NCBI GenBank assembly: GCA_937902925.1
Contig: CALFNN010000048.1
Location: 1 to 64,000 of the forward strand
DNA from: an uncultured Opitutaceae bacterium
GTDB taxonomy: Bacteria > Verrucomicrobiota > Verrucomicrobiia > Opitutales > Opitutaceae
Length of the DNA stretch: 64,000 nucleotides
Direction: 5' to 3'
The notes below the pieces were generated by a model. The model made no database searches, was not told the DNA's origin, and worked only from the letters and a program-made list of their open reading frames with translations. This document shows positions 1-64,000 of the stretch, in pieces. Both the position numbers and the translations under genes were made by a program. Position 1 is the stretch's first letter. Every line of letters begins with the position of its first letter.

Positions 1-26
1 CAACCGCCTCCTCAAAAATCCCCACT

Positions 27-407
27 TTAATCTTGTTTCGTGAACACCGTTGCTGGCGGCTGGTTCGGCTCTTTCGTGACTACCCACTCAGGAGGATTTG
101 TGCCGGCGACTGTCGCGCGACCGATGTGCTGGTAAAGCTTCACCGCGTAAATTTTCCCCACCGTGAGCGGTTCAGCTGAAGCGCGCGAAAATATCATCTG
201 CTTATTCTCAAAGTGGCCGCTCGACACTACGGTGCCCACAATCTCGTCAAAGGATTCATGCGGGCCGGAAGTCGGCGCGACGTGCATCGACTCTGGTGTG
301 AAGGCGTCAACTCTCACTGCCGCGAATTCCCACTTGTCGGGCGTTGGTTGTGGCGTCGACGCACAGCCCGCCATCAGGAGGATAAATGTCGAGAGCGCCG
401 TCTTCAT
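27..407 (-). CDS. small secreted lipoprotein, function unknown
   Basis: 126 aa. The N-terminus is a short lipoprotein signal peptide (MKTALSTFILLMAGC) with lipobox LMAGC, so the mature protein should be lipid-anchored at Cys15. The remainder is a soluble domain of about 110 residues with alternating hydrophobic residues (for example IVGTVVSSG and VGKIYAVKLY), suggesting a small beta-barrel. I recognise no catalytic motif and no family. It is read in the same direction as the acyl-carrier-like gene upstream, with a 20-base gap, so the two may be co-transcribed. The coding call rests on the clean signal peptide and the start codon directly before it. Confidence 0.7.
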   Translation of the reverse strand: MKTALSTFILLMAGCASTPQPTPDKWEFAAVRVDAFTPESMHVAPTSGPHESFDEIVGTVVSSGHFENKQMIFSRASAEPLTVGKIYAVKLYQHIGRATVAGTNPPEWVVTKEPNQPPATVFTKQD

Positions 408-427
408 CTTTTGCCCAACGTTTGAGG

Positions 428-868
428 TCAGACACGACCGGGCGCAGCCCGGTCGTTGTCTGTGCCGACTGGATCGGCCTTCTTCTCTTTCACTTTGCGA
501 TCAACGAGGCGAATGAGTGTGCCCATCGTCAATGTCTCGCGGGCTTCCTGCTCGCTAATCGAGACGCCGAATCTCTTCTCGACGTCCAAAATCAGCTCAA
601 CATCCGCCAGCGAGTCGTGCGACCAGACGAACTGAAGCTCCCGCCCGAAACTGTCTTCGGGAGCGAGCCGGCGCATGTCGAGAGGCACATGCTCAATGAA
701 TGCTGCTCGAATACCGACGGCGACTTCCCTCGCGACGCTGCCGTCAGCGAAGTAGCGCTCATAGAACTCGTCATCCGAAAGCAGGACTCGCCCTTCGAAA
801 ATACGATCCAGCGCGCGGTCATCGCGCGTCGACCAGTCCAGATACCAACGTTTGAGGGCAGTGATCAT
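428..868 (-). CDS. acyl carrier protein-like protein
   Basis: 146 aa. The C-terminal 75 residues follow the acyl carrier protein pattern: a first helix (VAVGIRAAFIEHVPLD), a loop with PEDSFG, then HDSLADVELILDVEKRFGV, in which DSL would hold the Ser that takes 4'-phosphopantetheine, and a final helix beginning ETLTMGTLIRLVD. The N-terminal 50 residues are a charged, aromatic-rich extension not normal for a housekeeping ACP of about 80 aa. No fatty-acid or polyketide enzyme gene is adjacent; the nearest carrier-using enzymes are the NRPS/PKS genes 25 kb away. It could also be an ACP-fold protein that is not a carrier. The family call is from pattern only. Confidence 0.6.
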   Translation of the reverse strand: MITALKRWYLDWSTRDDRALDRIFEGRVLLSDDEFYERYFADGSVAREVAVGIRAAFIEHVPLDMRRLAPEDSFGRELQFVWSHDSLADVELILDVEKRFGVSISEQEARETLTMGTLIRLVDRKVKEKKADPVGTDNDRAAPGRV

Positions 869-972
869 CTTTCCGCCGATCGTTAGAGGCTAGGGCGAGT
901 TTCCGTCCAGCCAACGAGATACGCGGTCCATCTGGCTCTGCATGACACGCGGTTGACAACCCAACCAAAGTC

Positions 973-1749
973 ATGAGCCAACAACCCATCGTCCTCACCA
1001 ACGGACAGCACGAAATCAAAATCTACACGGTCCAGAATCGGGGCCGTTCGGTGTTTCAACTCTCGTATTACGAGGGCGGGCATCGCGAAAGAAAGACGTT
1101 CGGCAAACTGTCCGTCGCGCGCCGCGAGGCCAAGCTCGTTCTTGGCCGGCTGGCAGTGAACGGTCACGCCGCCGCCGAGTTATCCACCGCCGACATGGAA
1201 AGCTATGTCGTCGCGAAAAAGCACATCGAGTCCACTGGCCTGCCGCTGCACGTCTGCGCCGAGACCTTCGCGCAGGCGCACGCGAAGCTCGTTGGGCGCT
1301 CCGTCTCCGTCACCGATGCCGTGGACTTCTACCTCGAATTCCACCGCGACCGCGCCGCCGACCGGACTTTCCTCGAAATGATCGCCGACTTCGCGGAGGG
1401 CCGGCGCGCGATGGGTGTTGCGAGCGATTACGTCCAGAACATCAAGCGCCAGCTCGGCCGGCTTGCCGCGGCTTATCCCGGCCGCACCTTGCCGCTTTAT
1501 CGGACGCCCGATCTCGACAAGTGGCTCGGCGGTCAGAAATGGCACCCGGTCACAAAAAACGACGTGCGCAAAATCTGCATTACGTTCGGAAATTGGGCCA
1601 AGGCGAACGGCTATGTGCCGACCAGCCGCCCGACCGAATTCGACGACATGACGATCTACAAGGAGCCGGCGACAAAGGTGGCGATCTACTCGGCCGCCGA
1701 ACCGCGTGAAGGCGGAGCGCAGAGGCGAGAGCGGAGGGCGCAGAGCTGA
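973..1749 (+). pseudogene. truncated tyrosine-type integrase (N-terminal and core-binding part only)
   Basis: 258 aa. The first 240 residues look like the arm-binding and core-binding region of a phage-type integrase: a beta-rich start, then a helical SAM-like stretch (DAVDFYLEFHRD ... NIKRQLGRL ... NDVRKICITFGNWAKANGY). The linker TKVAIYSAAE is where the catalytic domain of such integrases normally begins. The frame then runs into a GC-rich imperfect repeat and stops, so the R-H-R-Y catalytic residues are absent. The protein cannot recombine DNA as it stands. It is either a decayed remnant or, less likely, a kept DNA-binding fragment. No attachment site or partner mobile gene is visible. Confidence 0.6.
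1712..1745. repeat. imperfect direct repeat at the broken integrase end
   Basis: GCGGAGCGCAGAG (1712-1724) and GCGGAGGGCGCAGAG (1731-1745) are two near-identical units separated by GCGAGA. They encode the last residues of the truncated integrase frame and look like a short interspersed repeat that replaced the catalytic half. Confidence 0.5.
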
Positions 1750-1814
1750 GCGTCCAGGGCGGACGGTGGGGCGCGCGACGGGAAAGCAACGTGGCCGGGT
1801 CGGTTTCCGCGGGG

Positions 1815-1845
1815 AAAAAAAGGAACCAGCCTTGCGGCTGGTTCC
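1815..1845 (-). terminator. rho-independent terminator of the TIGR03118 gene
   Basis: A perfect 10-bp stem, GGAACCAGCC (1822-1831) and GGCTGGTTCC (1836-1845), with loop TTGC, is followed on the minus strand by seven T residues (1815-1821 read as A on the plus strand). It lies 30 bases past the stop of the minus-strand gene at 1875. This is the clearest intrinsic terminator in the window. Confidence 0.85.
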
Positions 1846-1874
1846 CGGGCTGAGACACCGTGGGGACCGGTCAA

Positions 1875-3098
1875 TCAATCGTCCTGATCAGCCGATCGGA
1901 ACAACCGGACGGGCCGCAGAAACCCAAAGAGACCGTGCGCCTCGAAGTCGCTGCCGGCGGTGAAGAACAATTGCGGGGCCGGAGCGGCGATGTCGGGACC
2001 GTCGTCGTGATCGTTGTCGCCGTCCTTGTCGTCGTCCGCGTCCATGCCGGACGGCGCGCCCGTGGCGGGCACGGGGGTCATCGCGGCCGGCGGCGTGAGG
2101 AACGCGATCGCCCAGAGGCCGTCGATCGTGACGTCGTTGCCGTTGGGCAGCGTGAGGTGGCCGAGGAGGCGGCCGCTCCGCCAGTCGAAGGCGTTGATCT
2201 TGCCGTCGCCGAAATTGCCGACGAGCAGGGCGTGCGCGAATTTTCCGAAACGCGCGGGCGCGAGGGCCACGCCCCAGGGCGAGTTGAGCGCGCCGCCGGA
2301 GACGAGCCGGCGCACGAGCGTGCCGTCGGGCTTGAAGAGATCGACGAAGCCGTTGCCGGGGCCGGGCTCGTCGTCCTTCAGGTCGGGCGTCTGCTGCCTG
2401 GCAAACGTGACGACGAGCCGGCCGCGGACCGCCTGGACGTTGAAGGGCGCGTAGCCCGCCGGCACGCCGGGGTCGGTGAACGACGTCAGCGGCTTGAAGC
2501 TCCCGTCGAAGACGTCGACCTGGCCCGAGTGAAAATTCGCGGCGTAGAGCTGCGGTTGATCCTTGCCGGCGAGGGCGAGCGCGAGGCCCTTGTAGATCGC
2601 GCCGCCGGCCGAGTTGTCGACCACGGTCATGGGGGCGGCGCCCGTGACCTTGCCGCTCCAGGCGACGATCGTGCCGTCCTCGGTGGCGGCGATGAAGCTG
2701 GCGGGCGCGCTGGTGTCGCCGCTGGTGAGGACGAACCGGGCGGTGGAGTTGAAGACCAGGCCGGTGGGCGCGGCGGGAGCGGTGCCGTCGGGGGCGGGGA
2801 TTTTCACGGGGGCGCGCAGGGTGGCGCCGGTCGCGTCGTAGATCGTCATCACGCCCGTGCCGTTGGCGTTGATCCAGATCGGGCCGGTGGGCGAGGCGGC
2901 GATGCCCCAGGGGTTGACGAGGCTGGCGTCGAGGTGATCCGCGTTGTTCGTGATGTCCGAGACGAGGTTGAACTTTTCAAAGCCGGGGTCGGCTTTCGTT
3001 CTGTCCTGGGGTCCGTCCTTGGCCGCAGCCGGAAGGCCGGCGAGGACCAGCATCCCCGTGAGCAACAGGCCGTGCGATCGATTCGGTTTCATTTTCAT
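1875..3098 (-). CDS. secreted TIGR03118 family protein
   Basis: 407 aa from the ATG at 3098 (MKMKPNRS), chosen because a Sec signal peptide ending LPAAAKDG follows at once; the frame is open further upstream but codes for Arg/Pro-rich noise. The mature protein carries the hallmark of the TIGR03118 family: NLVSDITNNA, then LVNPWGIAASPTGPIWI and NGTGVMTIYDATG, followed by propeller-like repeats (GLVFNSTARFVL, PQLYAANFHSGQVDVFD, HALLVGNFGDGKINAFD). TIGR03118 proteins are extracytoplasmic and of unknown function. A short Asp-rich stretch (DADDDKDGDNDHDDG) near the C-terminus could bind divalent cations. It has its own terminator and appears monocistronic. Confidence 0.85.
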   Translation of the reverse strand: MKMKPNRSHGLLLTGMLVLAGLPAAAKDGPQDRTKADPGFEKFNLVSDITNNADHLDASLVNPWGIAASPTGPIWINANGTGVMTIYDATGATLRAPVKIPAPDGTAPAAPTGLVFNSTARFVLTSGDTSAPASFIAATEDGTIVAWSGKVTGAAPMTVVDNSAGGAIYKGLALALAGKDQPQLYAANFHSGQVDVFDGSFKPLTSFTDPGVPAGYAPFNVQAVRGRLVVTFARQQTPDLKDDEPGPGNGFVDLFKPDGTLVRRLVSGGALNSPWGVALAPARFGKFAHALLVGNFGDGKINAFDWRSGRLLGHLTLPNGNDVTIDGLWAIAFLTPPAAMTPVPATGAPSGMDADDDKDGDNDHDDGPDIAAPAPQLFFTAGSDFEAHGLFGFLRPVRLFRSADQDD

Positions 3099-3192
3099 GA
3101 CTGAGCTTCGTTGGGTTGTTTTGGGTGCGCTGGACCGGGGCGCGACCGACAGGCGGGCGGCGGGGCGGTTGCGCGCGCGGCGGGCGGTTTTT

Positions 3193-3210
3193 GGTAACAA
3201 GATGGTTACC
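3193..3210. promoter_or_regulatory. inverted repeat upstream of the TIGR03118 gene
   Basis: GGTAAC (3193-3198) and GTTACC (3205-3210) form a perfect 6-bp inverted repeat with a 6-base spacer, about 95 bases before the start at 3098. It is AT-richer than its surroundings and could be an operator. No regulator is known. Confidence 0.3.
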
Positions 3211-3231
3211 TGCGGCGGGCGCCGGAGCGCG

Positions 3232-3249
3232 GTCCCGCGGTGGCGGGAC
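3232..3249 (-). terminator. GC-rich stem-loop just past the stop at 3259
   Basis: GTCCCGC (3232-3238) and GCGGGAC (3243-3249) are perfectly complementary with a 4-base loop, ten bases downstream of the stop codon of the 766-aa gene. There is no U-tract, so it may act as a weak or rho-assisted end, or only protect the mRNA. Confidence 0.4.
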
Positions 3250-3258
3250 GGGCGCCGG

Positions 3259-5559
3259 TCAAGGGCCGGGGCGCTTGCCCGCGGCGTCCCAAGTGACGCG
3301 ACCGTCGTAAAGCGAGAAGCCCATGCCGACGACGGCCTGGCCTTCCAGGGCGACGGCGCTCGCGGGGATCTCAAGGCGGATCCACTGGCCGGCGGCCGGC
3401 AGCGGGCCCATGTAGTGCCGGCCGGGCGAACCGTCGGCGCCGTAGGCAATCTGGTTCGAGCCCCAATACGCGCGATGCTCCCAGTCGGTCGTGCCCCAGC
3501 TCAGCATGAGCTCGGCCGGCGGATTTTGCGGATCGAGGTAGACGTAGGCGTAAAGCACGTCGCCCGGGTTCACGACGAGCGGATCGTAAGCGTAGTTGAA
3601 CAGGTGCTCGTGGAGGCCGGCGGCGAGAGTCGACTGGTGCGCGACGGTGCCCGAGAACGGCGCGGGGGAACCGGTCACCCATTGCCAGGTGTCGTTGAGG
3701 CCGGAGAGTTGCGCGGCGCCGGCGGGCACGGCGTCGTCGATCCACGCGACATCTCCCGACGACGACGGGGGCGGAGTGCCGGAGTCGACCTGCGTCGGTG
3801 GCGCGGGCGGCGGGCTGTCCGGCGTCGTATCGCCGGCACTGAAGGCGCCCTGGCTCGCGTTGAAATAGCTTCCGCTCGGACCGGCCTGCAGCGTCACCGC
3901 GCGCACCATGTAGAGCGCGCTGCCGTCGGCGGCGCTCGAATCGGTGAAGCTCGTGCCGCTCACGGGCGAGTCGGTCAACCGCGTGAACGGCCCGTCGAAA
4001 CTCGCGGCGCGATAGACGTGATAACCGAGCACCGCGTCGGGCGACGCATGCCAGGTGAGCGTCGCGGTGCCGTTGGCGACCGCGACACCGACGTCGCCGG
4101 GCGGAGCGACCTGGTGGAGGCGCAACGTCGGGTCGCCCATCAGCGCGATATGAACGCCGCGCAACTGCCGGTTCACCTGATTTTGGTAGAGGCCGTTGTT
4201 ATTCTGGCTCAGCCGAATCCCGTAGCCGATCGTCTCGCCCATGCCCATGGGATGGAAGAACAGGTGCGGCCGCCCGGACCACGCGCAGGCGAGACCGTAG
4301 TCGGGCGTCGCGAGCGCGGAGCGCATGATGTTGTCCGACTGGGCCCAGTCGACGAGCCAGCTCCCGAACATCAGGTAGAACGTGGCCTTCGCGTCGAGGT
4401 CGACGAGATCGTAGCCCCACACGTCGTTGTAGGGTCCGTGGGTGCCGAGTCCGCCCATGCTGAAGTCGCTGCCGGCGCCGCAACCGTAGGCCCACTGGTA
4501 GTCGGTCGCCGTCAGCCTGGTGATCCAGCGATCGTCCGGGGAGGACGTGGCGTCGGCGTCGGCCGTGACGATGCCGGCCGCCCCGAGGAGCGGCGCAAAG
4601 TTGCGATAACCGCTCGCGGCGAATGCCTCGCCGTTGAAGTCGCCGAACTGGTTGCCGACGAGGGCGCGGGGCACCGGGCGGACGATCGCCTCACGGTAGT
4701 TGTGGTCCTTGTCGAGATAACGCCGCAGCAACTCGAGTTCGCTGGGGTAGGGCGAGAGGGCATAGGTGCCGGGCATGTCGGCGAAGTCGACGCGGCCGAC
4801 CTCGAGCTCGACGTCCGACGGCAGGTAGCTCTGGTCGTAGACACCGTCGCCGTTCGCGTCGGTCCAGTTGCCGTCCATGTCGCCGTAGAAAACATCGGCG
4901 GGCATCGGCCGGGCGAGGTGGCCGTCGACGTTGAGGTTGCCGGAGCGGACCACGGGCACGTGGCCGAAAAGAAAAACCGCCGACATGCGGGACGGGTCGG
5001 CGGAGTAGGCGGTTTGGATGAGGTGGCGGACGCTCGCGGGCGAGGCGTCGCGGTCGACGTCGAGGCGGACGACCGACCAGCCATCGCCGGCGAGGTCCTC
5101 GCGGAGGCGTTCGAGTTCGGACGCGAGGGCGTCGGCGCAGGTGCGATCGACCACAAGGACGACTTTGCCCCGATCCTCCGCGAGCGGCACGGCGATGCCC
5201 GTGCTGATGTAGCCGTAGCCGGTGTAGCCCGCGCCGAGCGCGCTCAGGAGACCCTGCTTGACGATCTGGTATTCATAGGTGACGCCGGTGGCGACGTTGC
5301 GATCCGTGTAGCTCGTGGTGCCGCCGGGCAGCGGGGTGCCGGAGCCCCAGTCCGAGTCGCCCGGCGCCTTGCGGAAAACCGTGTAGCCGAGAATCGGCAA
5401 CGGATCCTGGGGCCACGAGAGGACGATCTGCGGCGGCGCCGCCTGGACGCTGGCGCTCACCTGCACGCTGTAGATCCAGGTGGTCTCGGCCGCCCGGCCG
5501 ATTCCGGCGGCCGGCACGGCCGCGAACAGGCACACTAACCCACGGATGATTTTTTTCAT
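3259..5559 (-). CDS. secreted fibronectin-III protein with a degenerate gingipain (C25)-like core
   Basis: 766 aa with a signal peptide (MKKIIRGLVCLFAAVPAAG...GRAA). Layout: a fibronectin III-like domain at about 25-110; a central domain of about 115-480 resembling the peptidase C25 (gingipain) fold, with VVLVVDRTC, a strand ending FLFGHVPVV, the segment DVFYGDMDGNW and ELEVGRVDF, which matches the usual 'GR' segment; a second fibronectin III-like domain at about 490-580; a Pro/Ser-rich linker; and a C-terminal beta-sandwich-like domain with several Trp. The places where C25 enzymes have the catalytic His and Cys read YGCGAGSDF (from about 357) and YLMFGSWLV, so it may not be a peptidase. It is a single gene beside the export genes. 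The fold call is by eye and moderate. Confidence 0.65.
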   Translation of the reverse strand: MKKIIRGLVCLFAAVPAAGIGRAAETTWIYSVQVSASVQAAPPQIVLSWPQDPLPILGYTVFRKAPGDSDWGSGTPLPGGTTSYTDRNVATGVTYEYQIVKQGLLSALGAGYTGYGYISTGIAVPLAEDRGKVVLVVDRTCADALASELERLREDLAGDGWSVVRLDVDRDASPASVRHLIQTAYSADPSRMSAVFLFGHVPVVRSGNLNVDGHLARPMPADVFYGDMDGNWTDANGDGVYDQSYLPSDVELEVGRVDFADMPGTYALSPYPSELELLRRYLDKDHNYREAIVRPVPRALVGNQFGDFNGEAFAASGYRNFAPLLGAAGIVTADADATSSPDDRWITRLTATDYQWAYGCGAGSDFSMGGLGTHGPYNDVWGYDLVDLDAKATFYLMFGSWLVDWAQSDNIMRSALATPDYGLACAWSGRPHLFFHPMGMGETIGYGIRLSQNNNGLYQNQVNRQLRGVHIALMGDPTLRLHQVAPPGDVGVAVANGTATLTWHASPDAVLGYHVYRAASFDGPFTRLTDSPVSGTSFTDSSAADGSALYMVRAVTLQAGPSGSYFNASQGAFSAGDTTPDSPPPAPPTQVDSGTPPPSSSGDVAWIDDAVPAGAAQLSGLNDTWQWVTGSPAPFSGTVAHQSTLAAGLHEHLFNYAYDPLVVNPGDVLYAYVYLDPQNPPAELMLSWGTTDWEHRAYWGSNQIAYGADGSPGRHYMGPLPAAGQWIRLEIPASAVALEGQAVVGMGFSLYDGRVTWDAAGKRPGP

Positions 5560-5779
5560 TGCGCTTTCGGAGTGCGACCGAGCGGTCGCCCCGAATGAGC
5601 CCGGGCTGGAAGGTCGGGGTGGGAGTGAGCAAGCGTGGTCGCGGTTGATTTTTTTCAGACGTTGCGAGCACGCTGGCCGCGCCCATTAGCGGGAGCGCAT
5701 TAACCCCAGTTTACCGGGGAGGTTCCGCCCATCCGCGATTTTTATTTCAGAATCGGTCATGGCTGGCCGCGGCGGCCGC

Positions 5780-6913
5780 CTACGGGCCGACCGGGACGTT
5801 CACTCCCACGGGCAGAACGCTGCCCGAGATCGCACGGGCGCCCTCGTTGACGCCGACGGTGCGGGCGAACGTGTCGAGGATCATGTCGACGTAACGCGTG
5901 AGCGTGCGATAGGGCGTGAACGGCACGTAGACGATGTCGTGGGGCTCGAGCAGCACGTCGGGCGCCTGGCCGCGGGCGACGGCCTGGTAGTCGACGATCG
6001 CCACCTTCGGCTCCGTCAGCGAACCGCGGACGACGGCGACGTGCGAGAGGTAGGCGTCCTTGATCGTGCCGCCGGCGCTGGCGATGGTCTGGACGAGCGT
6101 GAGGCGGTTGACGAAGTTGACCGAACGCGGCTGCGCCACGGCACCGAGCACGTGCACCGACTGGGCCGCGCCCGACGGGAGGTAGACGAAATCGTCGGGC
6201 TGGAGGTAGATATTCTGGCTGAGATCGCCCTCGCGCAGCAGCCGGTAAAAATCCACGGAGAGCAACTGGCCGTGACGGACGACGAAGCTATGGCCGAGGT
6301 CCGCGGCCTCGTCGGTCGCGCCACGGGAGCTCACGCCGAGCGAGCCGGCGAGGGTGGCGAGCGCCGAGGCGGACGCGGGGCCGCCGGCCTGGGCAATCGC
6401 ATCGAGCAGCGTCGTGGGGCCGGCCATGGGATAGACGCCCGGCTTGTTGAGCCGGCCGAGAAGCCAGACGCGCTGGCTCGCGACGCCGTGCAGCGTCACG
6501 GCGATCGACTGCTTCTCGCGCACGAATTTCTGCAACTCCTCCCCGATCCGATCGCGGGTCTGCGACAGGGTGAGTCCCCAGACGTCGAGCCCGGGCAGCA
6601 CATAGAAATAGATTTTGCCGTCGGGGCCGACGGTCGTCGTTTCCCGCGTGGAGGGATCGCCGAGGACCTCGATCTCCAGCTGGTCGCCCGGACCGAGCGT
6701 GAACGGATTCGCCGGCGGCTGCAGGAGCGACGGGTCGACGGGACGGGCGTCGGGCACCGGCGTGGGCGTCAGGGTCGTCGCCGCGACCGCCGGCGCCGCC
6801 GGACCCGACAGGTGGGCGCAGCCGGCGGAGAGGACGATGAGGGCGACGGCCGCGAGGAGCGCGACCGCGAGGCGGGGAGGATTCGAAGTCATGGCGGATG
6901 ACGGCGGGTGCAT
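5780..6913 (-). CDS. outer-membrane polysaccharide export lipoprotein (Wza/OPX family, SLBB domains)
   Basis: 377 aa. A lipoprotein signal peptide ends LSAGC. The Poly_export domain follows (FTLGPGDQLEIEVLGDP ... VGPDGKIYFYVLPGLDVWGLT), then SLBB-type repeats (VWLLGRLNKPGVYPM, VHVLGAVAQPRSVNF, each followed by TLLDAIAQAGG or LVQTIASAGG). Proteins of this kind form the outer-membrane channel for capsule or exopolysaccharide. The ATG at 6913 directly follows the stop of the upstream fusion gene (TGAATG), so the two are translationally coupled; an in-frame ATG at 6892 is an alternative start. The C-terminal helix that spans the outer membrane in Wza is not obvious. Confidence 0.88.
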   Translation of the reverse strand: MHPPSSAMTSNPPRLAVALLAAVALIVLSAGCAHLSGPAAPAVAATTLTPTPVPDARPVDPSLLQPPANPFTLGPGDQLEIEVLGDPSTRETTTVGPDGKIYFYVLPGLDVWGLTLSQTRDRIGEELQKFVREKQSIAVTLHGVASQRVWLLGRLNKPGVYPMAGPTTLLDAIAQAGGPASASALATLAGSLGVSSRGATDEAADLGHSFVVRHGQLLSVDFYRLLREGDLSQNIYLQPDDFVYLPSGAAQSVHVLGAVAQPRSVNFVNRLTLVQTIASAGGTIKDAYLSHVAVVRGSLTEPKVAIVDYQAVARGQAPDVLLEPHDIVYVPFTPYRTLTRYVDMILDTFARTVGVNEGARAISGSVLPVGVNVPVGP

Positions 6914-9850
6914 TCAGGGACGTTTCAGGCCGTCGACGTGCAGGCCGGTCCAGGTGACGACGGCCGACTCCACGAACGCCGAGGCGGCGGCGTCGAGCAG
7001 CTCCTCCCCGCGAATCCAGGGACGATTGCTGACGTAGACGATGTCCTTGGGCTGGAGCTTGAAATCGGCGGTGTGCGCCGCGAGCACGTCGCCGGCGTCG
7101 ACGACGAAAGTCTCGGGATGGCTGAGCGAGCCGCGCACGATGAGGAGCCGCCGCTTCCAGGCGCGCTCGGTGAAACCGCCGCGGGCGGCGATGGCCTCGA
7201 GGGCGCCGGTGTCGGCCGTGAACGCCTGCGGCCCCGGGAAACGGACCTCGCCCAGCACGTAGATCTCCTTCAGGTCGCCGGCGGGGAAATAGAGATAGTC
7301 GTCCGGTTCGAGCGGGATGTTTTGCGTGAGATCGCCGGCGGTGAAGAGTTTTTCGAAATCGACGGGCAGATGCCGGCCGCCGCGCGCGAGAAAGCTCCGC
7401 GAAAAATCCGCGAGCTCCACGAGGTTGCCGTCGACGAGCCCGGACTCGAGTCCGTGCGCCGAGGCGACGGCCTCGACGATGGTCGTGGGGCGGTCGAGCG
7501 GGAAGACGCCCTTTTGCACGACCTTGCCGAGGACGTAGTATTTCTTGCTGTGGAAGGCGACGGGGACGACGAACGCCTGCGGGGCCCGGCGGTAGTTGCC
7601 GAGTTCCTGGTCGAGGCGCGCGCGAAATTCGTCGATGGTCAGCCCGGCCGCCTCGACGTTCTGCGCCTCGAGATAGCTGATGCGCCCGTCGGGTCCGACG
7701 GGCACGGCCTCGCGGGTGAGCGTGGGCTCGCCAAAGAGACTGAGGTTGACGATATCGCCGGGGCCGAGCGTGAGGTGTTCCTGCCAGGCGGCGCGCTGCG
7801 CGGGCGTGACGACGGAGAAAGTCGCCGCGCCAGGCACCACGGCCGGCGCCGGCTCGACGGGAGGCGTCCCGGCCGTCTCGGCCGACCGGAGTCCGTGCGG
7901 CGGCAGGCCCAGCGCGGCGAACGCGAGCAGGCATCCGGCCCAGCGGGCAAAATGGCCGTTCACGAGGGATGCGGGCTCGCGGTTGAGGACGGCGCCGACG
8001 AGATTGCAACGGGCGTGGCGCAGCGTCTCGAGCAGCGTGCGCGTCTCGGCGGCGTCGGATTTGCCGCTCTCGGCGAGCCAGATGAGATTGGGAATGTTTT
8101 CCGCGAGCAGCACGGCCTCGGGCACGGAGGCGGGGGGCAGCTCGACGAGGATGACGACGTTCTCGATCTGGCGCCAGACGTTGAGCGCGGACTGCCATTG
8201 CTTGCGGCGCTCGAGGTTCCAGACCCAGCCCGGCAGCGGGATGTGCACCATCGGCTGCGCATCGGGGCCCGAGAGCTTCTCGGCGACCTGCGCGGGGGCG
8301 GCGAGGACGCTCGCGGTGAGCGCGGTCGACTCGGCCGCCGTCGCGCCGGGTTGCAGCGCGGAGGATTTTTCCGCGGCGGGCGGGACGGCGCCGAAGCGGC
8401 CGGGTTCCGGCGGCGGCCGCGTGGCGATTGTCAGGACCCGGAACCCGCACTGGCTCGCGGCCTGGGCGAGCAGATTGACCCACGTCGAGCGCCCGTCGCT
8501 CGGGCGCGACGAGGTGACGCCGCAGACCATGCCGTGATTGGGCGAGTGGCTGAGCCGGCTTTGCAGGGCGATCCACGTCCGGAACGCCCAGCGATCGCGG
8601 GCGGCGGTCGGGAGCGCCCGCAGGTCGCCGAGCGTCGCGAGCACCGGCAGCCGGGCGACGCGGCGGACGTCGGCGCTGGTCTTCAGGCGGTTGTCGACGA
8701 GTTCCCGGAAAAGAGCCTCGCCCGTGGTGGCGGCGACGCCGAGCGCGCCGCAGAAGACCACGAAGAGGCTGATCTTCAGCCAGGGGCTGTTCATCAAGGC
8801 GTCGTCGGCCGAGGCGGGCAGGAGCAGGCGGAAATATCCCGGCGGGCTGGCCTTGAACACGGCGATCGCCCGCTGGCGCGCGACAAGGGCACCATGTGTC
8901 GTCTCGAGGGTGCGAAGCCGGTCGAGCACAACCTGGTAGTCCTCACGCGAGGCCGGGGCCGCCGCGGCCGGGGAATGCGCCGGGCCGCGACCGGGCACGG
9001 CGCGGGATTGGTCGGCGGCGGGCCGGTGGGCGTATTGCTCGGCCAGCGCCGCCAGCTTGGCCCGCTGTTCGCGAACGAGCGGATGCGCCTCGGTGTAACG
9101 CAACAGGAGATTCGCGAGTTCCTCGCGCGCGGCCTGGATTTTCTCGGAGAGTTTGTCGGCGGGCGTGGAGGGATCGAGCGGGGTCTGGACGGAGACGGGC
9201 ACCTGCAGGCGGGCCGCGGCGAGATCGGCCTCGGTGTCCTGCAGCTGGCGGGTGACGTAGGCGTCGGCCTCGACGGCCTCGGCGCGCTGCGTCTCCTGCG
9301 TGAACTTGACGGCCTCGCGGCAATAGAGGTTGGCGAGGGCAGCCACCGATTTCGGTTCGTCGCCGGAGACGGCGACGCTGACGATGTCGGTGTTGCGCTC
9401 GGCGGTGAGCTGGAGGCGGCCGGCCAGTTGCTTCGCGGAGAGGACGGGCTGGAACTCCCGGCCGATGTGCTGCAGGAGATCCGGCGCCTGCAGCATGCTG
9501 ACGAGCGTGGGCGTGGCGAGCGCCTGCGGATGAAACGCGTCGCTGGCGACGGGCGGATCGTAGCGCACCAGTTGCGCGGTGCAGGTGTAGCTGCGGTGCC
9601 AGACCCCGAGGCCGAGCGCGAGGCCGGCGGCCATCGCGACCCCGCCACCGAAAAGGAGGCTGCGCCACCGGCGGAGCACGGGCTCGAGCACCGACGTCGC
9701 GTCGATGGAAAACGCCGGCGCGGCGGCCGGGCGTCCCGGCGTTTGCCACCCCGGATCCGGGAGACGGATGCCGGGGCGGCGGTTGCCGGGAAAGGAAGGG
9801 GGGCGGGGCGCGTTCAGGTCGGGTTCCTGCGAATCATAGCCGTCGTTCAT
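6914..9850 (-). CDS. fusion of a Wzz/Wzc-type chain-length regulator, degenerate BY-kinase and polysaccharide export (OPX) domain
   Basis: 978 aa. Residues 64-85 (LLFGGGVAMAAGLALGLGVW) are TM1 and about 353-375 (WLKISLFVVFCGALGV) TM2, with a periplasmic Wzz-like coiled region between them (EAVKFTQETQRAEAVEA, HPLVREQRAKLAAL). A cytosolic domain follows that resembles the BY-kinase of Wzc, but its Walker A reads SSRPSDGRST, with Arg454 where Lys is expected, and no Tyr-rich tail is seen. From Val630 a third hydrophobic segment (FARWAGCLLAFAALGL), shaped like a signal peptide, leads into a complete OPX part: LTLGPGDIVNLSLFGEP at about 690, then SLBB repeats (YYVLGKVVQKGVFPL, IYVLGEVRFPGPQAF). 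The membrane topology is consistent. The gene is followed by a second OPX gene. Confidence 0.82.
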   Translation of the reverse strand: MNDGYDSQEPDLNAPRPPSFPGNRRPGIRLPDPGWQTPGRPAAAPAFSIDATSVLEPVLRRWRSLLFGGGVAMAAGLALGLGVWHRSYTCTAQLVRYDPPVASDAFHPQALATPTLVSMLQAPDLLQHIGREFQPVLSAKQLAGRLQLTAERNTDIVSVAVSGDEPKSVAALANLYCREAVKFTQETQRAEAVEADAYVTRQLQDTEADLAAARLQVPVSVQTPLDPSTPADKLSEKIQAAREELANLLLRYTEAHPLVREQRAKLAALAEQYAHRPAADQSRAVPGRGPAHSPAAAAPASREDYQVVLDRLRTLETTHGALVARQRAIAVFKASPPGYFRLLLPASADDALMNSPWLKISLFVVFCGALGVAATTGEALFRELVDNRLKTSADVRRVARLPVLATLGDLRALPTAARDRWAFRTWIALQSRLSHSPNHGMVCGVTSSRPSDGRSTWVNLLAQAASQCGFRVLTIATRPPPEPGRFGAVPPAAEKSSALQPGATAAESTALTASVLAAPAQVAEKLSGPDAQPMVHIPLPGWVWNLERRKQWQSALNVWRQIENVVILVELPPASVPEAVLLAENIPNLIWLAESGKSDAAETRTLLETLRHARCNLVGAVLNREPASLVNGHFARWAGCLLAFAALGLPPHGLRSAETAGTPPVEPAPAVVPGAATFSVVTPAQRAAWQEHLTLGPGDIVNLSLFGEPTLTREAVPVGPDGRISYLEAQNVEAAGLTIDEFRARLDQELGNYRRAPQAFVVPVAFHSKKYYVLGKVVQKGVFPLDRPTTIVEAVASAHGLESGLVDGNLVELADFSRSFLARGGRHLPVDFEKLFTAGDLTQNIPLEPDDYLYFPAGDLKEIYVLGEVRFPGPQAFTADTGALEAIAARGGFTERAWKRRLLIVRGSLSHPETFVVDAGDVLAAHTADFKLQPKDIVYVSNRPWIRGEELLDAAASAFVESAVVTWTGLHVDGLKRP

Positions 9851-9934
9851 GGAAAAAAAAGGCGCCGCGTCCGGAGGGAAAAAAAAGGTCTGCGTCGACT
9901 GACCCGCAGCATACGCCGGGGAGCCGCGCGGCCC

Positions 9935-9975
9935 CAGTGGGTGCGGGCCTACATTGGGTTGGGGTGGGACCCCAA
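9935..9975 (-). promoter_or_regulatory. shared upstream element, copy 1
   Basis: Read on the minus strand, TTGGGGT is followed 27 bases later by CACCCACTG, ending 85 bases before the start of the chain-length/export fusion gene. Similar arrangements occur before the hybrid kinase (15469-15510) and the subtilase (18066-18108), and the CACCCACT half before the first NRPS gene (25462). The inner bases 9959-9975 also form a 7-bp stem-loop. Confidence 0.35.
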
Positions 9976-9988
9976 AAACGCGCGCGAA

Positions 9989-10618
9989 CTATTCCACCAG
10001 CCGGTTCTGGATCGCGTAGTGCGTCAGCTCGGCGTTGCTCGCCATGCCGGTCTTCTCGAGAATGCGCGTGCGATAGGTGCTGATGGTCTTGACGCTCAGC
10101 GAGAGATCGTGGGCGATCTGCGTCGGGGTCTTGCCGGACGCGATGAGGCGCAGCACGAGGAATTCCCGGTCCGAGAGCCGCTCGTGCGGCGCGGTGTGCA
10201 GGTCGAGCGCGAGGTAGGAGGCCATTTTCTCGGCCAGCGCGGGACTGACGTAGCGCCCGCCGGCGACGACTTTTTTCACCGCCCCGACCAGCGCGTCGGG
10301 CGCGCTTTCCTTCGTCATGTAGCCGGACGCACCGACCTTGAGCAACCGCACGGCGAACTGGTCCTCGGGATGCATGCTCAGGACGAGCACGGGAAGTTTC
10401 GGCCGGTGCTGGTGGATTTCCTTCAACACCTCGAGGCCGGTGCGTCCCGGCATGGAGATGTCGAGGATGACGACGTCCCACGACTCGTGCCACACGCGCT
10501 CGATGGCCTCGGCGGCGTTGCCGGCCTCGCCGAACTCGGCGCGGCGGAACTCGGTCGCGAGGATCTGCTTCAAACCCTGGCGCACGACGGCATGGTCATC
10601 CGTGATCAGGATTCTCAT
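9989..10618 (-). CDS. NarL/FixJ-type response regulator with LuxR DNA-binding domain
   Basis: 209 aa. The receiver domain (residues 1-120) has the acidic pair DD at 7-8, phospho-acceptor Asp53 in VILDISMPG, and Lys in YMTKESAPDAL. A LuxR-type helix-turn-helix (about 143-205) begins LSDREFLVLRLIASGKTPTQIAHDLSLSVKTISTYRTRI. It overlaps the 3' end of the upstream HisKA_3 kinase gene by 23 bases, which makes that kinase its likely partner. It is the only gene of the four-gene signalling cluster with a DNA-binding domain, so it is the probable output, and the export genes directly downstream are the obvious candidate targets (inference). Confidence 0.92.
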   Translation of the reverse strand: MRILITDDHAVVRQGLKQILATEFRRAEFGEAGNAAEAIERVWHESWDVVILDISMPGRTGLEVLKEIHQHRPKLPVLVLSMHPEDQFAVRLLKVGASGYMTKESAPDALVGAVKKVVAGGRYVSPALAEKMASYLALDLHTAPHERLSDREFLVLRLIASGKTPTQIAHDLSLSVKTISTYRTRILEKTGMASNAELTHYAIQNRLVE

Positions 10619-11777
10619 GGGGAAGGCCGGTGCGTGGCGGCGCCAGCCCGGGCTGGCCGGGTCCGGGGATCGGGGCGCGCACGGTGACCGTGGTGCCCTG
10701 GCCGGGCTGGCCGGCGAGGCTCACCTCGCCGCCGACGAGCGCGGCGCGTTCGCGCATGCCGATCAGGCCGATGGAGCGCGTGCTGGCGATCTCGTCCTCG
10801 GTGATGCCGCGGCCGTCGTCGTGAACGGTGAGCACCAGCCGGCCGCCGTCCTCGGCGAGACGCACTTCCACGCGGGCGGCGGAGGCGTGGCGCATGATGT
10901 TGGTGAGGGTCTCCTGGAAGATGCGGAAAAAAACCGTGGTGAAATCCTGGTCCCAGATCGTGTCCTTCACCAGCGAGGTGACGACGCAGGGCAGGCCGGT
11001 GCGGGTCTGGAATTCATGGGCCTGCCACTCGATCGCGGCGACCAGGCCGAGATCGTCGAGGATGCCCGGCCGCAGCTCGGTGGCGATGCGGCGGACGGTC
11101 TGGATCGTCGCGTCGATGTGCGCGGACATGGCCTTGATCTTCTGGTGCAGGCTGCGGCCGTTCCGGGGGACGCGGCTGGCGAGCCACGCGAGATCCATCT
11201 TGAGCCCGGTCAGGGCCTGGCCGAGTTCGTCGTGCACCTCGCGCGCGATGCGGGTGCGCTCCTCCTCGCGGACGTATTGCAGGTAACCGGTGAGCGCGCG
11301 CAGTTGCTCGTGCGAACGGCGGAGACGATCCTCGGCGCGGTGCCGCTCGGTGCGCTCCACGGATTCGCGCAGCGCCCGCCGCACGGCGGGCACCAGCCGC
11401 GTGAGCCGGGTCTTCAGCACGTAGTCGGTCGCGCCGCTCTTGAGCGTCTCGATCGCGACCTCCTCGCCCATGGTGCCGGTGACAAAAATGAACGGGACGT
11501 CGGGCGCCCGCTCGCGCGCGATGGCGAGCGCCTCGTAACCGTCGAAGGCGGGCAGCGCGTAGTCCGAGAGAATCAAGTCGGGCGGCGCCTGCGCGAGCTG
11601 CTCCTGAAAACGTTCGCGGTTCTCGACCCGCACGATCGAAAAATCGACGCCCCCCTGGCGCAGGACGTGTTCGACAAGCTCGGCATGCAGCCGGCTGTCC
11701 TCGACCAGCAGGATGCGCAGCCCCGGCGACGAGGCGGCCGGGGTCGGAGGCGCCGTGCGTTGAGGATTGGCCTTCAT
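10596..11777 (-). CDS. receiver-histidine kinase of the NarX/DegS (HisKA_3) type
   Basis: 393 aa from the ATG at 11777; an in-frame GTG at 11798 is also possible. An N-terminal receiver domain (RILLVEDSR ... LILSDYALPAFDGYEAL ... FVTGTMGEE) is followed by a short coiled segment and a HisKA_3 dimerisation helix with the phospho-accepting His182 in REVHDELGQALTGLK, then an ATPase domain with the N-box QETLTNIMRHA and G-box VHDDGRGI and GLIGMRERA. It has no membrane segment, so it is a soluble kinase whose own receiver is probably fed by another kinase. Its receiver is strikingly like that of the large PAS kinase nearby. Confidence 0.9.
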   Translation of the reverse strand: MKANPQRTAPPTPAASSPGLRILLVEDSRLHAELVEHVLRQGGVDFSIVRVENRERFQEQLAQAPPDLILSDYALPAFDGYEALAIARERAPDVPFIFVTGTMGEEVAIETLKSGATDYVLKTRLTRLVPAVRRALRESVERTERHRAEDRLRRSHEQLRALTGYLQYVREEERTRIAREVHDELGQALTGLKMDLAWLASRVPRNGRSLHQKIKAMSAHIDATIQTVRRIATELRPGILDDLGLVAAIEWQAHEFQTRTGLPCVVTSLVKDTIWDQDFTTVFFRIFQETLTNIMRHASAARVEVRLAEDGGRLVLTVHDDGRGITEDEIASTRSIGLIGMRERAALVGGEVSLAGQPGQGTTVTVRAPIPGPGQPGLAPPRTGLPHENPDHG

Positions 11778-11807
11778 CGCGATGCTGCCGGGACCCACCG
11801 GGCCGGC

Positions 11808-12293
11808 TCAGGTTTCCGCGGCCACGCTGGCGGATGCCGCGGCGGCGTGGCCGGTGGGGCCCGGGGGCGGCACGTTGGTGGCCAGCCAGAAGGTTTCGAG
11901 CTGGCGGGCGACCAGGATGAATTCGGCGAAGTCGAGCGGTTTCACCACGTAGGCGCTCGCGCCGAGTTTGTAGCTGGCGCGCACGTCCCGCTCCTCGCGC
12001 GACGAGGTGAGCATGACGACCGGGATGTGGCACAACATCGGATCGGCCTTGATTTGACGCAGGACTTCCAAGCCGTCGATCCGGGGCATCTTCAGGTCGA
12101 GCAGGACCACGGCGGGGTTCCCGGGCGGCCGATCGTGGAAGACGCCGCTGGCGCGGAGATAGTCCAGCGCCTCGGCCCCGTCGCACACGTGGATCATGGT
12201 GCCGGCGGGAAACGGCCGCGCCAGCGCGTGGGCGAGCAGTTCGACGATCAGCGGGTCGTCGTCGACGAGCAGGAGGTGCCTATTCTCGCTCAC
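11808..12293 (-). CDS. single-domain response regulator (Rcp1/CheY-like)
   Basis: 161 aa, a receiver domain only. The acidic cluster is DDD at 11-13, the phospho-acceptor is Asp66 in VVLLDLKMPRIDGLEVL, the Thr/Ser position is MLTSSREERD and the Lys is in VVKPLDFAEF. The 20-residue tail rich in Ala and Pro is not conserved. The start overlaps the end of the large PAS kinase by 14 bases. Proteins of this shape often pass phosphate between a sensor kinase and further partners. Here it lies between two kinases, suggesting a phosphorelay. Confidence 0.9.
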   Translation of the reverse strand: MSENRHLLLVDDDPLIVELLAHALARPFPAGTMIHVCDGAEALDYLRASGVFHDRPPGNPAVVLLDLKMPRIDGLEVLRQIKADPMLCHIPVVMLTSSREERDVRASYKLGASAYVVKPLDFAEFILVARQLETFWLATNVPPPGPTGHAAAASASVAAET

Positions 12294-15200
12294 GGGGCGC
12301 CTCCTTCCCGTGGGGCAGGGTGAAGTGGAAAACGGCGCCGGCGTCGACGGTGCCCTCGGCCCACGTGCGACCGCCGTGGCGCTGGATGATGCGGCGCACG
12401 TTGGCGAGGCCGATGCCGGTGCCCTCGAACTCCGCGGCGGAGTGCAGCCGCTGGAACACGCCGAAAAGCTTGTCGGCGTATTTCATGTCGAAGCCGACGC
12501 CGTTGTCGCGGATGAAGACCTCGGTCTCCTCCGGGCCCGCGATGCCGCCGACCTCGATGACCGCCTCGGGGCGCGGGCGGGTGTATTTCAGGGCGTTGGC
12601 CATGAGGTTGAACACGGCCTGCCGCAGCAGGAACGGATCGCCGGTGGCCTCCGGCAGATCGCCGATGATCAAGGTGACGCGGCGGTCCTTGGTCTCGGCG
12701 GCCAGGTCGCGCTGCGCTTCACGGAAAATGTCGGCGAGGTTGAAACGCACGCGGCGCAGCTCGGCGCGCCCGGTGCGGGCGAACGACAGCAGGTCGGAGA
12801 TCATCTGCGCCATCTGGCGGGCGGACTGGCGGATGGTGTCCAGATGGTGCCGGCTCATGGCGTCCAGTTGCGCGCCAATTTCGCCCTCGAGCATCTCGAC
12901 GAACCCGCTGATGTGCATCACGGGGGCGCGCAGGTCGTGGGAGATGGAGTAGGAGAATGCCTCCATCTCCTTGTAGGCGGCCTGCAATTCGGCCGTGCGC
13001 GCCTCGACGCGCGCCTCGAGTTCGGCGTTGAGCCGGCGGATTTGGTCCTCGGTCTCCTTGCGGGCCGTGACATCGCGCGCGATCTTCGAAAAGCCGTAGA
13101 GCGTGCCCCGGTCGTCGCGCAAGGCGGTGATGACGCCGCTCGACCAGAAGCGGGTGCCGTCCTTGCGCACATTCCAGCGTTCCTGCTGGAAGCGGCCCTC
13201 GGCCGTGGCGACGGCCAGAGCCTGCTCGGGTTTCTTGCGCTCGAGATCCTGGGGCGTGTAGAAGCGGCTGAACCGGCGGCCGACGATCTCCGGGGCGCGA
13301 TAACCGTAGAGCCGCTGGGCGCCGCTGTTCCAGGTGGTCACGCGGCCGTGGGTGTCGAGCATGTAGATCGCGTAGTCCTCCGCGCTCTCGACGATCAGGC
13401 GGAACCGTTCCTCGCTCTTCCGCAGCGCCTCCTCGGTGCGCCGCCGCTCGGTGATGTCGCGCACGAAGCTCGTGAACACGACGGGGCCGTCGCCGGGGAT
13501 GCGGGTGAGGGTGAGTTCGACGGGAAACTCGGCGCCGTTGGCGCGGCGGGCGCTCAGCTCGGTGCGCTGGCCGATCAGCCGGCCGCGACCGGTTTTCAGG
13601 TAGCGGGCGAGGCCCTTGCGGTGGGCGCCGAGCGCGGCGCGCGGCACGATGAGGTCCGCCATGTCGCGGCCGAGCGCGAGTTCGCGGCTGTAGCCGAAGG
13701 TTTTTTCCGCCGCGGGATTCCACTCGATGATCCGGCCCTCGTGGTCGATCGACACGATGGCATCGAGCGCGGTCTCGACCACCGCGGCCTTGCGCGCCTC
13801 GCTCCGGCGGAGCGCCCCCTCGGCCTGCTTGCGGTCGGTGATATCGCGCATGAACGCAGTGAAGAACGGCGGATTGCTCGCCGTGATCTGCGTGATCGCG
13901 AGCTCCACGGAAAACTCCGTGCTGTCGGCCCGCCGCGCGACGAGCTCGATCGGCCGGCCGATGAGGCTGCCGACGCCGGTCATCAGGTAGTCAGAGAGAC
14001 CCGGCAGGTATTTTTCTCTCAACGCCTGCGGGACGATCAGGGCGTCGAGGCGCTGGCCGAGCGCGGCGGCGCGGGGGTAGCCAAAGATTTTTTCGGCCGC
14101 GGGGTTCCATTCGCGGACGATGCCGCCGTGGTCGATGCTGACGATGGCGTCGAGCGACGTCTCGAGGATGGCGGTCTTGCGCATTTCGCTCTCGCGCAGC
14201 GCGGCGGCGGCGGCGAGGCGGTCGGTGATATCGTGGGCGATCAGCTGCAACGCCGGCTCGTTTTGGAAAGTGAGCCGGATGGCCGCGGTTTCCACGGCCA
14301 CGATGCTGCCGTCGAGGCGCACGAAGGCGTCCTCGATGAACCCGAGCGCGGGCAGCGGTTGCCCGGCCGGCTCCGGGCTCCAGGGCGACGCCGAACCGCG
14401 CTCGAGGATCTCGCGCAGCCGCCGGGCCACGGCGTCGCGTCCGGCCGGCGGCACAAAATCGGCGAGCGGCTTTCCCTCCAGTTGCGCCGGGTCGGTGGCG
14501 CCCAGGAGCTTTTGCGCCGCGGTGTTGACGAACGCGATGTGCTCGCCGCTCACGACGAGCAGGGCATCGGGGCAGAGCTCGACGAGGCGGCGGTAGCGCT
14601 CCTCGCTCTTGCGCAGCGCCTCCTGCGCACGCATGCGCTCGGTGACGTCGCGCGTGACAAGCGTGAAACCGCGGAGCTTTGCCGCCTCGTCGCGGAGCGC
14701 GCTGATGTCGACCTGCGCCCAGAACGGGCTGTCGCCCTGGCGGACGCGCCAGCCTTCCTCCCGGTGGAGACCCTCCGTCGCGGCGGTGGCAAGGTCCCGG
14801 GCCGGTTTGCCCGCCCCGCGCTCGTCCACCGGGTAGAAGCGGCCGAAGTGTTCGCCGATGATTTCGCCGGCGCGGTGACCCATGATGAGCTCGGCGCCGG
14901 CATTCCAGCTCGAGATGCGGCCGTCGGGATCGAGCATGACGATCGCGTAGTCCTTCACGCCGCCGACGAGGAGCCGGAAGCGTTCCTCGCTCTCGCGCAG
15001 GTCGCGCTCGGCCTGCTTGCGCTTGCGGCGTTCCTCGGCGAGGCGCAGCGCGCGCTGCACCGCGGGCACGAGGCCTTTCAGCCGGGACTTCAGCACGTAG
15101 TCCGTGGCGCCGCCGCGCAACGAATCGATGGCGAGTTCCTCGCCCATGGAACCCGTCACGAAGATGAACGGCGTGTCCGGACAACGATCGTGCGCGATCG

Positions 15201-15408
15201 CGAGGGCGCTGAAGCCGTCGAACGAGGGGAGGCCGTGGTCGGAGAGAATCAGGTCGGGGGGATGACGCTCGAGCTCGCGCTTGAAATCGTCGCGGGTCTC
15301 GACGCGCTTGGCGTGAAACGCGAGGCCGCCCTCGCGCAGCTCATGATTGATGAGCACCACGTCGGTGGCAACGTCCTCGAGCATCAGGATGCGAAGCTCT
15401 TTTTTCAC
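12280..15408 (-). CDS. multi-PAS sensor histidine kinase with N-terminal receiver domain
   Basis: 1042 aa from the GTG at 15408 (VKKELRILMLEDVATD), chosen because the receiver domain starts at once; a TTG at 15510 would add 34 unrelated residues and fall inside the shared upstream element. The receiver (LILSDHGLPSFDGFSAL) is followed by five PAS domains, recognised by repeats such as ERFRLLVGGVKDYAI, RYRRLVELCPDALLV, LETSLDAIVSID, VETALDAIVSIDHEG and RFRLIVESAEDYAIYML, each ended by a DIT/DVT-R linker. A HisKA domain carries His824 in SISHDLRAPV, and an ATPase domain has FNLMANALKYT, DNGVGFD and GTGIGLANV. There is no transmembrane segment, so it senses a cytosolic signal (redox, ligand or light). 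Confidence 0.9.
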   Translation of the reverse strand: MKKELRILMLEDVATDVVLINHELREGGLAFHAKRVETRDDFKRELERHPPDLILSDHGLPSFDGFSALAIAHDRCPDTPFIFVTGSMGEELAIDSLRGGATDYVLKSRLKGLVPAVQRALRLAEERRKRKQAERDLRESEERFRLLVGGVKDYAIVMLDPDGRISSWNAGAELIMGHRAGEIIGEHFGRFYPVDERGAGKPARDLATAATEGLHREEGWRVRQGDSPFWAQVDISALRDEAAKLRGFTLVTRDVTERMRAQEALRKSEERYRRLVELCPDALLVVSGEHIAFVNTAAQKLLGATDPAQLEGKPLADFVPPAGRDAVARRLREILERGSASPWSPEPAGQPLPALGFIEDAFVRLDGSIVAVETAAIRLTFQNEPALQLIAHDITDRLAAAAALRESEMRKTAILETSLDAIVSIDHGGIVREWNPAAEKIFGYPRAAALGQRLDALIVPQALREKYLPGLSDYLMTGVGSLIGRPIELVARRADSTEFSVELAITQITASNPPFFTAFMRDITDRKQAEGALRRSEARKAAVVETALDAIVSIDHEGRIIEWNPAAEKTFGYSRELALGRDMADLIVPRAALGAHRKGLARYLKTGRGRLIGQRTELSARRANGAEFPVELTLTRIPGDGPVVFTSFVRDITERRRTEEALRKSEERFRLIVESAEDYAIYMLDTHGRVTTWNSGAQRLYGYRAPEIVGRRFSRFYTPQDLERKKPEQALAVATAEGRFQQERWNVRKDGTRFWSSGVITALRDDRGTLYGFSKIARDVTARKETEDQIRRLNAELEARVEARTAELQAAYKEMEAFSYSISHDLRAPVMHISGFVEMLEGEIGAQLDAMSRHHLDTIRQSARQMAQMISDLLSFARTGRAELRRVRFNLADIFREAQRDLAAETKDRRVTLIIGDLPEATGDPFLLRQAVFNLMANALKYTRPRPEAVIEVGGIAGPEETEVFIRDNGVGFDMKYADKLFGVFQRLHSAAEFEGTGIGLANVRRIIQRHGGRTWAEGTVDAGAVFHFTLPHGKEAPRERE

Positions 15409-15468
15409 GATGTAAGGTTGGGGTGGTTTGTCCCTTAAAACACGGTAGGCCACCGGGTCGCGACGAGA

Positions 15469-15510
15469 CAGTGGGTGGAGACCTGAAATCCGGCGGGGGT
15501 CCGCACCCAA
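15469..15510 (-). promoter_or_regulatory. shared upstream element, copy 2
   Basis: On the minus strand TTGGGTG is followed 28 bases on by CACCCACTG, ending about 60 bases before the GTG start of the PAS kinase. It includes TTTCAGGT, also present in the copy before the subtilase gene. The rest of the 15409-15647 gap shows nothing else I can name. Confidence 0.35.
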
Positions 15511-15647
15511 TGAACGTCGGTTGTAAGTGACGACGGACCCCGCAGGCGCGGGCCCGTTCCGCGGGGCATCGCCCGGTGGCGGCGGACCGCCCGCGGCCGC
15601 CGGGCTGCGAATCGCGCGATCGCCGGGTGGTCCCGTGTGGGATGCAC

Positions 15648-17981
15648 TCAGCGACCGAGGCCGAGCGGCAGCGAAAGGAGCGCAAGGCCGTCGTCGACGA
15701 TCTGGACGGTGGCACTGCCGGGCTGGCCGACGAGGTAGGCGGCATCCGGTGCGATGGTGACCGTCACCGTCTCCGTGCCCTCGATCTCGTGATCGTCGAC
15801 GGGCGTGATCTTGAGATTCAGGGTGGATTGTCCGGCGGGAATCGTGACCGTGTCGGGAAGCTGCTGGTAGTCGATGCCGTTGCCCGCGGTGCCGCCGACC
15901 GCGAGATGCACCGTCGCCGGCTCGGTGAGCGACGCTCCCTGGCGGGAGATCTGGAACTGGCCCGGCACCGGGCCGAACTCCATCGCCAGCGGCAACGTCG
16001 CACGGATGGTCACCGTCGGCTGCGGCGGGGGAGGCGGGGCGGGCGGCGTGGTGACAGCCGCGACATTGGAGTAACCGGACGCGCCGGCGGCGTTCGTCGC
16101 GCGGACGCGATAATAATAAGCCGTGTCGCCCGTGAGGCTACCGTCGGTGTAACCGGTGGTGTTCGCGGCGAGGGTGGCGATGCGCGTGAATGTCGCGCCG
16201 TCGCCGGACCGCTCGACGTCGAAGCCCTGCTCGTTGTCGGCGTGATCGGCCCAGGCGAGGGCCACCGTGGTGGAGGAAGTGGCGGAGGCGGAGAGATTGT
16301 CCGGCGCGGCCGGCGGCACGGGCGTGGGCGCCGGGGTGGTGGCGCTGGCGGTGTTCGAATAGGCGGAATCGCCGGCGGCGTTGAACGCGCGCACGCGGTA
16401 ATAGTAGGTCGTGCTGGCCGCGACACTCGTATCGGAGTAAGCCGCGGTGTCCGCCGCGAGCGTCGCGATCGGCTGGAAGCTGGCGTCATCGGTCGAGCGC
16501 TCGACTTGAAAACCCTGCTCGTCACTGGCGCGATCGGTCCACGCCAGGTCGATTCGGGTGGACGACACGGCGGTCGCGGCGAGCCCGGTGGGCGCGGCGG
16601 GCGGCGTGGGCGTCGCCGCGCCGCTCAGGACCTTGCGGAGGTTCAGGCGGCCGCCGCTGACGCACTTGCCGGCCAGCGCCGGAAGCGGATCGGTGCCGGA
16701 GAGAATCCGCTGGATGATCTGGCGGTAGGTGTCGGTGGGAAACTGGGCCCGGGCGAGCGCGACGGCACCCGAGACCTCCGCGGCGGCCATCGAGGTGCCG
16801 TCGTCGTAGCGGTAGTCGCTGTCGCTGCCGTTCCAGCACGAGAAGATGTTGTAGCCCGGCGCGCCGAGATCGACGGTGGTGGCGCCGTAGTCGGAGAAGA
16901 ACGCGAGGTTGTCGTTCCGATCGGTGGCGGCGACGGCGACGATGTTGTCGAGGTCGTAGCTCGACGGATAGAGCGGCTGCGCGTCGTTGTCCTGCGTGCT
17001 GTTGCCCGCCGCGGCGACGAAAATGATCCCGGCGTCGCGGGCGGCGGCGATCGCATCATGCAGCGCGCTGGATTCGAACGAGGGTCCGCCCCAGCTCGCG
17101 TTGATGATGTTGGCGCCGTGGGCGCGCGCATAGTCGATGCAGGTGATCGCGTCCGACACGGCGCCGTTGCCCTGCGCGTCGATGAACTTCAGCGCCATCA
17201 ACTGCACGCGCCACGCGACGCCGGTGACGCCGAGGGAGTTGTTGCCGAGTCCGCCGATCGTGCCGGCCACATGCGAACCGTGGCCGTAGTCGTCGTCGGG
17301 ATTGCCGTTCCCGGCGATGGCGTTGATGCCGTGCACGTCGTCCACATAACCGTCGCCGTCGTCGTCGCGACCGTTGCCGGCGATCTCGCCGGGATTGGTC
17401 CACAGGTTCGCGGCGAGATCCTCGTGCGTCGCGCGGATGCCGGTGTCGACGACCGCGACCACCACGCCGGGCGCGCCGGTGCGGAGGTCCCATGCGTCGC
17501 GCGCGTCGACGTCGGCGCCGGGCGTGCCGTCGTAGAGGCCGGTGTTGTGCAGGCCCCACAATTCGCCGCTCTGGTAGCGGGGGTCGTCGGGATCGGTCGC
17601 GAGCACGTGGACGATCGCGTCGGGCTCGGCGTATTCCGCGAGGCCGGATTGCCGGAGAAGAGCGAGGGCCGTCGCGACGGCGGTGCCCGCCGGCAACTGG
17701 ACGATCTGCAGATTGCCGACCGCCGGGAACGTGCGCAGCACGCTGGCGCCCGGGAGGAGATTTGCGATGGCGAGCACGCCGCCGGCGCGGGGTTTCGCCA
17801 GAATGCGATCGGCGCGAAACAGCGTGGTCGCGGACGCGGAGAGCTGGGCGTGAAGGCGGGGACTGAGCAGCCCGGCCAGCACGACGGACAAACCCGCCAT
17901 GAGGCAGGTAAGCAGGCGGCGCGATCGGCGGCAAGAAGCAGAGGGTGGGTGGCGGTGGGCGGGTTTGGGATTCAGATTCAT
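15648..17981 (-). CDS. secreted subtilisin-like serine protease (S8) with two fibronectin-III domains and a Calx-beta domain
   Basis: 777 aa from the ATG at 17981 (MNLNPKPAHRH), which puts an Arg-rich, long signal peptide ending SPRLHAQ at the N-terminus. A propeptide-like region precedes the S8 domain, where the catalytic triad is visible: Asp179 in VAVVDTGI, His234 in GHGSHVAGT and Ser397 in GTSMAAAEVSG. An Asp-rich stretch (RDDDGDGYVDD) in the catalytic domain is a likely calcium site. Two consecutive fibronectin III domains with near-identical ends (YYYRVRAFNAAGDSAYSN, YYYRVRATNAAGASGYSN) and a C-terminal Calx-beta-like domain (NGIDYQQLPDTVTIPAGQ) follow. It is an extracellular protease, probably surface-held through the beta domains. 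Confidence 0.92.
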   Translation of the reverse strand: MNLNPKPAHRHPPSASCRRSRRLLTCLMAGLSVVLAGLLSPRLHAQLSASATTLFRADRILAKPRAGGVLAIANLLPGASVLRTFPAVGNLQIVQLPAGTAVATALALLRQSGLAEYAEPDAIVHVLATDPDDPRYQSGELWGLHNTGLYDGTPGADVDARDAWDLRTGAPGVVVAVVDTGIRATHEDLAANLWTNPGEIAGNGRDDDGDGYVDDVHGINAIAGNGNPDDDYGHGSHVAGTIGGLGNNSLGVTGVAWRVQLMALKFIDAQGNGAVSDAITCIDYARAHGANIINASWGGPSFESSALHDAIAAARDAGIIFVAAAGNSTQDNDAQPLYPSSYDLDNIVAVAATDRNDNLAFFSDYGATTVDLGAPGYNIFSCWNGSDSDYRYDDGTSMAAAEVSGAVALARAQFPTDTYRQIIQRILSGTDPLPALAGKCVSGGRLNLRKVLSGAATPTPPAAPTGLAATAVSSTRIDLAWTDRASDEQGFQVERSTDDASFQPIATLAADTAAYSDTSVAASTTYYYRVRAFNAAGDSAYSNTASATTPAPTPVPPAAPDNLSASATSSTTVALAWADHADNEQGFDVERSGDGATFTRIATLAANTTGYTDGSLTGDTAYYYRVRATNAAGASGYSNVAAVTTPPAPPPPPQPTVTIRATLPLAMEFGPVPGQFQISRQGASLTEPATVHLAVGGTAGNGIDYQQLPDTVTIPAGQSTLNLKITPVDDHEIEGTETVTVTIAPDAAYLVGQPGSATVQIVDDGLALLSLPLGLGR

Positions 17982-18065
17982 GGACGGCGGGAGGTTTGTT
18001 CGTGGGTGGGGCGCGCAAACGATCGCGCCGTGTGCGTCCATTAGATTCCCACGGACGGAAAAAGG

Positions 18066-18108
18066 CATTGGGGTTGCCACCTGAAACATGTCCCCCGCGG
18101 ACCCCAAC
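18066..18108 (-). promoter_or_regulatory. shared upstream element, copy 4 (weaker)
   Basis: On the minus strand TTGGGGTC ... TTTCAGGT ... CAACCCCAATG lies about 85-127 bases before the subtilase start, the same layout as the copies at 9935 and 15469, with changes in the second half. The two halves (CATTGGGG and CCCCAACG) are also near-complementary. Confidence 0.25.
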
Positions 18109-18131
18109 GACGCGCATGAACAATAACCGGC

Positions 18132-18158
18132 GAGCGCCCGCCCATCCGGCGGACGCTC
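18132..18158 (-). terminator. stem-loop downstream of the 219-aa secreted protein gene
   Basis: GAGCGCCCGCC (18132-18142) and GGCGGACGCTC (18148-18158) pair over 11 positions with one mismatch around the loop CATCC. It lies 54-81 bases past the stop at 18213 and has no T-run. It is probably a GC-rich terminator or mRNA end structure. Confidence 0.45.
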
Positions 18159-18212
18159 AAGCGGGCGCGCACGGACGACCGTGGCGCGGGCGACAACGGG
18201 CGATCCCGTGTC

Positions 18213-18872
18213 CTACGAGTTCGCCGGTGCGGACACGATCGCCTCGGCGCGGTGCATCGACTGCACGTAGGCGTTGAAACTGACCGCGACCTCCGAGCGC
18301 GCGGCGGGCCATTCGCTCTCGTCGGCCGCGCGCACCGCCTTCAAATCCTCGCGCAGCGTGTGCCGGTGCGCGTCGACCTCGACGGCGGTCGCCTTGAATC
18401 GGGCCTGCGTGTCCGGATCGAGATCCTCAGCCTCGCTCCGCAGCCCCGCCATGATGCGGTCGGTCGCCTGGATCCGGCCGAGCACCTTGGCGGTCACGTC
18501 GTCGCGCGCCGCGGCCTGGACGTCGGGCGTGAGAGGACCGGTCGGGCCGGAATCGAGGACCTCCAGCGCGCCGATGGTCACGATGCCGCTGGCTTCCGCG
18601 GCCGTGCGGTCCTGCCATTCGCCGAGCGATTCGAAGTTTCTCGGGTCCACGGTGCCGGGCATGGCATACATGCCGCCCAGCCCGGGACGGGAGGCGCTGA
18701 AATTCATGCCAGCGGATTCGGGGACGATGACCTGGGGCAGATCGGCGAACCCGGCGGGCTCGCCATAAGCGTTGACGAAACGATCGGTGGCCGCCGGTGC
18801 GGAGGGTGCACCGGCGGCAGCGGCGGCGAAAAAGGTGAAGAGGACGAGCGTGGTTGGCACGATGGTTTTCAT
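18213..18872 (-). CDS. secreted hypothetical protein
   Basis: 219 aa. A classical signal peptide (MKTIVPTTLVLFTFFAAAAAGAPSAPA) is followed by a mostly helical, acidic mature protein without Cys. The C-terminal half (DDVTAKVLGRIQATDRIMAGL, EVDAHRHTLREDLKAV) looks like a long amphipathic helix pair. The start is supported by a good ribosome site (AAAGGA) about 7 bases upstream of the ATG. I recognise no family. It is probably a periplasmic or exported structural protein, and it stands alone between two non-coding stretches. Confidence 0.7.
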   Translation of the reverse strand: MKTIVPTTLVLFTFFAAAAAGAPSAPAATDRFVNAYGEPAGFADLPQVIVPESAGMNFSASRPGLGGMYAMPGTVDPRNFESLGEWQDRTAAEASGIVTIGALEVLDSGPTGPLTPDVQAAARDDVTAKVLGRIQATDRIMAGLRSEAEDLDPDTQARFKATAVEVDAHRHTLREDLKAVRAADESEWPAARSEVAVSFNAYVQSMHRAEAIVSAPANS

Positions 18873-19134
18873 GACATTCCTTTTTGTGAGCGCCCCGGAA
18901 TGAGGTGCCGGCGATTTCCCGCTTGGAGCATGCCGGCGTGGCGCGGCGGGGCCCGGAGCATGGCCGGCAATAATTTAGGCGCCCGACTGGGTTACTCACC
19001 CACCGGGGGCGATCATGCATCGCGCTCGATATCGCCGCGCGAAAACGGGCACCTTGCATGACCGGGCGCAGTCGCGGCCGGCGCGCTCGTTGGAGGTCTC
19101 GACCTACTGCCACGCCGGCCGCCGCGGCGTTAGC

Positions 19135-19593
19135 ATGACCGCAATCATCACGGCCATGGCCTCAACCATCTATTTCCCGCCTCCACGACCGGCACTGAAG
19201 CTTGTTCGCACGACGCCGCCCGCGCCAGCGGCGATCGCCCACGCGGGCGATGAGCCGGCCGCGCGCGAGGCGGACGCGGGCCAGGTGCGCGACCCCGCAC
19301 TCGAGGAAGCGTGGCGAAAGCTGCATCGCGCCCGCGAACTGTTCGAGGCTGAGCAGGCGCACCTGCGCGACGATCGGCTGAAGCTCGCTGCTCGGGAAAC
19401 GGAGTTGCAGATCCGCGAACAGAACCTCGCCTGCCGCGAGTCGCGGGTGGCGGAGCTGGAACGCCGCCCGGCCGCGGCGGCGGAAGCGGTGCCAACCCTT
19501 CGACACAAGCCCGCCGCTGCGGGGCCGGCGGTGGCGCGGGTGGCGGGCGGACCGCTGAAGATCGCGCGAGCGCTGTTTCGCGGCGGGGATTAG
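19135..19593 (+). CDS. small coiled-coil protein, function unknown
   Basis: 152 aa from the ATG at 19135 (MTAIITAMAS); an ATG at 19156 would give 145 aa. The frame stays open further upstream, but that part looks non-coding. Residues about 60-125 form a continuous, highly charged helix with heptad spacing (EEAWRKLHRARELFEAEQAH, ELQIREQNLACRESRV), a likely coiled coil. The ends are Ala/Pro-rich. There is no signal peptide and no family I recognise. Its stop lies 24 bases from the stop of the convergent di-haem gene. A CACCCACC sequence at 18997-19005 resembles half of the element seen before other genes here. Confidence 0.5.
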   Translation: MTAIITAMASTIYFPPPRPALKLVRTTPPAPAAIAHAGDEPAAREADAGQVRDPALEEAWRKLHRARELFEAEQAHLRDDRLKLAARETELQIREQNLACRESRVAELERRPAAAAEAVPTLRHKPAAAGPAVARVAGGPLKIARALFRGGD

Positions 19594-19617
19594 CCGGACT
19601 CGCCCGCCCGCTGGCGT

Positions 19618-21192
19618 TTACGGCGGCGGCCAGGGACGCGGGTGGTAGTTTTCGTCGCAGACCGGCGACCTGGTGCCGGGCGGCAGGACTTGGAGCGTTT
19701 TCAAGAACTCGATGATGGAGTTTTGCTCGCCGGCGGTCTGGTCGAGAAACGCCCGGCGGGTGGCCGCGGCCTCGCCGCCGTGAGCCAGGATCGCCTGGCG
19801 CAGCGTGGTGAACTGACCGTGGTGAAAGAACGGCGGCTCGTTCGCGGCGCCCCAGAGTCTCGCGGTGAGAAATTTCCGGTTGCCGGCGAAGAAGCCCGCG
19901 GAGCCGTTGGGCTCGTTCATGTCGAGCGGCTCGATGTTCGGGTCGCCCGGACCGTCGCAGAGATCGTGGAGCTTGAAATCCGTGTAGGCGGGCACGAGAA
20001 GCACGCCGGTTTTTTTGTCCGGCGCGAGGCGGGGCGGCGGCAGCCGGTCGTCGGTGAGATCGACGGCGAGCGTGGGCGCGTCGCCGACGCGCAGGTTGGT
20101 CGGCGGGTTGTAGGGATTCGGTTCGCGGAAAACCCAGCCGTCGCGATCGAGCGGCAGCGCCGGCACGTGGCACGTCGCGCAGCCGATGGCCTGAAAACGC
20201 CGTTCGCCCGTGAGCACGGCACGCTCGATCGCGGGGATGCGCGGAATCACGCGACCGGGCACGGCCATCGTGGCTTGATAGACGACCGCGGCGGTGACGT
20301 CCGCGCGCGTCAGTTCGTTCGCGACGCCGTCGCCGTCGGGATCGGTGTCGCGGCCGAAACGCTCGGTGGACTGCATGCCGTGGTGCTGGTTGAAGGCGTT
20401 GTTGGTGAATTCGCGCAGCGAGATGACGCGACCCGCCTGATGAAACGGGCGGATGATGAGGCTCGGCGGCGTGGCGGCGTCGGTGGCGAGGCTGGGCGCG
20501 GAGAGGCCGGCGACCTGCGAAACATCCCAGGTGCCATCGGCGCGGCGAAGGACGGTGCCGTAGGAAATTCCCTTCGAGACGAGCGGCCGGCCTTGCCCCG
20601 GTGGCGTGGCGTCGCGGATTGCCTGGAGATCGCGTGTGATTTGGCGCGCGAGCATTTCGATGAAGCCCGAGCCGAACATCCCGATCGTCGCGCGGGAATC
20701 GGCGACGGTTTGGAGCGACACGGTGCGGCCGAGTTCATCGACACTGCCCCTGGTCGGCTGCGGGTCGCCGTGATCGAACGTCATGAAATCGAAGCGCTGG
20801 CCGAGGACGAAGACATTGGAGACGACGTCGCCGCCGCCGCCCGGAATGCCGAAGGGCTGGTTGTGGCAGCCGGCGCACGAATTCGAGTCGGGGCCGGAAA
20901 GACGGTTGAAGGCGCGCGGAAAAACGAGCGGCTGCGTCGGGTCGGCGAGGACGGCGCCGGTGCCTTTCGTCAGCGGGCGACCGCAGCCTTCCTGGTCGGT
21001 CCACACGGCGGTGAAGAGCATGCGGCCAAACTCGGCGAGCTCGACCGGGGACAGTTTGAATTCGTCGCCGTCCTGCAGGTGATGCGGGATCGCGACTTCG
21101 CGGCCGAGTTGAGTGTCACCGTTGAACTGGGCTTGGAGCGACGGGGCGAGAATAAGGAGAAGCGAGGCGAAGGATCGCGTGGGGAGGTGCAT
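19618..21192 (-). CDS. periplasmic di-haem oxidoreductase (DHOR/DUF1111 family)
   Basis: 524 aa with a signal peptide (MHLPTRSFASLLLILAPSLQAQ). Two c-type haem sites are visible: CAGCH at 106-110 and CATCH at 338-342. The overall pattern (early FGRMLFTAVW, SVDELGRTVSLQ, FTNNAFNQHHGMQ, then the second haem and a C-terminal FFHHGQFTTLRQAILAHGGEA) fits the DHOR or 'thiol oxidoreductase' group distantly related to MauG and bacterial cytochrome c peroxidase. The protein would be matured by the cytochrome c system in the periplasm. Substrate unknown. No electron-transfer partner gene is adjacent. Confidence 0.88.
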   Translation of the reverse strand: MHLPTRSFASLLLILAPSLQAQFNGDTQLGREVAIPHHLQDGDEFKLSPVELAEFGRMLFTAVWTDQEGCGRPLTKGTGAVLADPTQPLVFPRAFNRLSGPDSNSCAGCHNQPFGIPGGGGDVVSNVFVLGQRFDFMTFDHGDPQPTRGSVDELGRTVSLQTVADSRATIGMFGSGFIEMLARQITRDLQAIRDATPPGQGRPLVSKGISYGTVLRRADGTWDVSQVAGLSAPSLATDAATPPSLIIRPFHQAGRVISLREFTNNAFNQHHGMQSTERFGRDTDPDGDGVANELTRADVTAAVVYQATMAVPGRVIPRIPAIERAVLTGERRFQAIGCATCHVPALPLDRDGWVFREPNPYNPPTNLRVGDAPTLAVDLTDDRLPPPRLAPDKKTGVLLVPAYTDFKLHDLCDGPGDPNIEPLDMNEPNGSAGFFAGNRKFLTARLWGAANEPPFFHHGQFTTLRQAILAHGGEAAATRRAFLDQTAGEQNSIIEFLKTLQVLPPGTRSPVCDENYHPRPWPPP

Positions 21193-21331
21193 GGAGGGGT
21201 GGGGCAGCCGGCAGGGAGCCCGCGGGGTGCGGGAAAAAAGTTGGGCACGGGGCGGGATGGCACGCCCGCCCCGCGCTGTGACATGGCGTAACGACTCTCA
21301 ACAAACCCCCGTGGTCGCGGGGGAAGGGGGA

Positions 21332-22414
21332 CTACTTCATCCAGCCGGGCGGACATTTGTGCATCTGGATGTTGCCGCCGCCCGGCTGTTCGCCGCCCAG
21401 ATCGCCGGCGGCATGATAGCCGTTCGACAGCGTGAGGTCGAACGTGTCGTCGCGACCCGGCTCGCCGCGATCGCAGGCGATCACGGTCGCGGTGCCGGGC
21501 GCGCCGTCGATCGTGACGTCGTAGTTGATCGTCGCGCAGTCCGGGTCGTTGGGGTCGATGGTGAAACCCGTCACGGCGGTCGCATGCACCTTCATGCCGC
21601 TGCCGTGATCGTTGTATTCGAGATGGCCCCAGAATGCGCCGCGCCGGATGCCGCCGCCGACGCCGAACGTGCCCTTGGCGCCGCTCGGAGTGCCGACGAT
21701 CCAGCCGCCGCCGGTGAGCTTGCCGCATTCGGATGGCGGCGGCGGCGTGCCGCCGGAGGACACGATGCCGGCGCGCGCGGCGCCGAACAACCCGTTCATG
21801 CAACCGAATTCGACGATATGCAGCGCCGCCACCGCGATCCCGGTGTCGGTGGCGGTCTGCTCGTTGATGATCACCTGGCCGCCGGGAAAATCGACGACCT
21901 GGTTGGGCTTGCCGGTCACGACCACGGCCTGGCCGTCGAGCACGAGACCCTGGATATTTGTGCTCGCGGCTAAATCCGCCTTGCCGTTGGCCTTCGCCGT
22001 GGCGGTCGCGTTCGAGCCCGCGAAATTGACGCTGAGTTCTGACATGCCGCCGTCGGGCGGCATGAGCTCGAGCATCATGTTGACGATGCTGGTTTCCGCC
22101 ACGGTCTGCGACCCATCGCCGGTGACATCGGCGGTGGCGTTGTCGATGAGGATCGCACTCTGCACGTCGTCGACGTTGGAGATCGATTGATGGAGCGAGC
22201 CGCCGGTGTCGGGCAGCGGGCCGGTGTCGCAGAGCGTGAGCCCGCCGGGCGGGTTGGTGGTGTCGGTGATCACGACGGCGCTGGCCTGGCCGCTGTAGGA
22301 GACAGTGGCGGCCTGCGCGCGGGCCACGGAGGCGCCGGCCACCGGCCAGCCGAGGAGGCTGACGGTTATTGCGGCGGCGCGGATGCTGGACGAACGGAGA
22401 GCTGCATTACTCAT
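21332..22414 (-). CDS. secreted choice-of-anchor P protein with post-COAP-1 domain
   Basis: 360 aa. A signal peptide of about 34 residues ends VARAQA. The N-terminal beta-rich region (SGQASAVVITD ... GGLTLCDTGPLPDTGG) matches the choice-of-anchor P pattern. The C-terminal 120 residues form the post-COAP-1 domain, starting CGKLTGGGWIVGTPSG and continuing KGTFGVGGGIRRGAFWGHLEYNDHGSGMKVH; paired Cys suggest disulfides. No separate membrane anchor or sorting tail is visible at the C-terminus (ending CPPGWMK). Proteins of this type are exported, of unknown function. Confidence 0.8.
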   Translation of the reverse strand: MSNAALRSSSIRAAAITVSLLGWPVAGASVARAQAATVSYSGQASAVVITDTTNPPGGLTLCDTGPLPDTGGSLHQSISNVDDVQSAILIDNATADVTGDGSQTVAETSIVNMMLELMPPDGGMSELSVNFAGSNATATAKANGKADLAASTNIQGLVLDGQAVVVTGKPNQVVDFPGGQVIINEQTATDTGIAVAALHIVEFGCMNGLFGAARAGIVSSGGTPPPPSECGKLTGGGWIVGTPSGAKGTFGVGGGIRRGAFWGHLEYNDHGSGMKVHATAVTGFTIDPNDPDCATINYDVTIDGAPGTATVIACDRGEPGRDDTFDLTLSNGYHAAGDLGGEQPGGGNIQMHKCPPGWMK

Positions 22415-22525
22415 GGGATTTTTTTGTTAATGATTGCGATGGACGAAACCCGCGCCGGCGGCAAAAACCGCCGTCGTGGGCGGCTGCCAGCGTAGGGATC
22501 GCCGCGAAACGCGGGAGCCGGGTGC

Positions 22526-22551
22526 GCGCCCGAAAAAAACGCAACGGGCGC
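22526..22551. repeat. stem-loop in the gap after the GT4 gene
   Basis: GCGCCCG (22526-22532) and CGGGCGC (22545-22551) can pair around an A-rich loop. A second small stem, CGGCGG/CCGCCG, lies at 22456-22473. Both sit between the stop at 22619 and the start at 22414 and may end the glycosyltransferase transcript. Neither has a proper T-run on the minus strand. Confidence 0.3.
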
Positions 22552-22618
22552 CCCAAGCGCGCACCGACCGCGCCCCATGACGGTCCCCCCGTTTATCCCT
22601 AGCGCGCGATCCGACGCT

Positions 22619-23845
22619 TCAGCGGCAGACGCTGTCGGACACGGGCCAGCCCACCGCAGCCCGCCCACCGTGTGAAGCCAGCGCGCAATGCGGCACGACC
22701 AGCGGGCCACCGGACACGGCGCGAGAATAAATGTCGATCGTGGCCTCGGCGGTGTCGCTCCAGTCGAATCGGCGCGCCCGCTCCAGTCCCGCCGCCCGCA
22801 ATTGTTCGCGCATGGGTTCATCGTCCGCGAGGCGGGCGAGTTGCACCTTGATCTGGTCGACGTCCTCCGGATCGAGGGATGCGGCGGCGTCGTGGCAGAC
22901 CTCGCGGAGCGCGCCGCGCGTGGCGGCGAGCACCGGACACCCGCACGCCATCGCCTCCAGCGGCGGCAACCCGAAGCCCTCGAAGAGCGAGGGGTAGACA
23001 AAAACGTCGGCCGCGCGATACCACATCGCCAGGTCGGCATCCGGCACGAAGCCGAGGCAGCGGACGTCCTCGCGATAGGGCGACTGCCGGATGGCGGCGT
23101 GGATCGCGGGTGCCCCGTGCCAGTCGCTGCCCCCGAGCACGAGCTGCCACGGCGAGGGCGACTCCGCCTTGAAGCGATTGAACGCCGCGATGAGCCGCAC
23201 GTGATTTTTCGCGGGATGCTCGAGGCGCGCGACGTAGAGGAAAAACGGCGGGCGCAGGCCGTGGCGTTGCAGGATGGCGGCCCGGGCCTCCGTCCGGCCG
23301 TGCGGCGTGAACCGCGCGTGGTCGAGACCGTTGGGGATCACGCTGACGCGCTGCGGCGGCACCCGGAAATACGTGCCGATGTCGCGCGCGGTGGCCCGGC
23401 TCACGGTGATGATTTCGTCCTGGCGCCGCGCCAGCTGTCGCACGGCGATCCGGCCGTAGAGCATCCGGGCCCAGTCGTATTTGTGCGGCACGTGGAACGG
23501 CGCGAGGTCGTGGATCGTGGCAACGAGGGCGCACGGGCGCGGCCAGAGCATCCGGCGGTAGCTCGGCACGTGCAGCACGTCGAGCCCGAGTTGCCGGGCG
23601 AGCCGGGGAAGCTCCACTTGGTGCCAGAGGATGTTTTTCGCCGGCGCCCGGTGGCGCTCGGCGACGGGGACGAGCCGCACCGCGTCGCGGGCGAAATCGA
23701 ACAGCGGCAAATCCTCCTCGAGCACAAACAGCGTCAGCCGGGGCCGGCGCTCCGCCGCGAGCAGCGCGCGCACGAGCGCGAGCACATACTGGCCGACGCC
23801 CGACCGGCCGCGCTGCATCACGGAGGTGGTAATGCCGACGTGCAT
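22619..23845 (-). CDS. GT4-type glycosyltransferase
   Basis: 408 aa from the ATG at 23845 (MHVGITTSVMQRGRSGVGQYV); this start shares one base with the stop of the WecG-STAS gene (TGATG), so translation is coupled. The N-terminal Rossmann half has the GVGQY loop. The C-terminal half has the GT4 signature: VSVIPNGLD, LYVARLEHPAKN and the EX7E motif in LFEGFGLPPLEAMACGCPVL. Such enzymes transfer a sugar from a nucleotide-sugar with retention during capsule, exopolysaccharide or O-antigen assembly in the cytosol. With the WecG-type partner it forms a two-gene unit; the rest of a polysaccharide pathway is not in this window apart from the export genes at 5.8-9.9 kb. Confidence 0.92.
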   Translation of the reverse strand: MHVGITTSVMQRGRSGVGQYVLALVRALLAAERRPRLTLFVLEEDLPLFDFARDAVRLVPVAERHRAPAKNILWHQVELPRLARQLGLDVLHVPSYRRMLWPRPCALVATIHDLAPFHVPHKYDWARMLYGRIAVRQLARRQDEIITVSRATARDIGTYFRVPPQRVSVIPNGLDHARFTPHGRTEARAAILQRHGLRPPFFLYVARLEHPAKNHVRLIAAFNRFKAESPSPWQLVLGGSDWHGAPAIHAAIRQSPYREDVRCLGFVPDADLAMWYRAADVFVYPSLFEGFGLPPLEAMACGCPVLAATRGALREVCHDAAASLDPEDVDQIKVQLARLADDEPMREQLRAAGLERARRFDWSDTAEATIDIYSRAVSGGPLVVPHCALASHGGRAAVGWPVSDSVCR

Positions 23846-25365
23846 CAGGCCGCCTCCAGCAGCGTTTCGTCGAGGCCGGAAAGCTCCAGCACGTTGCGCA
23901 CGTTGGCCTGCGCCCCGACGAAATGAATTTCGAGTTCCATCTGCTCCGCCCAGCGTTGCAGGCGCAGCATCAGGGCGGCGCCGGTGCTGTCGATGAACCG
24001 CAGGCGCGAGAGGTCGATCGGGAAGGCCTCGCGGGTCCCGCCAAGTTCGAGGAGGTGTTGCACCGTCCGGTCCCAGACCTCGCCGGTGTTCGCCGCGGTG
24101 ATCTCGCCCGCCCACGCAACCGAGCGGATCGATCCGCCGGGTTGGACGATCATGGAACCGTCCGGGAAAGTTTCCATTTGCTGCGCCGCCTCCGCCACGC
24201 TGCGAGCGATGACAAAATGATCGGTCAGCCGCAGCCGGTCCAGCGCGTCGCGCACCGCCGCACTGGGTGACAACACCACGAACCGCCGGGCGCGGGCGTT
24301 CAGTTGCTGGCGCCAGCGCCCGAGCAGCGCCACGCCGGTGCTGTCGATGGCCTCGACCCGGGACAAATCCAGCAGACAGTCGCGCGTCTCCGCGCGCAAC
24401 TCCTGCCAGCGCGCGGCATGCCGGCGCAGCGCTTCGGCCGTGAGCAGCCGGCCGGCCTCGACGCGCAGCCAGCGATAGGTGTGGCAGGCCCCGGGCGGAA
24501 CCGACAGGCCGGCGGGGTCGGTGCGGCGATGCAACCGCCAGGCCTGCTTGGCGAGCGCGGGCAGAAAGCGGAGCAGGTCGTCGGCATAGCGCCGAAACAA
24601 CCGCCGCGGTTCCTGCAGCAGGCGGAAAATCCATTCGGTGCCGCTCTGGCGCATCCAGACCGGCGCGCGGCGCACCCGGCCGGCGAGGAAATCGATCGTG
24701 GCGCCGACGCCGATCACGACCGGCACGCCGAGTCCGCGGTGGTGCATCGCGATCCATTTTTCCTGCTTCGGGCAGCCGAAGGAAACCAACAGCACGTCGG
24801 GCCGGGCGGCGCGGACGCGCCGGACAATTTCCTCGTGATCCATTTCCAGCAGGCCGGCGAAGGGCGGGGCGTAATGGCCGGCGACTTGAAGCGCGGGATA
24901 TTGGGAACGGAGTCGCGCCGCGGCGGCGGCCGCGACACCCGGCGCCGCGCCGAGGAAAAACACCCGCCGCCCGTTCGCCGCCGCCGCCGCGATGAGGCGG
25001 GGCACGATGTCCGCCCCGGCGGCCCGCCCGGGAAGCCGGTTGCCGAGACAGCGTGACGCCCACACCAACGGCGTGCCGTCGCAGAGCACAAGATCGGCCT
25101 CCAGCAGAATCCGGCGCAGCTCGACATCGCGGCTGGCCTGCACGAGAAAATCGACGTTTGCGGTGACGACGTAGTGGGGACGCCGAGTCGCGATCATGGC
25201 GTCGATCCGGCCGACCGCGTCGGCGAGCGCGACGTGATCGAAGGGAATCCCAAGAATCGCGACCGGCCAGCCGGCGGCGGCGCGCTCGCCGGTTTCGCCG
25301 GCGGCTGTCGCCGGGCCCGGCCTGGCGCGGGCCTCGGGCCTGGCGGAAATGGTGGCGGCGGTCAT
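23845..25365 (-). CDS. WecG/TagA/CpsF-family glycosyltransferase fused to two STAS domains
   Basis: 506 aa from the ATG at 25365 (MTAATISARPE). The WecG/TagA/CpsF (GT26) part, residues about 33-250, is clear: VVTANVDFLVQASRD, LCDGTPLVWASR, RVFFLGAAPG, LLVSFGCPKQEKW and VGATIDFLAGRVRRAP. After a basic helical linker come two STAS (anti-sigma-factor-antagonist-like) domains at about 285-395 and 400-506. Each holds the DSTG motif with its phosphorylatable Ser: Ser342 in AIDSTGVALL and Ser460 in FIDSTGAALM. The transferase adds a sugar to a lipid-linked intermediate. The STAS pair could tie the enzyme to a kinase or switch network (inference). Confidence 0.9.
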   Translation of the reverse strand: MTAATISARPEARARPGPATAAGETGERAAAGWPVAILGIPFDHVALADAVGRIDAMIATRRPHYVVTANVDFLVQASRDVELRRILLEADLVLCDGTPLVWASRCLGNRLPGRAAGADIVPRLIAAAAANGRRVFFLGAAPGVAAAAAARLRSQYPALQVAGHYAPPFAGLLEMDHEEIVRRVRAARPDVLLVSFGCPKQEKWIAMHHRGLGVPVVIGVGATIDFLAGRVRRAPVWMRQSGTEWIFRLLQEPRRLFRRYADDLLRFLPALAKQAWRLHRRTDPAGLSVPPGACHTYRWLRVEAGRLLTAEALRRHAARWQELRAETRDCLLDLSRVEAIDSTGVALLGRWRQQLNARARRFVVLSPSAAVRDALDRLRLTDHFVIARSVAEAAQQMETFPDGSMIVQPGGSIRSVAWAGEITAANTGEVWDRTVQHLLELGGTREAFPIDLSRLRFIDSTGAALMLRLQRWAEQMELEIHFVGAQANVRNVLELSGLDETLLEAA

Positions 25366-25506
25366 GCGCCGATTGAACGCCGGCGCGGTCGCGGCGGGTA
25401 TGGGGACTGTCCCTTCCTTCCCGCGGGCCGGCGCCAAAACCCGCATCGAAACTGGGGCCAACACCCACTTTGGCGGACCGCCGCGGTAATTTAAACTGCT
25501 GGCGAA
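25366..25506. promoter_or_regulatory. divergent promoter region between the glycosyltransferase unit and the NRPS/PKS operon
   Basis: 141 bases separate two divergent starts. The right end is AT-richer (GGTAATTTAAACTGC, 25485-25499) and probably carries the NRPS operon promoter. CACCCACTTTG at 25462-25472 matches half of the element found before three minus-strand genes. No clear ribosome site precedes the ATG at 25507. Confidence 0.4.
25462..25472 (+). promoter_or_regulatory. shared upstream element, half-copy before NRPS operon
   Basis: CACCCACTTTG, 35-45 bases before the first NRPS start, preceded by ACTGGGGCC, matches the second half of the elements at 9935 and 15469 (CACCCACTG). The first half is not conserved. 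Confidence 0.25.
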
Positions 25507-28500
25507 ATGACCCGCCAAACGAAGTCCCGCGCGAAGCGTCGCGTCGACGCGTATCCGTTGTCCCCGCTGCAGCAAGGCATGCTCTACCACACGCTCGCCG
25601 GCCGGGAGCCGGGAGTGGACGTGGAACAGGTGTATTGCGAGTTGGGCGGGCCGCCCGACGCCGCGGTGCTCGCGGAGGCGTGGCGGATCGTCGTCGAGCG
25701 CCACGAGATCCTGCGCACGTGCTTCGACTGGCCGGCGGGCGGCGAGCCGCGGCAGATGGTCCTGCCGGCATCGGAGGTGAATTGCGCGGTGCGGGAGATT
25801 TCCTGGGGCGCCGGGGTGCCGGACGGGCCCGGCTCATACCTGGAAGCCGACCGCCGGGAGAGCTTCGACCTCGCGGTGGCGCCGCCGTGGCGGCTCGCGC
25901 TGGTTCAACCCGCAGAGGGCCGCCGCTGGTTGGTCTTCACTTTTCACCACGTGTTGCTCGACGGGCGCGCCCTGGCCGCGGTCTTGCGCGAGACGTTCGA
26001 TCTTGCCGATGCGCTGGCGGCGGGCGGCCAGCCGGCGCCGGCGCCGGCGCACCGTTACCGGGACTACATCGATTGGTTGCAGGCGCTCGACTGGACGCGC
26101 GCGGAAAAATACTGGCGCGAGCAGTTGCGCGGTTTCACGCAGGCCACGCCGCTGCCGTTTCCCCCGCCGGCCGACGCGCTCGCCGTGGCGGCGGGAACGG
26201 AGCTGCGCCACGAGGTGGAGCTGCGGTTCGACGCCGCGGCGACCGCGCGCCTCCACGCCGCGGCGCGGCGGCACGACGTGACGCTCAACACGCTCGTCCA
26301 GGCCGCGTGGGCGGTGACGCTCGGCCGCCACGGAGGGGAGCGCGACGTGGTGTTTGGCGCGGTGCGCGCCTGCCGGCATATTCCCATCGAAGGCGCCGGA
26401 TCGACGGTCGGCTTGTTCATCAACACGGTGCCCGTGCGGGTCCGCCTCGAGCCCGACGGCGAGCTGGGCCCGTGGCTGCAGGACCTGCGCGAGCAGTGGC
26501 TCGCGCTGCGCGACCACGAGCACGCGCCGCTGGCGAAGGTCCAGCAGTGGAGCGAGGTGCCGGCCGGCCAGCCGTTGTTCGAGACGCTCGTCAATTTTCA
26601 GGAGCCGTCGTGGGATGCCGCGCTGCGCGCGCTGGGCGGAAAGTGGCTGGACCGGCGCTTTGCCATTCGCAGCCAGCCGAACTTTCCCCTCGCGGTGGAC
26701 GCCTACGGCGGAGCGGAGCTGGTCATCAAGCTGCTGCACGACCGGCGGCGCGTCGCCGACGAGGCCGCGGTGCGGTTGCTCGGGCACTATCGCACGGTGC
26801 TCGAGGCGATGACCGACGACGCGCCGCCGCGGCTCGGCGATCTCCCGTTGCTCACGCCGGCGGAGACGCGGCAGGTGCTCGTCGAGTGGAACCACACCAC
26901 GGAGGAGTTCCCGCGCGCCCGTTGCGTGCATCAGTTTTTCGAGGCCCGGGCGAAGGATGCCCCCGGGCGCCTCGCGGTGGCCGATGCGGGCGCACGGCTC
27001 ACCTACGGGGAACTGAACCGCCGCGCCAACCAACTGGCGCACCGGCTGAAGTCGTTCGGAGTCGGGCCCGAGGTGCCGGTCGCAGTGTGCCTGGAGCGAT
27101 CCGTCGAGATGATCGTTGCCTGGCTCGGAATCGTGAAGGCCGGGGGCGCGTGGGTGCCGTTGGATCCGGAGTATCCCGCGGCGCGGCTGGCCTTTCAACT
27201 GCGCGACTGCCGGGCGCCGGTGGTGCTGACGCAACCGCGTTTTTGTGCCGTGCTCGCGGCGGCGGCGGATGCCACCGTGCTGACGATCACGGCGGCGGGC
27301 GGCGAATTCCGTGACGAGCCCGAGGGGAACCTCGCGGTGGTCACGACTGCGCGCAACCTCGCCTATGTCATCTACACGTCGGGTTCCACGGGGGAGCCGA
27401 AGGGAGTCGAGGTCGAGCACCGGGCGCTGCTCAATCTCGTGACGTGGCACCGGCGGACTTATCGCGTCACCGCGGACGACCGCGCGTCGCAGCTCGCCAG
27501 CCCGGCGTTTGACGCCGCCATCTGGGAAATCTGGCCGTATCTCGCCGCGGGCGCGAGCGTGCACATCGTCGATGCGGAAACCCGGCTGGCGCCGGCGGCG
27601 TTGGTGACCTGGCTGGGGCAAAACGAAATCACGCTCGCTTTTCTCCCGACGCCGCTGGCCGAGGCGGTGATGGAGGAATCCTGGCCCGCGGGGACGCGGC
27701 TGCGGGCGCTGCTCACCGGGGGCGACCGGCTCCAGCGGAGACCGCCGGCCGAATTTCCCTGTGCGGTCATTAATCACTACGGGCCGACCGAGGGCACGGT
27801 CGTCGCGACGAGTTCGACGGTGGCGCCGCACGGGCCCGCCTTGCTCACGCCGGCAATCGGCCGGCCGATCGCCAATACGCGCGCTTACGTGCTCGATGCC
27901 CGGGGCCGGCCGGTTCCGGCCGGGGTGGCGGGCGAGTTGTTCATCGGGGGCGAGGGCCTGGCGCGGGGTTATCTCGGCCGGCCGGAATTGACCGCCGAAA
28001 AATTTGTCCCGGATCCGTTTCACCCGACGCGCGACGCGCGACTCTATCGGACGGGTGACTTGGTGCGCTGGCGTGCCGACGGGGAACTCGAGTTCATCGG
28101 CCGCCGCGATGAACAAGTGAAGATCCGGGGCTGCCGGGTGGAGCCGGCGGAAATCGAAACGGCGCTCAACGCGCACCCCGCGGTGCGCGAAAGCCTCGTC
28201 GTCGCCTGCGACGGGCCGGCGGGACAGCGGCGGCTCGCCGGCTATGCGCTCGCGCGCGCCGGGGCGGCGCGGCCGACGCGGGCGGAGTTGGAAGGTTTCC
28301 TGCGAAAATCCCTGCCTGCGCACATGGTCCCGTCGGCGTTCGTCTGGCTGGCGGCCTGGCCGCTGACCCCGAACGGCAAGATCGACCGGCGGGCGTTGCC
28401 GTCCCCGGCCAGCGGCCCCGAGACCGATCCGGCCTTCACCGCACCGCGCAAGCGGCTCGAGCAGACGGTCGCACGCATCTGGATGGAAGTTCTTGGCCGC

Positions 28501-28755
28501 GGCGCCATCGGCGTGGAGGACGGGTTTTTCGCGCTCGGCGGCCACTCGCTGCTCGCTGCGCGCGTGATCGCGCGGCTGCACGCCGCCGGTCACCCGGCGG
28601 CGTCGGTGCGCCTGTTGTTCGATCACCCGACGCTCGGCGAATTTGCCCGCGCGCTCGCGGATCTGATCCCCACCGGTGACCGGCCGCGGCCACCCGTGCG
28701 CCTGTTCAAGCGGCATCACGCCGCGGCGAGACCCGTCCTGGCCCGAGCCGGGTGA
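25507..28755 (+). CDS. NRPS module 1: condensation-adenylation-thiolation (Leu-like)
   Basis: 1082 aa. C domain at about 14-450 with the active motif HHVLLDG (147-153); its start ([15 protein letters not shown]) and the LLDG variant look more like DCL or starter types than LCL. A domain at about 470-975: [13 protein letters not shown] (A3), FDAAIWE (A4), YGPTEGT (A5), YRTGDLVRW (A7) and the A10 Lys in NGKIDRR. The binding-pocket residues I align to GrsA-PheA positions read D-A-W-F-L-G-H-V-V-K, one change from a published Leu code (DAWFLGNVVK). T domain with GGHSL, Ser1014. No epimerase. It is the first gene of the operon and its stop overlaps the next start (GTGA). Confidence 0.92.
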
Positions 28756-31700
28756 AGCCCGCCATGCACTCCGCACCCATCCTGATTCCCGCGAACGAGG
28801 CCGACGAAAATCCGCCGGTGGCGGAGCCGCCGCTTTTGCCCGCTTCGTCGGGCCAGCGGCGCCTCTGGTTTCTTGATCAGATGGAGCGGGGCCGTCCGCT
28901 CTACAACGTGCCCCAGCTCGTGCGGCTGCGCGGCCGGTTGGAGGAACGGGCGCTGGATCGGGCGCTGGCGGCGATCATGCAGCGGCACGAGGTGTTGCGC
29001 ACCTCCTTCGTCGCCGTGGGCACGGAGCCGATGCAAATCGTGGCGACCTCGTGGATGCTTGAGCTGCCGCTGACCGATCTCGAGGCGGTCGAACCCGGCC
29101 GGCGGGAAGCGGAACTGCACCGGCTGGCGGACGAGGAGGCCCGGCGGCCGTTCGACCTGGCCCAGGGCCCCATGCTCCGCGCGCGCCTGTTCCGGCTCGG
29201 CCCGACGGAGCACGCGCTGATGCTCGTGCTGCACCATATCGCGTCCGACGGCTGGTCGATGGCGGTGCTCTATCGCGAACTCGGGGAATCCTACGCCGCA
29301 TGCGCCCGGGGCGCCGAGGCGCGTCTGCCCGAGCTCCGGGTGCAATACGCGGATTTTGCGGCCTGGCAGGGCGACGGCCTCCGGGGAATGGCGCTCGACC
29401 GGCTCCTGGGATTTTGGAAACAACAACTGGCGGGCGCGCCCGCGGTGCTGGAGTTGCCGACGGACCGGGCGCGTCCCCCGGTGCAGTCGCATCGCGGCGC
29501 AATCGTAAGCGAGCGGTTTTCGCCCCGGTTGCTCGCGGACCTGACCGCGTTCAGCGTGCGACGGCGCGCGACGCTGTTCATGACCCTGCTCGCGGCGTTC
29601 AACGTGGTGCTCCAGCGGCATTCGGGGCAGGACGACATCGTCGTCGGTTCGCCGCAGGCCGGCCGCGACGAGGCGGAGACCGAGAACCTGATCGGCTTTT
29701 TCATCAACACGCTGGCGCTGCGCACGAATCTCGCCGGCGATCCGACGTTCACGGAGCTGCTGGATCGCGTCCGGGACGTGACGCTCGCCGCCTTCGAGCA
29801 TCGCGAGCTGCCGTTCGAAAAACTCGTCGGGGAACTGCAGCCGGAACGCAACCTGAGCTTCGAGCCGGTGTGCCAGGTGATCTTCGCGTTGCAGAACATG
29901 CCGGTCGCCCCGCTGACGATGCCCGGCCTCGAGGTCGCCATCGAGCCCGTCCACACGGGGACGGCGAAAACCGACCTTTCGGTCTGGGCGAGCGAGGAGG
30001 AGGGCGGGTTGCTGGTCACGGCCGAATACGCGACGGATTTGTTCGAGGCGGGGACAATGCGGCGATGGCTGGGGCATTTTCGCACGGTGCTGGAAAGCAT
30101 CGTGGTGGACGCCGACCGCCCGCTTTCCCAATTGCCGCTCCTGACCCGGGCGGAGAGACAGCAGCTCGAGACGGCGTGGAACGCAACGCACACGGACTAC
30201 GACCGGGAAAAAACCGTCGCGGAATTGTTCGCGGCGCAGTGCGCCCGGACGCCCGCCGCGGTGGCGCTGGTGTTCGAGGGCCGGGAGCTTACCTACGCTG
30301 CGCTCGACGCGCGGGCGGAGCGGCTGGCGGCGCGCCTGCGGGAACTCGGAGCCGGCGCCGACGTGCTCGTCGGAGTCTGCGTCGAGCGTTCGCTGGAAAT
30401 GATGGTCGGGCTGCTGGGCATCCTGAAGTCGGGTGCGGCCTATGTGCCGCTCGACCCGACCTATCCCGCCGAGCGACTGGCGTTCATGCTGCAGGACGCG
30501 GAGGCGCCCGTGCTGGTCACCCAACGGGCGTTGCTGCCGAAACTCCCGGCGCACTCGTGCGCGGCGATCTGCGTGGACGACGAGCCGGCCGGATCATCCC
30601 CGCCGTCCGTCGGCGAAGGGCGGCACGGCGCGCCGGCCTCGGCGGATAACCTGGCCTACGTGCTCTACACGTCCGGCTCCACGGGAAACCCGAAAGGCGT
30701 GATGGTCACGCACCGCAACGTGGTGAACTTTTTTGCCGGCATGGACCGCGTGCTCGGGACCGAACCCGGAGTGTGGCTGGCCGTGACCAGCATTTCCTTC
30801 GATATCTCGGTGCTGGAGTTGTGCTGGACGCTGACGCGCGGCTACAAGGTGGTGATCCTGTCCGACCGGGCCCGCCTCGGCGACGCCGGTGCGCCGCGCC
30901 GTGGCCGCGAGGGAAGGGCGGTGGACCTCAGCCTGTTTTATTTTGCGAGCGACGACGCGTCGAACCAGGGCGAAAAATACCGGTTGCTGCTGGAGGGGGC
31001 GAAGTTTGCGGACACCCATGGCTTTGGCGCGGTGTGGACGCCCGAGCGGCATTTTCATTCGTTCGGCGGACTCTACCCGAACCCGGCGGTCACGAGCGCG
31101 GCGATCGCGGCGGTGACGCAGCGCGTGCAGATCCGGGCCGGCAGCGTCGTGCTGCCGCTGCACGATCCCCTGCGCGTGGCCGAGGAGTGGTCGGTGGTGG
31201 ACAACCTTTCGGGCGGCCGCGTGGCGCTGTCCTTCGCCACAGGCTGGCACGACCGCGATTTCGCGCTCGCGCCGCAAAACTACGCCACGCGGAAGGACGT
31301 GATGCGGGAGGGCATCGACATCGTGCGCCGGCTCTGGCGCGGCGAGGAACGGCGCGTCACCGGCGGGCGCGGCGGCGAACTGACGGTAAAGATTTTTCCG
31401 CGCCCGGTGCAGCGGGAGCTGCCGGTCTGGGTCACCACGGCGGGCAACGTTGAAACCTTCCGGCTCGCGGGCGAGCTGGGCGCGAACGTGCTCACGCACC
31501 TGCTCGGGCAGGACGCCGCCGCGCTGGAGGAAAAAATCCGCGCCTATCGGGCGGCACGGGCGCAGCACGGGTTCGACGAGGGATGCGTGACGGTGGCGCT
31601 GCACACCTTCGTCGGCGACGACGCCGCGGCCGTCCGGCAGAAAGTGCGCGGGCCGTTCTGCCGTTACCTGATCGAATCGCTGGATTTGTTGAAAGCGCTC

Positions 31701-33167
31701 TCCGAATCGCTGTTTCCCGGCGTGCGCTACGACCGGCTCACGGCGCCCGAGCAACAGTTGCTCGCGGAGCACGCCTTCGAGCGTTTCTTCGGCGTCAACG
31801 CGCTGTTCGGCACGCCGGAGACGTGTGGGCGCGTGGTGGAAAATCTCGGGCGGATCGGCGTCGACGAGGTCGCCTGCCTGATCGATTTCGGCGTGGACAC
31901 GGATTCGGCGCTCGCCGCGCTGGCGCCGCTGGCGCGCGTGCGGGAGGAATGCCAGCGCCAGCCGGAGCCGGCGGGCGAGGATTATTCCCTCGCCGCGCAG
32001 CTCGCGCGGCACGGCGTCACGCATTTGCAGTGCACGCCGTCGTTCGCGCGGCTCCTGGCCGCCGCACCCGATTCGTGGCGCGCGCTCCGGCCGTTGCGCA
32101 AGCTGCTGGTGGGGGGCGAGGCGCTGCCCGCCGGCCTGGCGGACGAACTCGCCCGGGGCACCGACGGTGACGTGATCAACATGTATGGCCCGACCGAGAC
32201 GACGATCTGGTCGACGACCCATCGCGTCTCGCGCGACGAGGAGCATACGGGGACCGCGGCGATCGGCCGGCCCGTCGCGAACACGCAGGTTTATCTCTGC
32301 GATCCGCGCCTCCGGGCGGTGCCGATCGGCGTGCCGGGGGAACTTTATCTGGGCGGAGACGGCGTCGCGCGCGGCTACTGGCGCCGGCCGGAACTCACGG
32401 CGGAGAAATTTCTCGCGAACCCGTTCCGGCCGGGCGAACGGATTTATCGCACGGGCGATCTCGCGCGCTACCGGTCGGACGGCACGATCGAATTCCTCGG
32501 TCGCACCGATCACCAGGTCAAGCTGCGCGGCCACCGCATCGAACTCGGGGAGATCGAGGCGGCGCTGGGCCGGCATCCGGCCGTCCGCCACTGCGTGGTC
32601 GTGCTGCGCGCCGAGCCCCCGGGCGAACCGCGGCTGGTCGCCTACCTCGTGGCGGGAGAAAAGGCCCCGCCGGTCGCGGAGGAGCTGAAGGATTTTCTCC
32701 GCCGCGGACTGCCTGCGCAGATGGTGCCGGAAGTTTTCGTGCCGGTTGCGCGTCTGCCGCTGACGCCGAATGGCAAAGTGGACCGCAAGGCCCTGCCCGC
32801 GCCGCAGACGGAACGGCCGCCGGCCGCCGCCGCCTTCGCCGCGCCCGCCGCCGGCCTCGAGCAGACCATCGCGGCGGTGTGGAAGGATGTCCTCGCGATC
32901 GATCAGCCCGGGGCCGACGATAATTTTTTCGAGTTCGGCGGACATTCCCTGCAGGTCGTGCAGGTGCAGGGCCGGTTGCGGGAGGCGCTCGGGGTCGAGC
33001 TGCCGGTCATCAAGCTCTTCCAGCATCCCACCATTCGTTCGCTGGCCCGACACCTCGCCGGCGAAACGACCGACGGGGACTTCCAGCAGAAAATCGCGGA
33101 CCGGGCGCGACGCGGCCGAGCCGCCCCCATTCACCGCCGGCCCAACGGAGCCGGTGTCCACGCATGA
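28752..33167 (+). CDS. NRPS module 2: C-A-T with a luciferase-like monooxygenase inserted in the A domain (Gly-like)
   Basis: 1471 aa. C domain with HHIASDG at 161 (LCL type). The A domain starts near 480 (YVLYTSGSTGNPKG, then FDISVLEL at 684) and is interrupted at about 720-1065 by a flavin-dependent luciferase-like monooxygenase: DLSLFYFASDDASNQGEKY, FGAVWTPERHFHSFGG, GSVVLPLHDPLRVAEEW, LSGGRVALSFATGWH, VWVTTAGNVETF. This is the MupA/Atu3671-type insert known from some natural-product enzymes. The A domain resumes with YGPTETTIW at about 1145. Pocket residues read D-I-L-Q-L-G-M-I-W-K, close to a published Gly code. T domain Ser1399 in GGHSLQ. The oxygenase presumably oxidises the bound Gly unit or the growing chain (inference). 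Confidence 0.92.
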   Translation: MKPAMHSAPILIPANEADENPPVAEPPLLPASSGQRRLWFLDQMERGRPLYNVPQLVRLRGRLEERALDRALAAIMQRHEVLRTSFVAVGTEPMQIVATSWMLELPLTDLEAVEPGRREAELHRLADEEARRPFDLAQGPMLRARLFRLGPTEHALMLVLHHIASDGWSMAVLYRELGESYAACARGAEARLPELRVQYADFAAWQGDGLRGMALDRLLGFWKQQLAGAPAVLELPTDRARPPVQSHRGAIVSERFSPRLLADLTAFSVRRRATLFMTLLAAFNVVLQRHSGQDDIVVGSPQAGRDEAETENLIGFFINTLALRTNLAGDPTFTELLDRVRDVTLAAFEHRELPFEKLVGELQPERNLSFEPVCQVIFALQNMPVAPLTMPGLEVAIEPVHTGTAKTDLSVWASEEEGGLLVTAEYATDLFEAGTMRRWLGHFRTVLESIVVDADRPLSQLPLLTRAERQQLETAWNATHTDYDREKTVAELFAAQCARTPAAVALVFEGRELTYAALDARAERLAARLRELGAGADVLVGVCVERSLEMMVGLLGILKSGAAYVPLDPTYPAERLAFMLQDAEAPVLVTQRALLPKLPAHSCAAICVDDEPAGSSPPSVGEGRHGAPASADNLAYVLYTSGSTGNPKGVMVTHRNVVNFFAGMDRVLGTEPGVWLAVTSISFDISVLELCWTLTRGYKVVILSDRARLGDAGAPRRGREGRAVDLSLFYFASDDASNQGEKYRLLLEGAKFADTHGFGAVWTPERHFHSFGGLYPNPAVTSAAIAAVTQRVQIRAGSVVLPLHDPLRVAEEWSVVDNLSGGRVALSFATGWHDRDFALAPQNYATRKDVMREGIDIVRRLWRGEERRVTGGRGGELTVKIFPRPVQRELPVWVTTAGNVETFRLAGELGANVLTHLLGQDAAALEEKIRAYRAARAQHGFDEGCVTVALHTFVGDDAAAVRQKVRGPFCRYLIESLDLLKALSESLFPGVRYDRLTAPEQQLLAEHAFERFFGVNALFGTPETCGRVVENLGRIGVDEVACLIDFGVDTDSALAALAPLARVREECQRQPEPAGEDYSLAAQLARHGVTHLQCTPSFARLLAAAPDSWRALRPLRKLLVGGEALPAGLADELARGTDGDVINMYGPTETTIWSTTHRVSRDEEHTGTAAIGRPVANTQVYLCDPRLRAVPIGVPGELYLGGDGVARGYWRRPELTAEKFLANPFRPGERIYRTGDLARYRSDGTIEFLGRTDHQVKLRGHRIELGEIEAALGRHPAVRHCVVVLRAEPPGEPRLVAYLVAGEKAPPVAEELKDFLRRGLPAQMVPEVFVPVARLPLTPNGKVDRKALPAPQTERPPAAAAFAAPAAGLEQTIAAVWKDVLAIDQPGADDNFFEFGGHSLQVVQVQGRLREALGVELPVIKLFQHPTIRSLARHLAGETTDGDFQQKIADRARRGRAAPIHRRPNGAGVHA

Positions 33168-36100
33168 ACCGGAGCGAAGCATCGGGCGAGAGCATCGCCA
33201 TCATCGGGCTCGCGGGACGGTTCCCGCGCGCGGAAAACCTGCGCGAATTCTGGCGCCACCTGCGGGAAGGACGGGAAATGGTGAGTTTTTTTGGGGATGA
33301 CGAGGTCGAGTGGTCGCGCTTCGACGGGCCGCCGGAGAGTCGCAGCAACGTGGTAAAAGCGCGCGCCGTGCTCGAGCGGGCCGAATGGTTCGACGCCGGG
33401 TTCTTCGGCGTCACGCCGCGGGAGGCCGAGAGCACGGATCCCCAGCACCGGGTCCTGCTCGAGTGCGCGTGGGAGGCGCTGGAAAATGCCGGCGTCGATC
33501 CCGGGACGTTCGACGGCCTGATCGGTGTGTTTGCCGGTGCGAGCATGAACACCTACCTGCTCAATAATATCCTCGCGCCCGGCGCCGCCGTCACGCCGCC
33601 GGGCGGGCTTCAGTTGATGCTGGCGGGCGAGAAGGATTTCCTGACGACGCGGATTTCCTACAAGTTGAATCTGCGCGGACCGAGCCTGAACATCCAGACG
33701 GCCTGCTCGACGTCGCTGGTCGCCGTCGCCGTCGCGTGCCAGAACCTGCTGTCCTACCAGTGCGACCTCGCGCTCGCGGGAGGAGTCTCGATCACGTTTC
33801 CGCAGAAGAAGGGCCAGCAGCACCAGGAGGGCGCCATCGTCTCGCCCGACGGGCATTGTCGCGCGTTCGATGCGCGCGCCGCCGGGACCGTGGGCGGCGA
33901 CGGTGCCGGCCTCGTGGTGTTGAAGCGGCTGCCCGAGGCGCTGGCGGATGGCGACCACATCCATGCGATCATCCGCGGCACGGCGGTGAACAACGATGGC
34001 GCGCTCAAGGGCGGCTACACCGCGCCGAGCAGCGATGGCCAGGCCGAGGTGATCGCGCTGGCGCAGGCGGCGGCGGGGGTCGAGCCGGACACGATTTCCT
34101 ACATCGAGGCGCACGGCACGGCCACGCCCATCGGGGACCCGATCGAGGTCGCAGGGCTGACGAAGGCGTTTGGCGGGCGGACGCGGGCGCGGCATTTCTG
34201 CGCGCTCGGGTCGGTCAAGAGCAACCTCGGGCACCTGGATGCGGCCGCCGGCATCGCCGGGCTGATCAAGACGGTGCTGGCGCTGCAACAGGGCGAACTG
34301 CCGCCGACGCTGCACTTCGAGCGGCCGAACCCGAAGATCGATTTCGACCACAGTCCGTTTTTTGTGAATGGCACGCTGCGCGCGTGGCCGCGCGGCGCCG
34401 TGCCGCGGCGGGCGGGGGTGAGTTCGTTCGGGATCGGCGGCACCAACGCGCATGTCGTCCTCGAGGAAGCGCCGCTCCCGCCGGCGTCCGGCGCCTCGCG
34501 GCCGTGGCAGTTGCTGTTGTTGTCCGCGAAGACGCCGACCGCGCTGGAGGCGGCAACCCGCAATCTCGTCGCGCACCTGCGGGAAAACCCGGAGGCGAAC
34601 CTGGCGGACGTGGCCTACACCCTGCAGACCGGCCGCCGGCCGATGCGCCACCGGCGCATGGTGGTCTGTCAATCCGTCGCGGATGCGATCCAGGCGCTGG
34701 AATCCGGCGACACGGCCCGCGTCTTCACGGGCGAGACCAGCGGGAGCGGGACGCCGGTGGCTTTCATGTTTCCCGGCCAGGGCGCGCAACGCGTCAACCT
34801 GGGCCGCGAGCTTTACGCGATCGAGCGGGATTTCCGCGCCGAGATCGACGCCTGCTGCGAGGCGATGAAACCGCGGCTGCGGCTCGACCTGCGCGAGGTG
34901 ATGTTTCCGGCGACGGAATGCACGGAGGAGGCGGCGGCGCGGCTCGGCCAGACGATGCTGACCCAGCCGGCGTTGTTCACGATCGAGTTCGCCCTGGCGC
35001 GGCTGTGGCAGAGCTGGGGAATCCGCCCGCAGGCCATGCTCGGCCACAGCCTCGGCGAATACGTCGCCGCGTGCCTCGCCGGCGTGCTGAGCCGCGACGA
35101 CGCACTTGCACTGGTCGTGGAGCGGGCGCGATTGATGCAAAAGCAGCCGCCCGGGGCGATGCTGGCCGTGCGGCTGCCGGAGCAGGAACTGGTCGCGCAA
35201 CTGGGGCCGGGGCTTTCGCTGGCGGCCGTCAATGCGCCGAACCTCGGCGTCGCCTCGGGGCCGGTCGACGCGATCGCGGCGCTGGAGCAGCGGCTCGCAC
35301 TGCGGGGAGCGGCGGGCCGGCGGCTGCCGACGTCGCACGCGTTCCATTCCGCCATGATGGAGCCGGTCATGCCGCGGTTCGCGGAAACCGTGCGCGGATT
35401 CCGGCTGCAGCCGCCGCAGATTCCCTGGGTGTCGAATGTCACGGGCCGGTGGATCACCCCGCAGGAGGCGGGCGATCCGAATTATTGGGCGGCGCACCTC
35501 CGGCACACGGTGCGCTTTGCCGACGGGGTCGGCCGGCTGGCGGCGGGAGAATGCCGCGCGGCGCTCGAGGTGGGGCCGGGCCAGACGCTCGCGACGCTGG
35601 CGCGGCAGCATCCGGCGACGGCGGCCGGGGCGGTCGCCGTGGTCGCCTCGCTCGGCAAAACGGGGAAAAACGATTCCGAGTGCGCGAGCCTGTTGCACGC
35701 GCTCGGCCGGCTGTGGATCGCGGGAGTGGCGGTCGACTGGCGGGGATTTTACGCGCACGAGCAGCGCCGGCGGATGCCGTTGCCGACCTATCCGTTCGAG
35801 CGGAAGCGGTATTGGATCGATCCCGCCGGTGCCACCGCGGAGACCACGCCCGCGGGGAAGAGCGAGGCGACGGAACCGGCGCCGGCGGGCGGCGATGGCA
35901 TTGTGGCGGAGCTCCGGAAGATTTTCGGCGGGCTGTCGGGCATCGATCTTTCGTCGGAGAGCGCGACGGCGTCTTTTTTCGAGCTGGGTTTCGATTCGCT
36001 GTTCCTGACGCAGGCGAGTCTCGCGGTGCAGCGGCGCTTCGGCGTCGAGGTGAGCTTTCGCCAGTTGCGGGAGGAGTTGGTCACGCTGGAAAAACTGGCG

Positions 36101-39100
36101 GCCCGCCTCGAGCAGCGGCCGGCAATGGCGGGGACGACGGGCGGCGGGACGACGGCGATCACCAGCCGGCCGGACTCCGCGGTCCTGCCGCTGACGGATG
36201 CGCAACGGGAAGTCTGGTTTGCAGCGCAGCTCGGCCCGGAGGTTTCCTCGGCCTACAACGAGTCCTGCCGCCTGCATCTGCGCGGCGACCTCGACGTGGC
36301 CGTGCTCAAGTCGGCGCTGCAGGAAGTCGTCGGCCGCCACGAGGCGTTGCGCACGACCGTGAACCGGGAAGGCGACGGGCAGCGGATCGCGGCCGGCGTG
36401 GAGATCGAGCTCCCGGTCGCGGACCTTTCGGATTTGGCGGAAACCGAGGCGGAGACGCGGGCGGGCCGGCTGATCGAACGCGAGGCGCAGGAACCGTTCG
36501 ACCTGGTGCGCGGACCGCTGCTGCGCGCGCATCTCGTGCGGGTGAGCGGCCGCCACCATCTGCTGATGATCGCGGTGCACCACGTGATTTGCGACGGCTG
36601 GTCGCTGGGCGTGATGCTCGGGGAAATCGGCCAGCTTTACTCCGCGAGTTGCCGCGGGGTGGCGGCCGGGTTGCCGCCGCCCGTGCAATTTGGCGCCTAT
36701 GCGGCGCGCGAGGCGGAGGCGCAACGGACGCCGGCGTTTGCGGCCGACGAGGCCTACTGGCTCGCGCAGTTCGCGGACGGCGTGCCGGTGCTGGAGTTGC
36801 CGGCGGACCGGCCGCGGCCGGTGGCCCGCACCTACGCGGCCGGGCACCGGTTGCACACGTTGCCGCCGGGGGTCGCCGCGGCGGTGAAAAAACTCGGCGC
36901 CGGGCACCAATGCACGACGTTCGCGGTGCTGCTCGCGGCGTTCAACGTTCTGCTGCACCGGCTGAGCGGCCAGGACGAAATCGTGGTCGGCGTGCCAGCG
37001 GCGGCCCAGGTGCTCGGCGGGGCGGAGAGCCTCGTCGGCCATTGCGCCAATCTGCTGCCGGTGTGCAGCCGGCTGGTCCCGGAGCAACCGTTCGGGGCCT
37101 ACCTCGACGCCACGCGCCAGAAACTTTTCGAGGTGCTGGAGCACTGGCGGTATCCGTTCGGGCGGCTGGTGCAAAAGCTGAACCTGCCGCGCCACCCGAA
37201 CCGGGTGCCGCTGGCGAACGTCGTGTTCAACGCCACGCGGCTGCGCGGGGCACTGCGGTTCGAGGGGCTCGAAGCCGAGGTGACGGGCAATGCCAAGCGC
37301 TTCGTGAACTTCGACCTGAACTTCAACTTCGCCAGCACGGGCGACTCCCTTTCGTTCGGTTGCTACTACAGCGCGGAATTGTTCGACGATGCGACGATCG
37401 AGCGGCTGCTGGGACAGTATCAGACACTGCTCGAAGGCATCGCGGCGGATTCGACGACTCCGGTGTCCGCCCTGCCGCTGCTGGAGCCGGTGGAGCGACG
37501 GCGCCTGCTCCGCGACTGGAACGACACGGCGATGGATTTTCCCGGCGAGTGCTGCATCCACCAGTTGTTCGAGGCCCAGGCGCGGCGAACCCCGGAGGCG
37601 ACGGCGCTGGTCGGCGGACGCGAACGGCTGACGTATCGCGAACTGAACGAGCGGGCCGATGCGCTCGCCACGCGCCTGCAGGCGGCCGGCGTGGGCCCTG
37701 ACCGCCTGGTGGGGATCTATCTCGAACGAACCCCGCTGCTGGTCATTTCGCTTCTCGCGGTGCTCAAGGCCGGCGGGGCCTATGTGCCGCTCGATCCCGC
37801 CTATCCGGCGGAGCGGCTCGCGCTCATCGCCGGTCACGCGCAGTGGCCGGTGCTGCTGACCAAACGAAAACTTGCCGACCGTCTGCCGGCGGGCGACGCG
37901 AACGTCGTCATGGTCGACGACCCATCGGCCGAACCGGCCGCCGCCGGCCTGTCCCCGACGGCTGCTCGCGCGACCGGCGGAAATCTTGCCTATGTGATCT
38001 ACACTTCCGGTTCGACGGGCCGGCCGAAGGGCGTGGCGATCGAGCATCGGAGCGTGGTGGCGCTGATTGCCTGGGCGTGCCGGAACTACGAGCCCGCGGA
38101 ACTGGCGGGAGTCCTTTGCGCGACGTCGGTGTGTTTCGACGTTTCCGTGTTCGAGCTGTTTGTGCCGCTCTGTGCCGGCGGCAAAGTCATCCTGGCGGAC
38201 AACATTCTCCACGTGCCGTCGCTGCCGGCGGCGGGTGAAATCACGCTGCTCAGCACCGTGCCGTCGGCGGCCGCCGAGTTGGTGCGGGCGAATTACATCC
38301 CGGCTTCGGTTCGCACGATCAACCTCGCGGGCGAGGCGCTGCCGCAGCGGCTCGTCGAGGAACTGTATCGGTTGCCCCACATCGAGCGGGTCTTCGATCT
38401 CTACGGACCGACGGAGTCCACGGTTTACTCGACCTGCGCACTGCGCCAGCGCGGCGGGCGGGCGACGATCGGCCGGCCGCTGGCCAACGAACAGGCCTAC
38501 ATCCTCGATCGCTGGCGCCAGCCGGTGCCCATCGGTGTGGCGGGCGAGCTTTATCTGGGCGGGGCGGGTCTGGCCCGCGGTTACCTGGGCCGGCCGGAAT
38601 TGACGGAGGAGAAATTCGTGGCGAATCCGTTCGGTCCCGGCGCGAGGATGTATCGCACCGGAGACCGGGCGCGCTACCGGGCGGACGGGAGCATCGAGTA
38701 TCTCGGGCGCCTCGACCACCAGGTGAAGCTGCGCGGGTTTCGCGTCGAGCTCGGAGAAATCGAGACGGTGCTGCGCCAGCATCCGGCCGTGGGCGAATGC
38801 GTCGTCGTGGTGCGGGCGGATCGCCCGGGCGACCAGCAGCTCGTGGCCTACGTCACCCCGGACCGCGGCGGCCGGCCGGATCCCGGCGACTTGCGCCGGC
38901 ACGTGGAGCAGCGATTGCCGGCCTACATGGTGCCGGCGGCGACGGTGGTATTGGAAAAGCTGCCCGTGACGCCGAACGGCAAGGTCGACCGCCGGGCGCT
39001 GCCCGCGCCCGGGCAGGGCGGCACGGACGGCGGCGGCGGCGAGGCGGCGCCGCGCACAACGACCGAGGAACTGCTGGTGGAGATCTGGAGCGCGGTGCTC

Positions 39101-39352
39101 GGGCGGGGCAGCATGGGCATCCACGCCAACTTCTTCGAGCTGGGCGGCCACTCCCTGCTCGCGGCGCAGGTCATCGCGCGGGTGCGCGACGGGTTGGGCG
39201 TCGAGCTGACGCTGCGGCAGTTTTTCGCCGCGCCCACGGTGGCCGGGCTGGCGCGGGCGGTGGAGGAGGCCCTGGTGGAGGAAATCAAAACAATGTCGGA
39301 CGAGGAGGCGAGCCGGCAGGCCGGCGAGGCCATGTTATCCGGGAGGAGCTGA
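33164..39352 (+). CDS. PKS-NRPS hybrid: KS-AT-ACP-C-A-T
   Basis: 2062 aa. KS at 10-430 with Cys181 in TACSTS, His in EAHGTATPIGDP and KSNLGH. AT at about 530-830 with Ser629 in GHSLGEY; the HAFHS motif indicates malonyl-CoA. There is no KR, DH, ER or MT between AT and ACP, so the added unit should stay a beta-ketone. ACP Ser945 in GFDSLF. C domain with HHVICDG at 1139. A domain at about 1465-1960 with [14 protein letters not shown] and YGPTESTVY; pocket residues read D-V-F-S-N-A-L-V-Y-K, a small-residue pattern nearest to Ala codes (uncertain). T domain Ser1997 in GGHSLL. Its ATG overlaps the previous stop (ATGA). It lengthens a peptide by malonate and then an amino acid. Confidence 0.93.
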   Translation: MNRSEASGESIAIIGLAGRFPRAENLREFWRHLREGREMVSFFGDDEVEWSRFDGPPESRSNVVKARAVLERAEWFDAGFFGVTPREAESTDPQHRVLLECAWEALENAGVDPGTFDGLIGVFAGASMNTYLLNNILAPGAAVTPPGGLQLMLAGEKDFLTTRISYKLNLRGPSLNIQTACSTSLVAVAVACQNLLSYQCDLALAGGVSITFPQKKGQQHQEGAIVSPDGHCRAFDARAAGTVGGDGAGLVVLKRLPEALADGDHIHAIIRGTAVNNDGALKGGYTAPSSDGQAEVIALAQAAAGVEPDTISYIEAHGTATPIGDPIEVAGLTKAFGGRTRARHFCALGSVKSNLGHLDAAAGIAGLIKTVLALQQGELPPTLHFERPNPKIDFDHSPFFVNGTLRAWPRGAVPRRAGVSSFGIGGTNAHVVLEEAPLPPASGASRPWQLLLLSAKTPTALEAATRNLVAHLRENPEANLADVAYTLQTGRRPMRHRRMVVCQSVADAIQALESGDTARVFTGETSGSGTPVAFMFPGQGAQRVNLGRELYAIERDFRAEIDACCEAMKPRLRLDLREVMFPATECTEEAAARLGQTMLTQPALFTIEFALARLWQSWGIRPQAMLGHSLGEYVAACLAGVLSRDDALALVVERARLMQKQPPGAMLAVRLPEQELVAQLGPGLSLAAVNAPNLGVASGPVDAIAALEQRLALRGAAGRRLPTSHAFHSAMMEPVMPRFAETVRGFRLQPPQIPWVSNVTGRWITPQEAGDPNYWAAHLRHTVRFADGVGRLAAGECRAALEVGPGQTLATLARQHPATAAGAVAVVASLGKTGKNDSECASLLHALGRLWIAGVAVDWRGFYAHEQRRRMPLPTYPFERKRYWIDPAGATAETTPAGKSEATEPAPAGGDGIVAELRKIFGGLSGIDLSSESATASFFELGFDSLFLTQASLAVQRRFGVEVSFRQLREELVTLEKLAARLEQRPAMAGTTGGGTTAITSRPDSAVLPLTDAQREVWFAAQLGPEVSSAYNESCRLHLRGDLDVAVLKSALQEVVGRHEALRTTVNREGDGQRIAAGVEIELPVADLSDLAETEAETRAGRLIEREAQEPFDLVRGPLLRAHLVRVSGRHHLLMIAVHHVICDGWSLGVMLGEIGQLYSASCRGVAAGLPPPVQFGAYAAREAEAQRTPAFAADEAYWLAQFADGVPVLELPADRPRPVARTYAAGHRLHTLPPGVAAAVKKLGAGHQCTTFAVLLAAFNVLLHRLSGQDEIVVGVPAAAQVLGGAESLVGHCANLLPVCSRLVPEQPFGAYLDATRQKLFEVLEHWRYPFGRLVQKLNLPRHPNRVPLANVVFNATRLRGALRFEGLEAEVTGNAKRFVNFDLNFNFASTGDSLSFGCYYSAELFDDATIERLLGQYQTLLEGIAADSTTPVSALPLLEPVERRRLLRDWNDTAMDFPGECCIHQLFEAQARRTPEATALVGGRERLTYRELNERADALATRLQAAGVGPDRLVGIYLERTPLLVISLLAVLKAGGAYVPLDPAYPAERLALIAGHAQWPVLLTKRKLADRLPAGDANVVMVDDPSAEPAAAGLSPTAARATGGNLAYVIYTSGSTGRPKGVAIEHRSVVALIAWACRNYEPAELAGVLCATSVCFDVSVFELFVPLCAGGKVILADNILHVPSLPAAGEITLLSTVPSAAAELVRANYIPASVRTINLAGEALPQRLVEELYRLPHIERVFDLYGPTESTVYSTCALRQRGGRATIGRPLANEQAYILDRWRQPVPIGVAGELYLGGAGLARGYLGRPELTEEKFVANPFGPGARMYRTGDRARYRADGSIEYLGRLDHQVKLRGFRVELGEIETVLRQHPAVGECVVVVRADRPGDQQLVAYVTPDRGGRPDPGDLRRHVEQRLPAYMVPAATVVLEKLPVTPNGKVDRRALPAPGQGGTDGGGGEAAPRTTTEELLVEIWSAVLGRGSMGIHANFFELGGHSLLAAQVIARVRDGLGVELTLRQFFAAPTVAGLARAVEEALVEEIKTMSDEEASRQAGEAMLSGRS

Positions 39353-39354
39353 GC

Positions 39355-42300
39355 ATGATACTCAACGAGGAGACTTTTTCACCCCGCGCGGAATTGTCCG
39401 TCTCGCAATACGCGCTGCTGGAGCGACGGCTGCAGCGGGCGCGGCACGCGAGCCTGAAACCCGCCGGACCGCCGCCGGCGATCCCGCGCCGGGGGGCAGC
39501 GGACAACCTGCCGCTGGCCCTCGCGCAGGAGCGGCTGTGGTTCCTGCATCAGCTCGAGCCGCGCAGCGCCGTCTACAATCTCTGCCAGGCGGTGCGCCTG
39601 CGCGGATCGCTCGACATCCCGGCGCTCGAGCGCGGCCTCAACGAGATCATCCGCCGGCACGAGACGCTGCGGACCAATTTCATCGCGACCGAGGGCAGCC
39701 CGGTGCAGCGCATCGCGGCCAGCCGCACGCTCGCCCTCCAGCTGGTGGACCTGGCGGCGCGGCCGGACGCGGTGCGCGAGGAGGAATTGCGCTGGCGGCT
39801 CCAGGAGGAATCGCGCCGGCCGTTCGACCTCGCGCGCGATCTGCTGCTGCGGGCGCTGCTGGTGCGAATCGGCCCCGAGGACCACGCGCTGCTGCTGACG
39901 ATGCATCACATCGTTTCCGACGGCTGGTCGCTCGGGTTGCTCCTGGGCGAACTGGCCGCGGGCTACGAGGCGTTCCGCGCGGGCGAGCCGGTGGCGCTGG
40001 CCGAGCTGCCGGTGCAGTATGCCGACTACGCCCTGTGGGAACGAAAGCAACTGGGCCGCGCGGCGCTCGAGCAACAACTGGCCTATTGGAAAAAACAACT
40101 GGGCGGCCGGCTGCCCGCCCTCGAGTTGCCGACCGATCATCCGCGGCTGGCGGCGCCGATGGCGCACGGGGCCGCGCGGTCGCTGCAATTGTCCGCGCCG
40201 CTGACGCAGTCGCTCAAGACGCTCAGCCAGCAGGAGGGCGCGACACTGTTCATGACGTTGCTGGCGGCATTCCAGGTGCTGCTCCATCGCTACACGGGAC
40301 ACGAGGACATCGTGGTCGGCTCGGTCGTCGCGGGCCGGCGCCAGTCGGAGCTGGAAAAGTTGATCGGGTTCTTCGTCAACACGCTCGTGTTTCGCGGCGA
40401 TCTTTCGGGCAACCCGACGTTTCGCGAGTTGCTGGGCCGCATGCGCGAGGTGGTGCTGGGCGCGCTGGCGCACCAGGACCTGCCGTTTGCCCGGCTGGTG
40501 GAGGAGATGCGGCCGGACCGCGATCTGAGCCGGAATCCGCTTTTCCAGGTGATGCTCGTGTTGCAGAACATGCCGGCGGCCCCGGCGGCGCTGCCGGGAC
40601 TCGAGGTGCAGCCGCAGGATGTCGACAGTGGCACGGCGAAGTTCGAGCTGACGCTCGCTCTGACCGAAAGCCCCGACGGGCTGCGGGCCGTGCTCGAATA
40701 CAACGCGGATCTGTTCGAGCGGGAGACCATGAAGCGCATGCTCGAACACTTTCAGGCGCTGCTCGAGGGGATCGCCGCGAATCCCGACCGGCGGATCGCG
40801 GTGCTGCCCGTGCTCACGCCCGTCGAGCGCCAGCAGGTCCTGGTGACGTGGAACGACACCCGCACGGAATATCCGCGCGAGAAAACCATCGCCCGTCTGT
40901 TCGCCGAGCAGGCGGCAAAATCGCCCGACGCCGTGGCGGTGGCCTTCGAGGGGCGCACGCTGACCTATCGTGAACTGGAGGCACGCAGCGGTGAGCTGGC
41001 CGGCCGGCTGCGCGAGGTGGGTGTCCGGGCGGAAACCCTCGTCGGAGTCTGTCTTGAACGGTCGCTCGAACTCGTCATCGCCCTGCTCGGCATCGTGCGG
41101 GCCGGTGGCGCCTATGTCTCGTTCGACCCGGCCTACCCGCCGGAGCGGCTGGCGTTTATGCTCGATGACACCCGCGCCCCCGTGGTGCTCACGCAGGCCA
41201 AACTGCGCGCCGGCGTGGACCGGTTCGTCGCGGCGCGGCCGGCCGGCGCGGGCGGCGGAACTCCGGCCGTGATCTGTCTAGACGCCGGGTGGCCGCCCCG
41301 GGCCGGGAAGGCGCGGGCGCCATTTTCGGGACCGGAACTCACCGCGGACAATCTCGCGTATGTCAGCTACACGTCGGGCTCCACCGGACGGCCGAAGGGC
41401 GTGTGCGTCACCCATCGCGGAGTGGTGCGCCTGGTGAAGAATCCAAACTTCGCGCGCTTCGAGGCGGGCGAGATCTTCCTGCAACTCGCCCCGGTCGCGT
41501 TCGACGCCTCGACGCTGGAAATCTGGGGACCGCTGTTGAACGGCGGACGGCTGGAGGTGTTCCGGCCGGGTCCCGCCTCGCTCGCCGAGCTGGGCGAGGC
41601 GATTCAGGCGCGCGGGATCACGACGCTGTGGCTCACCGCCGGACTATTCCACCAGATGGTCGAGGAGCAGATCGACCGGCTGCAAAACGTGCGGCAGTTG
41701 CTCGCGGGTGGCGACGTGCTGTCCGTGCCGCACGTCACGCGGGCGCTGGAACATCTTCCGCGCACCCAGCTCATCAATGGCTACGGTCCGACGGAAAACA
41801 CGACCTTCACCTGTTGTCACCGCATCACGGCCCCGCCGGCCGCGAACCGCCCCGTGCCGATCGGCCGGCCGGTGGCGAACACGCAGGTGCGCATCCTCGA
41901 CCTGCAGTTGCAGCCGGTGCCCGTGGGCGTGCCGGGCGAACTTTACACGGGGGGCGATGGCCTGGCGCGCGGCTACCTGAACCGTCCGGCGCTGACGGCG
42001 GAAAAATTCACGGGCGATCCGCTCGGGTGCGAGCCGGGGGCGCGCTGGTATCGAACCGGCGACCGCGCGCGCTGGCTGCCCGACGGCACCATCGAGTTCC
42101 TCGGGCGGATGGACCGGCAGGTGAAAATCCGCGGCTTCCGGGTCGAGCCCGCGGAGATCGAGGCGTTTCTCGCCACGCACCCGGCGGTCAGGGAATGCGC
42201 GGTGGTTGCGCGCGACGACGCGTCGGGCCAGAAACGACTGGTGGCCTACCTGGTCGCGCCGGGGACGCCGCCGCCCGCGGCCGGGGGATGGCGCGGCTTC

Positions 42301-43572
42301 CTGGAGCGCAAGCTCCCGGACTATCTGATTCCCTCGGCCTTCGTGGTGCTGCCGGCGCTGCCACTGTCGCCGAACGGCAAGCTGGAACTCGCGGCGCTCC
42401 CCGAGCCGGACGGCGGCCGGCCGGAATTGCAGCGGGCCTACGTCGCGCCGCGCGACGCCGTGGAGCGGCAGCTCGCCGGGATCTGGGAGGAGGTGCTCGG
42501 CGTGCATCCTGTCGGCGTGCGCGACCGGTTTTTCGATCTCGGCGGGCATTCGCTCCTGGCCGTGCGGCTGGTGGCGCAGATCGAGCGGAGTTTCGGAAAG
42601 AAACTTCCCGTGGCCGCGGTGTTCCAGCACGGCACGGTCGAGCAACTGAGTCCGCTGCTGCAGGCGCAGCCCTCGCGCTACGTGCCGCCGGCTACGTCGA
42701 TCGTCGAGTTCCGCTCGGAAGGCGGCCGCCCGCCCCTGTTCCTCGTGCATGGGGTGGGGGGCGGAATGTTCTGGGGTTATGCGAACCTCACGCGGCATCT
42801 CGACGCCGACCAGCCGGTCTTTGGATTCAAGTCACGCGGGTTGGATGGCCTGGAGGAGTGGCCGACGATCGAGGAAATGGCGGCGCACTACGTCGCCGAC
42901 CTGCAGGCGTTCCAGCCGCAGGGACCCTACCTGCTCGGCGGCTATTGCTTCGGCGGCAACGTGGCTTACGAGATGGCCCGCCAGCTCCACGCGCAGGGCG
43001 AGCAGGTCGCGCTGCTCGCGTTGATGAACTGTGCGCCGCCCAACACCGACTACGAGAATCCGCGCCTGCGGTGGTCGCCGCGCTGGCTGGCGGGGTTCAT
43101 CGGGAATTTCTTCTATTGGGTCGGCAGCTTCCTTTTCCGCTGGACGCCACGGGAACGCCGCGAGTTTGTCCGGTGGAAGCTCCGGCTCGTCGCCAAGAAA
43201 GTCACCGCGCTGTTCGGATGCCGGGGCACGGAACTGGGGCGGTGCGACGTGGACGAACTCGTCGACCTCGCGGCCTACGCGGACGGCGAACGCCGGCTGT
43301 GGGAGACGCACGTGCGCGCGCTGATCCGCTATCATCCCCAGCCCTACGCGGGCCGGGTGACGCTGTTCCGGACGCGCGGGCATTCGCTGTTCTGCTCGTT
43401 CGACGAAAACTACGGCTGGGGCGAACTGGCCGCCGGCGGGGTCGGGTGCAAAATCATTCCCGGCGAGCACGGCAACATCCTCGATGAGGCGCACGTCGGG
43501 GCGATGGCGGACGAGGTGCGCGGCTGCCTGCAGGCGCCCGGTGGGAACGGCAGCGGGGAGCGCAAGCCATGA
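39355..43572 (+). CDS. NRPS terminal module: C-A-T-thioesterase (Val-like)
   Basis: 1405 aa from the ATG at 39355, two bases after the previous stop; the frame is open farther upstream inside the previous gene but is not real there. C domain with HHIVSDG at 184. A domain at about 505-1010 (YVSYTSGSTGRPKG, FDASTLEI, YGPTENTT). Pocket residues D-A-L-W-L-G-G-T-F-K resemble a published Val code (DAFWIGGTFK). T domain Ser1066 in GGHSLL. Type I thioesterase at about 1120-1395: the nucleophile motif is GGYCFGG with Cys1198 in place of Ser, the general base is His1372 in PGEHGN, and the residue 27 positions after the nucleophile, normally Asp, is Asn1225. The TE should release the product by hydrolysis or cyclisation. 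Confidence 0.93.
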   Translation: MILNEETFSPRAELSVSQYALLERRLQRARHASLKPAGPPPAIPRRGAADNLPLALAQERLWFLHQLEPRSAVYNLCQAVRLRGSLDIPALERGLNEIIRRHETLRTNFIATEGSPVQRIAASRTLALQLVDLAARPDAVREEELRWRLQEESRRPFDLARDLLLRALLVRIGPEDHALLLTMHHIVSDGWSLGLLLGELAAGYEAFRAGEPVALAELPVQYADYALWERKQLGRAALEQQLAYWKKQLGGRLPALELPTDHPRLAAPMAHGAARSLQLSAPLTQSLKTLSQQEGATLFMTLLAAFQVLLHRYTGHEDIVVGSVVAGRRQSELEKLIGFFVNTLVFRGDLSGNPTFRELLGRMREVVLGALAHQDLPFARLVEEMRPDRDLSRNPLFQVMLVLQNMPAAPAALPGLEVQPQDVDSGTAKFELTLALTESPDGLRAVLEYNADLFERETMKRMLEHFQALLEGIAANPDRRIAVLPVLTPVERQQVLVTWNDTRTEYPREKTIARLFAEQAAKSPDAVAVAFEGRTLTYRELEARSGELAGRLREVGVRAETLVGVCLERSLELVIALLGIVRAGGAYVSFDPAYPPERLAFMLDDTRAPVVLTQAKLRAGVDRFVAARPAGAGGGTPAVICLDAGWPPRAGKARAPFSGPELTADNLAYVSYTSGSTGRPKGVCVTHRGVVRLVKNPNFARFEAGEIFLQLAPVAFDASTLEIWGPLLNGGRLEVFRPGPASLAELGEAIQARGITTLWLTAGLFHQMVEEQIDRLQNVRQLLAGGDVLSVPHVTRALEHLPRTQLINGYGPTENTTFTCCHRITAPPAANRPVPIGRPVANTQVRILDLQLQPVPVGVPGELYTGGDGLARGYLNRPALTAEKFTGDPLGCEPGARWYRTGDRARWLPDGTIEFLGRMDRQVKIRGFRVEPAEIEAFLATHPAVRECAVVARDDASGQKRLVAYLVAPGTPPPAAGGWRGFLERKLPDYLIPSAFVVLPALPLSPNGKLELAALPEPDGGRPELQRAYVAPRDAVERQLAGIWEEVLGVHPVGVRDRFFDLGGHSLLAVRLVAQIERSFGKKLPVAAVFQHGTVEQLSPLLQAQPSRYVPPATSIVEFRSEGGRPPLFLVHGVGGGMFWGYANLTRHLDADQPVFGFKSRGLDGLEEWPTIEEMAAHYVADLQAFQPQGPYLLGGYCFGGNVAYEMARQLHAQGEQVALLALMNCAPPNTDYENPRLRWSPRWLAGFIGNFFYWVGSFLFRWTPRERREFVRWKLRLVAKKVTALFGCRGTELGRCDVDELVDLAAYADGERRLWETHVRALIRYHPQPYAGRVTLFRTRGHSLFCSFDENYGWGELAAGGVGCKIIPGEHGNILDEAHVGAMADEVRGCLQAPGGNGSGERKP

Positions 43573-44390
43573 ACCGGGGCTGGAGCAACGTCGACCCGGT
43601 CGCGGGCCCCCGGACAAATGACGCGGGCCGCGGCATCCCGGCCCTGCCGTTGCAGGGCGACGAAGTGCACGTGTGGTGGGCCCGGCTGGACGAGGCCGCC
43701 CGGGAGGAGCCGCCGGAGGCGCGGGCGGCGCTCTCGCGGGACGAATTGGAACGGGCGGCACAGTTTTATTTCGCGAGCGACTCCCGGCGCTATGTCGCCG
43801 GCCGGACGATTCTGCGCCGGCTGCTCGGTCGTTATCTCGGGCGGAATCCGGCCAGTCTGGCCTTCGCTTACGGCCGCCACGGCAAGCCGCGGCTGGTGTC
43901 GGCGCCGCACCGGGCCGCCATCTTTTTCAACGTGACCCACGCGGACGGGCTGGCCCTGTTTGCCATCACGCGCAGTGACGAGGTGGGCATCGACGTCGAG
44001 CGCGTGCGCGAAATTCCCGAATGGGAGCGGATCTCGGCCGCGTGCTTCGATCCGCGCGAGCACGTGCGCCTCCGCCGCGTGCCGTCCGCGCACCGGCGCG
44101 AGGCGTTCTTCCGGGCGTGGACGCGCCAGGAGGCCGTGCTGAAGGCGCTCGGCCTCGGCCTGGGCGGCCCGCTGCCGCCGGCCGGCCGGGGGGCGCTCGA
44201 CGAGTTTTCCGTGCGCACGTTCCTCCCGGCTCCGGGCTATGTGGCGGCGCTGGCGGTGGCCCGGGGCGGCTGCCGCACGAGCTGCGTGGCATGGCCCCGC
44301 GGCGATCCGCTGACGGCGGGCCGGATCGCCCAAAGCGGATGGCCGGCGCGGGATGGAAACGGCCGCGGAACCGGAGGCGAAATCTCATGA
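43569..44390 (+). CDS. Sfp-type 4'-phosphopantetheinyl transferase
   Basis: 273 aa. It has the Sfp-family metal-binding motif VGIDVERV and the second signature FFRAWTRQEAVLKALGLGL (family usual W-x-x-K-E-A; here the Lys is Gln, while the catalytic Glu and downstream Lys are kept). The fold half around GRTILRRLLGRYL and FFNVTHADGL also fits. It moves phosphopantetheine from CoA to the T and ACP Ser residues of the four synthases. The start overlaps the thioesterase gene's stop (ATGA), so it belongs to the operon. The C-terminal 40 residues look poorly conserved. Confidence 0.92.
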   Translation: MNRGWSNVDPVAGPRTNDAGRGIPALPLQGDEVHVWWARLDEAAREEPPEARAALSRDELERAAQFYFASDSRRYVAGRTILRRLLGRYLGRNPASLAFAYGRHGKPRLVSAPHRAAIFFNVTHADGLALFAITRSDEVGIDVERVREIPEWERISAACFDPREHVRLRRVPSAHRREAFFRAWTRQEAVLKALGLGLGGPLPPAGRGALDEFSVRTFLPAPGYVAALAVARGGCRTSCVAWPRGDPLTAGRIAQSGWPARDGNGRGTGGEIS

Positions 44391-46084
44391 ACCTAATTCG
44401 TTTTGTTTTGCGCGGGTCGCGACCCCTGGTGGTCTGGACATTTGTCGCGGCGGTGCTCAGCGGTGCGTGCAACGCCGGGTTGATTGCGATGGTGAACCTG
44501 GTGCTCGGCGCCTCGGGCACGCCCAGCGGGCGCCTCGTCTGGGCGTTCGTGGCGCTCGGGGCGGGGCGGCTGCTGACCAACTCGCTGGCGCAGGTGACGC
44601 TGGCGAATTTCTCGCAACAGAGTTCGGCACGGTTGCGGCGCGAACTCGTGCAAAAAATCCTGGCGGTGCCCCTGCGGCAACTCGAGGAGATCGGCGCGCC
44701 GCGGCTGATGGTGGCCCTCACGGAGGATGTGCTCAGCATCACGGAGGCGATGCTCGGCATCCCGAGTTTCACGGTGAATCTCGCGATCCTGGTCGGCGGG
44801 GCGGCCTATCTCGGCTGGCTGTCGCCCAAGGTGCTGGTCGCGATGGCGGGATTCATCGTGCTGGGCGCCGTGGTCCACCGGCTGCTGATCCGCCGGGGCT
44901 TTGCGTTCCTCACGGCGGCGCGGGAGGAGCAGGACGGGCTGTTCCGGCATTTTCGGTCGCTGACCGAGGGCATCAAGGAGCTGAAGCTGCACCGCGAGCG
45001 GCGCGGCGTCTTTTTCAACCAGAACATCCAGTCCTCCACCGCGGCCTACCAGCGCCTGAACATCGCGGCGGAGATGCGCTTCATCCTCGCGCACAACTGG
45101 AGTCACCTCCTGTTCTTCACGCTGATCGGGTTGATCCTCTTCCTGCTGCCGCGGATGGAAAATCTCAGTCCGCAGGCACTGACGGGTTATATCGTCGCCA
45201 CCCTCTATCTCATGGGTCCGCTGTCCGGGGTGCTGGGCAGTCTCTCGGTCTTCGGTCGCGCAAGTGTCGCGCTGCGCAAGATCGACGAGCTCGGGCTCGC
45301 GCTCGAGGTGCGGGCGGGGGACGACTGCCCGACGGGCCGGGCGGTGCCGCGGGCGTCCTTCGAGCGCCTCGAGCTCGTCGGGGTCACGCATTCGTATCAC
45401 CGGGAACGGGAGGACGATCATTTTCTGCTCGGCCCGATCAGCCTGACCTTCCGCCCGGGGGAACTGGTCTTTCTCGTCGGCGGCAACGGCAGCGGCAAAT
45501 CGACGCTCGCGAAGGTCATCACGGGCCTCTATCCGCCGGCGGAGGGAGAAATCCGGCTGAACGGCGCGGCGGTGGCCCGGCACAACCGCGACGATTACCG
45601 GCAGAACTTCTCCGCGGTGTTTGCGGATTTTCACCTGTTCGAAAACCTCCTCGGCCTCGAGCAGGCCGATCTGGATGCGCAGGCGCGCCGGTATCTCGCG
45701 CAACTGCATCTCGACCACAAGGTCAAGGTGCGCGCCGGCGTGCTCTCGACGACGCAGCTTTCGCAGGGCCAGCGCAAGCGGCTCGCACTGTTGACCGCCT
45801 ATCTCGAGGACCGGCCGTTCTACCTGTTCGATGAATGGGCCTCGGACCAGGATCCGTTGTTCAAGGAAGTGTTCTACACGCAGCTCCTGCCGGAACTCCG
45901 GGCGCGGAACAAGACAGTGTTGGTGATCACGCACGACGACCGCTACTTCCATCTCGCCGACCGGGTCGTCAAACTCGACTACGGTCAGATCGTCACGGAG
46001 AGCCCGGAAGCACGAACGTTTTCCGAGTCGCTGACGGTGCCGGCCGGCTGCCGCCGGGCGGCCGAGCAGGTGTCCGTCGGTTGA
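44387..46084 (+). CDS. cyclic-peptide-type ABC exporter (SyrD/PvdE-like, permease-ATPase fusion)
   Basis: 565 aa from the ATG at 44387, overlapping the transferase stop (ATGA). The N-terminal 330 residues hold about six membrane segments (VVWTFVAAVLSGACNAGL, VNLAILVGGAAYLGWLS, LLFFTLIGLILFLLP). The ATPase half has Walker A GGNGSGKST, signature LSQGQRKR, Walker B FYLFDEW and the H-loop VITHDD. Half-transporters of this layout export lipopeptides and siderophore precursors from the cytosol to the periplasm. As the last gene of the operon it most likely exports the NRPS/PKS product. Confidence 0.92.
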   Translation: MNLIRFVLRGSRPLVVWTFVAAVLSGACNAGLIAMVNLVLGASGTPSGRLVWAFVALGAGRLLTNSLAQVTLANFSQQSSARLRRELVQKILAVPLRQLEEIGAPRLMVALTEDVLSITEAMLGIPSFTVNLAILVGGAAYLGWLSPKVLVAMAGFIVLGAVVHRLLIRRGFAFLTAAREEQDGLFRHFRSLTEGIKELKLHRERRGVFFNQNIQSSTAAYQRLNIAAEMRFILAHNWSHLLFFTLIGLILFLLPRMENLSPQALTGYIVATLYLMGPLSGVLGSLSVFGRASVALRKIDELGLALEVRAGDDCPTGRAVPRASFERLELVGVTHSYHREREDDHFLLGPISLTFRPGELVFLVGGNGSGKSTLAKVITGLYPPAEGEIRLNGAAVARHNRDDYRQNFSAVFADFHLFENLLGLEQADLDAQARRYLAQLHLDHKVKVRAGVLSTTQLSQGQRKRLALLTAYLEDRPFYLFDEWASDQDPLFKEVFYTQLLPELRARNKTVLVITHDDRYFHLADRVVKLDYGQIVTESPEARTFSESLTVPAGCRRAAEQVSVG

Positions 46085-46264
46085 ACCGGAGCCGATGAGG
46101 GTGAGCGGCGCCCTCGGGGTAAACACCGGTGAGGTCGGGTCCGGCCGCCTTTTCGCCGCCTGGTTGTCCGCCGGTCCTCCGACCGCCCGGTCCCGTCAAG
46201 CGGTGCCCGTGAAGCGGGGTTTCGCGCGACCGTTTGGACTGACGTTTCGTCACGACGAGCGTCA
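46085..46264. other. intergenic gap between two convergent genes
   Basis: 180 bases between the stop of the exporter and the stop of the MetE-like gene. The only structure seen is a short inverted repeat TGACG-TTT-CGTCA (46240-46252). No intrinsic terminator with a T-run and no small gene is visible. Confidence 0.5.
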
Positions 46265-47278
46265 CTAGCGCCGGCCGAGAAACAGGTCGCGACCGCGGAC
46301 GAGCGCGTCGAGCTTTCGATCCGCGATGGAGCGTTTGAGCATCCAGAAGCCGCAGTCGGGGTGAACCCACTTCACGCGGCCGGCGCCGGCTTTCTTCTCG
46401 GCGGCGGCGATCCGCGCGGCGACCTCGTCGGGCGTCTCGACGTGGTTCACCTTGATGTCGATCACGCCAATCCCGAGCGCGATTTTCGGGTCGATCAACT
46501 TGAGGGCGTCGAGGTCGCTGGCAGGGCGGTGGGCAAGCTCGAGGACGAGGTGGTCGGCGTGGAGCGCGTTGAGGAACGCCGCGAGCGCCTTCCAGTTTCC
46601 TTTCTGGATCGTCTGGCCGCCATAGTTGCCGAAGCAGAAATGCACGGCGCGCTGGGTGCCGCGACCGATCGCGTCGAGGACGATGTTGATGGCGCGGGCG
46701 GCGAGCGGTCCGTCGGCGGGGTTGCCGGGAATGTTGGCTTCGTCGACCTGGATGCACGCGGCGGGCAGGCCGGGCATCTGCGCGGCGAGCACTTCCGCGA
46801 GCGCGAGCGTGAGCGCCTCGAACTCGCCGTAGTGGTGGTCGAGCAGCGTCCGCGCGAGCATGTAGGGACTCGTGACGGTGAATTTGAAATCGCCGCCGGC
46901 GACGCCGGCCGCGCGCTGGCAGTCGGCGAGGAGGTTGAGCGAGCCTTCGCCGAGCGGCCCGATGACGACGCCCGCGGGTTTGCGGCGAAAACCCATCGGC
47001 GAGTGACGGGAGAACTCCTCCGTCACCGAGCGGCCGACGACCGACGAGATGCCGGCCATCGGGCGGATGAAATACTCGATCATGCCGTTCGTGTCGGGAT
47101 GATTGACATCGAAACGATAGAGTTCGCCGTCGGTCGGCAAATCGATGCCGGCCTGGCGCTGGGTGTCGAACACGACGCGCGTCGCGTCGACGACGGCCTG
47201 TTCGCTCGGGAGGGCGGCGAGCCAGTCGGGCACCGGATAGGAGCCGACGGTGGTGGTGAGGATGCGGGGCTTGGGCAT
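46265..47278 (-). CDS. cobalamin-independent methionine synthase (MetE C-terminal-like) family protein
   Basis: 337 aa from the ATG at 47278 (MPKPRILTTTVGSYPVPDWL). This is the length of the catalytic MetE/UROD-fold domain alone, without the MetE N-terminal half. Zinc-ligand positions are visible as His and Cys in VHFCFGNYGG and Cys in VHPDCGFW, with ACIQVDEANI and RPASDL also typical. Such short MetE-like proteins transfer a methyl group to a thiol; the methyl donor here is unknown. It lies 8 bases after the Rieske gene at the end of a long minus-strand series, so a role in methyl transfer during catabolism of a methylated compound is possible (inference). Confidence 0.85.
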   Translation of the reverse strand: MPKPRILTTTVGSYPVPDWLAALPSEQAVVDATRVVFDTQRQAGIDLPTDGELYRFDVNHPDTNGMIEYFIRPMAGISSVVGRSVTEEFSRHSPMGFRRKPAGVVIGPLGEGSLNLLADCQRAAGVAGGDFKFTVTSPYMLARTLLDHHYGEFEALTLALAEVLAAQMPGLPAACIQVDEANIPGNPADGPLAARAINIVLDAIGRGTQRAVHFCFGNYGGQTIQKGNWKALAAFLNALHADHLVLELAHRPASDLDALKLIDPKIALGIGVIDIKVNHVETPDEVAARIAAAEKKAGAGRVKWVHPDCGFWMLKRSIADRKLDALVRGRDLFLGRR

Positions 47279-47286
47279 GGGTGGAA

Positions 47287-48354
47287 TCAGGTGTTGAGGA
47301 TGAGCGGTGACGCCGCGGTGGCGGCCGGCGCGGGCCGGAGCCAGCGGCGGAGTTGGCGCTGGAAAAGATTCGCGAGCGTGTCGCCCGGCGTCACCAGGAC
47401 ACCCCAGCCACTCCGGCCGGGGTTGATCGGGACCTCCGCCGGGAGCTGGCTTTCGCACATGCGGCGGTCCTCATCGAGCACGCGCACGGCAAACTCGAGT
47501 TGCGCGGTCGCGGGCGGGCCGCGGAAATCCGGGGAGATCGCGAGCGACCAGAACACCGTGCAACTCGTCCGCGTGCGAGGGGAGGGCACGTGCAGGAGCA
47601 CGCGCTCGTCGCCATCGGCGAAGCTCTGGCGGATCGTGGTGAAGTTCGGCAAATACCCGCGCTGGCGGCGATGATGGGCGCTCTGGAGTTTTCCCGGCTG
47701 CTCATGCGGCGAGGCGAGCGCGGGAAAGGGCGCGTCCATCTGAAACCCGCCGTCGTCGGTCGCGCGGATATCCATCGGCGGGAGCCGGTGGTCGGCGGCC
47801 TTCCCGAGGGTGGCCGCGTGCGCGAACGCAAAATGCGTCATGTCGAGGTAGTTTTCGACTTCGCGTCGCCAGCCGGAATTGAAAGGAGTGGGCGGGCCGA
47901 GCACGTAACTCCAGTGTGCGTCCTCGAACTCCGGCACACTCGGCAACTCGTGCGTGCGTCCGTCGCCGAGCGGGGCGGCGGCGAGTTTCACCCAGATAAA
48001 CCCGTAGCGTTCCTGCACCGCGTAGGTGCGCAGGTGCGAGAGCGCGAGTTTTTCGGCATTCGGCTCGAGCAGCGACGGAATCGACTGGCACGCACCGGCG
48101 GCGTTGAACCGCCAGCCGTGATAGGCGCACATCAGCTCGCCGTCACGGATGCATCCGGCGGAAAGCCGCGCGCCCTTGTGTGGACACGCGACGTCGGCGG
48201 CGAGCAGGCGGCCATCGGCGAAGCGCGCGACGACGAGCTCCGTTTCGAGCAGCGTCGCGCCAATGACGGACCCCGGCGCCAGATCGAGGGCGCGGGCGAC
48301 GGGCTGCCACGTCCGCCGGAGCGCGGCGAAAACATCATCCTCGGTCAGTTCCAT
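47287..48354 (-). CDS. Rieske non-haem iron oxygenase (aromatic ring-hydroxylating/VanA-like)
   Basis: 355 aa. The Rieske [2Fe-2S] ligands are Cys57, His59, Cys76 and His79 (CPHKG ... CAYHGW). The mononuclear iron site is visible as NYLDMTHFAFAH with His174 and His179. Length and layout match single-chain oxygenases of the VanA O-demethylase and related groups. No reductase gene is adjacent, so electrons must come from elsewhere. Its 5' end overlaps the OppF-like gene by 20 bases. It probably hydroxylates or O-demethylates a compound taken up by the locus; the substrate cannot be read from the sequence. Confidence 0.88.
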   Translation of the reverse strand: MELTEDDVFAALRRTWQPVARALDLAPGSVIGATLLETELVVARFADGRLLAADVACPHKGARLSAGCIRDGELMCAYHGWRFNAAGACQSIPSLLEPNAEKLALSHLRTYAVQERYGFIWVKLAAAPLGDGRTHELPSVPEFEDAHWSYVLGPPTPFNSGWRREVENYLDMTHFAFAHAATLGKAADHRLPPMDIRATDDGGFQMDAPFPALASPHEQPGKLQSAHHRRQRGYLPNFTTIRQSFADGDERVLLHVPSPRTRTSCTVFWSLAISPDFRGPPATAQLEFAVRVLDEDRRMCESQLPAEVPINPGRSGWGVLVTPGDTLANLFQRQLRRWLRPAPAATAASPLILNT

Positions 48355-49369
48355 GAGTCGGTAAAACGGAGGGTGGCTGGGTGGCGGAGGGAAGATGACA
48401 GGCGACCGTCCAACTCGCGCCGGTCACCTCGCGCAGCGCGGGGCGTTCCAGCGCGCAGGGAGCGAAGCAATCCGGGCAGCGCGGGTGAAACGCGCAGCCG
48501 CCCGGGAGCCGGCTCGGGTCGGCCGGCTCGCCCGCGACCTCGAGCTTCATCGGCCGGTCGGGATCGGGCCATGGCACGGCGGCGAGCAGCGCCTTGGTGT
48601 AGGGATGCCGCGGCGACTCGAACAGCTGCGCGGTGGGCGCGAGCTCGACAATCCGGCCGGCATACATGACGGCGACGCGGTCACAAAAATGGCGCACGAC
48701 GTCGAGGTTGTGCGCCACGAGGAGATAGGTGAGCTTGAATTCCGCCTGGAGGTCCTTGAGGAGATTCAGAATCTGGGCCTGCACGGACACGTCGAGGGCT
48801 GACACGGCCTCGTCGGCGACGACGAGCGATGGCCGCATGATCAGCGCGCGGGCGATGCCGATCCGCTGGCGCTGGCCGCCGGAGAAGGCATGGGGATAGC
48901 GCGCGCGATGGCCGGGCTTGAGGCCGACTTTTTTCAGGATGTCGTCGACCCGCGCCTGGAGTTCGGCGCCTTTCGCGAGACCGTGCACGACGAGAGGTTC
49001 GCCGACGATCTCGGCGACCGTCATCCGCGGGTTGAGCGAGGAAAACGGATCCTGAAAAACCATCTGCAGGTGCGGACGCAGCGGCTTGAGCGCGGATTCG
49101 GACAGCGCCGCGAGGTCCGTGAGCCCGCCCGCGGGCGGGCGAAACAACACCTGGCCGGCGCTCGGCGTCAGGGCCCGCAGGATGCAGCGGACCGTGGTCG
49201 TCTTGCCGGAGCCGGACTCGCCGACGAGCCCGAGAGTCTCGCCGGCATTCAGGTCGAAGCTTACGTCGTCGACCGCTTGCACCGTGGCCACGAGACGCGA
49301 CCGGAAACCGCGACTGCGAATCGGGAAACTCTTGGAGAGGCCGCGGACGGAAAGCAGCGGAGGGTTCAT
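48335..49369 (-). CDS. Opp/Dpp-type ABC importer ATPase (OppF-like)
   Basis: 344 aa from the ATG at 49369 ([15 protein letters not shown]). Walker A GESGSGKTT, signature AFSGGQRQR, Walker B PSLVVADEAVSALD, and the C-terminal oligopeptide-transporter extension (HPYTKALLAAVPWPDPD, GGCAFHPRCPDC) are present. It overlaps the OppD-like gene by 4 bases (ATGA). With OppD it powers the importer formed by the OppC-like permease and the binding-protein/OppB fusion. In this locus the cargo is probably an oligosaccharide rather than a peptide (inference from neighbours). Confidence 0.92.
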   Translation of the reverse strand: MNPPLLSVRGLSKSFPIRSRGFRSRLVATVQAVDDVSFDLNAGETLGLVGESGSGKTTTVRCILRALTPSAGQVLFRPPAGGLTDLAALSESALKPLRPHLQMVFQDPFSSLNPRMTVAEIVGEPLVVHGLAKGAELQARVDDILKKVGLKPGHRARYPHAFSGGQRQRIGIARALIMRPSLVVADEAVSALDVSVQAQILNLLKDLQAEFKLTYLLVAHNLDVVRHFCDRVAVMYAGRIVELAPTAQLFESPRHPYTKALLAAVPWPDPDRPMKLEVAGEPADPSRLPGGCAFHPRCPDCFAPCALERPALREVTGASWTVACHLPSATQPPSVLPTHGTDRG

Positions 49370-50370
49370 GGCAGGATTTCCTCCGCGCGCACGCACGCGA
49401 CCTCGCGCCCGGTGGAAACCGTCCGCAGGTCGGGCGGGCCGCCGACATCGCAGCGCCCTGGTTGCGCGAACGGACAGCGGGGATGGAACGGGCACCCGGA
49501 CGGAATCGCGTTGAGCGGCGGCACGGAGCCGGGGATCGAGGCGAGGCGCCGGCCGACGTTGAGCGCCGGGATCGACTGGAGCAGGCCCTGCGTGTAGGGA
49601 TGCCGCGGGTGCTTGATCACCTCGCGGACCGGGCCGTGCTCGACGATCCGGCCAAGATACATGACGGCAACCTCATCGGCGACCTGCGCCACGACGCCGA
49701 GGTCGTGCGTGATGAGGAGCACGGAGCAGCCGAGCTCCCGCTGGAGTGATTTGATGAGATGGAGGATTTGCGCCTGGATGGTGACGTCGAGCGCGGTGGT
49801 CGGCTCGTCGGCGATGAGCAGTTCCGGATGGCAGATGAGCGCGATGGCGATGCCGACCCGCTGCCGCATGCCACCGGAGAGCTCATGCGGATATTGATCG
49901 ACCCGCCGCTCGGGCGCGGCGATGCCGACCTTGCGGAGAATCTCGATGGCGCGACGGCGCGCCTCGGCACGCGAAACCTCCTCGTGCAACTGGAGCGCCT
50001 CCGCGAGGTGGGCGCCGATGGTGTGCACCGGCGAGAGCGCAGCGACGGGCTCCTGAAAAATCATGCTCACCAGGCCGCCGCGAATATGGAACAGGTGTTC
50101 GTCGCCCTCGGCGAGTTGAGCGACGTCGATTGGTTCTCCACGGCGCGGCAAGAGGCGGATCTGGCCGCCGACGATCCGGCCAGGGCTCTGCACCAACCGG
50201 AGGATCGAGTAGGAGGTGACCGTCTTGCCGCAGCCGGATTCGCCGACGAGGGCGAGCGTCCGGCCACGAGGAATCGAGAACGTCACGCCGTCGACGGCAG
50301 GGAGCGTGCCCTCCTCGGTGAGGAAATGCGTTTTCAGGTCGACGACCTCGAGCACGTTGTCGGCCTTCAT
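49366..50370 (-). CDS. Opp/Dpp-type ABC importer ATPase (OppD-like)
   Basis: 334 aa. Walker [10 protein letters not shown], signature ELSGGMRQR, Walker [15 protein letters not shown]-loop LLITHDLG, and the family C-terminal part ([27 protein letters not shown]). The stop overlaps the next start and the start is one base from the OppC stop, so it is operonic with both. It is the partner ATPase of the OppF-like protein. Confidence 0.92.
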
Positions 50371-50371
50371 G

Positions 50372-51493
50372 TCAGCGCGTGGCGTAGGGATCCGCGGCGT
50401 CGCGGAGGCCGTCGCCGAGGAAGTTGAAGCTGAGGACCGTGAGGACGATCATGACCACCGGCATGAGCAGCCATGGGTAGTTGGCGACAGTCTGGATGCT
50501 CAGGCAGTCCTGCAGCATGACGCCCCAGCTCACGATCGGCGGGCGCAGCCCGAGGCCGAGGAACGAGAGCGAGGTTTCGCCGAGGATCATCGCGGGAACG
50601 CTCATCGTGAGGACCACGATGATGTGGCTCGTGAAGCCGGGCAGGAGATGGCGAAACAGGATCCGGGTGTGCGACGCGCCGATCAGCCGGGCGGCGGTCG
50701 CGTAGTCCTCCTCGCGCAGCGCGAGGATTTTTCCGCGCACGACCCGCGCGAGATTGGTCCAGCCGAGCAGGGCCAGGACGATGGTGATGGCGAAATAGGT
50801 TGCGAGCGGCGACCAGTCGGGCGGCAGCACGGCGCCGAGCGCCAGCCAGAGCGGCAGATGCGGAAACGAGTTGATGATCTCGATGGCGCGCTGGATCACG
50901 TTGTCCACCGCGCCGCCGACGTAGCCCGAGACGCCGCCGATCGTGACGCCGAGGAGAAACGTGACCGCGATGGCGACGAGTCCGACCGAGAGACTGATGC
51001 GCGAGCCGTAGATCATCCGGCTGCAGAGATCGCGGCCATATTTGTCCGCGCCGAAGAAATAGCATTCCTGCGCCGGGTCCTCGACGCCGAAGAAATGCCG
51101 GTCGGAGTGGATGAAGCCCCAGAGCGTGTAGGATTCGCCAGAGACGAAAAAGCCCAAGGCGACGGGATGGGTTTCGTCCTCGACGTAGGATTTCTTGAAC
51201 GTGACGGGATCGATCAGGCGCCGCATCGCCGGCACGAAGAGTCCGTGCGCCAGCGAAACGCGCGGCAGTTGCGGCGGGCAATAGGCGTGCGACAGATCGC
51301 GCCATTCGCGCGAATGCGGCGCGAAAAACTCGGCCCCCAGCGCAAGCGTGTAGAAGACGGCGAGGGCGTGGAGGGCGACGACCGCGACGCGGTGCCGCCG
51401 GAAACGCCGCCACGTCAGCGCCCACGGCGACAGCGAACCGGCCTCGCGCGGAGGCGGGCGCGCAGTCGATGCGATGGTGGTGGTGGCGTTCAT
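50372..51493 (-). CDS. Opp/Dpp-type ABC importer permease (OppC-like)
   Basis: 373 aa. An N-terminal membrane segment (VAVVALHALAVFYTLALGAEF) is followed by a long periplasmic loop (about 60-165) and the BPD_transp_1 permease core with five predicted membrane segments. It carries the coupling motif EEDYATAARLIGASHTRILFRHLLPG and the usual GRDLCSRMIYGSRISL. The N-terminal loop is longer than in many OppC proteins. It pairs with the permease half of the fused 1102-aa protein two genes upstream. Confidence 0.9.
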   Translation of the reverse strand: MNATTTIASTARPPPREAGSLSPWALTWRRFRRHRVAVVALHALAVFYTLALGAEFFAPHSREWRDLSHAYCPPQLPRVSLAHGLFVPAMRRLIDPVTFKKSYVEDETHPVALGFFVSGESYTLWGFIHSDRHFFGVEDPAQECYFFGADKYGRDLCSRMIYGSRISLSVGLVAIAVTFLLGVTIGGVSGYVGGAVDNVIQRAIEIINSFPHLPLWLALGAVLPPDWSPLATYFAITIVLALLGWTNLARVVRGKILALREEDYATAARLIGASHTRILFRHLLPGFTSHIIVVLTMSVPAMILGETSLSFLGLGLRPPIVSWGVMLQDCLSIQTVANYPWLLMPVVMIVLTVLSFNFLGDGLRDAADPYATR

Positions 51494-51502
51494 CGGCGGG
51501 CG

Positions 51503-52849
51503 TCAGATGAGCTCGCTCAGCCGCACGGCCGTGGGGCGAAGCGGCAGCAGGTCGAGGAGCTTCACCGGGCGGTGGGTGGCGATCGACTCGTTCGCGGCGA
51601 TGCCGACAAGGATCGAGGCCGCGCCCTGCTCGTGGCCAGCGGCGCGGCCGAACGGGTCGGCGGGCGCGTCGGCAGCGAAGAGATTCGCCATCAACGCCGG
51701 GTCGGCACCGCCGTGGCCGCCCTTGGCGCGCTCGACCTCGACCTCGTAGCTCGGCTGGAAGTGCGGATAGACGCGGATGAACTCGCTCGGCCGGTCGGCG
51801 GTCGATTGCTCGCGGTCGAGTTCCGCGTCGCTCTGGCCGCGGATGATGTGGGTGCCGAGGAATTCGTGGTATTCGAGCGTGCCGCGGTCGCCGGTGAAAC
51901 TGACGCGCATGCCTTCGCGCGAGGAAAAGCTGACGAGCGAATAGGTCAGGAGTTCGCCGGTGCGGTAGCGGACGAGGGCGCCCATGTTGTCGTAGATGTC
52001 GATCCCGTCGCCAAAGACGTTCCGGTCGCGCACGTAGCCGCTGTCGGCCTCGGCGCGGAGGTAGAGCGATTCGAGATTGCCGCCGTCGCGCAGGTTGAGG
52101 CGGAACGGATCGGTGGCGGCCGCCGGCTCGTCGGTGTAGCGCGGATAGCGGGTGAGGGCCTCGTCGCCGCGGGCGACCGCATTGGCCCGCCCGTAGAAAT
52201 CGAGCTGGCCGCGGGCGAAGACCTCGTCGGGGATCGCGTCGAGCCACCAGTTGACGAGATCGAAGTGGTGCGTGCTCTTGTGGACGAGCAGCCCGCCCGA
52301 CTCCGCGAGGTGAGCGTGCCAGCGGCGGTAGTAGTCCACGCCATGCCGCATATCGAGGACGTATTCGAGATTCACCGCGCGCACCCGGCCGATGGTCCCG
52401 GCGGCGAGGAGCTCCTTCACGCGCGTGCGGTAGGCCTGCCAGCGATAGTTGAACCCGACCCGCACGCGGCGGCCGGTGGCGTCGACGGCGGCCAGGACCG
52501 CCGCGCATTTCCCCGCGTCGATCGTCATGGGTTTCTCGGTGATGACATCGCAGCCGGCGCGGAGGGACCGCATGATGTAGTCGTGATGAGTCGAGTCCTT
52601 CGAGGTCACGATCACGACGTCGGGCCGTTGCTCGCGGAGCATGGCGTCGAAGCGGTCCGCCGTGTAGGTCGGAAGCGCCCGGTAGCCGAGCGAGCCGGCG
52701 AGCAGGGCGTCGTAGTGCGCGAGGCGCGCGGCGCTCAGGTCGCAGAGGGCGAGGAGTTCGGCGTCCGCGGCGTGCCGCGTGACGAGCGGCTCGATGAAAC
52801 TAATCGCGCGGCCGCCGGTGCCGACAATGACGTAACGTTTTTTGGTCAT
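51503..52849 (-). CDS. Gfo/Idh/MocA-family oxidoreductase
   Basis: 448 aa. An N-terminal Rossmann fold (YVIVGTGGRAISFIEPLV) is followed by the family EKP motif in DVITEKPMTIDAGKCA, with a catalytic-domain segment around LVHKSTHHFDLVNWWLD. Members act on sugars and sugar derivatives with NAD(P). It lies between the OppC gene and the binding-protein/OppB fusion, so it is likely a catabolic step on the imported sugar. Substrate not identifiable. Confidence 0.9.
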   Translation of the reverse strand: MTKKRYVIVGTGGRAISFIEPLVTRHAADAELLALCDLSAARLAHYDALLAGSLGYRALPTYTADRFDAMLREQRPDVVIVTSKDSTHHDYIMRSLRAGCDVITEKPMTIDAGKCAAVLAAVDATGRRVRVGFNYRWQAYRTRVKELLAAGTIGRVRAVNLEYVLDMRHGVDYYRRWHAHLAESGGLLVHKSTHHFDLVNWWLDAIPDEVFARGQLDFYGRANAVARGDEALTRYPRYTDEPAAATDPFRLNLRDGGNLESLYLRAEADSGYVRDRNVFGDGIDIYDNMGALVRYRTGELLTYSLVSFSSREGMRVSFTGDRGTLEYHEFLGTHIIRGQSDAELDREQSTADRPSEFIRVYPHFQPSYEVEVERAKGGHGGADPALMANLFAADAPADPFGRAAGHEQGAASILVGIAANESIATHRPVKLLDLLPLRPTAVRLSELI

Positions 52850-52869
52850 GGAAGAAAGGGCCGGACCGT

Positions 52870-55800
52870 TCAGCCGCGGCGGGAGCCGAGGCGGATCCGC
52901 GGATCGAGCCAGAGGAGGAGGAGATCGCTGACGAGCGTGCCGCAGACGCCGAGGACACTCAGGACCATCAGCATCGAACCGGCGAAATACGTGTCCTGGT
53001 TCAGAAGCGCCGAGAGCATTTCCGGCCCGATGATCGGCAGGCTGAGCACCAGGGCGATGATGGCGCCGCCGGACAGCAGGTGCGGAAACAGGCCGCCCAG
53101 CCCCGAGACGAACGGGTTCAGGGCGATGCGCACCGGATATTTCAGCAGGAGCCGCAACGGACGGCAGCCGCGGGCGCGCGCGGCTGTCACGTAGGGCTTG
53201 CGCAGTTCATCGAGGAGATTCGCGCGCATCACGCGGATCATGCCGGCGGTGCCGCCGAGCCCGAGGACGAGGACGGGCACCCAGACGTGCTGGAGGAGGT
53301 CGACGAACTTGCCCCAGGTCCACGCGAGCTGTGTCGCATAACGTGGTGAGAAGAGCCCGGTCACCTCGAGGCCGAACCAGTCCTTGCTGAGATAAATCAG
53401 GATGAGGGCGCACAGGAACGCCGGCACCGACATGCCGACGAAGCCGAGGAACGTGAGCAGATAATCGCCGGCGGAATACTGGCGGACCGCGGCGTAGATG
53501 CCGGTCGGGAGCGCGAGGGCCCAGGTGAACAGGATGGTGAACCCCGAGATCGCGAGTGTCAGCAGGATGCGGTCGCCCACGATGTCGTTCACGGGACGGT
53601 TGTATTCCATCGAGCGGCCGAGATTGCCCTGGAGCAGGCCCTCGTCGCGCGCGCGGAACGAGGTGAACCACGTGAGCCCGACCCAGCGGAGGTAGCGGCG
53701 AAACTGGCTCTCCTCGAGGTGGAAGTTCACCCGGAGATCGTCGATCTGCGCGCTCGCGGACGCGTCGCCCGTGAGTTCGAGTTCCTGCACGCGGGCGGTG
53801 ATGAAATCGCCCGGCGGCAGCTGGATCACGGTGAACACCATCGCCGACACGATCGTCATCGTCGGGACCATCACGAGGAGCCGGCGGCCGATGAAGGGAT
53901 GGCGAAACGCGACCAGCCCGAGGCCGGCGAGGACGCCACCGGCGACGAGCCAGCGCAGCAATGTCGCCAGCACGGCTCCGGCGCGGCCCGTCGCCGAGGG
54001 CGGGGCGGCGGCGTTGATCGCATCGGGCATGGGAACGATGTGCGCGATTTCGGTTTTCGTCTGCGCGATTGTCCCGGGGCCGTCCGCGGGTTTCTCCCAG
54101 AAGTAGGTTTCCATGCCCGTGTTCGCGGGCGTCATGTAGGGTGTGCCGGTGATCGCGTGGTCGGGGACGTTGCGCAGGCCGTTCTTCACGACGACGAGTT
54201 GCGGCGGGGGGGTGGCGATGGAGATCGACCAGACGTTCTCCGCCGCGATGTGCTGGATTTCGCGGAAATATTTGATCGCCCCGGCACGCGAGGTCGCCGT
54301 GTAGGCTTGGTCGAGAATCTCCATTTCCCGGCGCAGCGGATGATCGCGCGGCGGCTCGATGGCGCCTTTCTGGGCCCGGGCCGCCGGGTCGCCGTAGAGG
54401 CCGCCGTAGCGATACCAGAGGCCGTAGCCGGGCGCAAAAAAAGATTCGCCGAACGTCGGCACGAAATTGCGCGGATCGAGGAGCGGGTCGAATTCGGTGT
54501 CGCCCGTCCAGACATCGAAGTCGTGCTTGAACGCGGCCTTTTCGGCGTAGAACAGCGGGCGGCCCTCGGTGCGCAGGATCGTGCGGACGCCGACCCGCGC
54601 CCAATCGTCGATCACGAATTGCGCGGGCTCGGCCGTGACGTTGGCGGTCGCGACGTAGAGGAAGAACGTCATGCGCGAGCCGTCGGCAAAAGTCCGGAAG
54701 CCCTCGCGGTCGCGGTGCGCGAGGCCGAGGTCGTCGAGGAGCCGGTTTGCCTGGGCGGGATCGTGGGCGGTGAAACTCGAGAACAATTCCGGGCTGTGAA
54801 AATCCGAGAGCGGGCCGCCGTCGAGCTGCGCGGGTTCGCCCTGGCCGTTGAACACGGCATTGATGATGGCGCGGCGGTCGATGGCGAGCGAGAGGGACTG
54901 GCGGAAGCGTTTGTCGTTCAGGAGCGCCGCTTTTTTCCCGGTGTCCGGCTGGGTGGGATCGATCTGGCGGTTCAGCACGGGGAAAATCGTGAACGCGGAG
55001 CGCGTCGCCGGAAACCAGTGGAGCACGTGGTAGCCGCCCGACGCCATGCCGCCGAGCAGGAGCGTGTGGTCCTCGGGGAAGATGTGGCGGTCCTGCATCG
55101 AGAGCTCGCCGTTGCTCGCGGCGACGGGGATCAGGGCCGGCGTCTTCACGTCGATCACGATGCGGTCGAGGTAGGGCAGTTGGTGGCCGGCGGAATCGAC
55201 GGCGCAATAATACGGGTTGCGCACGAACGTGTAGGGCGCGCTCGGCTTGTAGCTGCGAAAAATCCACGGCGAGAGCCGCGGGCAGGCCGGGTTGCGCCAT
55301 TCCTTCATCCGCCGGTAAACGGCGATCGGGCTGCCGAGCTTCAGCGCGGCCATCGTCCGCCGGATCAGCGCCTGGTCGCCGACGGCGGGATGATACTGGC
55401 GCAGGTAGTGCGCGGGAAACAGGATGTCGAACTGGTCGGCGGTGCGGGCGGCGCAGGTCGGAAAATAGGGATTGGGCAGCGGAAAGTGGAAGCGGACGCG
55501 GAGATCGTCGATTTTTTCCACCGTGCCCAGCTGCCCGGCGATCCGCATGAAGCGCGGCGCCTGCTTGAAGTAGAGCACCTCCCACTGCCACCAGAACATG
55601 ATGTCGTCGGCGGTGAACGGCGCGCCGTCGGACCATTTCATGCCGCGGCGGAGCGTGAAGGTGAAGTCCCGCTGGTCGGGCGAAACGTCGAGCGATTTCG
55701 CGATGTAGGGGACGACCGGGTAGCCCTGCGGCGACCAACGCATGAGCGTCGGCGTCGTGAGCAGCGACTGCGTCGTCAGCACGTCGCGCTCGGAATTGGC

Positions 55801-56178
55801 CAACCGATACCAGGTGCCGCCATAGTTGCCCAATCCGTCGCAGCCCTCGAGCACGAGCGGCTCGGGCCCGACGCGCGCCGCGACCGGCGGCAGTTTTCCA
55901 TCGCGCACAAAGTCGTCGAGGATCGGCGCCTCCTGCCGCGGCCACCAGGCGGCGGCGGCGCCCGCGGCATAGTCGACGGTTTGCACGACGACCGGAGGAT
56001 GCGCGCGATCCAGGGTGACGGCGCGCGAGGCTTCGACCCGGGCGACGAGCGCGGGAGCGGGGGGCGGGGGCGGAGTTTTCACGTCCGGGCGAAAGCCGCG
56101 GGCGACGAGAAAAAGGAGACCGCCGATGCCGGCCGCCACGGAAAGATAACCGAGGAGGATTCGCGCAAGACCCTTCAC
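52870..56178 (-). CDS. fusion of ABC substrate-binding protein (family 5) and OppB-like permease
   Basis: 1102 aa from the GTG at 56178, which overlaps the stop of the GH28 gene (GTGA); the frame is open farther upstream but runs antiparallel to nothing real and inside the GH28 gene. Residues 4-25 (ILLGYLSVAAGIGGLLFLV) are a membrane anchor rather than a cleaved signal. Residues about 60-680 form an SBP_bac_5 binding protein (YIAKSLDVSPDQRDFTFTL, GMKWSDGAPFTADDIMFW, FRQSLSLAIDRRAI). A membrane segment near 715-735 leads into an OppB-like permease at about 740-1102 (PPGDFITARV, YVTAARARGCRPLRLLLKYPVR, GGAIIALVLSLP). The receptor is thus tethered to its own channel subunit. Confidence 0.88.
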   Translation of the reverse strand: MKGLARILLGYLSVAAGIGGLLFLVARGFRPDVKTPPPPPAPALVARVEASRAVTLDRAHPPVVVQTVDYAAGAAAAWWPRQEAPILDDFVRDGKLPPVAARVGPEPLVLEGCDGLGNYGGTWYRLANSERDVLTTQSLLTTPTLMRWSPQGYPVVPYIAKSLDVSPDQRDFTFTLRRGMKWSDGAPFTADDIMFWWQWEVLYFKQAPRFMRIAGQLGTVEKIDDLRVRFHFPLPNPYFPTCAARTADQFDILFPAHYLRQYHPAVGDQALIRRTMAALKLGSPIAVYRRMKEWRNPACPRLSPWIFRSYKPSAPYTFVRNPYYCAVDSAGHQLPYLDRIVIDVKTPALIPVAASNGELSMQDRHIFPEDHTLLLGGMASGGYHVLHWFPATRSAFTIFPVLNRQIDPTQPDTGKKAALLNDKRFRQSLSLAIDRRAIINAVFNGQGEPAQLDGGPLSDFHSPELFSSFTAHDPAQANRLLDDLGLAHRDREGFRTFADGSRMTFFLYVATANVTAEPAQFVIDDWARVGVRTILRTEGRPLFYAEKAAFKHDFDVWTGDTEFDPLLDPRNFVPTFGESFFAPGYGLWYRYGGLYGDPAARAQKGAIEPPRDHPLRREMEILDQAYTATSRAGAIKYFREIQHIAAENVWSISIATPPPQLVVVKNGLRNVPDHAITGTPYMTPANTGMETYFWEKPADGPGTIAQTKTEIAHIVPMPDAINAAAPPSATGRAGAVLATLLRWLVAGGVLAGLGLVAFRHPFIGRRLLVMVPTMTIVSAMVFTVIQLPPGDFITARVQELELTGDASASAQIDDLRVNFHLEESQFRRYLRWVGLTWFTSFRARDEGLLQGNLGRSMEYNRPVNDIVGDRILLTLAISGFTILFTWALALPTGIYAAVRQYSAGDYLLTFLGFVGMSVPAFLCALILIYLSKDWFGLEVTGLFSPRYATQLAWTWGKFVDLLQHVWVPVLVLGLGGTAGMIRVMRANLLDELRKPYVTAARARGCRPLRLLLKYPVRIALNPFVSGLGGLFPHLLSGGAIIALVLSLPIIGPEMLSALLNQDTYFAGSMLMVLSVLGVCGTLVSDLLLLWLDPRIRLGSRRG

Positions 56179-58433
56179 CTTGGCGGCGGCACGGTGGCGG
56201 AGAGAAAACCGGAATCGACCAGGGCGGACAGGCCGGCCGCGAGGAAGGCCGCCTGCTTTTCGCGCGCGGCCTCGTCGAAGTGGACGTGATCGACGAAGGC
56301 GGCGGGCACGAGCGGCAGCGAAAACGCATGCAGGTCGAGCGTGGGCACGCCGGCGGCGGCCATGACCTCGTCGGCGGCGCGGTTGTAGCGGTCCACGTCG
56401 GCGGCGAAGCGGTGGAATTTCTGGCAGCGCGCGTTGTGCACGCGGTCGATCACGGGGCTGATCCTCACCCAGACCACGCGGAGCCCGGTTGGTGCGGTCT
56501 CGGCGAGGATGGCACGCAGATTCGCGGCGTATTCGTCGAGGGGAACGCGCCGTTCGCCCGTGAGCGGGTCGGTGCGCAAATCGTGGAGGCCGCAGTTGAG
56601 GAGGAGAATGTCGGCGGCGATGGGATTTTGGACGCGGCGGCGGCGCAGGTATTCGAGCACCATCCGTGAATCGCCGCCATTGGCGCCCTTCGGGTCGTCC
56701 AGGTTCGTGCTGGTGCCCGTGGCGTCGTCCCGCTTGCGGTCGTAGCCGAAACGCGGGGCGACGAGTCGCTCGAACGCCGGCCCGTAGTCGATGGAAATGC
56801 TGTCGCCGACGACGAACACGCGGGGCCGCGCCGCGACGGGCGGGCCGATGGCCGGGAGCCGGCCGCGCTCGATCGGCGATGCGGCGTGAAGATCCGGGAC
56901 GTCCGCGCAATGGTCGACGGTGAGCCCGCGGACGTTTTTCAAAACGAACACCGGCACGTCCGGCGCATGCGTCGCGGTGACGTGGCTGACGCGGATATCG
57001 GTGACATCGTCGAGGACGAACGGCGGACGCGCGTCACCGGTGGCCGTGCGCACGTCGATCGCGTGCAGCGTGACGCCGCGCAGGTGTCGCAGGAAGAAAC
57101 CGTAGGCGGGCGTCCGGCGAAAATGAAAGGGTTCCGGATAGCCAGCCTCGAGTTCCTCGACCGCGCAGGCCGCGTCGTAGGCCGTGCCGCCGCCACGGAA
57201 GGCGAGGCGGATGTTGCTGAACGTAACGTCCTCGATCGGATGGCCCGGGATGCCGGAGATGAGGCAGCCGAGGCGGGGGTCGATGTCGCTGGCGGTGATG
57301 TTGCTGAGGACCACGCGGCGGACCACGCTGACCGGCGGCTGGCTGTAGCCGCGGCCGGGGCGGTTGCCAAGCCGGAGGAAGATCGGCGGGTTCGCGACAT
57401 CGCGCAGCGTGAGGTTCGTGACGGTGATGTCCTCGAGGATCCCGCCGTCGACGGCCTCGAGGGCAAGGCCGCGGCAATATTCGAACACGCAGTTCGAGAT
57501 CGTGATGTTCTTGAAGCCGCCGAAGGACTCGGTGCCGAGCTTGATGCGCCCCGTCGGGCCGCCGTGGTTCGCGAGCGTGCCCGGCTGCGGGCCGAAGGCG
57601 AGCGCGCCGGTCGCGCCCGCCGGGGCGGGCCGCGTGAAATCGGTGCGCCGCTGGCGGGTGCCGTCGAGCAGCGTGCCGAGATCGTAGCCGCTGACGAAGC
57701 AGTTGGTGATGGTGACGTTTTCGGTGGCGCGGGCATAGCCGAGCGCGGCGCTGCTTTTCAGGCAGATGCCGTCGTCGAACGGCGAGTTCACGCTGCAATT
57801 CGAGATGCGCACGTTGCGGCAGCCGTCGAAGTCCATGCCGTCGCGTTGCGTGTCGATTGTCACGTGATCGACCGTGAGATTGTCGGTGCCGCTGGCGAGG
57901 ATCGCGAAGTGGCCGCCCTGCAGGAGGGAAAAATCGCGGAGCAGGACGTTGCGGCAGTCCTTCAGGGCGATGCCCTTGTTGCCGGCGCCTGCGGGCACGC
58001 TCGGCGTGCGAACGAGGCTCTTGCCGAAGATCCGGCCGGGGCCGACGATCGCGATGTCCTCGAGCCCCACGCCGGAAATCAGGCTGTTGCGCCAGTGGCT
58101 GTTGCCGAAATGCGAAAGCTTCTGCGCATCCGGCGCGGTCTCGGGCTCCGGGGGATCGAAGGGATGGCGCTCGTAGGGCGCCGCCTCCAGGACGGCGCCC
58201 GGGCCCAGCGAGAGCGTGATCCGGCTCTGCAACCGGAGCGAAGCGGAAAGGTAGGTGCCGGCGGAAAGGTGGACGACGCCGCCGCCGGCGGCGTGCGCGG
58301 CGTCGATGGCCCGCTGGATGGCCGGGGAGTCGAGCGTGGAGCCGTCGGCGGCGGCACCGAAGGTTTTGACGTCGAAGATTCCGTCCGGCGGCGGAGATGT
58401 GGCGGCGGAATGAGGAGCGGGATCGGGCAACAT
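56175..58433 (-). CDS. GH28-type pectinase-like domain fused to SGNH hydrolase
   Basis: 752 aa from the ATG at 58433 (MLPDPAPHSAATS). Residues 15-510 form a right-handed beta-helix of the GH28 (polygalacturonase-like) group: FDVKTFGAAADGSTLDS, DFDGCRNVRISNCSVNSPFDDGICLKSS with the Asp pair, and GRIKLGTESFGG matching the RIK segment. Residues about 530-752 are an SGNH/GDSL esterase: FVVGDSISIDYG (block I Ser), the block II Gly in NGGDSRM, LLNCGLHDLR (block III Asn) and DHVHFDE (block V Asp and His). There is no signal peptide, so it would work in the cytosol on imported oligomers. A pectic oligosaccharide with acyl groups is the likely substrate (inference). Confidence 0.85.
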   Translation of the reverse strand: MLPDPAPHSAATSPPPDGIFDVKTFGAAADGSTLDSPAIQRAIDAAHAAGGGVVHLSAGTYLSASLRLQSRITLSLGPGAVLEAAPYERHPFDPPEPETAPDAQKLSHFGNSHWRNSLISGVGLEDIAIVGPGRIFGKSLVRTPSVPAGAGNKGIALKDCRNVLLRDFSLLQGGHFAILASGTDNLTVDHVTIDTQRDGMDFDGCRNVRISNCSVNSPFDDGICLKSSAALGYARATENVTITNCFVSGYDLGTLLDGTRQRRTDFTRPAPAGATGALAFGPQPGTLANHGGPTGRIKLGTESFGGFKNITISNCVFEYCRGLALEAVDGGILEDITVTNLTLRDVANPPIFLRLGNRPGRGYSQPPVSVVRRVVLSNITASDIDPRLGCLISGIPGHPIEDVTFSNIRLAFRGGGTAYDAACAVEELEAGYPEPFHFRRTPAYGFFLRHLRGVTLHAIDVRTATGDARPPFVLDDVTDIRVSHVTATHAPDVPVFVLKNVRGLTVDHCADVPDLHAASPIERGRLPAIGPPVAARPRVFVVGDSISIDYGPAFERLVAPRFGYDRKRDDATGTSTNLDDPKGANGGDSRMVLEYLRRRRVQNPIAADILLLNCGLHDLRTDPLTGERRVPLDEYAANLRAILAETAPTGLRVVWVRISPVIDRVHNARCQKFHRFAADVDRYNRAADEVMAAAGVPTLDLHAFSLPLVPAAFVDHVHFDEAAREKQAAFLAAGLSALVDSGFLSATVPPPR

Positions 58434-58521
58434 CGGAAAAAAGGTGGGAAGGGGCCAACGGCGGGTCGAACCGTTCCGACACGATTTGGGTTTCAACGGC
58501 TCTACAGAAGCGACGGGAAAC

Positions 58522-58533
58522 TTATACGAATAG
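58522..58533. promoter_or_regulatory. palindrome-like operator before the GH28 gene
   Basis: TTATACGAATAG lies about 90 bases upstream of the start at 58433, inside an AT-rich island unusual for this region. Its form TTATACGAATA is the reverse complement of the motif at 61689-61700 in 11 of 12 positions. It probably binds the same regulator and marks an internal promoter. Confidence 0.5.
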
Positions 58534-58549
58534 AATAAATCGCGAATTG

Positions 58550-59323
58550 CTAAAAACTATCGGCGGCTCCGCCGTCGACGGGCAGGACGACGCCGGTGAC
58601 GAACCGGGCGGCGGGTGAGGCGAGATAGACGGCAGCCCAGCCGATGTCGTCGGGGTCGCCGAAGCGGGCGAGCGGCGTGCGACCAAGAATCCTGGCCTTG
58701 CGTGCCGGGTCGCCGCTCAACGCACGGTCGAGCATCTCGGACGCGATCCAGCCGGGCGCAATCGCGTTGACCCGGACGCCGTGCGGTCCCCATTCGGTCG
58801 AGAGCGTGCGCACGATGCCGAGATAGGCGCTCTTCGCGGCCGAGTAGGCGACGACGGCTGGCATGCCGATCAGGGCCGTCATCGACGCCGTGAAGAGGAT
58901 GCAACCGGATTTGCGCTCCACCATGCGGCGGCCGACCTCGCGGGTGAGGGCGAAGGCCCCGGACACGTGCGTTTCCAGCACGCCGGCGAATTCGGCGTCG
59001 CTCGTCTGCACCGCGGGTTTTTTCAGATGCACGCCGGCGTTGTTGATCAGGATCGTGACGGGACCGGCGAGCTGCCCGGCGGCGGCGGCGAGCGCGGGCA
59101 CGGTCGCGAGCTTCGTGATGTCGCCCGCCAGCGGGAAGGCGCCGGCGCCGAGGGCGGCGCAGGCCTTTGCGAGTTCGTTCTCGCGCCGGCCCACCAGCAC
59201 CACTTTTGCGCCCGTGGCGACGAGGCAGCGCGCCATGCCGAAGCCGAGGCCGGTGCCGCCGCCGGTGATGAGCGCGGTCTGGCCGGTGAGATCGAACGCG
59301 GCGGTGGGTGAGGGAAGATTCAT
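58550..59323 (-). CDS. short-chain dehydrogenase/reductase (SDR)
   Basis: 257 aa. Classical SDR features: cofactor motif [17 protein letters not shown], the catalytic Ser in [10 protein letters not shown] and YSAAK with Tyr and Lys, and the C-terminal VLPVDGGAA. Of the usual SDR length. It overlaps the UxaA gene by 4 bases. In a uronate locus such enzymes commonly reduce tagaturonate/fructuronate-type or keto-deoxy-sugar intermediates; the exact substrate cannot be told. Confidence 0.92.
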
Positions 59324-60543
59324 GCGCGGCAGCCGGCGGCGAGCGCCGGCGTTTCCTGGTGCTTATACATGATGAAATACTCGCGGTGGCCGAGGCGTTC
59401 CGGTTTGCTCGGTTCGCCGCGCGCAATCCGGACGATGAGGTCGCCGAGTTCGTGTCCCGCCTGCGCGAGCGTCAGATCGCCGTCGAGGACGCGGCCGGCG
59501 TTGAAGTCCATGTCCTCCTCCATTGCGCGAAAGGTCGCGCGGTTGCCGGTGACCTTGACGAGCGGTGCGACCGGGCTGCCGATGACGCTGCCGCGACCGG
59601 TGACGAAAAGAACGATCTGCGCGCCCGCGCTGATGAGGTCCATGATGCCCTCGGTGTCGTTGGGATTGGTATAGCCGAACTGCATGAAGTGCGCGTCGGG
59701 CACGCTGTCCATGATCCAGAGACCGGGACCGCGCGGCGCCTCGGCGACGCGAATCACGCCCTGGATCGGCCGCGTGCCGCCCTTCGCGAAGGCGCCGAGA
59801 CTTTTTTCTTCGATCGTCGTGAGGCCGCCGGCGAAGTTTCCCGGCGACACGGAATACTGGCGGACCTCGCGGCAATAGCGCTCGGCCTTCGCATACGCGG
59901 CGGCGAGTTGTTCAGTCGCGCCGGCGTGGGCGGCGCGCGCCAGCAGGTGTGCGCGCAGGCCGATCATCTCGACGGTCTCCTCGAAGATCGCGCGGCCGCC
60001 GGCGTCGACGAGCAGATCGAAAAACGCGCCGACGGCCGGGTTGCCGGCGAGACCCGAGGTGCCGTCCGACCCGCCGCATTCCGCGCCGACCGTGAGATCG
60101 GCGGGCCCCATCGCGACGCGCGGGGTATCGGCGCGGATCTGCGTGCGCAGCCGCCGGGCAAGGTCCTTGCCCGCGGCCACGGATTTGCCCGTGCCGCCGA
60201 GTTGCTGGATGAAAAACCACTCGGCAGGCCGGCCCGACGCGCGGACGACCTGCGCGATCTTTTCCGGCTGCGTGTATTCGCAGCCGAGCCCGACCGAGAG
60301 GACGGCGCCGATGTTCGGGTGCCGCGCGAGCGCGAGCATGAGCCGGATGGCGTAGGCGTTGTCGTAGCAGCCGGGAAATCCGATGACGTGGACGTCGTCC
60401 TCGCCGGCGGCGATGGCGTGCGCGACGTGCTGGGCGCACTCGACGGTGTAGACGACGAGGACAAGGTTGCGGATGCCTTTGCGGCCGTCGGGACGCAGGT
60501 AACCGGTCCAACTGGCAGCGGAGAAAGCGGCGGCGTCAGACAT
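59320..60543 (-). CDS. uxaA: altronate dehydratase-like large subunit (UxaA C-terminal part)
   Basis: 407 aa. It matches the main UxaA/GarD catalytic region: [17 protein letters not shown] at the start, then [48 protein letters not shown]-type [18 protein letters not shown], and [16 protein letters not shown] near the end. These enzymes dehydrate altronate, galactarate or a similar aldonate to a 2-keto-3-deoxy acid with iron. The SAF domain is encoded by a separate gene just upstream, with which it overlaps by 8 bases. The sugar acid may not be altronate. Confidence 0.9.
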
Positions 60544-60874
60544 ACGCGGAATTCGTATCGCTCGGCGCGCCGGTCTGGCGATCGAGCGAGCTGGAGCGCT
60601 CGTCGAGATCGCTCGCGAGGTTGTGAAGATGCACCCACGCGCCGCGCGCGACCGGCTGAGTCGCCCGGCCGATCGGCGCGCCGAACTTCACGACCGCGGC
60701 GCCAGATGCCAGATCTACGAGGGCGATCTTGTGCCCGCGGGCGATCGCTTCGCGGGCGGGAATTTCGCGGAGTCCGGCGACGGAGCCCGTGAGCGTCACC
60801 GGGCCGGCGGGGGCGTCGTCGAGGAGCGTCGCGACATTGTCGGCGGGGTGAATTTGGAATGCACGCGGAGGCAT
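60536..60874 (-). CDS. altronate dehydratase-like small subunit (UxaA SAF domain)
   Basis: 112 aa. It begins with the SAF-domain pattern of UxaA N-termini: [17 protein letters not shown], then [19 protein letters not shown] and [20 protein letters not shown]. Ends with an extension after the SAF domain ([14 protein letters not shown]). In UxaA this domain is fused to the large part; here it is split into its own gene, as in galactarate/altronate dehydratase two-part systems. It works with the 407-aa protein downstream. Confidence 0.88.
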
Positions 60875-60888
60875 GGCGGGGCGCCGGT

Positions 60889-61557
60889 TCAGAGGATGCC
60901 GAACTTCTTGAAGGCGGCGGTGGCGCGCATGCCGCCATCGATCGCCTTGCGGACGAGTTTTTCACCGCGCGCCTTGGCGAGGGCGCGGGTGATGACGTCG
61001 CGCTCGACGGCGCGCGGGACGATGACAACGCCGTCCAAGTCGCCGAAAACCAGGTCGCCCGGCTCGATCCACACGCCACCGATTTCAATCGCACAACGGA
61101 AGGCGGCGACGGCGGTTCGCACGGACGAATCCTGCGCGTAGCGTCCGCGGCTGAACACGGGCCAGTTCTGCTCGAGGACCTTCGGGGTGTCGCGATGAAA
61201 GCCATCGATCACGGCGCCGGCCGCGCCGCGCTTCCGAGCGGCGGCCGTGAGCAGTTCACCCCAATACGCGCAGCGCAGGGCGCCGCCGCCGGCGACATAG
61301 ACCTCGCGCGGCTTCAGGTCGTCGAGCGCCTCGGTCAGCAACCCGAACGGCTTTTTCTGCGGGCCGTGGACATCGATCATGAGGACGGGCATCGCCCGGC
61401 CGACGACCATCATGTAGTCGCGGAGCGGCTGGACGGGCGCCGGCAGGAATTGGTGATAGCGGCCGAGCGCGTCGAGGATGTCGCCCACGACGGGCGTGTA
61501 GAGTTCCCGCTGGATCAACGTGAACAGCTCGGGGTCGGATTTCCATTCGGGGGTCAT
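60889..61557 (-). CDS. RraA-like family protein (possible oxo-acid aldolase)
   Basis: 222 aa. It fits the RraA/HMG-aldolase fold: [64 protein letters not shown] and [16 protein letters not shown]. Catabolic members are metal-dependent aldolases or decarboxylases acting on 2-keto-acids (for example 4-hydroxy-4-methyl-2-oxoglutarate). Position at the head of the dehydratase unit suggests it cleaves the keto-acid product, but the family contains many uncharacterised members. It is the first gene of the minus-strand operon. Confidence 0.85.
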
Positions 61558-61611
61558 CGGTGGTGCCGGCAGGATTCGCGCATCGCCGGGCCGGCGAAAG
61601 CGACGGTTGGC

Positions 61612-61623
61612 TTATTCAAATAA
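61612..61623. promoter_or_regulatory. palindrome-like operator, divergent region copy A
   Basis: TTATTCAAATAA (TTATT-CA-AATAA) is an inverted repeat 55 bases upstream of the RraA start. It resembles the copies at 61689 and 58522; a combined consensus is TTATWCGWATAA. Confidence 0.45.
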
Positions 61624-61688
61624 GAGCGAGCGCCCGGGCGACGACCGGCGCAAGGTCCAGGAGGCCGTGGTGAAATCCGCGGCGGGCC

Positions 61689-61700
61689 TTATTCGTATAA
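61689..61700. promoter_or_regulatory. palindrome-like operator, divergent region copy B
   Basis: TTATTCGTATAA lies 77 bases from copy A and about 118 bases before the receptor start. Together the two copies flank the centre of the 260-base divergent region, where both the RraA operon and the receptor must be transcribed from. Confidence 0.5.
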
Positions 61701-61817
61701 ATGAGGCGGCGTTTGCCGTGGGGGCGTCGATCCGGAGAGTCGCCCGCCCAAGGCAAGAAAGCCGGCAACCCAGCTGTATTTCCGTTCCCCCCAGTTCCCC
61801 GCCCACAGCCCTACACC

Positions 61818-64000
61818 ATGAAATCGCCCTGTTCGAACCGGTTCGTTCCCTGTCCGTCGCGCCTCCTGTTTCTCGCGCTGACGTCCCTCTGCCTTTGCTC
61901 GCTGCCGCTCCGCGGCCAGGCTCCGGCGCGGCCCGCCACCCCGGCGGAGCTGGCGCGTTACGACACGAATCACAATGGCGTGCTCGACCCCGCCGAAAAG
62001 GCGGCCGAGACCGACGACGAGGCGAAGCGGGCGAAAACCGCCGGCGAGCAAGCCGACTCGCTGGTGGTCCTTTCGCCGTTCGAGGTGACGGGCGAGAACA
62101 CGCGCGGCTATTATGCCGCGAACACGATGTCGGGCACGCGCCTCAATACGAAACTGGAGGACCTGGCCTCCTCGATCAGCATCGTGACCAAGGAGCAGAT
62201 GCAGGACTTCGCGCTCCTCGATATGAACGACATCTTCTCCTACGAGGTGAGCACGGAGGGCACGGGCAACTACACCGATTTTCTCGTCGATCGCCGCGGC
62301 AACGTGGCGGACAACATCTCCGACAATCCCGTGGGCGCGAACCGCATCCGCGGCGTCGGCCCGGCGAACACCGCCTTCGGCAACTTCCAGACGAGCGGCC
62401 GCACGCCGATCGATCCGACGATGCTGGAGAGCGTCGAGATCAGCCGCGGTCCGAACTCCAATATCTTCGGGCTCGGCAACGCCGCCGGCACCGTGAACCT
62501 CGTCCCCGCCGCCGCCAATCTGTTCCGCAACCGCACCCAGGTCGAGTTCCGGGCCGACAGCTACGATGGCAATCGCGGCAGCCTGGACATCAACCGGGTC
62601 CTGAAGAAGGGCGTCCTGGCCATCCGCGGCAGCGCGGTTTTCCAGCACGACGGATTCGAGCGCAAGCCGTCGGGCACCGACACGCAGCGCTACAACGCGA
62701 TGGTGAAGTTTCAGCCGTTCAAGAACACGACGCTGCGCGCCGGCTACTACTATTACTACCTGAACGGCACGCGGGCGAACACGATCACGCCCCGCGATGG
62801 GATCTCCTACTGGAAAAGCGTGGGCTCGCCCTCGTGGGATCCGTCGACGTTCACGCTCAAGCGCAATGGCGTCACGGTCGGCACCTACACCGTCGGTGCG
62901 ACGCTGCCCGACTACCTGGTGCAGTCGACGTTCGTCAACCACTCGCAGCTTTTCATCGACCAGTCGGGCCTGAACCTCTGGTCGGTTGGGCAAACCCCCT
63001 CGACCAGCAATCCCAATGCGCCCAACTCGTCGGACCGCTACCTCGAACCGGCGCCGTTTCCCGTCCGCACGAACCAGCCGCTCTTTGCCACCACGCCGGC
63101 GGTGTCCGACAAGTCGCTCTACGACTGGGACTCGATCAACCTGGGCGCGACGAACTTTGTCGACGATCGCGACAACCTGGCGACGGCCGAGCTGGAACAG
63201 ATTTTCGTCCACACGCCGCGGCAGCTGCTGGCGGCGCAGCTCGGCTGGTTCCGCGAGGACGCGAAGCGCTACGACCGGAACCTGATCGGTTCCGCGGCGG
63301 GCGCGGGGGTGGCGGGCTATCTCAATGTCGACATCAACGAGCGCCTGCTCGACGGCACGCCGAATCCCTATTTCGGCCGGCCCTACATCGGGGTCGCCGA
63401 GCCGCTCAGTGCGCGCGACAAGTTTCAAAACAACACGTATCGCGCGCAGGTCGTCTACGAGCTCGATTTCCGGCACGACGACGGCAAGCGGTCGTGGCTC
63501 GGCCAGCACCAGTTGTCGGGCTACTACGAGTTCAAGGATTCCACGACGCGGGTGTATCGTTACCGCGACGTGATCGGCGACGTGCACTCCTGGCTGCCCG
63601 CGGGCAATCCGCGCGGCAACCAGGCCACGAACGCCGGCGCCACGATCGCGCGCGGCTATTTCCACTACTACCTTGGCGACAATGTCGGCAACAACGTCGA
63701 CTACGCGCCCACGAGTTTCGCCTACGGGACCTATCCGTTCGTCTGGTATAACGGCAGCACCAAGCAGTGGGTGTCGGAGCCGGCAACGTTGACCGAAGTG
63801 GCCTCGCAGGACAATTCCGGCGGCACGCAGAACCAGCGACGCGAACTCAAGACCGACGGCCTCGTGTTGCAGAGCCACCTCGTGCGCGACCGCGTCGTCA
63901 CGACGTTCGGCCTGCGGCAGGACAAGAGCTACACGCTCTTCGGCGCGCCATCGAAACTCACGGCCGACGGCCTCGAGTTCGATTATCCCGCGACCAACGC
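61818..64000 (+). CDS. TonB-dependent outer-membrane receptor with EF-hand-like N-terminus (3' end outside window)
   Basis: 727 codons are in the window and the frame is open at the edge. The ATG at 61818 starts a signal peptide (MKSPCSNRF ... CLCSLPLRGQ). An EF-hand-like loop DTNHNGVLDPAE follows, then VVLSPFEVTGENTRGYYAANTMSGTRLNTKLEDL, the typical Opitutaceae receptor start with a plug domain (SSISIVTKEQMQDF, RGPNSNIFGLGNAAG). The beta-barrel region has aromatic-rich strands (LRAGYYYYYLNG, RAQVVYELDF). It imports a ligand across the outer membrane with TonB energy; next to the pectin/uronate genes, a pectic oligosaccharide is the likely cargo (inference). Divergent from the RraA operon. 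Confidence 0.93.
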   Translation, partial: MKSPCSNRFVPCPSRLLFLALTSLCLCSLPLRGQAPARPATPAELARYDTNHNGVLDPAEKAAETDDEAKRAKTAGEQADSLVVLSPFEVTGENTRGYYAANTMSGTRLNTKLEDLASSISIVTKEQMQDFALLDMNDIFSYEVSTEGTGNYTDFLVDRRGNVADNISDNPVGANRIRGVGPANTAFGNFQTSGRTPIDPTMLESVEISRGPNSNIFGLGNAAGTVNLVPAAANLFRNRTQVEFRADSYDGNRGSLDINRVLKKGVLAIRGSAVFQHDGFERKPSGTDTQRYNAMVKFQPFKNTTLRAGYYYYYLNGTRANTITPRDGISYWKSVGSPSWDPSTFTLKRNGVTVGTYTVGATLPDYLVQSTFVNHSQLFIDQSGLNLWSVGQTPSTSNPNAPNSSDRYLEPAPFPVRTNQPLFATTPAVSDKSLYDWDSINLGATNFVDDRDNLATAELEQIFVHTPRQLLAAQLGWFREDAKRYDRNLIGSAAGAGVAGYLNVDINERLLDGTPNPYFGRPYIGVAEPLSARDKFQNNTYRAQVVYELDFRHDDGKRSWLGQHQLSGYYEFKDSTTRVYRYRDVIGDVHSWLPAGNPRGNQATNAGATIARGYFHYYLGDNVGNNVDYAPTSFAYGTYPFVWYNGSTKQWVSEPATLTEVASQDNSGGTQNQRRELKTDGLVLQSHLVRDRVVTTFGLRQDKSYTLFGAPSKLTADGLEFDYPATN

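Follow-up and report, generated by a model that had tools for sequence, protein, structure and literature searches.

A glycine-type adenylation domain interrupted by a luciferase-like monooxygenase within an internal module of a hybrid NRPS-PKS line from an Opitutaceae bacterium

The window, a 64,000-nucleotide stretch of DNA from an uncultured Opitutaceae bacterium, carries an NRPS-PKS assembly line on its forward strand, followed by a phosphopantetheinyl transferase and an ABC transporter gene (Table 1). The second protein, NRPS 2, is encoded by a single unbroken frame of 1471 aa. Using Pfam, residues 30-472 were assigned to Condensation, 734-1038 to Bac_luciferase and 1371-1435 to PP-binding, and AMP-binding was found split into two stretches, the best of which covers residues 493-708. 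The NCBIfam model TIGR04020 aligns with residues 726-1064 over model positions 1-341 of 341 at 488.9 bits, where the curated cut-off is 244.45 bits, and it scored 493.6 bits in the whole-genome scan. This luciferase-like monooxygenase (MOx) lies between motifs A4 (FDISVLE, 30798-30818) and A5 (YGPTE, 32184-32198), as the initial annotation had placed it, and separates the two by 462 residues; the cluster's three remaining A domains have spacings of 90, 89 and 94 residues. The linker is formed by the first residues after the oxygenase and is included in the C-terminal part of the A domain in Table 1. NRPS 2 retains the core motifs A3, A4, A5, A7, A8 and A10, as well as the GGHSL of its T domain. 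Read by alignment at ten positions that we take to be those of the pocket, the code is DILQLGMIWK, identical to that proposed initially; judging from PMC12283262, it is of the Gly type. The presence of a MOx-interrupted A domain in NRPS 2, with an A4-A5 insert and a Gly code, is confirmed. Chance, frameshift or assembly error was ruled out by the single open frame and by the same architecture in genomes G006, G026 and G168. A long antisense ORF at 30594-33182 (-) overlaps NRPS 2, and antisense ORFs of such length are expected at a GC content of 69%.

Table 1. Genes and domains of the assembly line in the window
Feature	Position	Strand	Basis
NRPS 1, C-A-T, code DAWFLGHVVK (Leu-like)	25507..28755	+	Pfam, code
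NRPS 2, C-A(MOx)-T	28752..33167	+	ORF, Pfam, TIGR04020
Condensation domain of NRPS 2 (HHIASDG)	28839..30167	+	Pfam, motif
A domain N-terminal half of NRPS 2, A1-A4	30228..30875	+	Pfam, motifs
MupA/Atu3671-type FMN luciferase-like monooxygenase of NRPS 2 (TIGR04020)	30927..31943	+	488.9 bits, full length
A domain C-terminal part of NRPS 2, A5-A10 with AMP-binding_C	31944..32777	+	Pfam, motifs
T (carrier) domain of NRPS 2, FGGHSL	32862..33056	+	Pfam, motif
Hybrid PKS/NRPS, KS-AT-ACP, then C-A-T with code DVFSNALVYK	33164..39352	+	Pfam, motifs, code
NRPS 4, C-A-T-TE, code DALWLGGTFK (Val-like)	39355..43572	+	Pfam, code
4'-phosphopantetheinyl transferase	43569..44390	+	Pfam, relatives
ABC transporter (membrane + ATPase)	44021..46084	+	Pfam; ORF as listed

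The codes of the other modules allowed the chain to be sketched. That of NRPS 1 differs by one residue from DAWFLGNVVK, which PMC12283262 lists with the most frequent codes for domains that take Leu, Ile or Val, and that of NRPS 4 is one residue off the DALWIGGTFK given there. No KR was found by Pfam in the KS-AT-ACP of the hybrid protein, whose AT carries the motifs GHSLG and HAFH. We take HAFH to denote a malonyl-type AT and the code of the following A domain to be Ala-like; the choice of Leu for NRPS 1 and, within the printed list, of Val for NRPS 4 is likewise our assumption. On this basis, the predicted chain would be Leu-Gly(OH)-malonate-Ala-Val. The start of NRPS 4 was set at the ATG right after the previous stop, and its Pfam scan began at 38797. 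The true start of the ABC transporter probably lies further downstream than 44021, and the identity of this protein is 73% in L115, 64% in L117 and 59% in G168. Upstream of the line, Pfam also detected a glycosyltransferase resembling WecG/TagA that carries STAS domains; downstream, the opposite strand encodes a Rieske protein, a Meth_synt_2 protein and dipeptide-transport functions. These flanking genes were not taken as part of the assembly line.

The setting of NRPS 2 is less usual than its A domain: the module is internal and delivers its chain to a KS-AT-ACP in which no KR was found, followed by two NRPS modules and a TE. A terminal amide-forming MOx module is the last of its line, with T followed by TE, whereas the T domain of NRPS 2 ends the protein, a KS opens the next gene and the TE lies two proteins further on.

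The oxygenase of NRPS 2 keeps 74 of 75 near-invariant family columns, taken as those in which 95% or more of 88 other domains agree. Loss of flavin-binding residues, named in the initial annotation as evidence that would speak against its proposal, was not evident from either conservation or fold. An AlphaFold model of A(MOx)-T has a mean pLDDT of 87.2; part of it matches the PuwE oxygenase (6ket) with a TM of 0.93 on the target and 51% identity, and other parts match NRPS A domains. By analogy with the family, the domain would bind FMN and reduce O2. PuwE shares both family and fold with it, yet is situated between PKS and NRPS modules rather than inside an A domain, and a role in forming a 3-amino-2-hydroxy acyl chain has been proposed for it and its line (PMC4219810). 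At oxygenase residue 226, Met is found in 88/88 other domains and Leu in PuwE, but Ala in the window and in G006, which may count against alpha-hydroxylation.

A Gly-type pocket had been considered odd for such an insert, as glycine offers no side chain to hydroxylate, and here the initial annotation did not hold. Among 78 A-embedded oxygenase copies of close relatives, which were selected by closeness to the query and are not a neutral sample, 72 have a Gly-type code; of the remaining six, five sit in A domains that have decayed and one is truncated where its contig ends. Ninety oxygenase domains were found in 30 whole genomes, again not a neutral sample, since the genomes were chosen for holding such a relative, and a Gly-type code was read in each of the 39 hosts that have the A4 as well as the A5 motif. 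A further 36 of the 90 are A-flanked without these motifs, with decay established for all but 8, and such decayed A-like shells retain the oxygenase in large lines. In the A-domain tree, which like the oxygenase tree was a quick search with SH-aLRT support only, a single group of 72 rows (SH-aLRT 94) takes in 70 of the 71 A domains that bear MOx; the two remaining rows of this group are Gly-coded, the pattern that a single ancient insertion into a Gly domain would leave. Since the pairing of a Gly host with MOx is already known, the A domain of NRPS 2 is ordinary for its kind; the Gly pocket is the signature of this insert and the puzzle a false one.

The element that follows the T domain of the MOx module varies among the 78 relatives, with a KS gene being the commonest (39/78); a C domain comes next in 17/78, five of the 17 being decayed shells, and a TE in 6/78. 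In half of the sampled relatives, the glycine unit would thus be handed to a PKS gene instead of being released as an amide; the fates described in the cited papers are amide release or NRPS extension. Four genomes, all from one family that we infer to belong to the class Opitutae, contain the whole line with pocket codes that are identical or similar. A plasmid tblastn returned many relatives, every one below 60% identity.

Myxothiazol is an antifungal compound, and the MOx modules for myxothiazol and melithiazol are those of MtaG and MelG, respectively. Compared by published description, these modules share with NRPS 2 a flavin oxygenase at A4-A5 of a glycine-activating A domain. Their MOx is said to hydroxylate the glycine alpha carbon (PMC10204066, PMC11342130). 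They differ in that a TE comes next and C-N cleavage yields a terminal amide, whereas NRPS 2 is internal and followed by PKS and two NRPS modules. In PMC12283262, four MOX-bearing Gly domains have the same combination of MOX and ten-letter pocket DILQLGMIWK as NRPS 2, an identity that we counted for alpha-hydroxylation. According to this survey, MOX cleaves the backbone and a terminal amide is formed, and the usual site of such inserts is A8-A9; its wording of 'beta-hydroxylation' ahead of amide formation, at odds with other papers, was counted against. Module 4 of solanimycin SolF is, like NRPS 2, an internal Gly module with a flavin oxygenase, for which glycyl alpha-hydroxylation is also described, and solanimycin B keeps the alpha-hydroxyglycine (PMC10204066). 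Unlike in NRPS 2, an NRPS and not a PKS comes next and the insert is at A8-A9 according to its authors, so this precedent for retained hydroxyglycine was also counted against. The 38 MOx-bearing, corallorazine-like pathways from Serratia and Pseudomonas have MOx inside a Gly A domain as NRPS 2 does, but they are short dipeptide lines and products of the MOx variants are only suggested (PMC11342130). A non-exhaustive search of the literature on the lobatamide/oximidine oxygenase and on Atu3671/TIGR04020 yielded no further reaction assignment that we recognised, and the accessible part of PMC11253843 contains nothing on monooxygenase inserts.

As glycine is the usual host of the insert and its alpha-hydroxylation is published, alpha-hydroxylation of carrier-bound glycine is the best reading. 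We estimate a probability of roughly 0.7 that NRPS 2 is a Gly-activating elongation module whose FMN oxygenase alpha-hydroxylates the carrier-bound glycyl unit before it is passed to the PKS, with a MOx of the myxothiazol/melithiazol kind. The sequence shows an intact C domain, a Gly-coded A domain, an intact luciferase-like oxygenase between A4 and A5 and a T domain that keeps its serine; the course of the reaction is inferred. The A domain would load glycine onto T, and the C domain would join it to the upstream residue, probably Leu. With reduced flavin supplied by a separate reductase, the oxygenase would hydroxylate the alpha carbon adjacent to the thioester, which is also the site proposed for its relative PuwE. 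The hydroxyglycyl thioester would then be handed to the following protein, where the KS-AT-ACP would add malonate without ketoreduction, and the chain would be joined to two more residues (Ala-like and Val-like) and released by the TE. The carbinolamide may persist, lose water or be trapped by a nitrogen nearby. Counted against this reading is that in myxothiazol and melithiazol, the precedents described best, alpha-hydroxylation ends the chain through C-N cleavage; in mid-line such cleavage would defeat its own purpose.

The initial annotation, partly supported overall, had been right about the oxygenase family, the site of the insert and the Gly-type pocket, and had correctly listed the alpha carbon, the nitrogen and a later chain position as candidate targets. 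Oxygenation of nitrogen, in which the amino group of glycyl-S-T is hydroxylated before or after condensation to give a hydroxamate- or oxime-type unit, appears unlikely. An oxygenase domain is proposed to turn the glycine primer of necroxime into an oxime in the accessible part of PMC7318616, but its family is not named there, and the A4-A5 MOx/Gly cases found in the literature are said to act on the alpha carbon. Moreover, the nitrogen becomes an amide in a C-containing elongation module, and no siderophore receptor was seen in the subset of flanking ORFs scanned. Action at a later chain position, after malonate addition, is improbable: while PuwE, a relative not embedded in an A domain, is proposed to yield a 2-hydroxy acyl unit (PMC4219810) and the oxygenases kept in decayed shells would fit, the domain is located in the Gly module, motif-intact hosts are Gly-coded, and relatives with TE or C after A(MOx) have no malonate next. 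We give little credence to a myxothiazol-like C-N cleavage, by which acyl-Leu would leave as an amide and glyoxylyl-S-T would prime the PKS; such a fate has been published for modules of this kind at the end of a chain, but in the four genomes the modules on either side of the MOx module stay together, which favours one continuous product. A silent oxygenase with plain glycine incorporated is very improbable, given the near-complete conservation and the intact predicted fold, even though skipped hydroxylation yields solanimycin A (PMC10204066) and the Met at residue 226 is replaced.

Returning to alpha-hydroxylation, a kept alpha-hydroxyglycyl unit extended by malonate would give N-acyl-NH-CH(OH)-CO-CH2-CO-Ala, from which water loss could produce an N-acyl imine and capture by the Ala amide nitrogen a 5-(acylamino)tetramic acid ring. 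We regard this outcome as doubtful and the ring closure as a chemical guess; if true, MOx would provide a handle for ring formation instead of a means of amide release. An A(MOx) domain with DILQ[LM]G[MV][IV]W may be read in the first instance as a candidate alpha-hydroxyglycine module. The order C-A(MOx)-T then KS-AT-T recurs in the actinobacterial lines L050, L072, L079 and L080, with no KR found in their KS-AT-T, and L050, the sole actinobacterial line scanned, continues into an NAD-binding reductase-type domain.

The TIGR04020 luciferase-like flavin monooxygenase (MOx) of the window lies in an open reading frame of 1471 codons that is open throughout (28752-33167, +), where it scores 488.9 bits against the NCBIfam cut-off of 244.45. 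The A4 and A5 motifs of this adenylation (A) domain are 462 residues apart, versus 90, 89 and 94 in its sister A domains of the cluster. This confirms the observation in the initial annotation that the oxygenase sits within an A domain, and the position and length given there (30921-31950, about 345 residues) are correct.

Domains of the MOx-bearing open reading frame (28752-33167, +)
Feature	Residues	Window position	Source
Condensation	30-472		Pfam
AMP-binding, split over two stretches			Pfam
TIGR04020, MupA/Atu3671 FMN-dependent luciferase-like monooxygenase	726-1064	30927-31943 (+)	NCBIfam
Bac_luciferase	734-1038		Pfam
AMP-binding_C	1267-1342		Pfam
PP-binding	1371-1435		Pfam

We compared the oxygenase with 88 other domains, of which 76 are A-embedded and 12 are PKS-borne or free. 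It keeps 74 of the 75 columns that at least 95% of these domains conserve, and departs only at oxygenase residue 226 (protein residue 949, window 31596-31598), where Ala replaces Met. The related genome G006 has the same Ala. All 88 compared domains have Met, as does the related genome G168; a third relative, G026, lacks the Ala, and PuwE, an oxygenase of the family outside A domains, has Leu. An AlphaFold model of the interrupted A domain, A(MOx), with its T domain (960 aa, 54-row alignment) has a mean pLDDT of 87.2 and a pTM of 0.70. One portion aligns with the PuwE oxygenase (PDB 6ket) at a TM-score of 0.93 on the target, an rmsd of 2.4 and 51% identity; for the whole model, NRPS modules are the top structural matches.

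The Gly-type pocket had been taken as an odd host, as glycine offers no side chain to hydroxylate. To the best 80 of 564 relatives from a scan of named genomes we added the window and three related genomes. In this set the N-terminal half of an A domain precedes 78 oxygenase copies, and 72 of these carry the complete Gly-type code DI[LV]Q.G..W; five others lie in decayed A domains and one is ended by the contig end after D-I-L. Since this set was chosen by closeness to the query, we searched 30 of those genomes whole, picked for holding a relative and overlapping the first set. Of 97 TIGR04020 domains, 90 were read: A4 and A5 are recognisable around 39, all 39 carrying a partial code of Gly type (D-I-[LV] at A4; [MV] before A5 and W after), 36 are A-flanked without motifs and 15 lie outside A domains. 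Thus, the insert in a Gly-type A domain stands, and the surprise at its host does not.

The pairing is already known in kind. In PMC12283262, every MOX module of the study is located in a Gly domain and DILQLGMIWK is common to 4/4 MOX-bearing Gly domains; the reaction given there, beta-hydroxylation followed by amide formation, is at odds with other papers. Alpha-hydroxylation of glycyl by such a MOx is described for myxothiazol and melithiazol (PMC10204066, PMC11342130), and PMC9396620 restates the myxothiazol mechanism. MOx occurs in 38 corallorazine-like pathways (PMC11342130). Solanimycin B contains alpha-hydroxyglycine, and the solanimycin insert is at a8-a9 (PMC10204066), whereas that of the window lies between A4 and A5. 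For NRPS modules, hydroxylation is proposed on the carrier-bound glycyl unit (PMC10204066, PMC11342130), and for the PuwE line at position 2 of the acyl chain (PMC4219810). As these proposals put hydroxylation next to the carrier-bound thioester, we favour by analogy a flavin-dependent MOx that would hydroxylate the alpha carbon of glycyl-S-T after condensation. With pairing and alpha-hydroxylation both in print, the puzzle and its answer are therefore published. Oxidation of the glycine nitrogen instead is a less likely alternative, considered because the glycine primer of the necroximes is proposed to become an oxime (PMC7318616) through an oxygenase that may be of this family.

In a quick maximum-likelihood tree of 148 A domains (short search, inserts removed, no bootstraps), one group of 72 contains 70 of the 71 MOx-bearing domains, and its two remaining members are Gly-coded domains that lack the insert. 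Outside it lie one MOx-bearing domain (L036) and five Gly-coded domains without insert, and the fewest changes on the tree are three. The simplest reading would be a single ancient insertion into an A domain of Gly type, followed by loss in a few.

The 36 A-flanked domains without motifs sit in A-like shells (e.g. L131, L136, L156, L165, L182 and L191). They come from nine of the 30 genomes; eight of these carry myxobacterial labels and the ninth is labelled Comamonas. A C domain directly follows nearly all of them, and no T domain was found there. None of 28 shells scanned matched the patterns for A2, A3, A5, A7, A8 or A10, and one matched that for A4; on eight intact controls the same patterns found A2 in 3, A3 in 8, A4 in 8, A5 in 8, A7 in 8, A8 in 5 and A10 in 7. 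The preceding C domain has HHxxxDT in 25 of 28. The host A domain appears to have decayed while the oxygenase was kept; in a literature search we recognised no description of such shells around the oxygenase. The MOx line in the record titled Comamonas sp. KCTC 72670 (L060) is nearly identical to that of Myxococcus, with end branches of 0.03 and 0.05 on the oxygenase tree, so this record may be mislabelled or have mixed contents.

Four megasynthase genes lie colinearly in the window (25507-43572) with the domain order C-A-T / C-A(MOx)-T / KS-AT-ACP-C-A-T / C-A-T-TE, and PPTase and ABC transporter genes follow them. Pfam found no KR in the PKS module, whose AT (GHSLG, HAFH) is presumably of the malonyl type. 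The pocket codes are, in order, DAWFLGHVVK, DILQLGMIWK, DVFSNALVYK and DALWLGGTFK; we take the first as Leu-like, the last as Val-like and the third as Ala-like. The predicted unit order is Leu, Gly (oxidised), malonate, Ala, Val. DAWFLGNVVK and DALWIGGTFK, which PMC12283262 counts with the most frequent codes in Leu, Ile and Val domains, each differ by a single residue from the first and the last code, respectively. We found no published characterisation of the cluster or its product. A divergent WecG/TagA-like glycosyltransferase gene with STAS domains (23845-25704) adjoins the line, likewise in G026 and G168. A second large NRPS/PKS region of the same genome (contig C37) holds two further TIGR04020 domains (L002, L003), each flanked by PKS domains and a KR-like region.

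The same four proteins recur at 52-62% identity in G006 (L115/L116), G026 (L117/L118) and G168 (L152/L153), all of the window's family, with the PPTase at 37-46% and the ABC transporter at 59-73%. Across the four genomes the first code and the last do not change and the MOx module is Gly-type throughout; behind the PKS module the code differs (DVFSNALVYK, DIFSAALVYK, DLFNNALTYK and DLFN-ALTYK, one position unread). The G026 line (L117) is colinear with the window's, yet its A(MOx) does not group with those of the window and G006 in either quick tree, the trees placing these three of the four genomes; this hints that the MOx module of G026 was replaced. In G017, also of this family, the oxygenases are almost identical in sequence to those of an uncultured Opitutae record (L094, L119), which suggests class Opitutae (Verrucomicrobiota) for the family. 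TIGR04020 exceeds the cut-off in only 6/57 genomes of the relatives search and 4/288 drawn from the phylum, both counts including the window's genome, and is thus uncommon in the phylum.

For the 78 A-embedded copies counted above, the next step (next gene with a recognised domain, same strand) is a KS in 39 and a TE in 6; in 17 it is a C domain, decayed shells making up five of these, and in the remaining 16 it was not seen. Transfer of the unit to a PKS is therefore common in this sample, whereas the published mechanisms considered here have amide release or NRPS extension. After Claisen extension, an alpha-hydroxyglycyl unit could be retained, dehydrated or ring-closed onto the next amide nitrogen. 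In 22 of the 78, A(MOx)-T has no C domain and the next gene encodes a KS (L037, L051, L057, L061, L091, L103, L114 and others), and 13 loci read exactly A(MOx)-T then KS-AT-KR-T-TE. From its domains, this small system is predicted to join glycine and one malonate with one oxidation. One actinobacterial relative that also has the MOx-to-PKS order (L050, 11563-16494) continues from KS-AT-T into a reductase-type NAD_binding_4 domain, so the chain there may exit as an aldehyde or alcohol.
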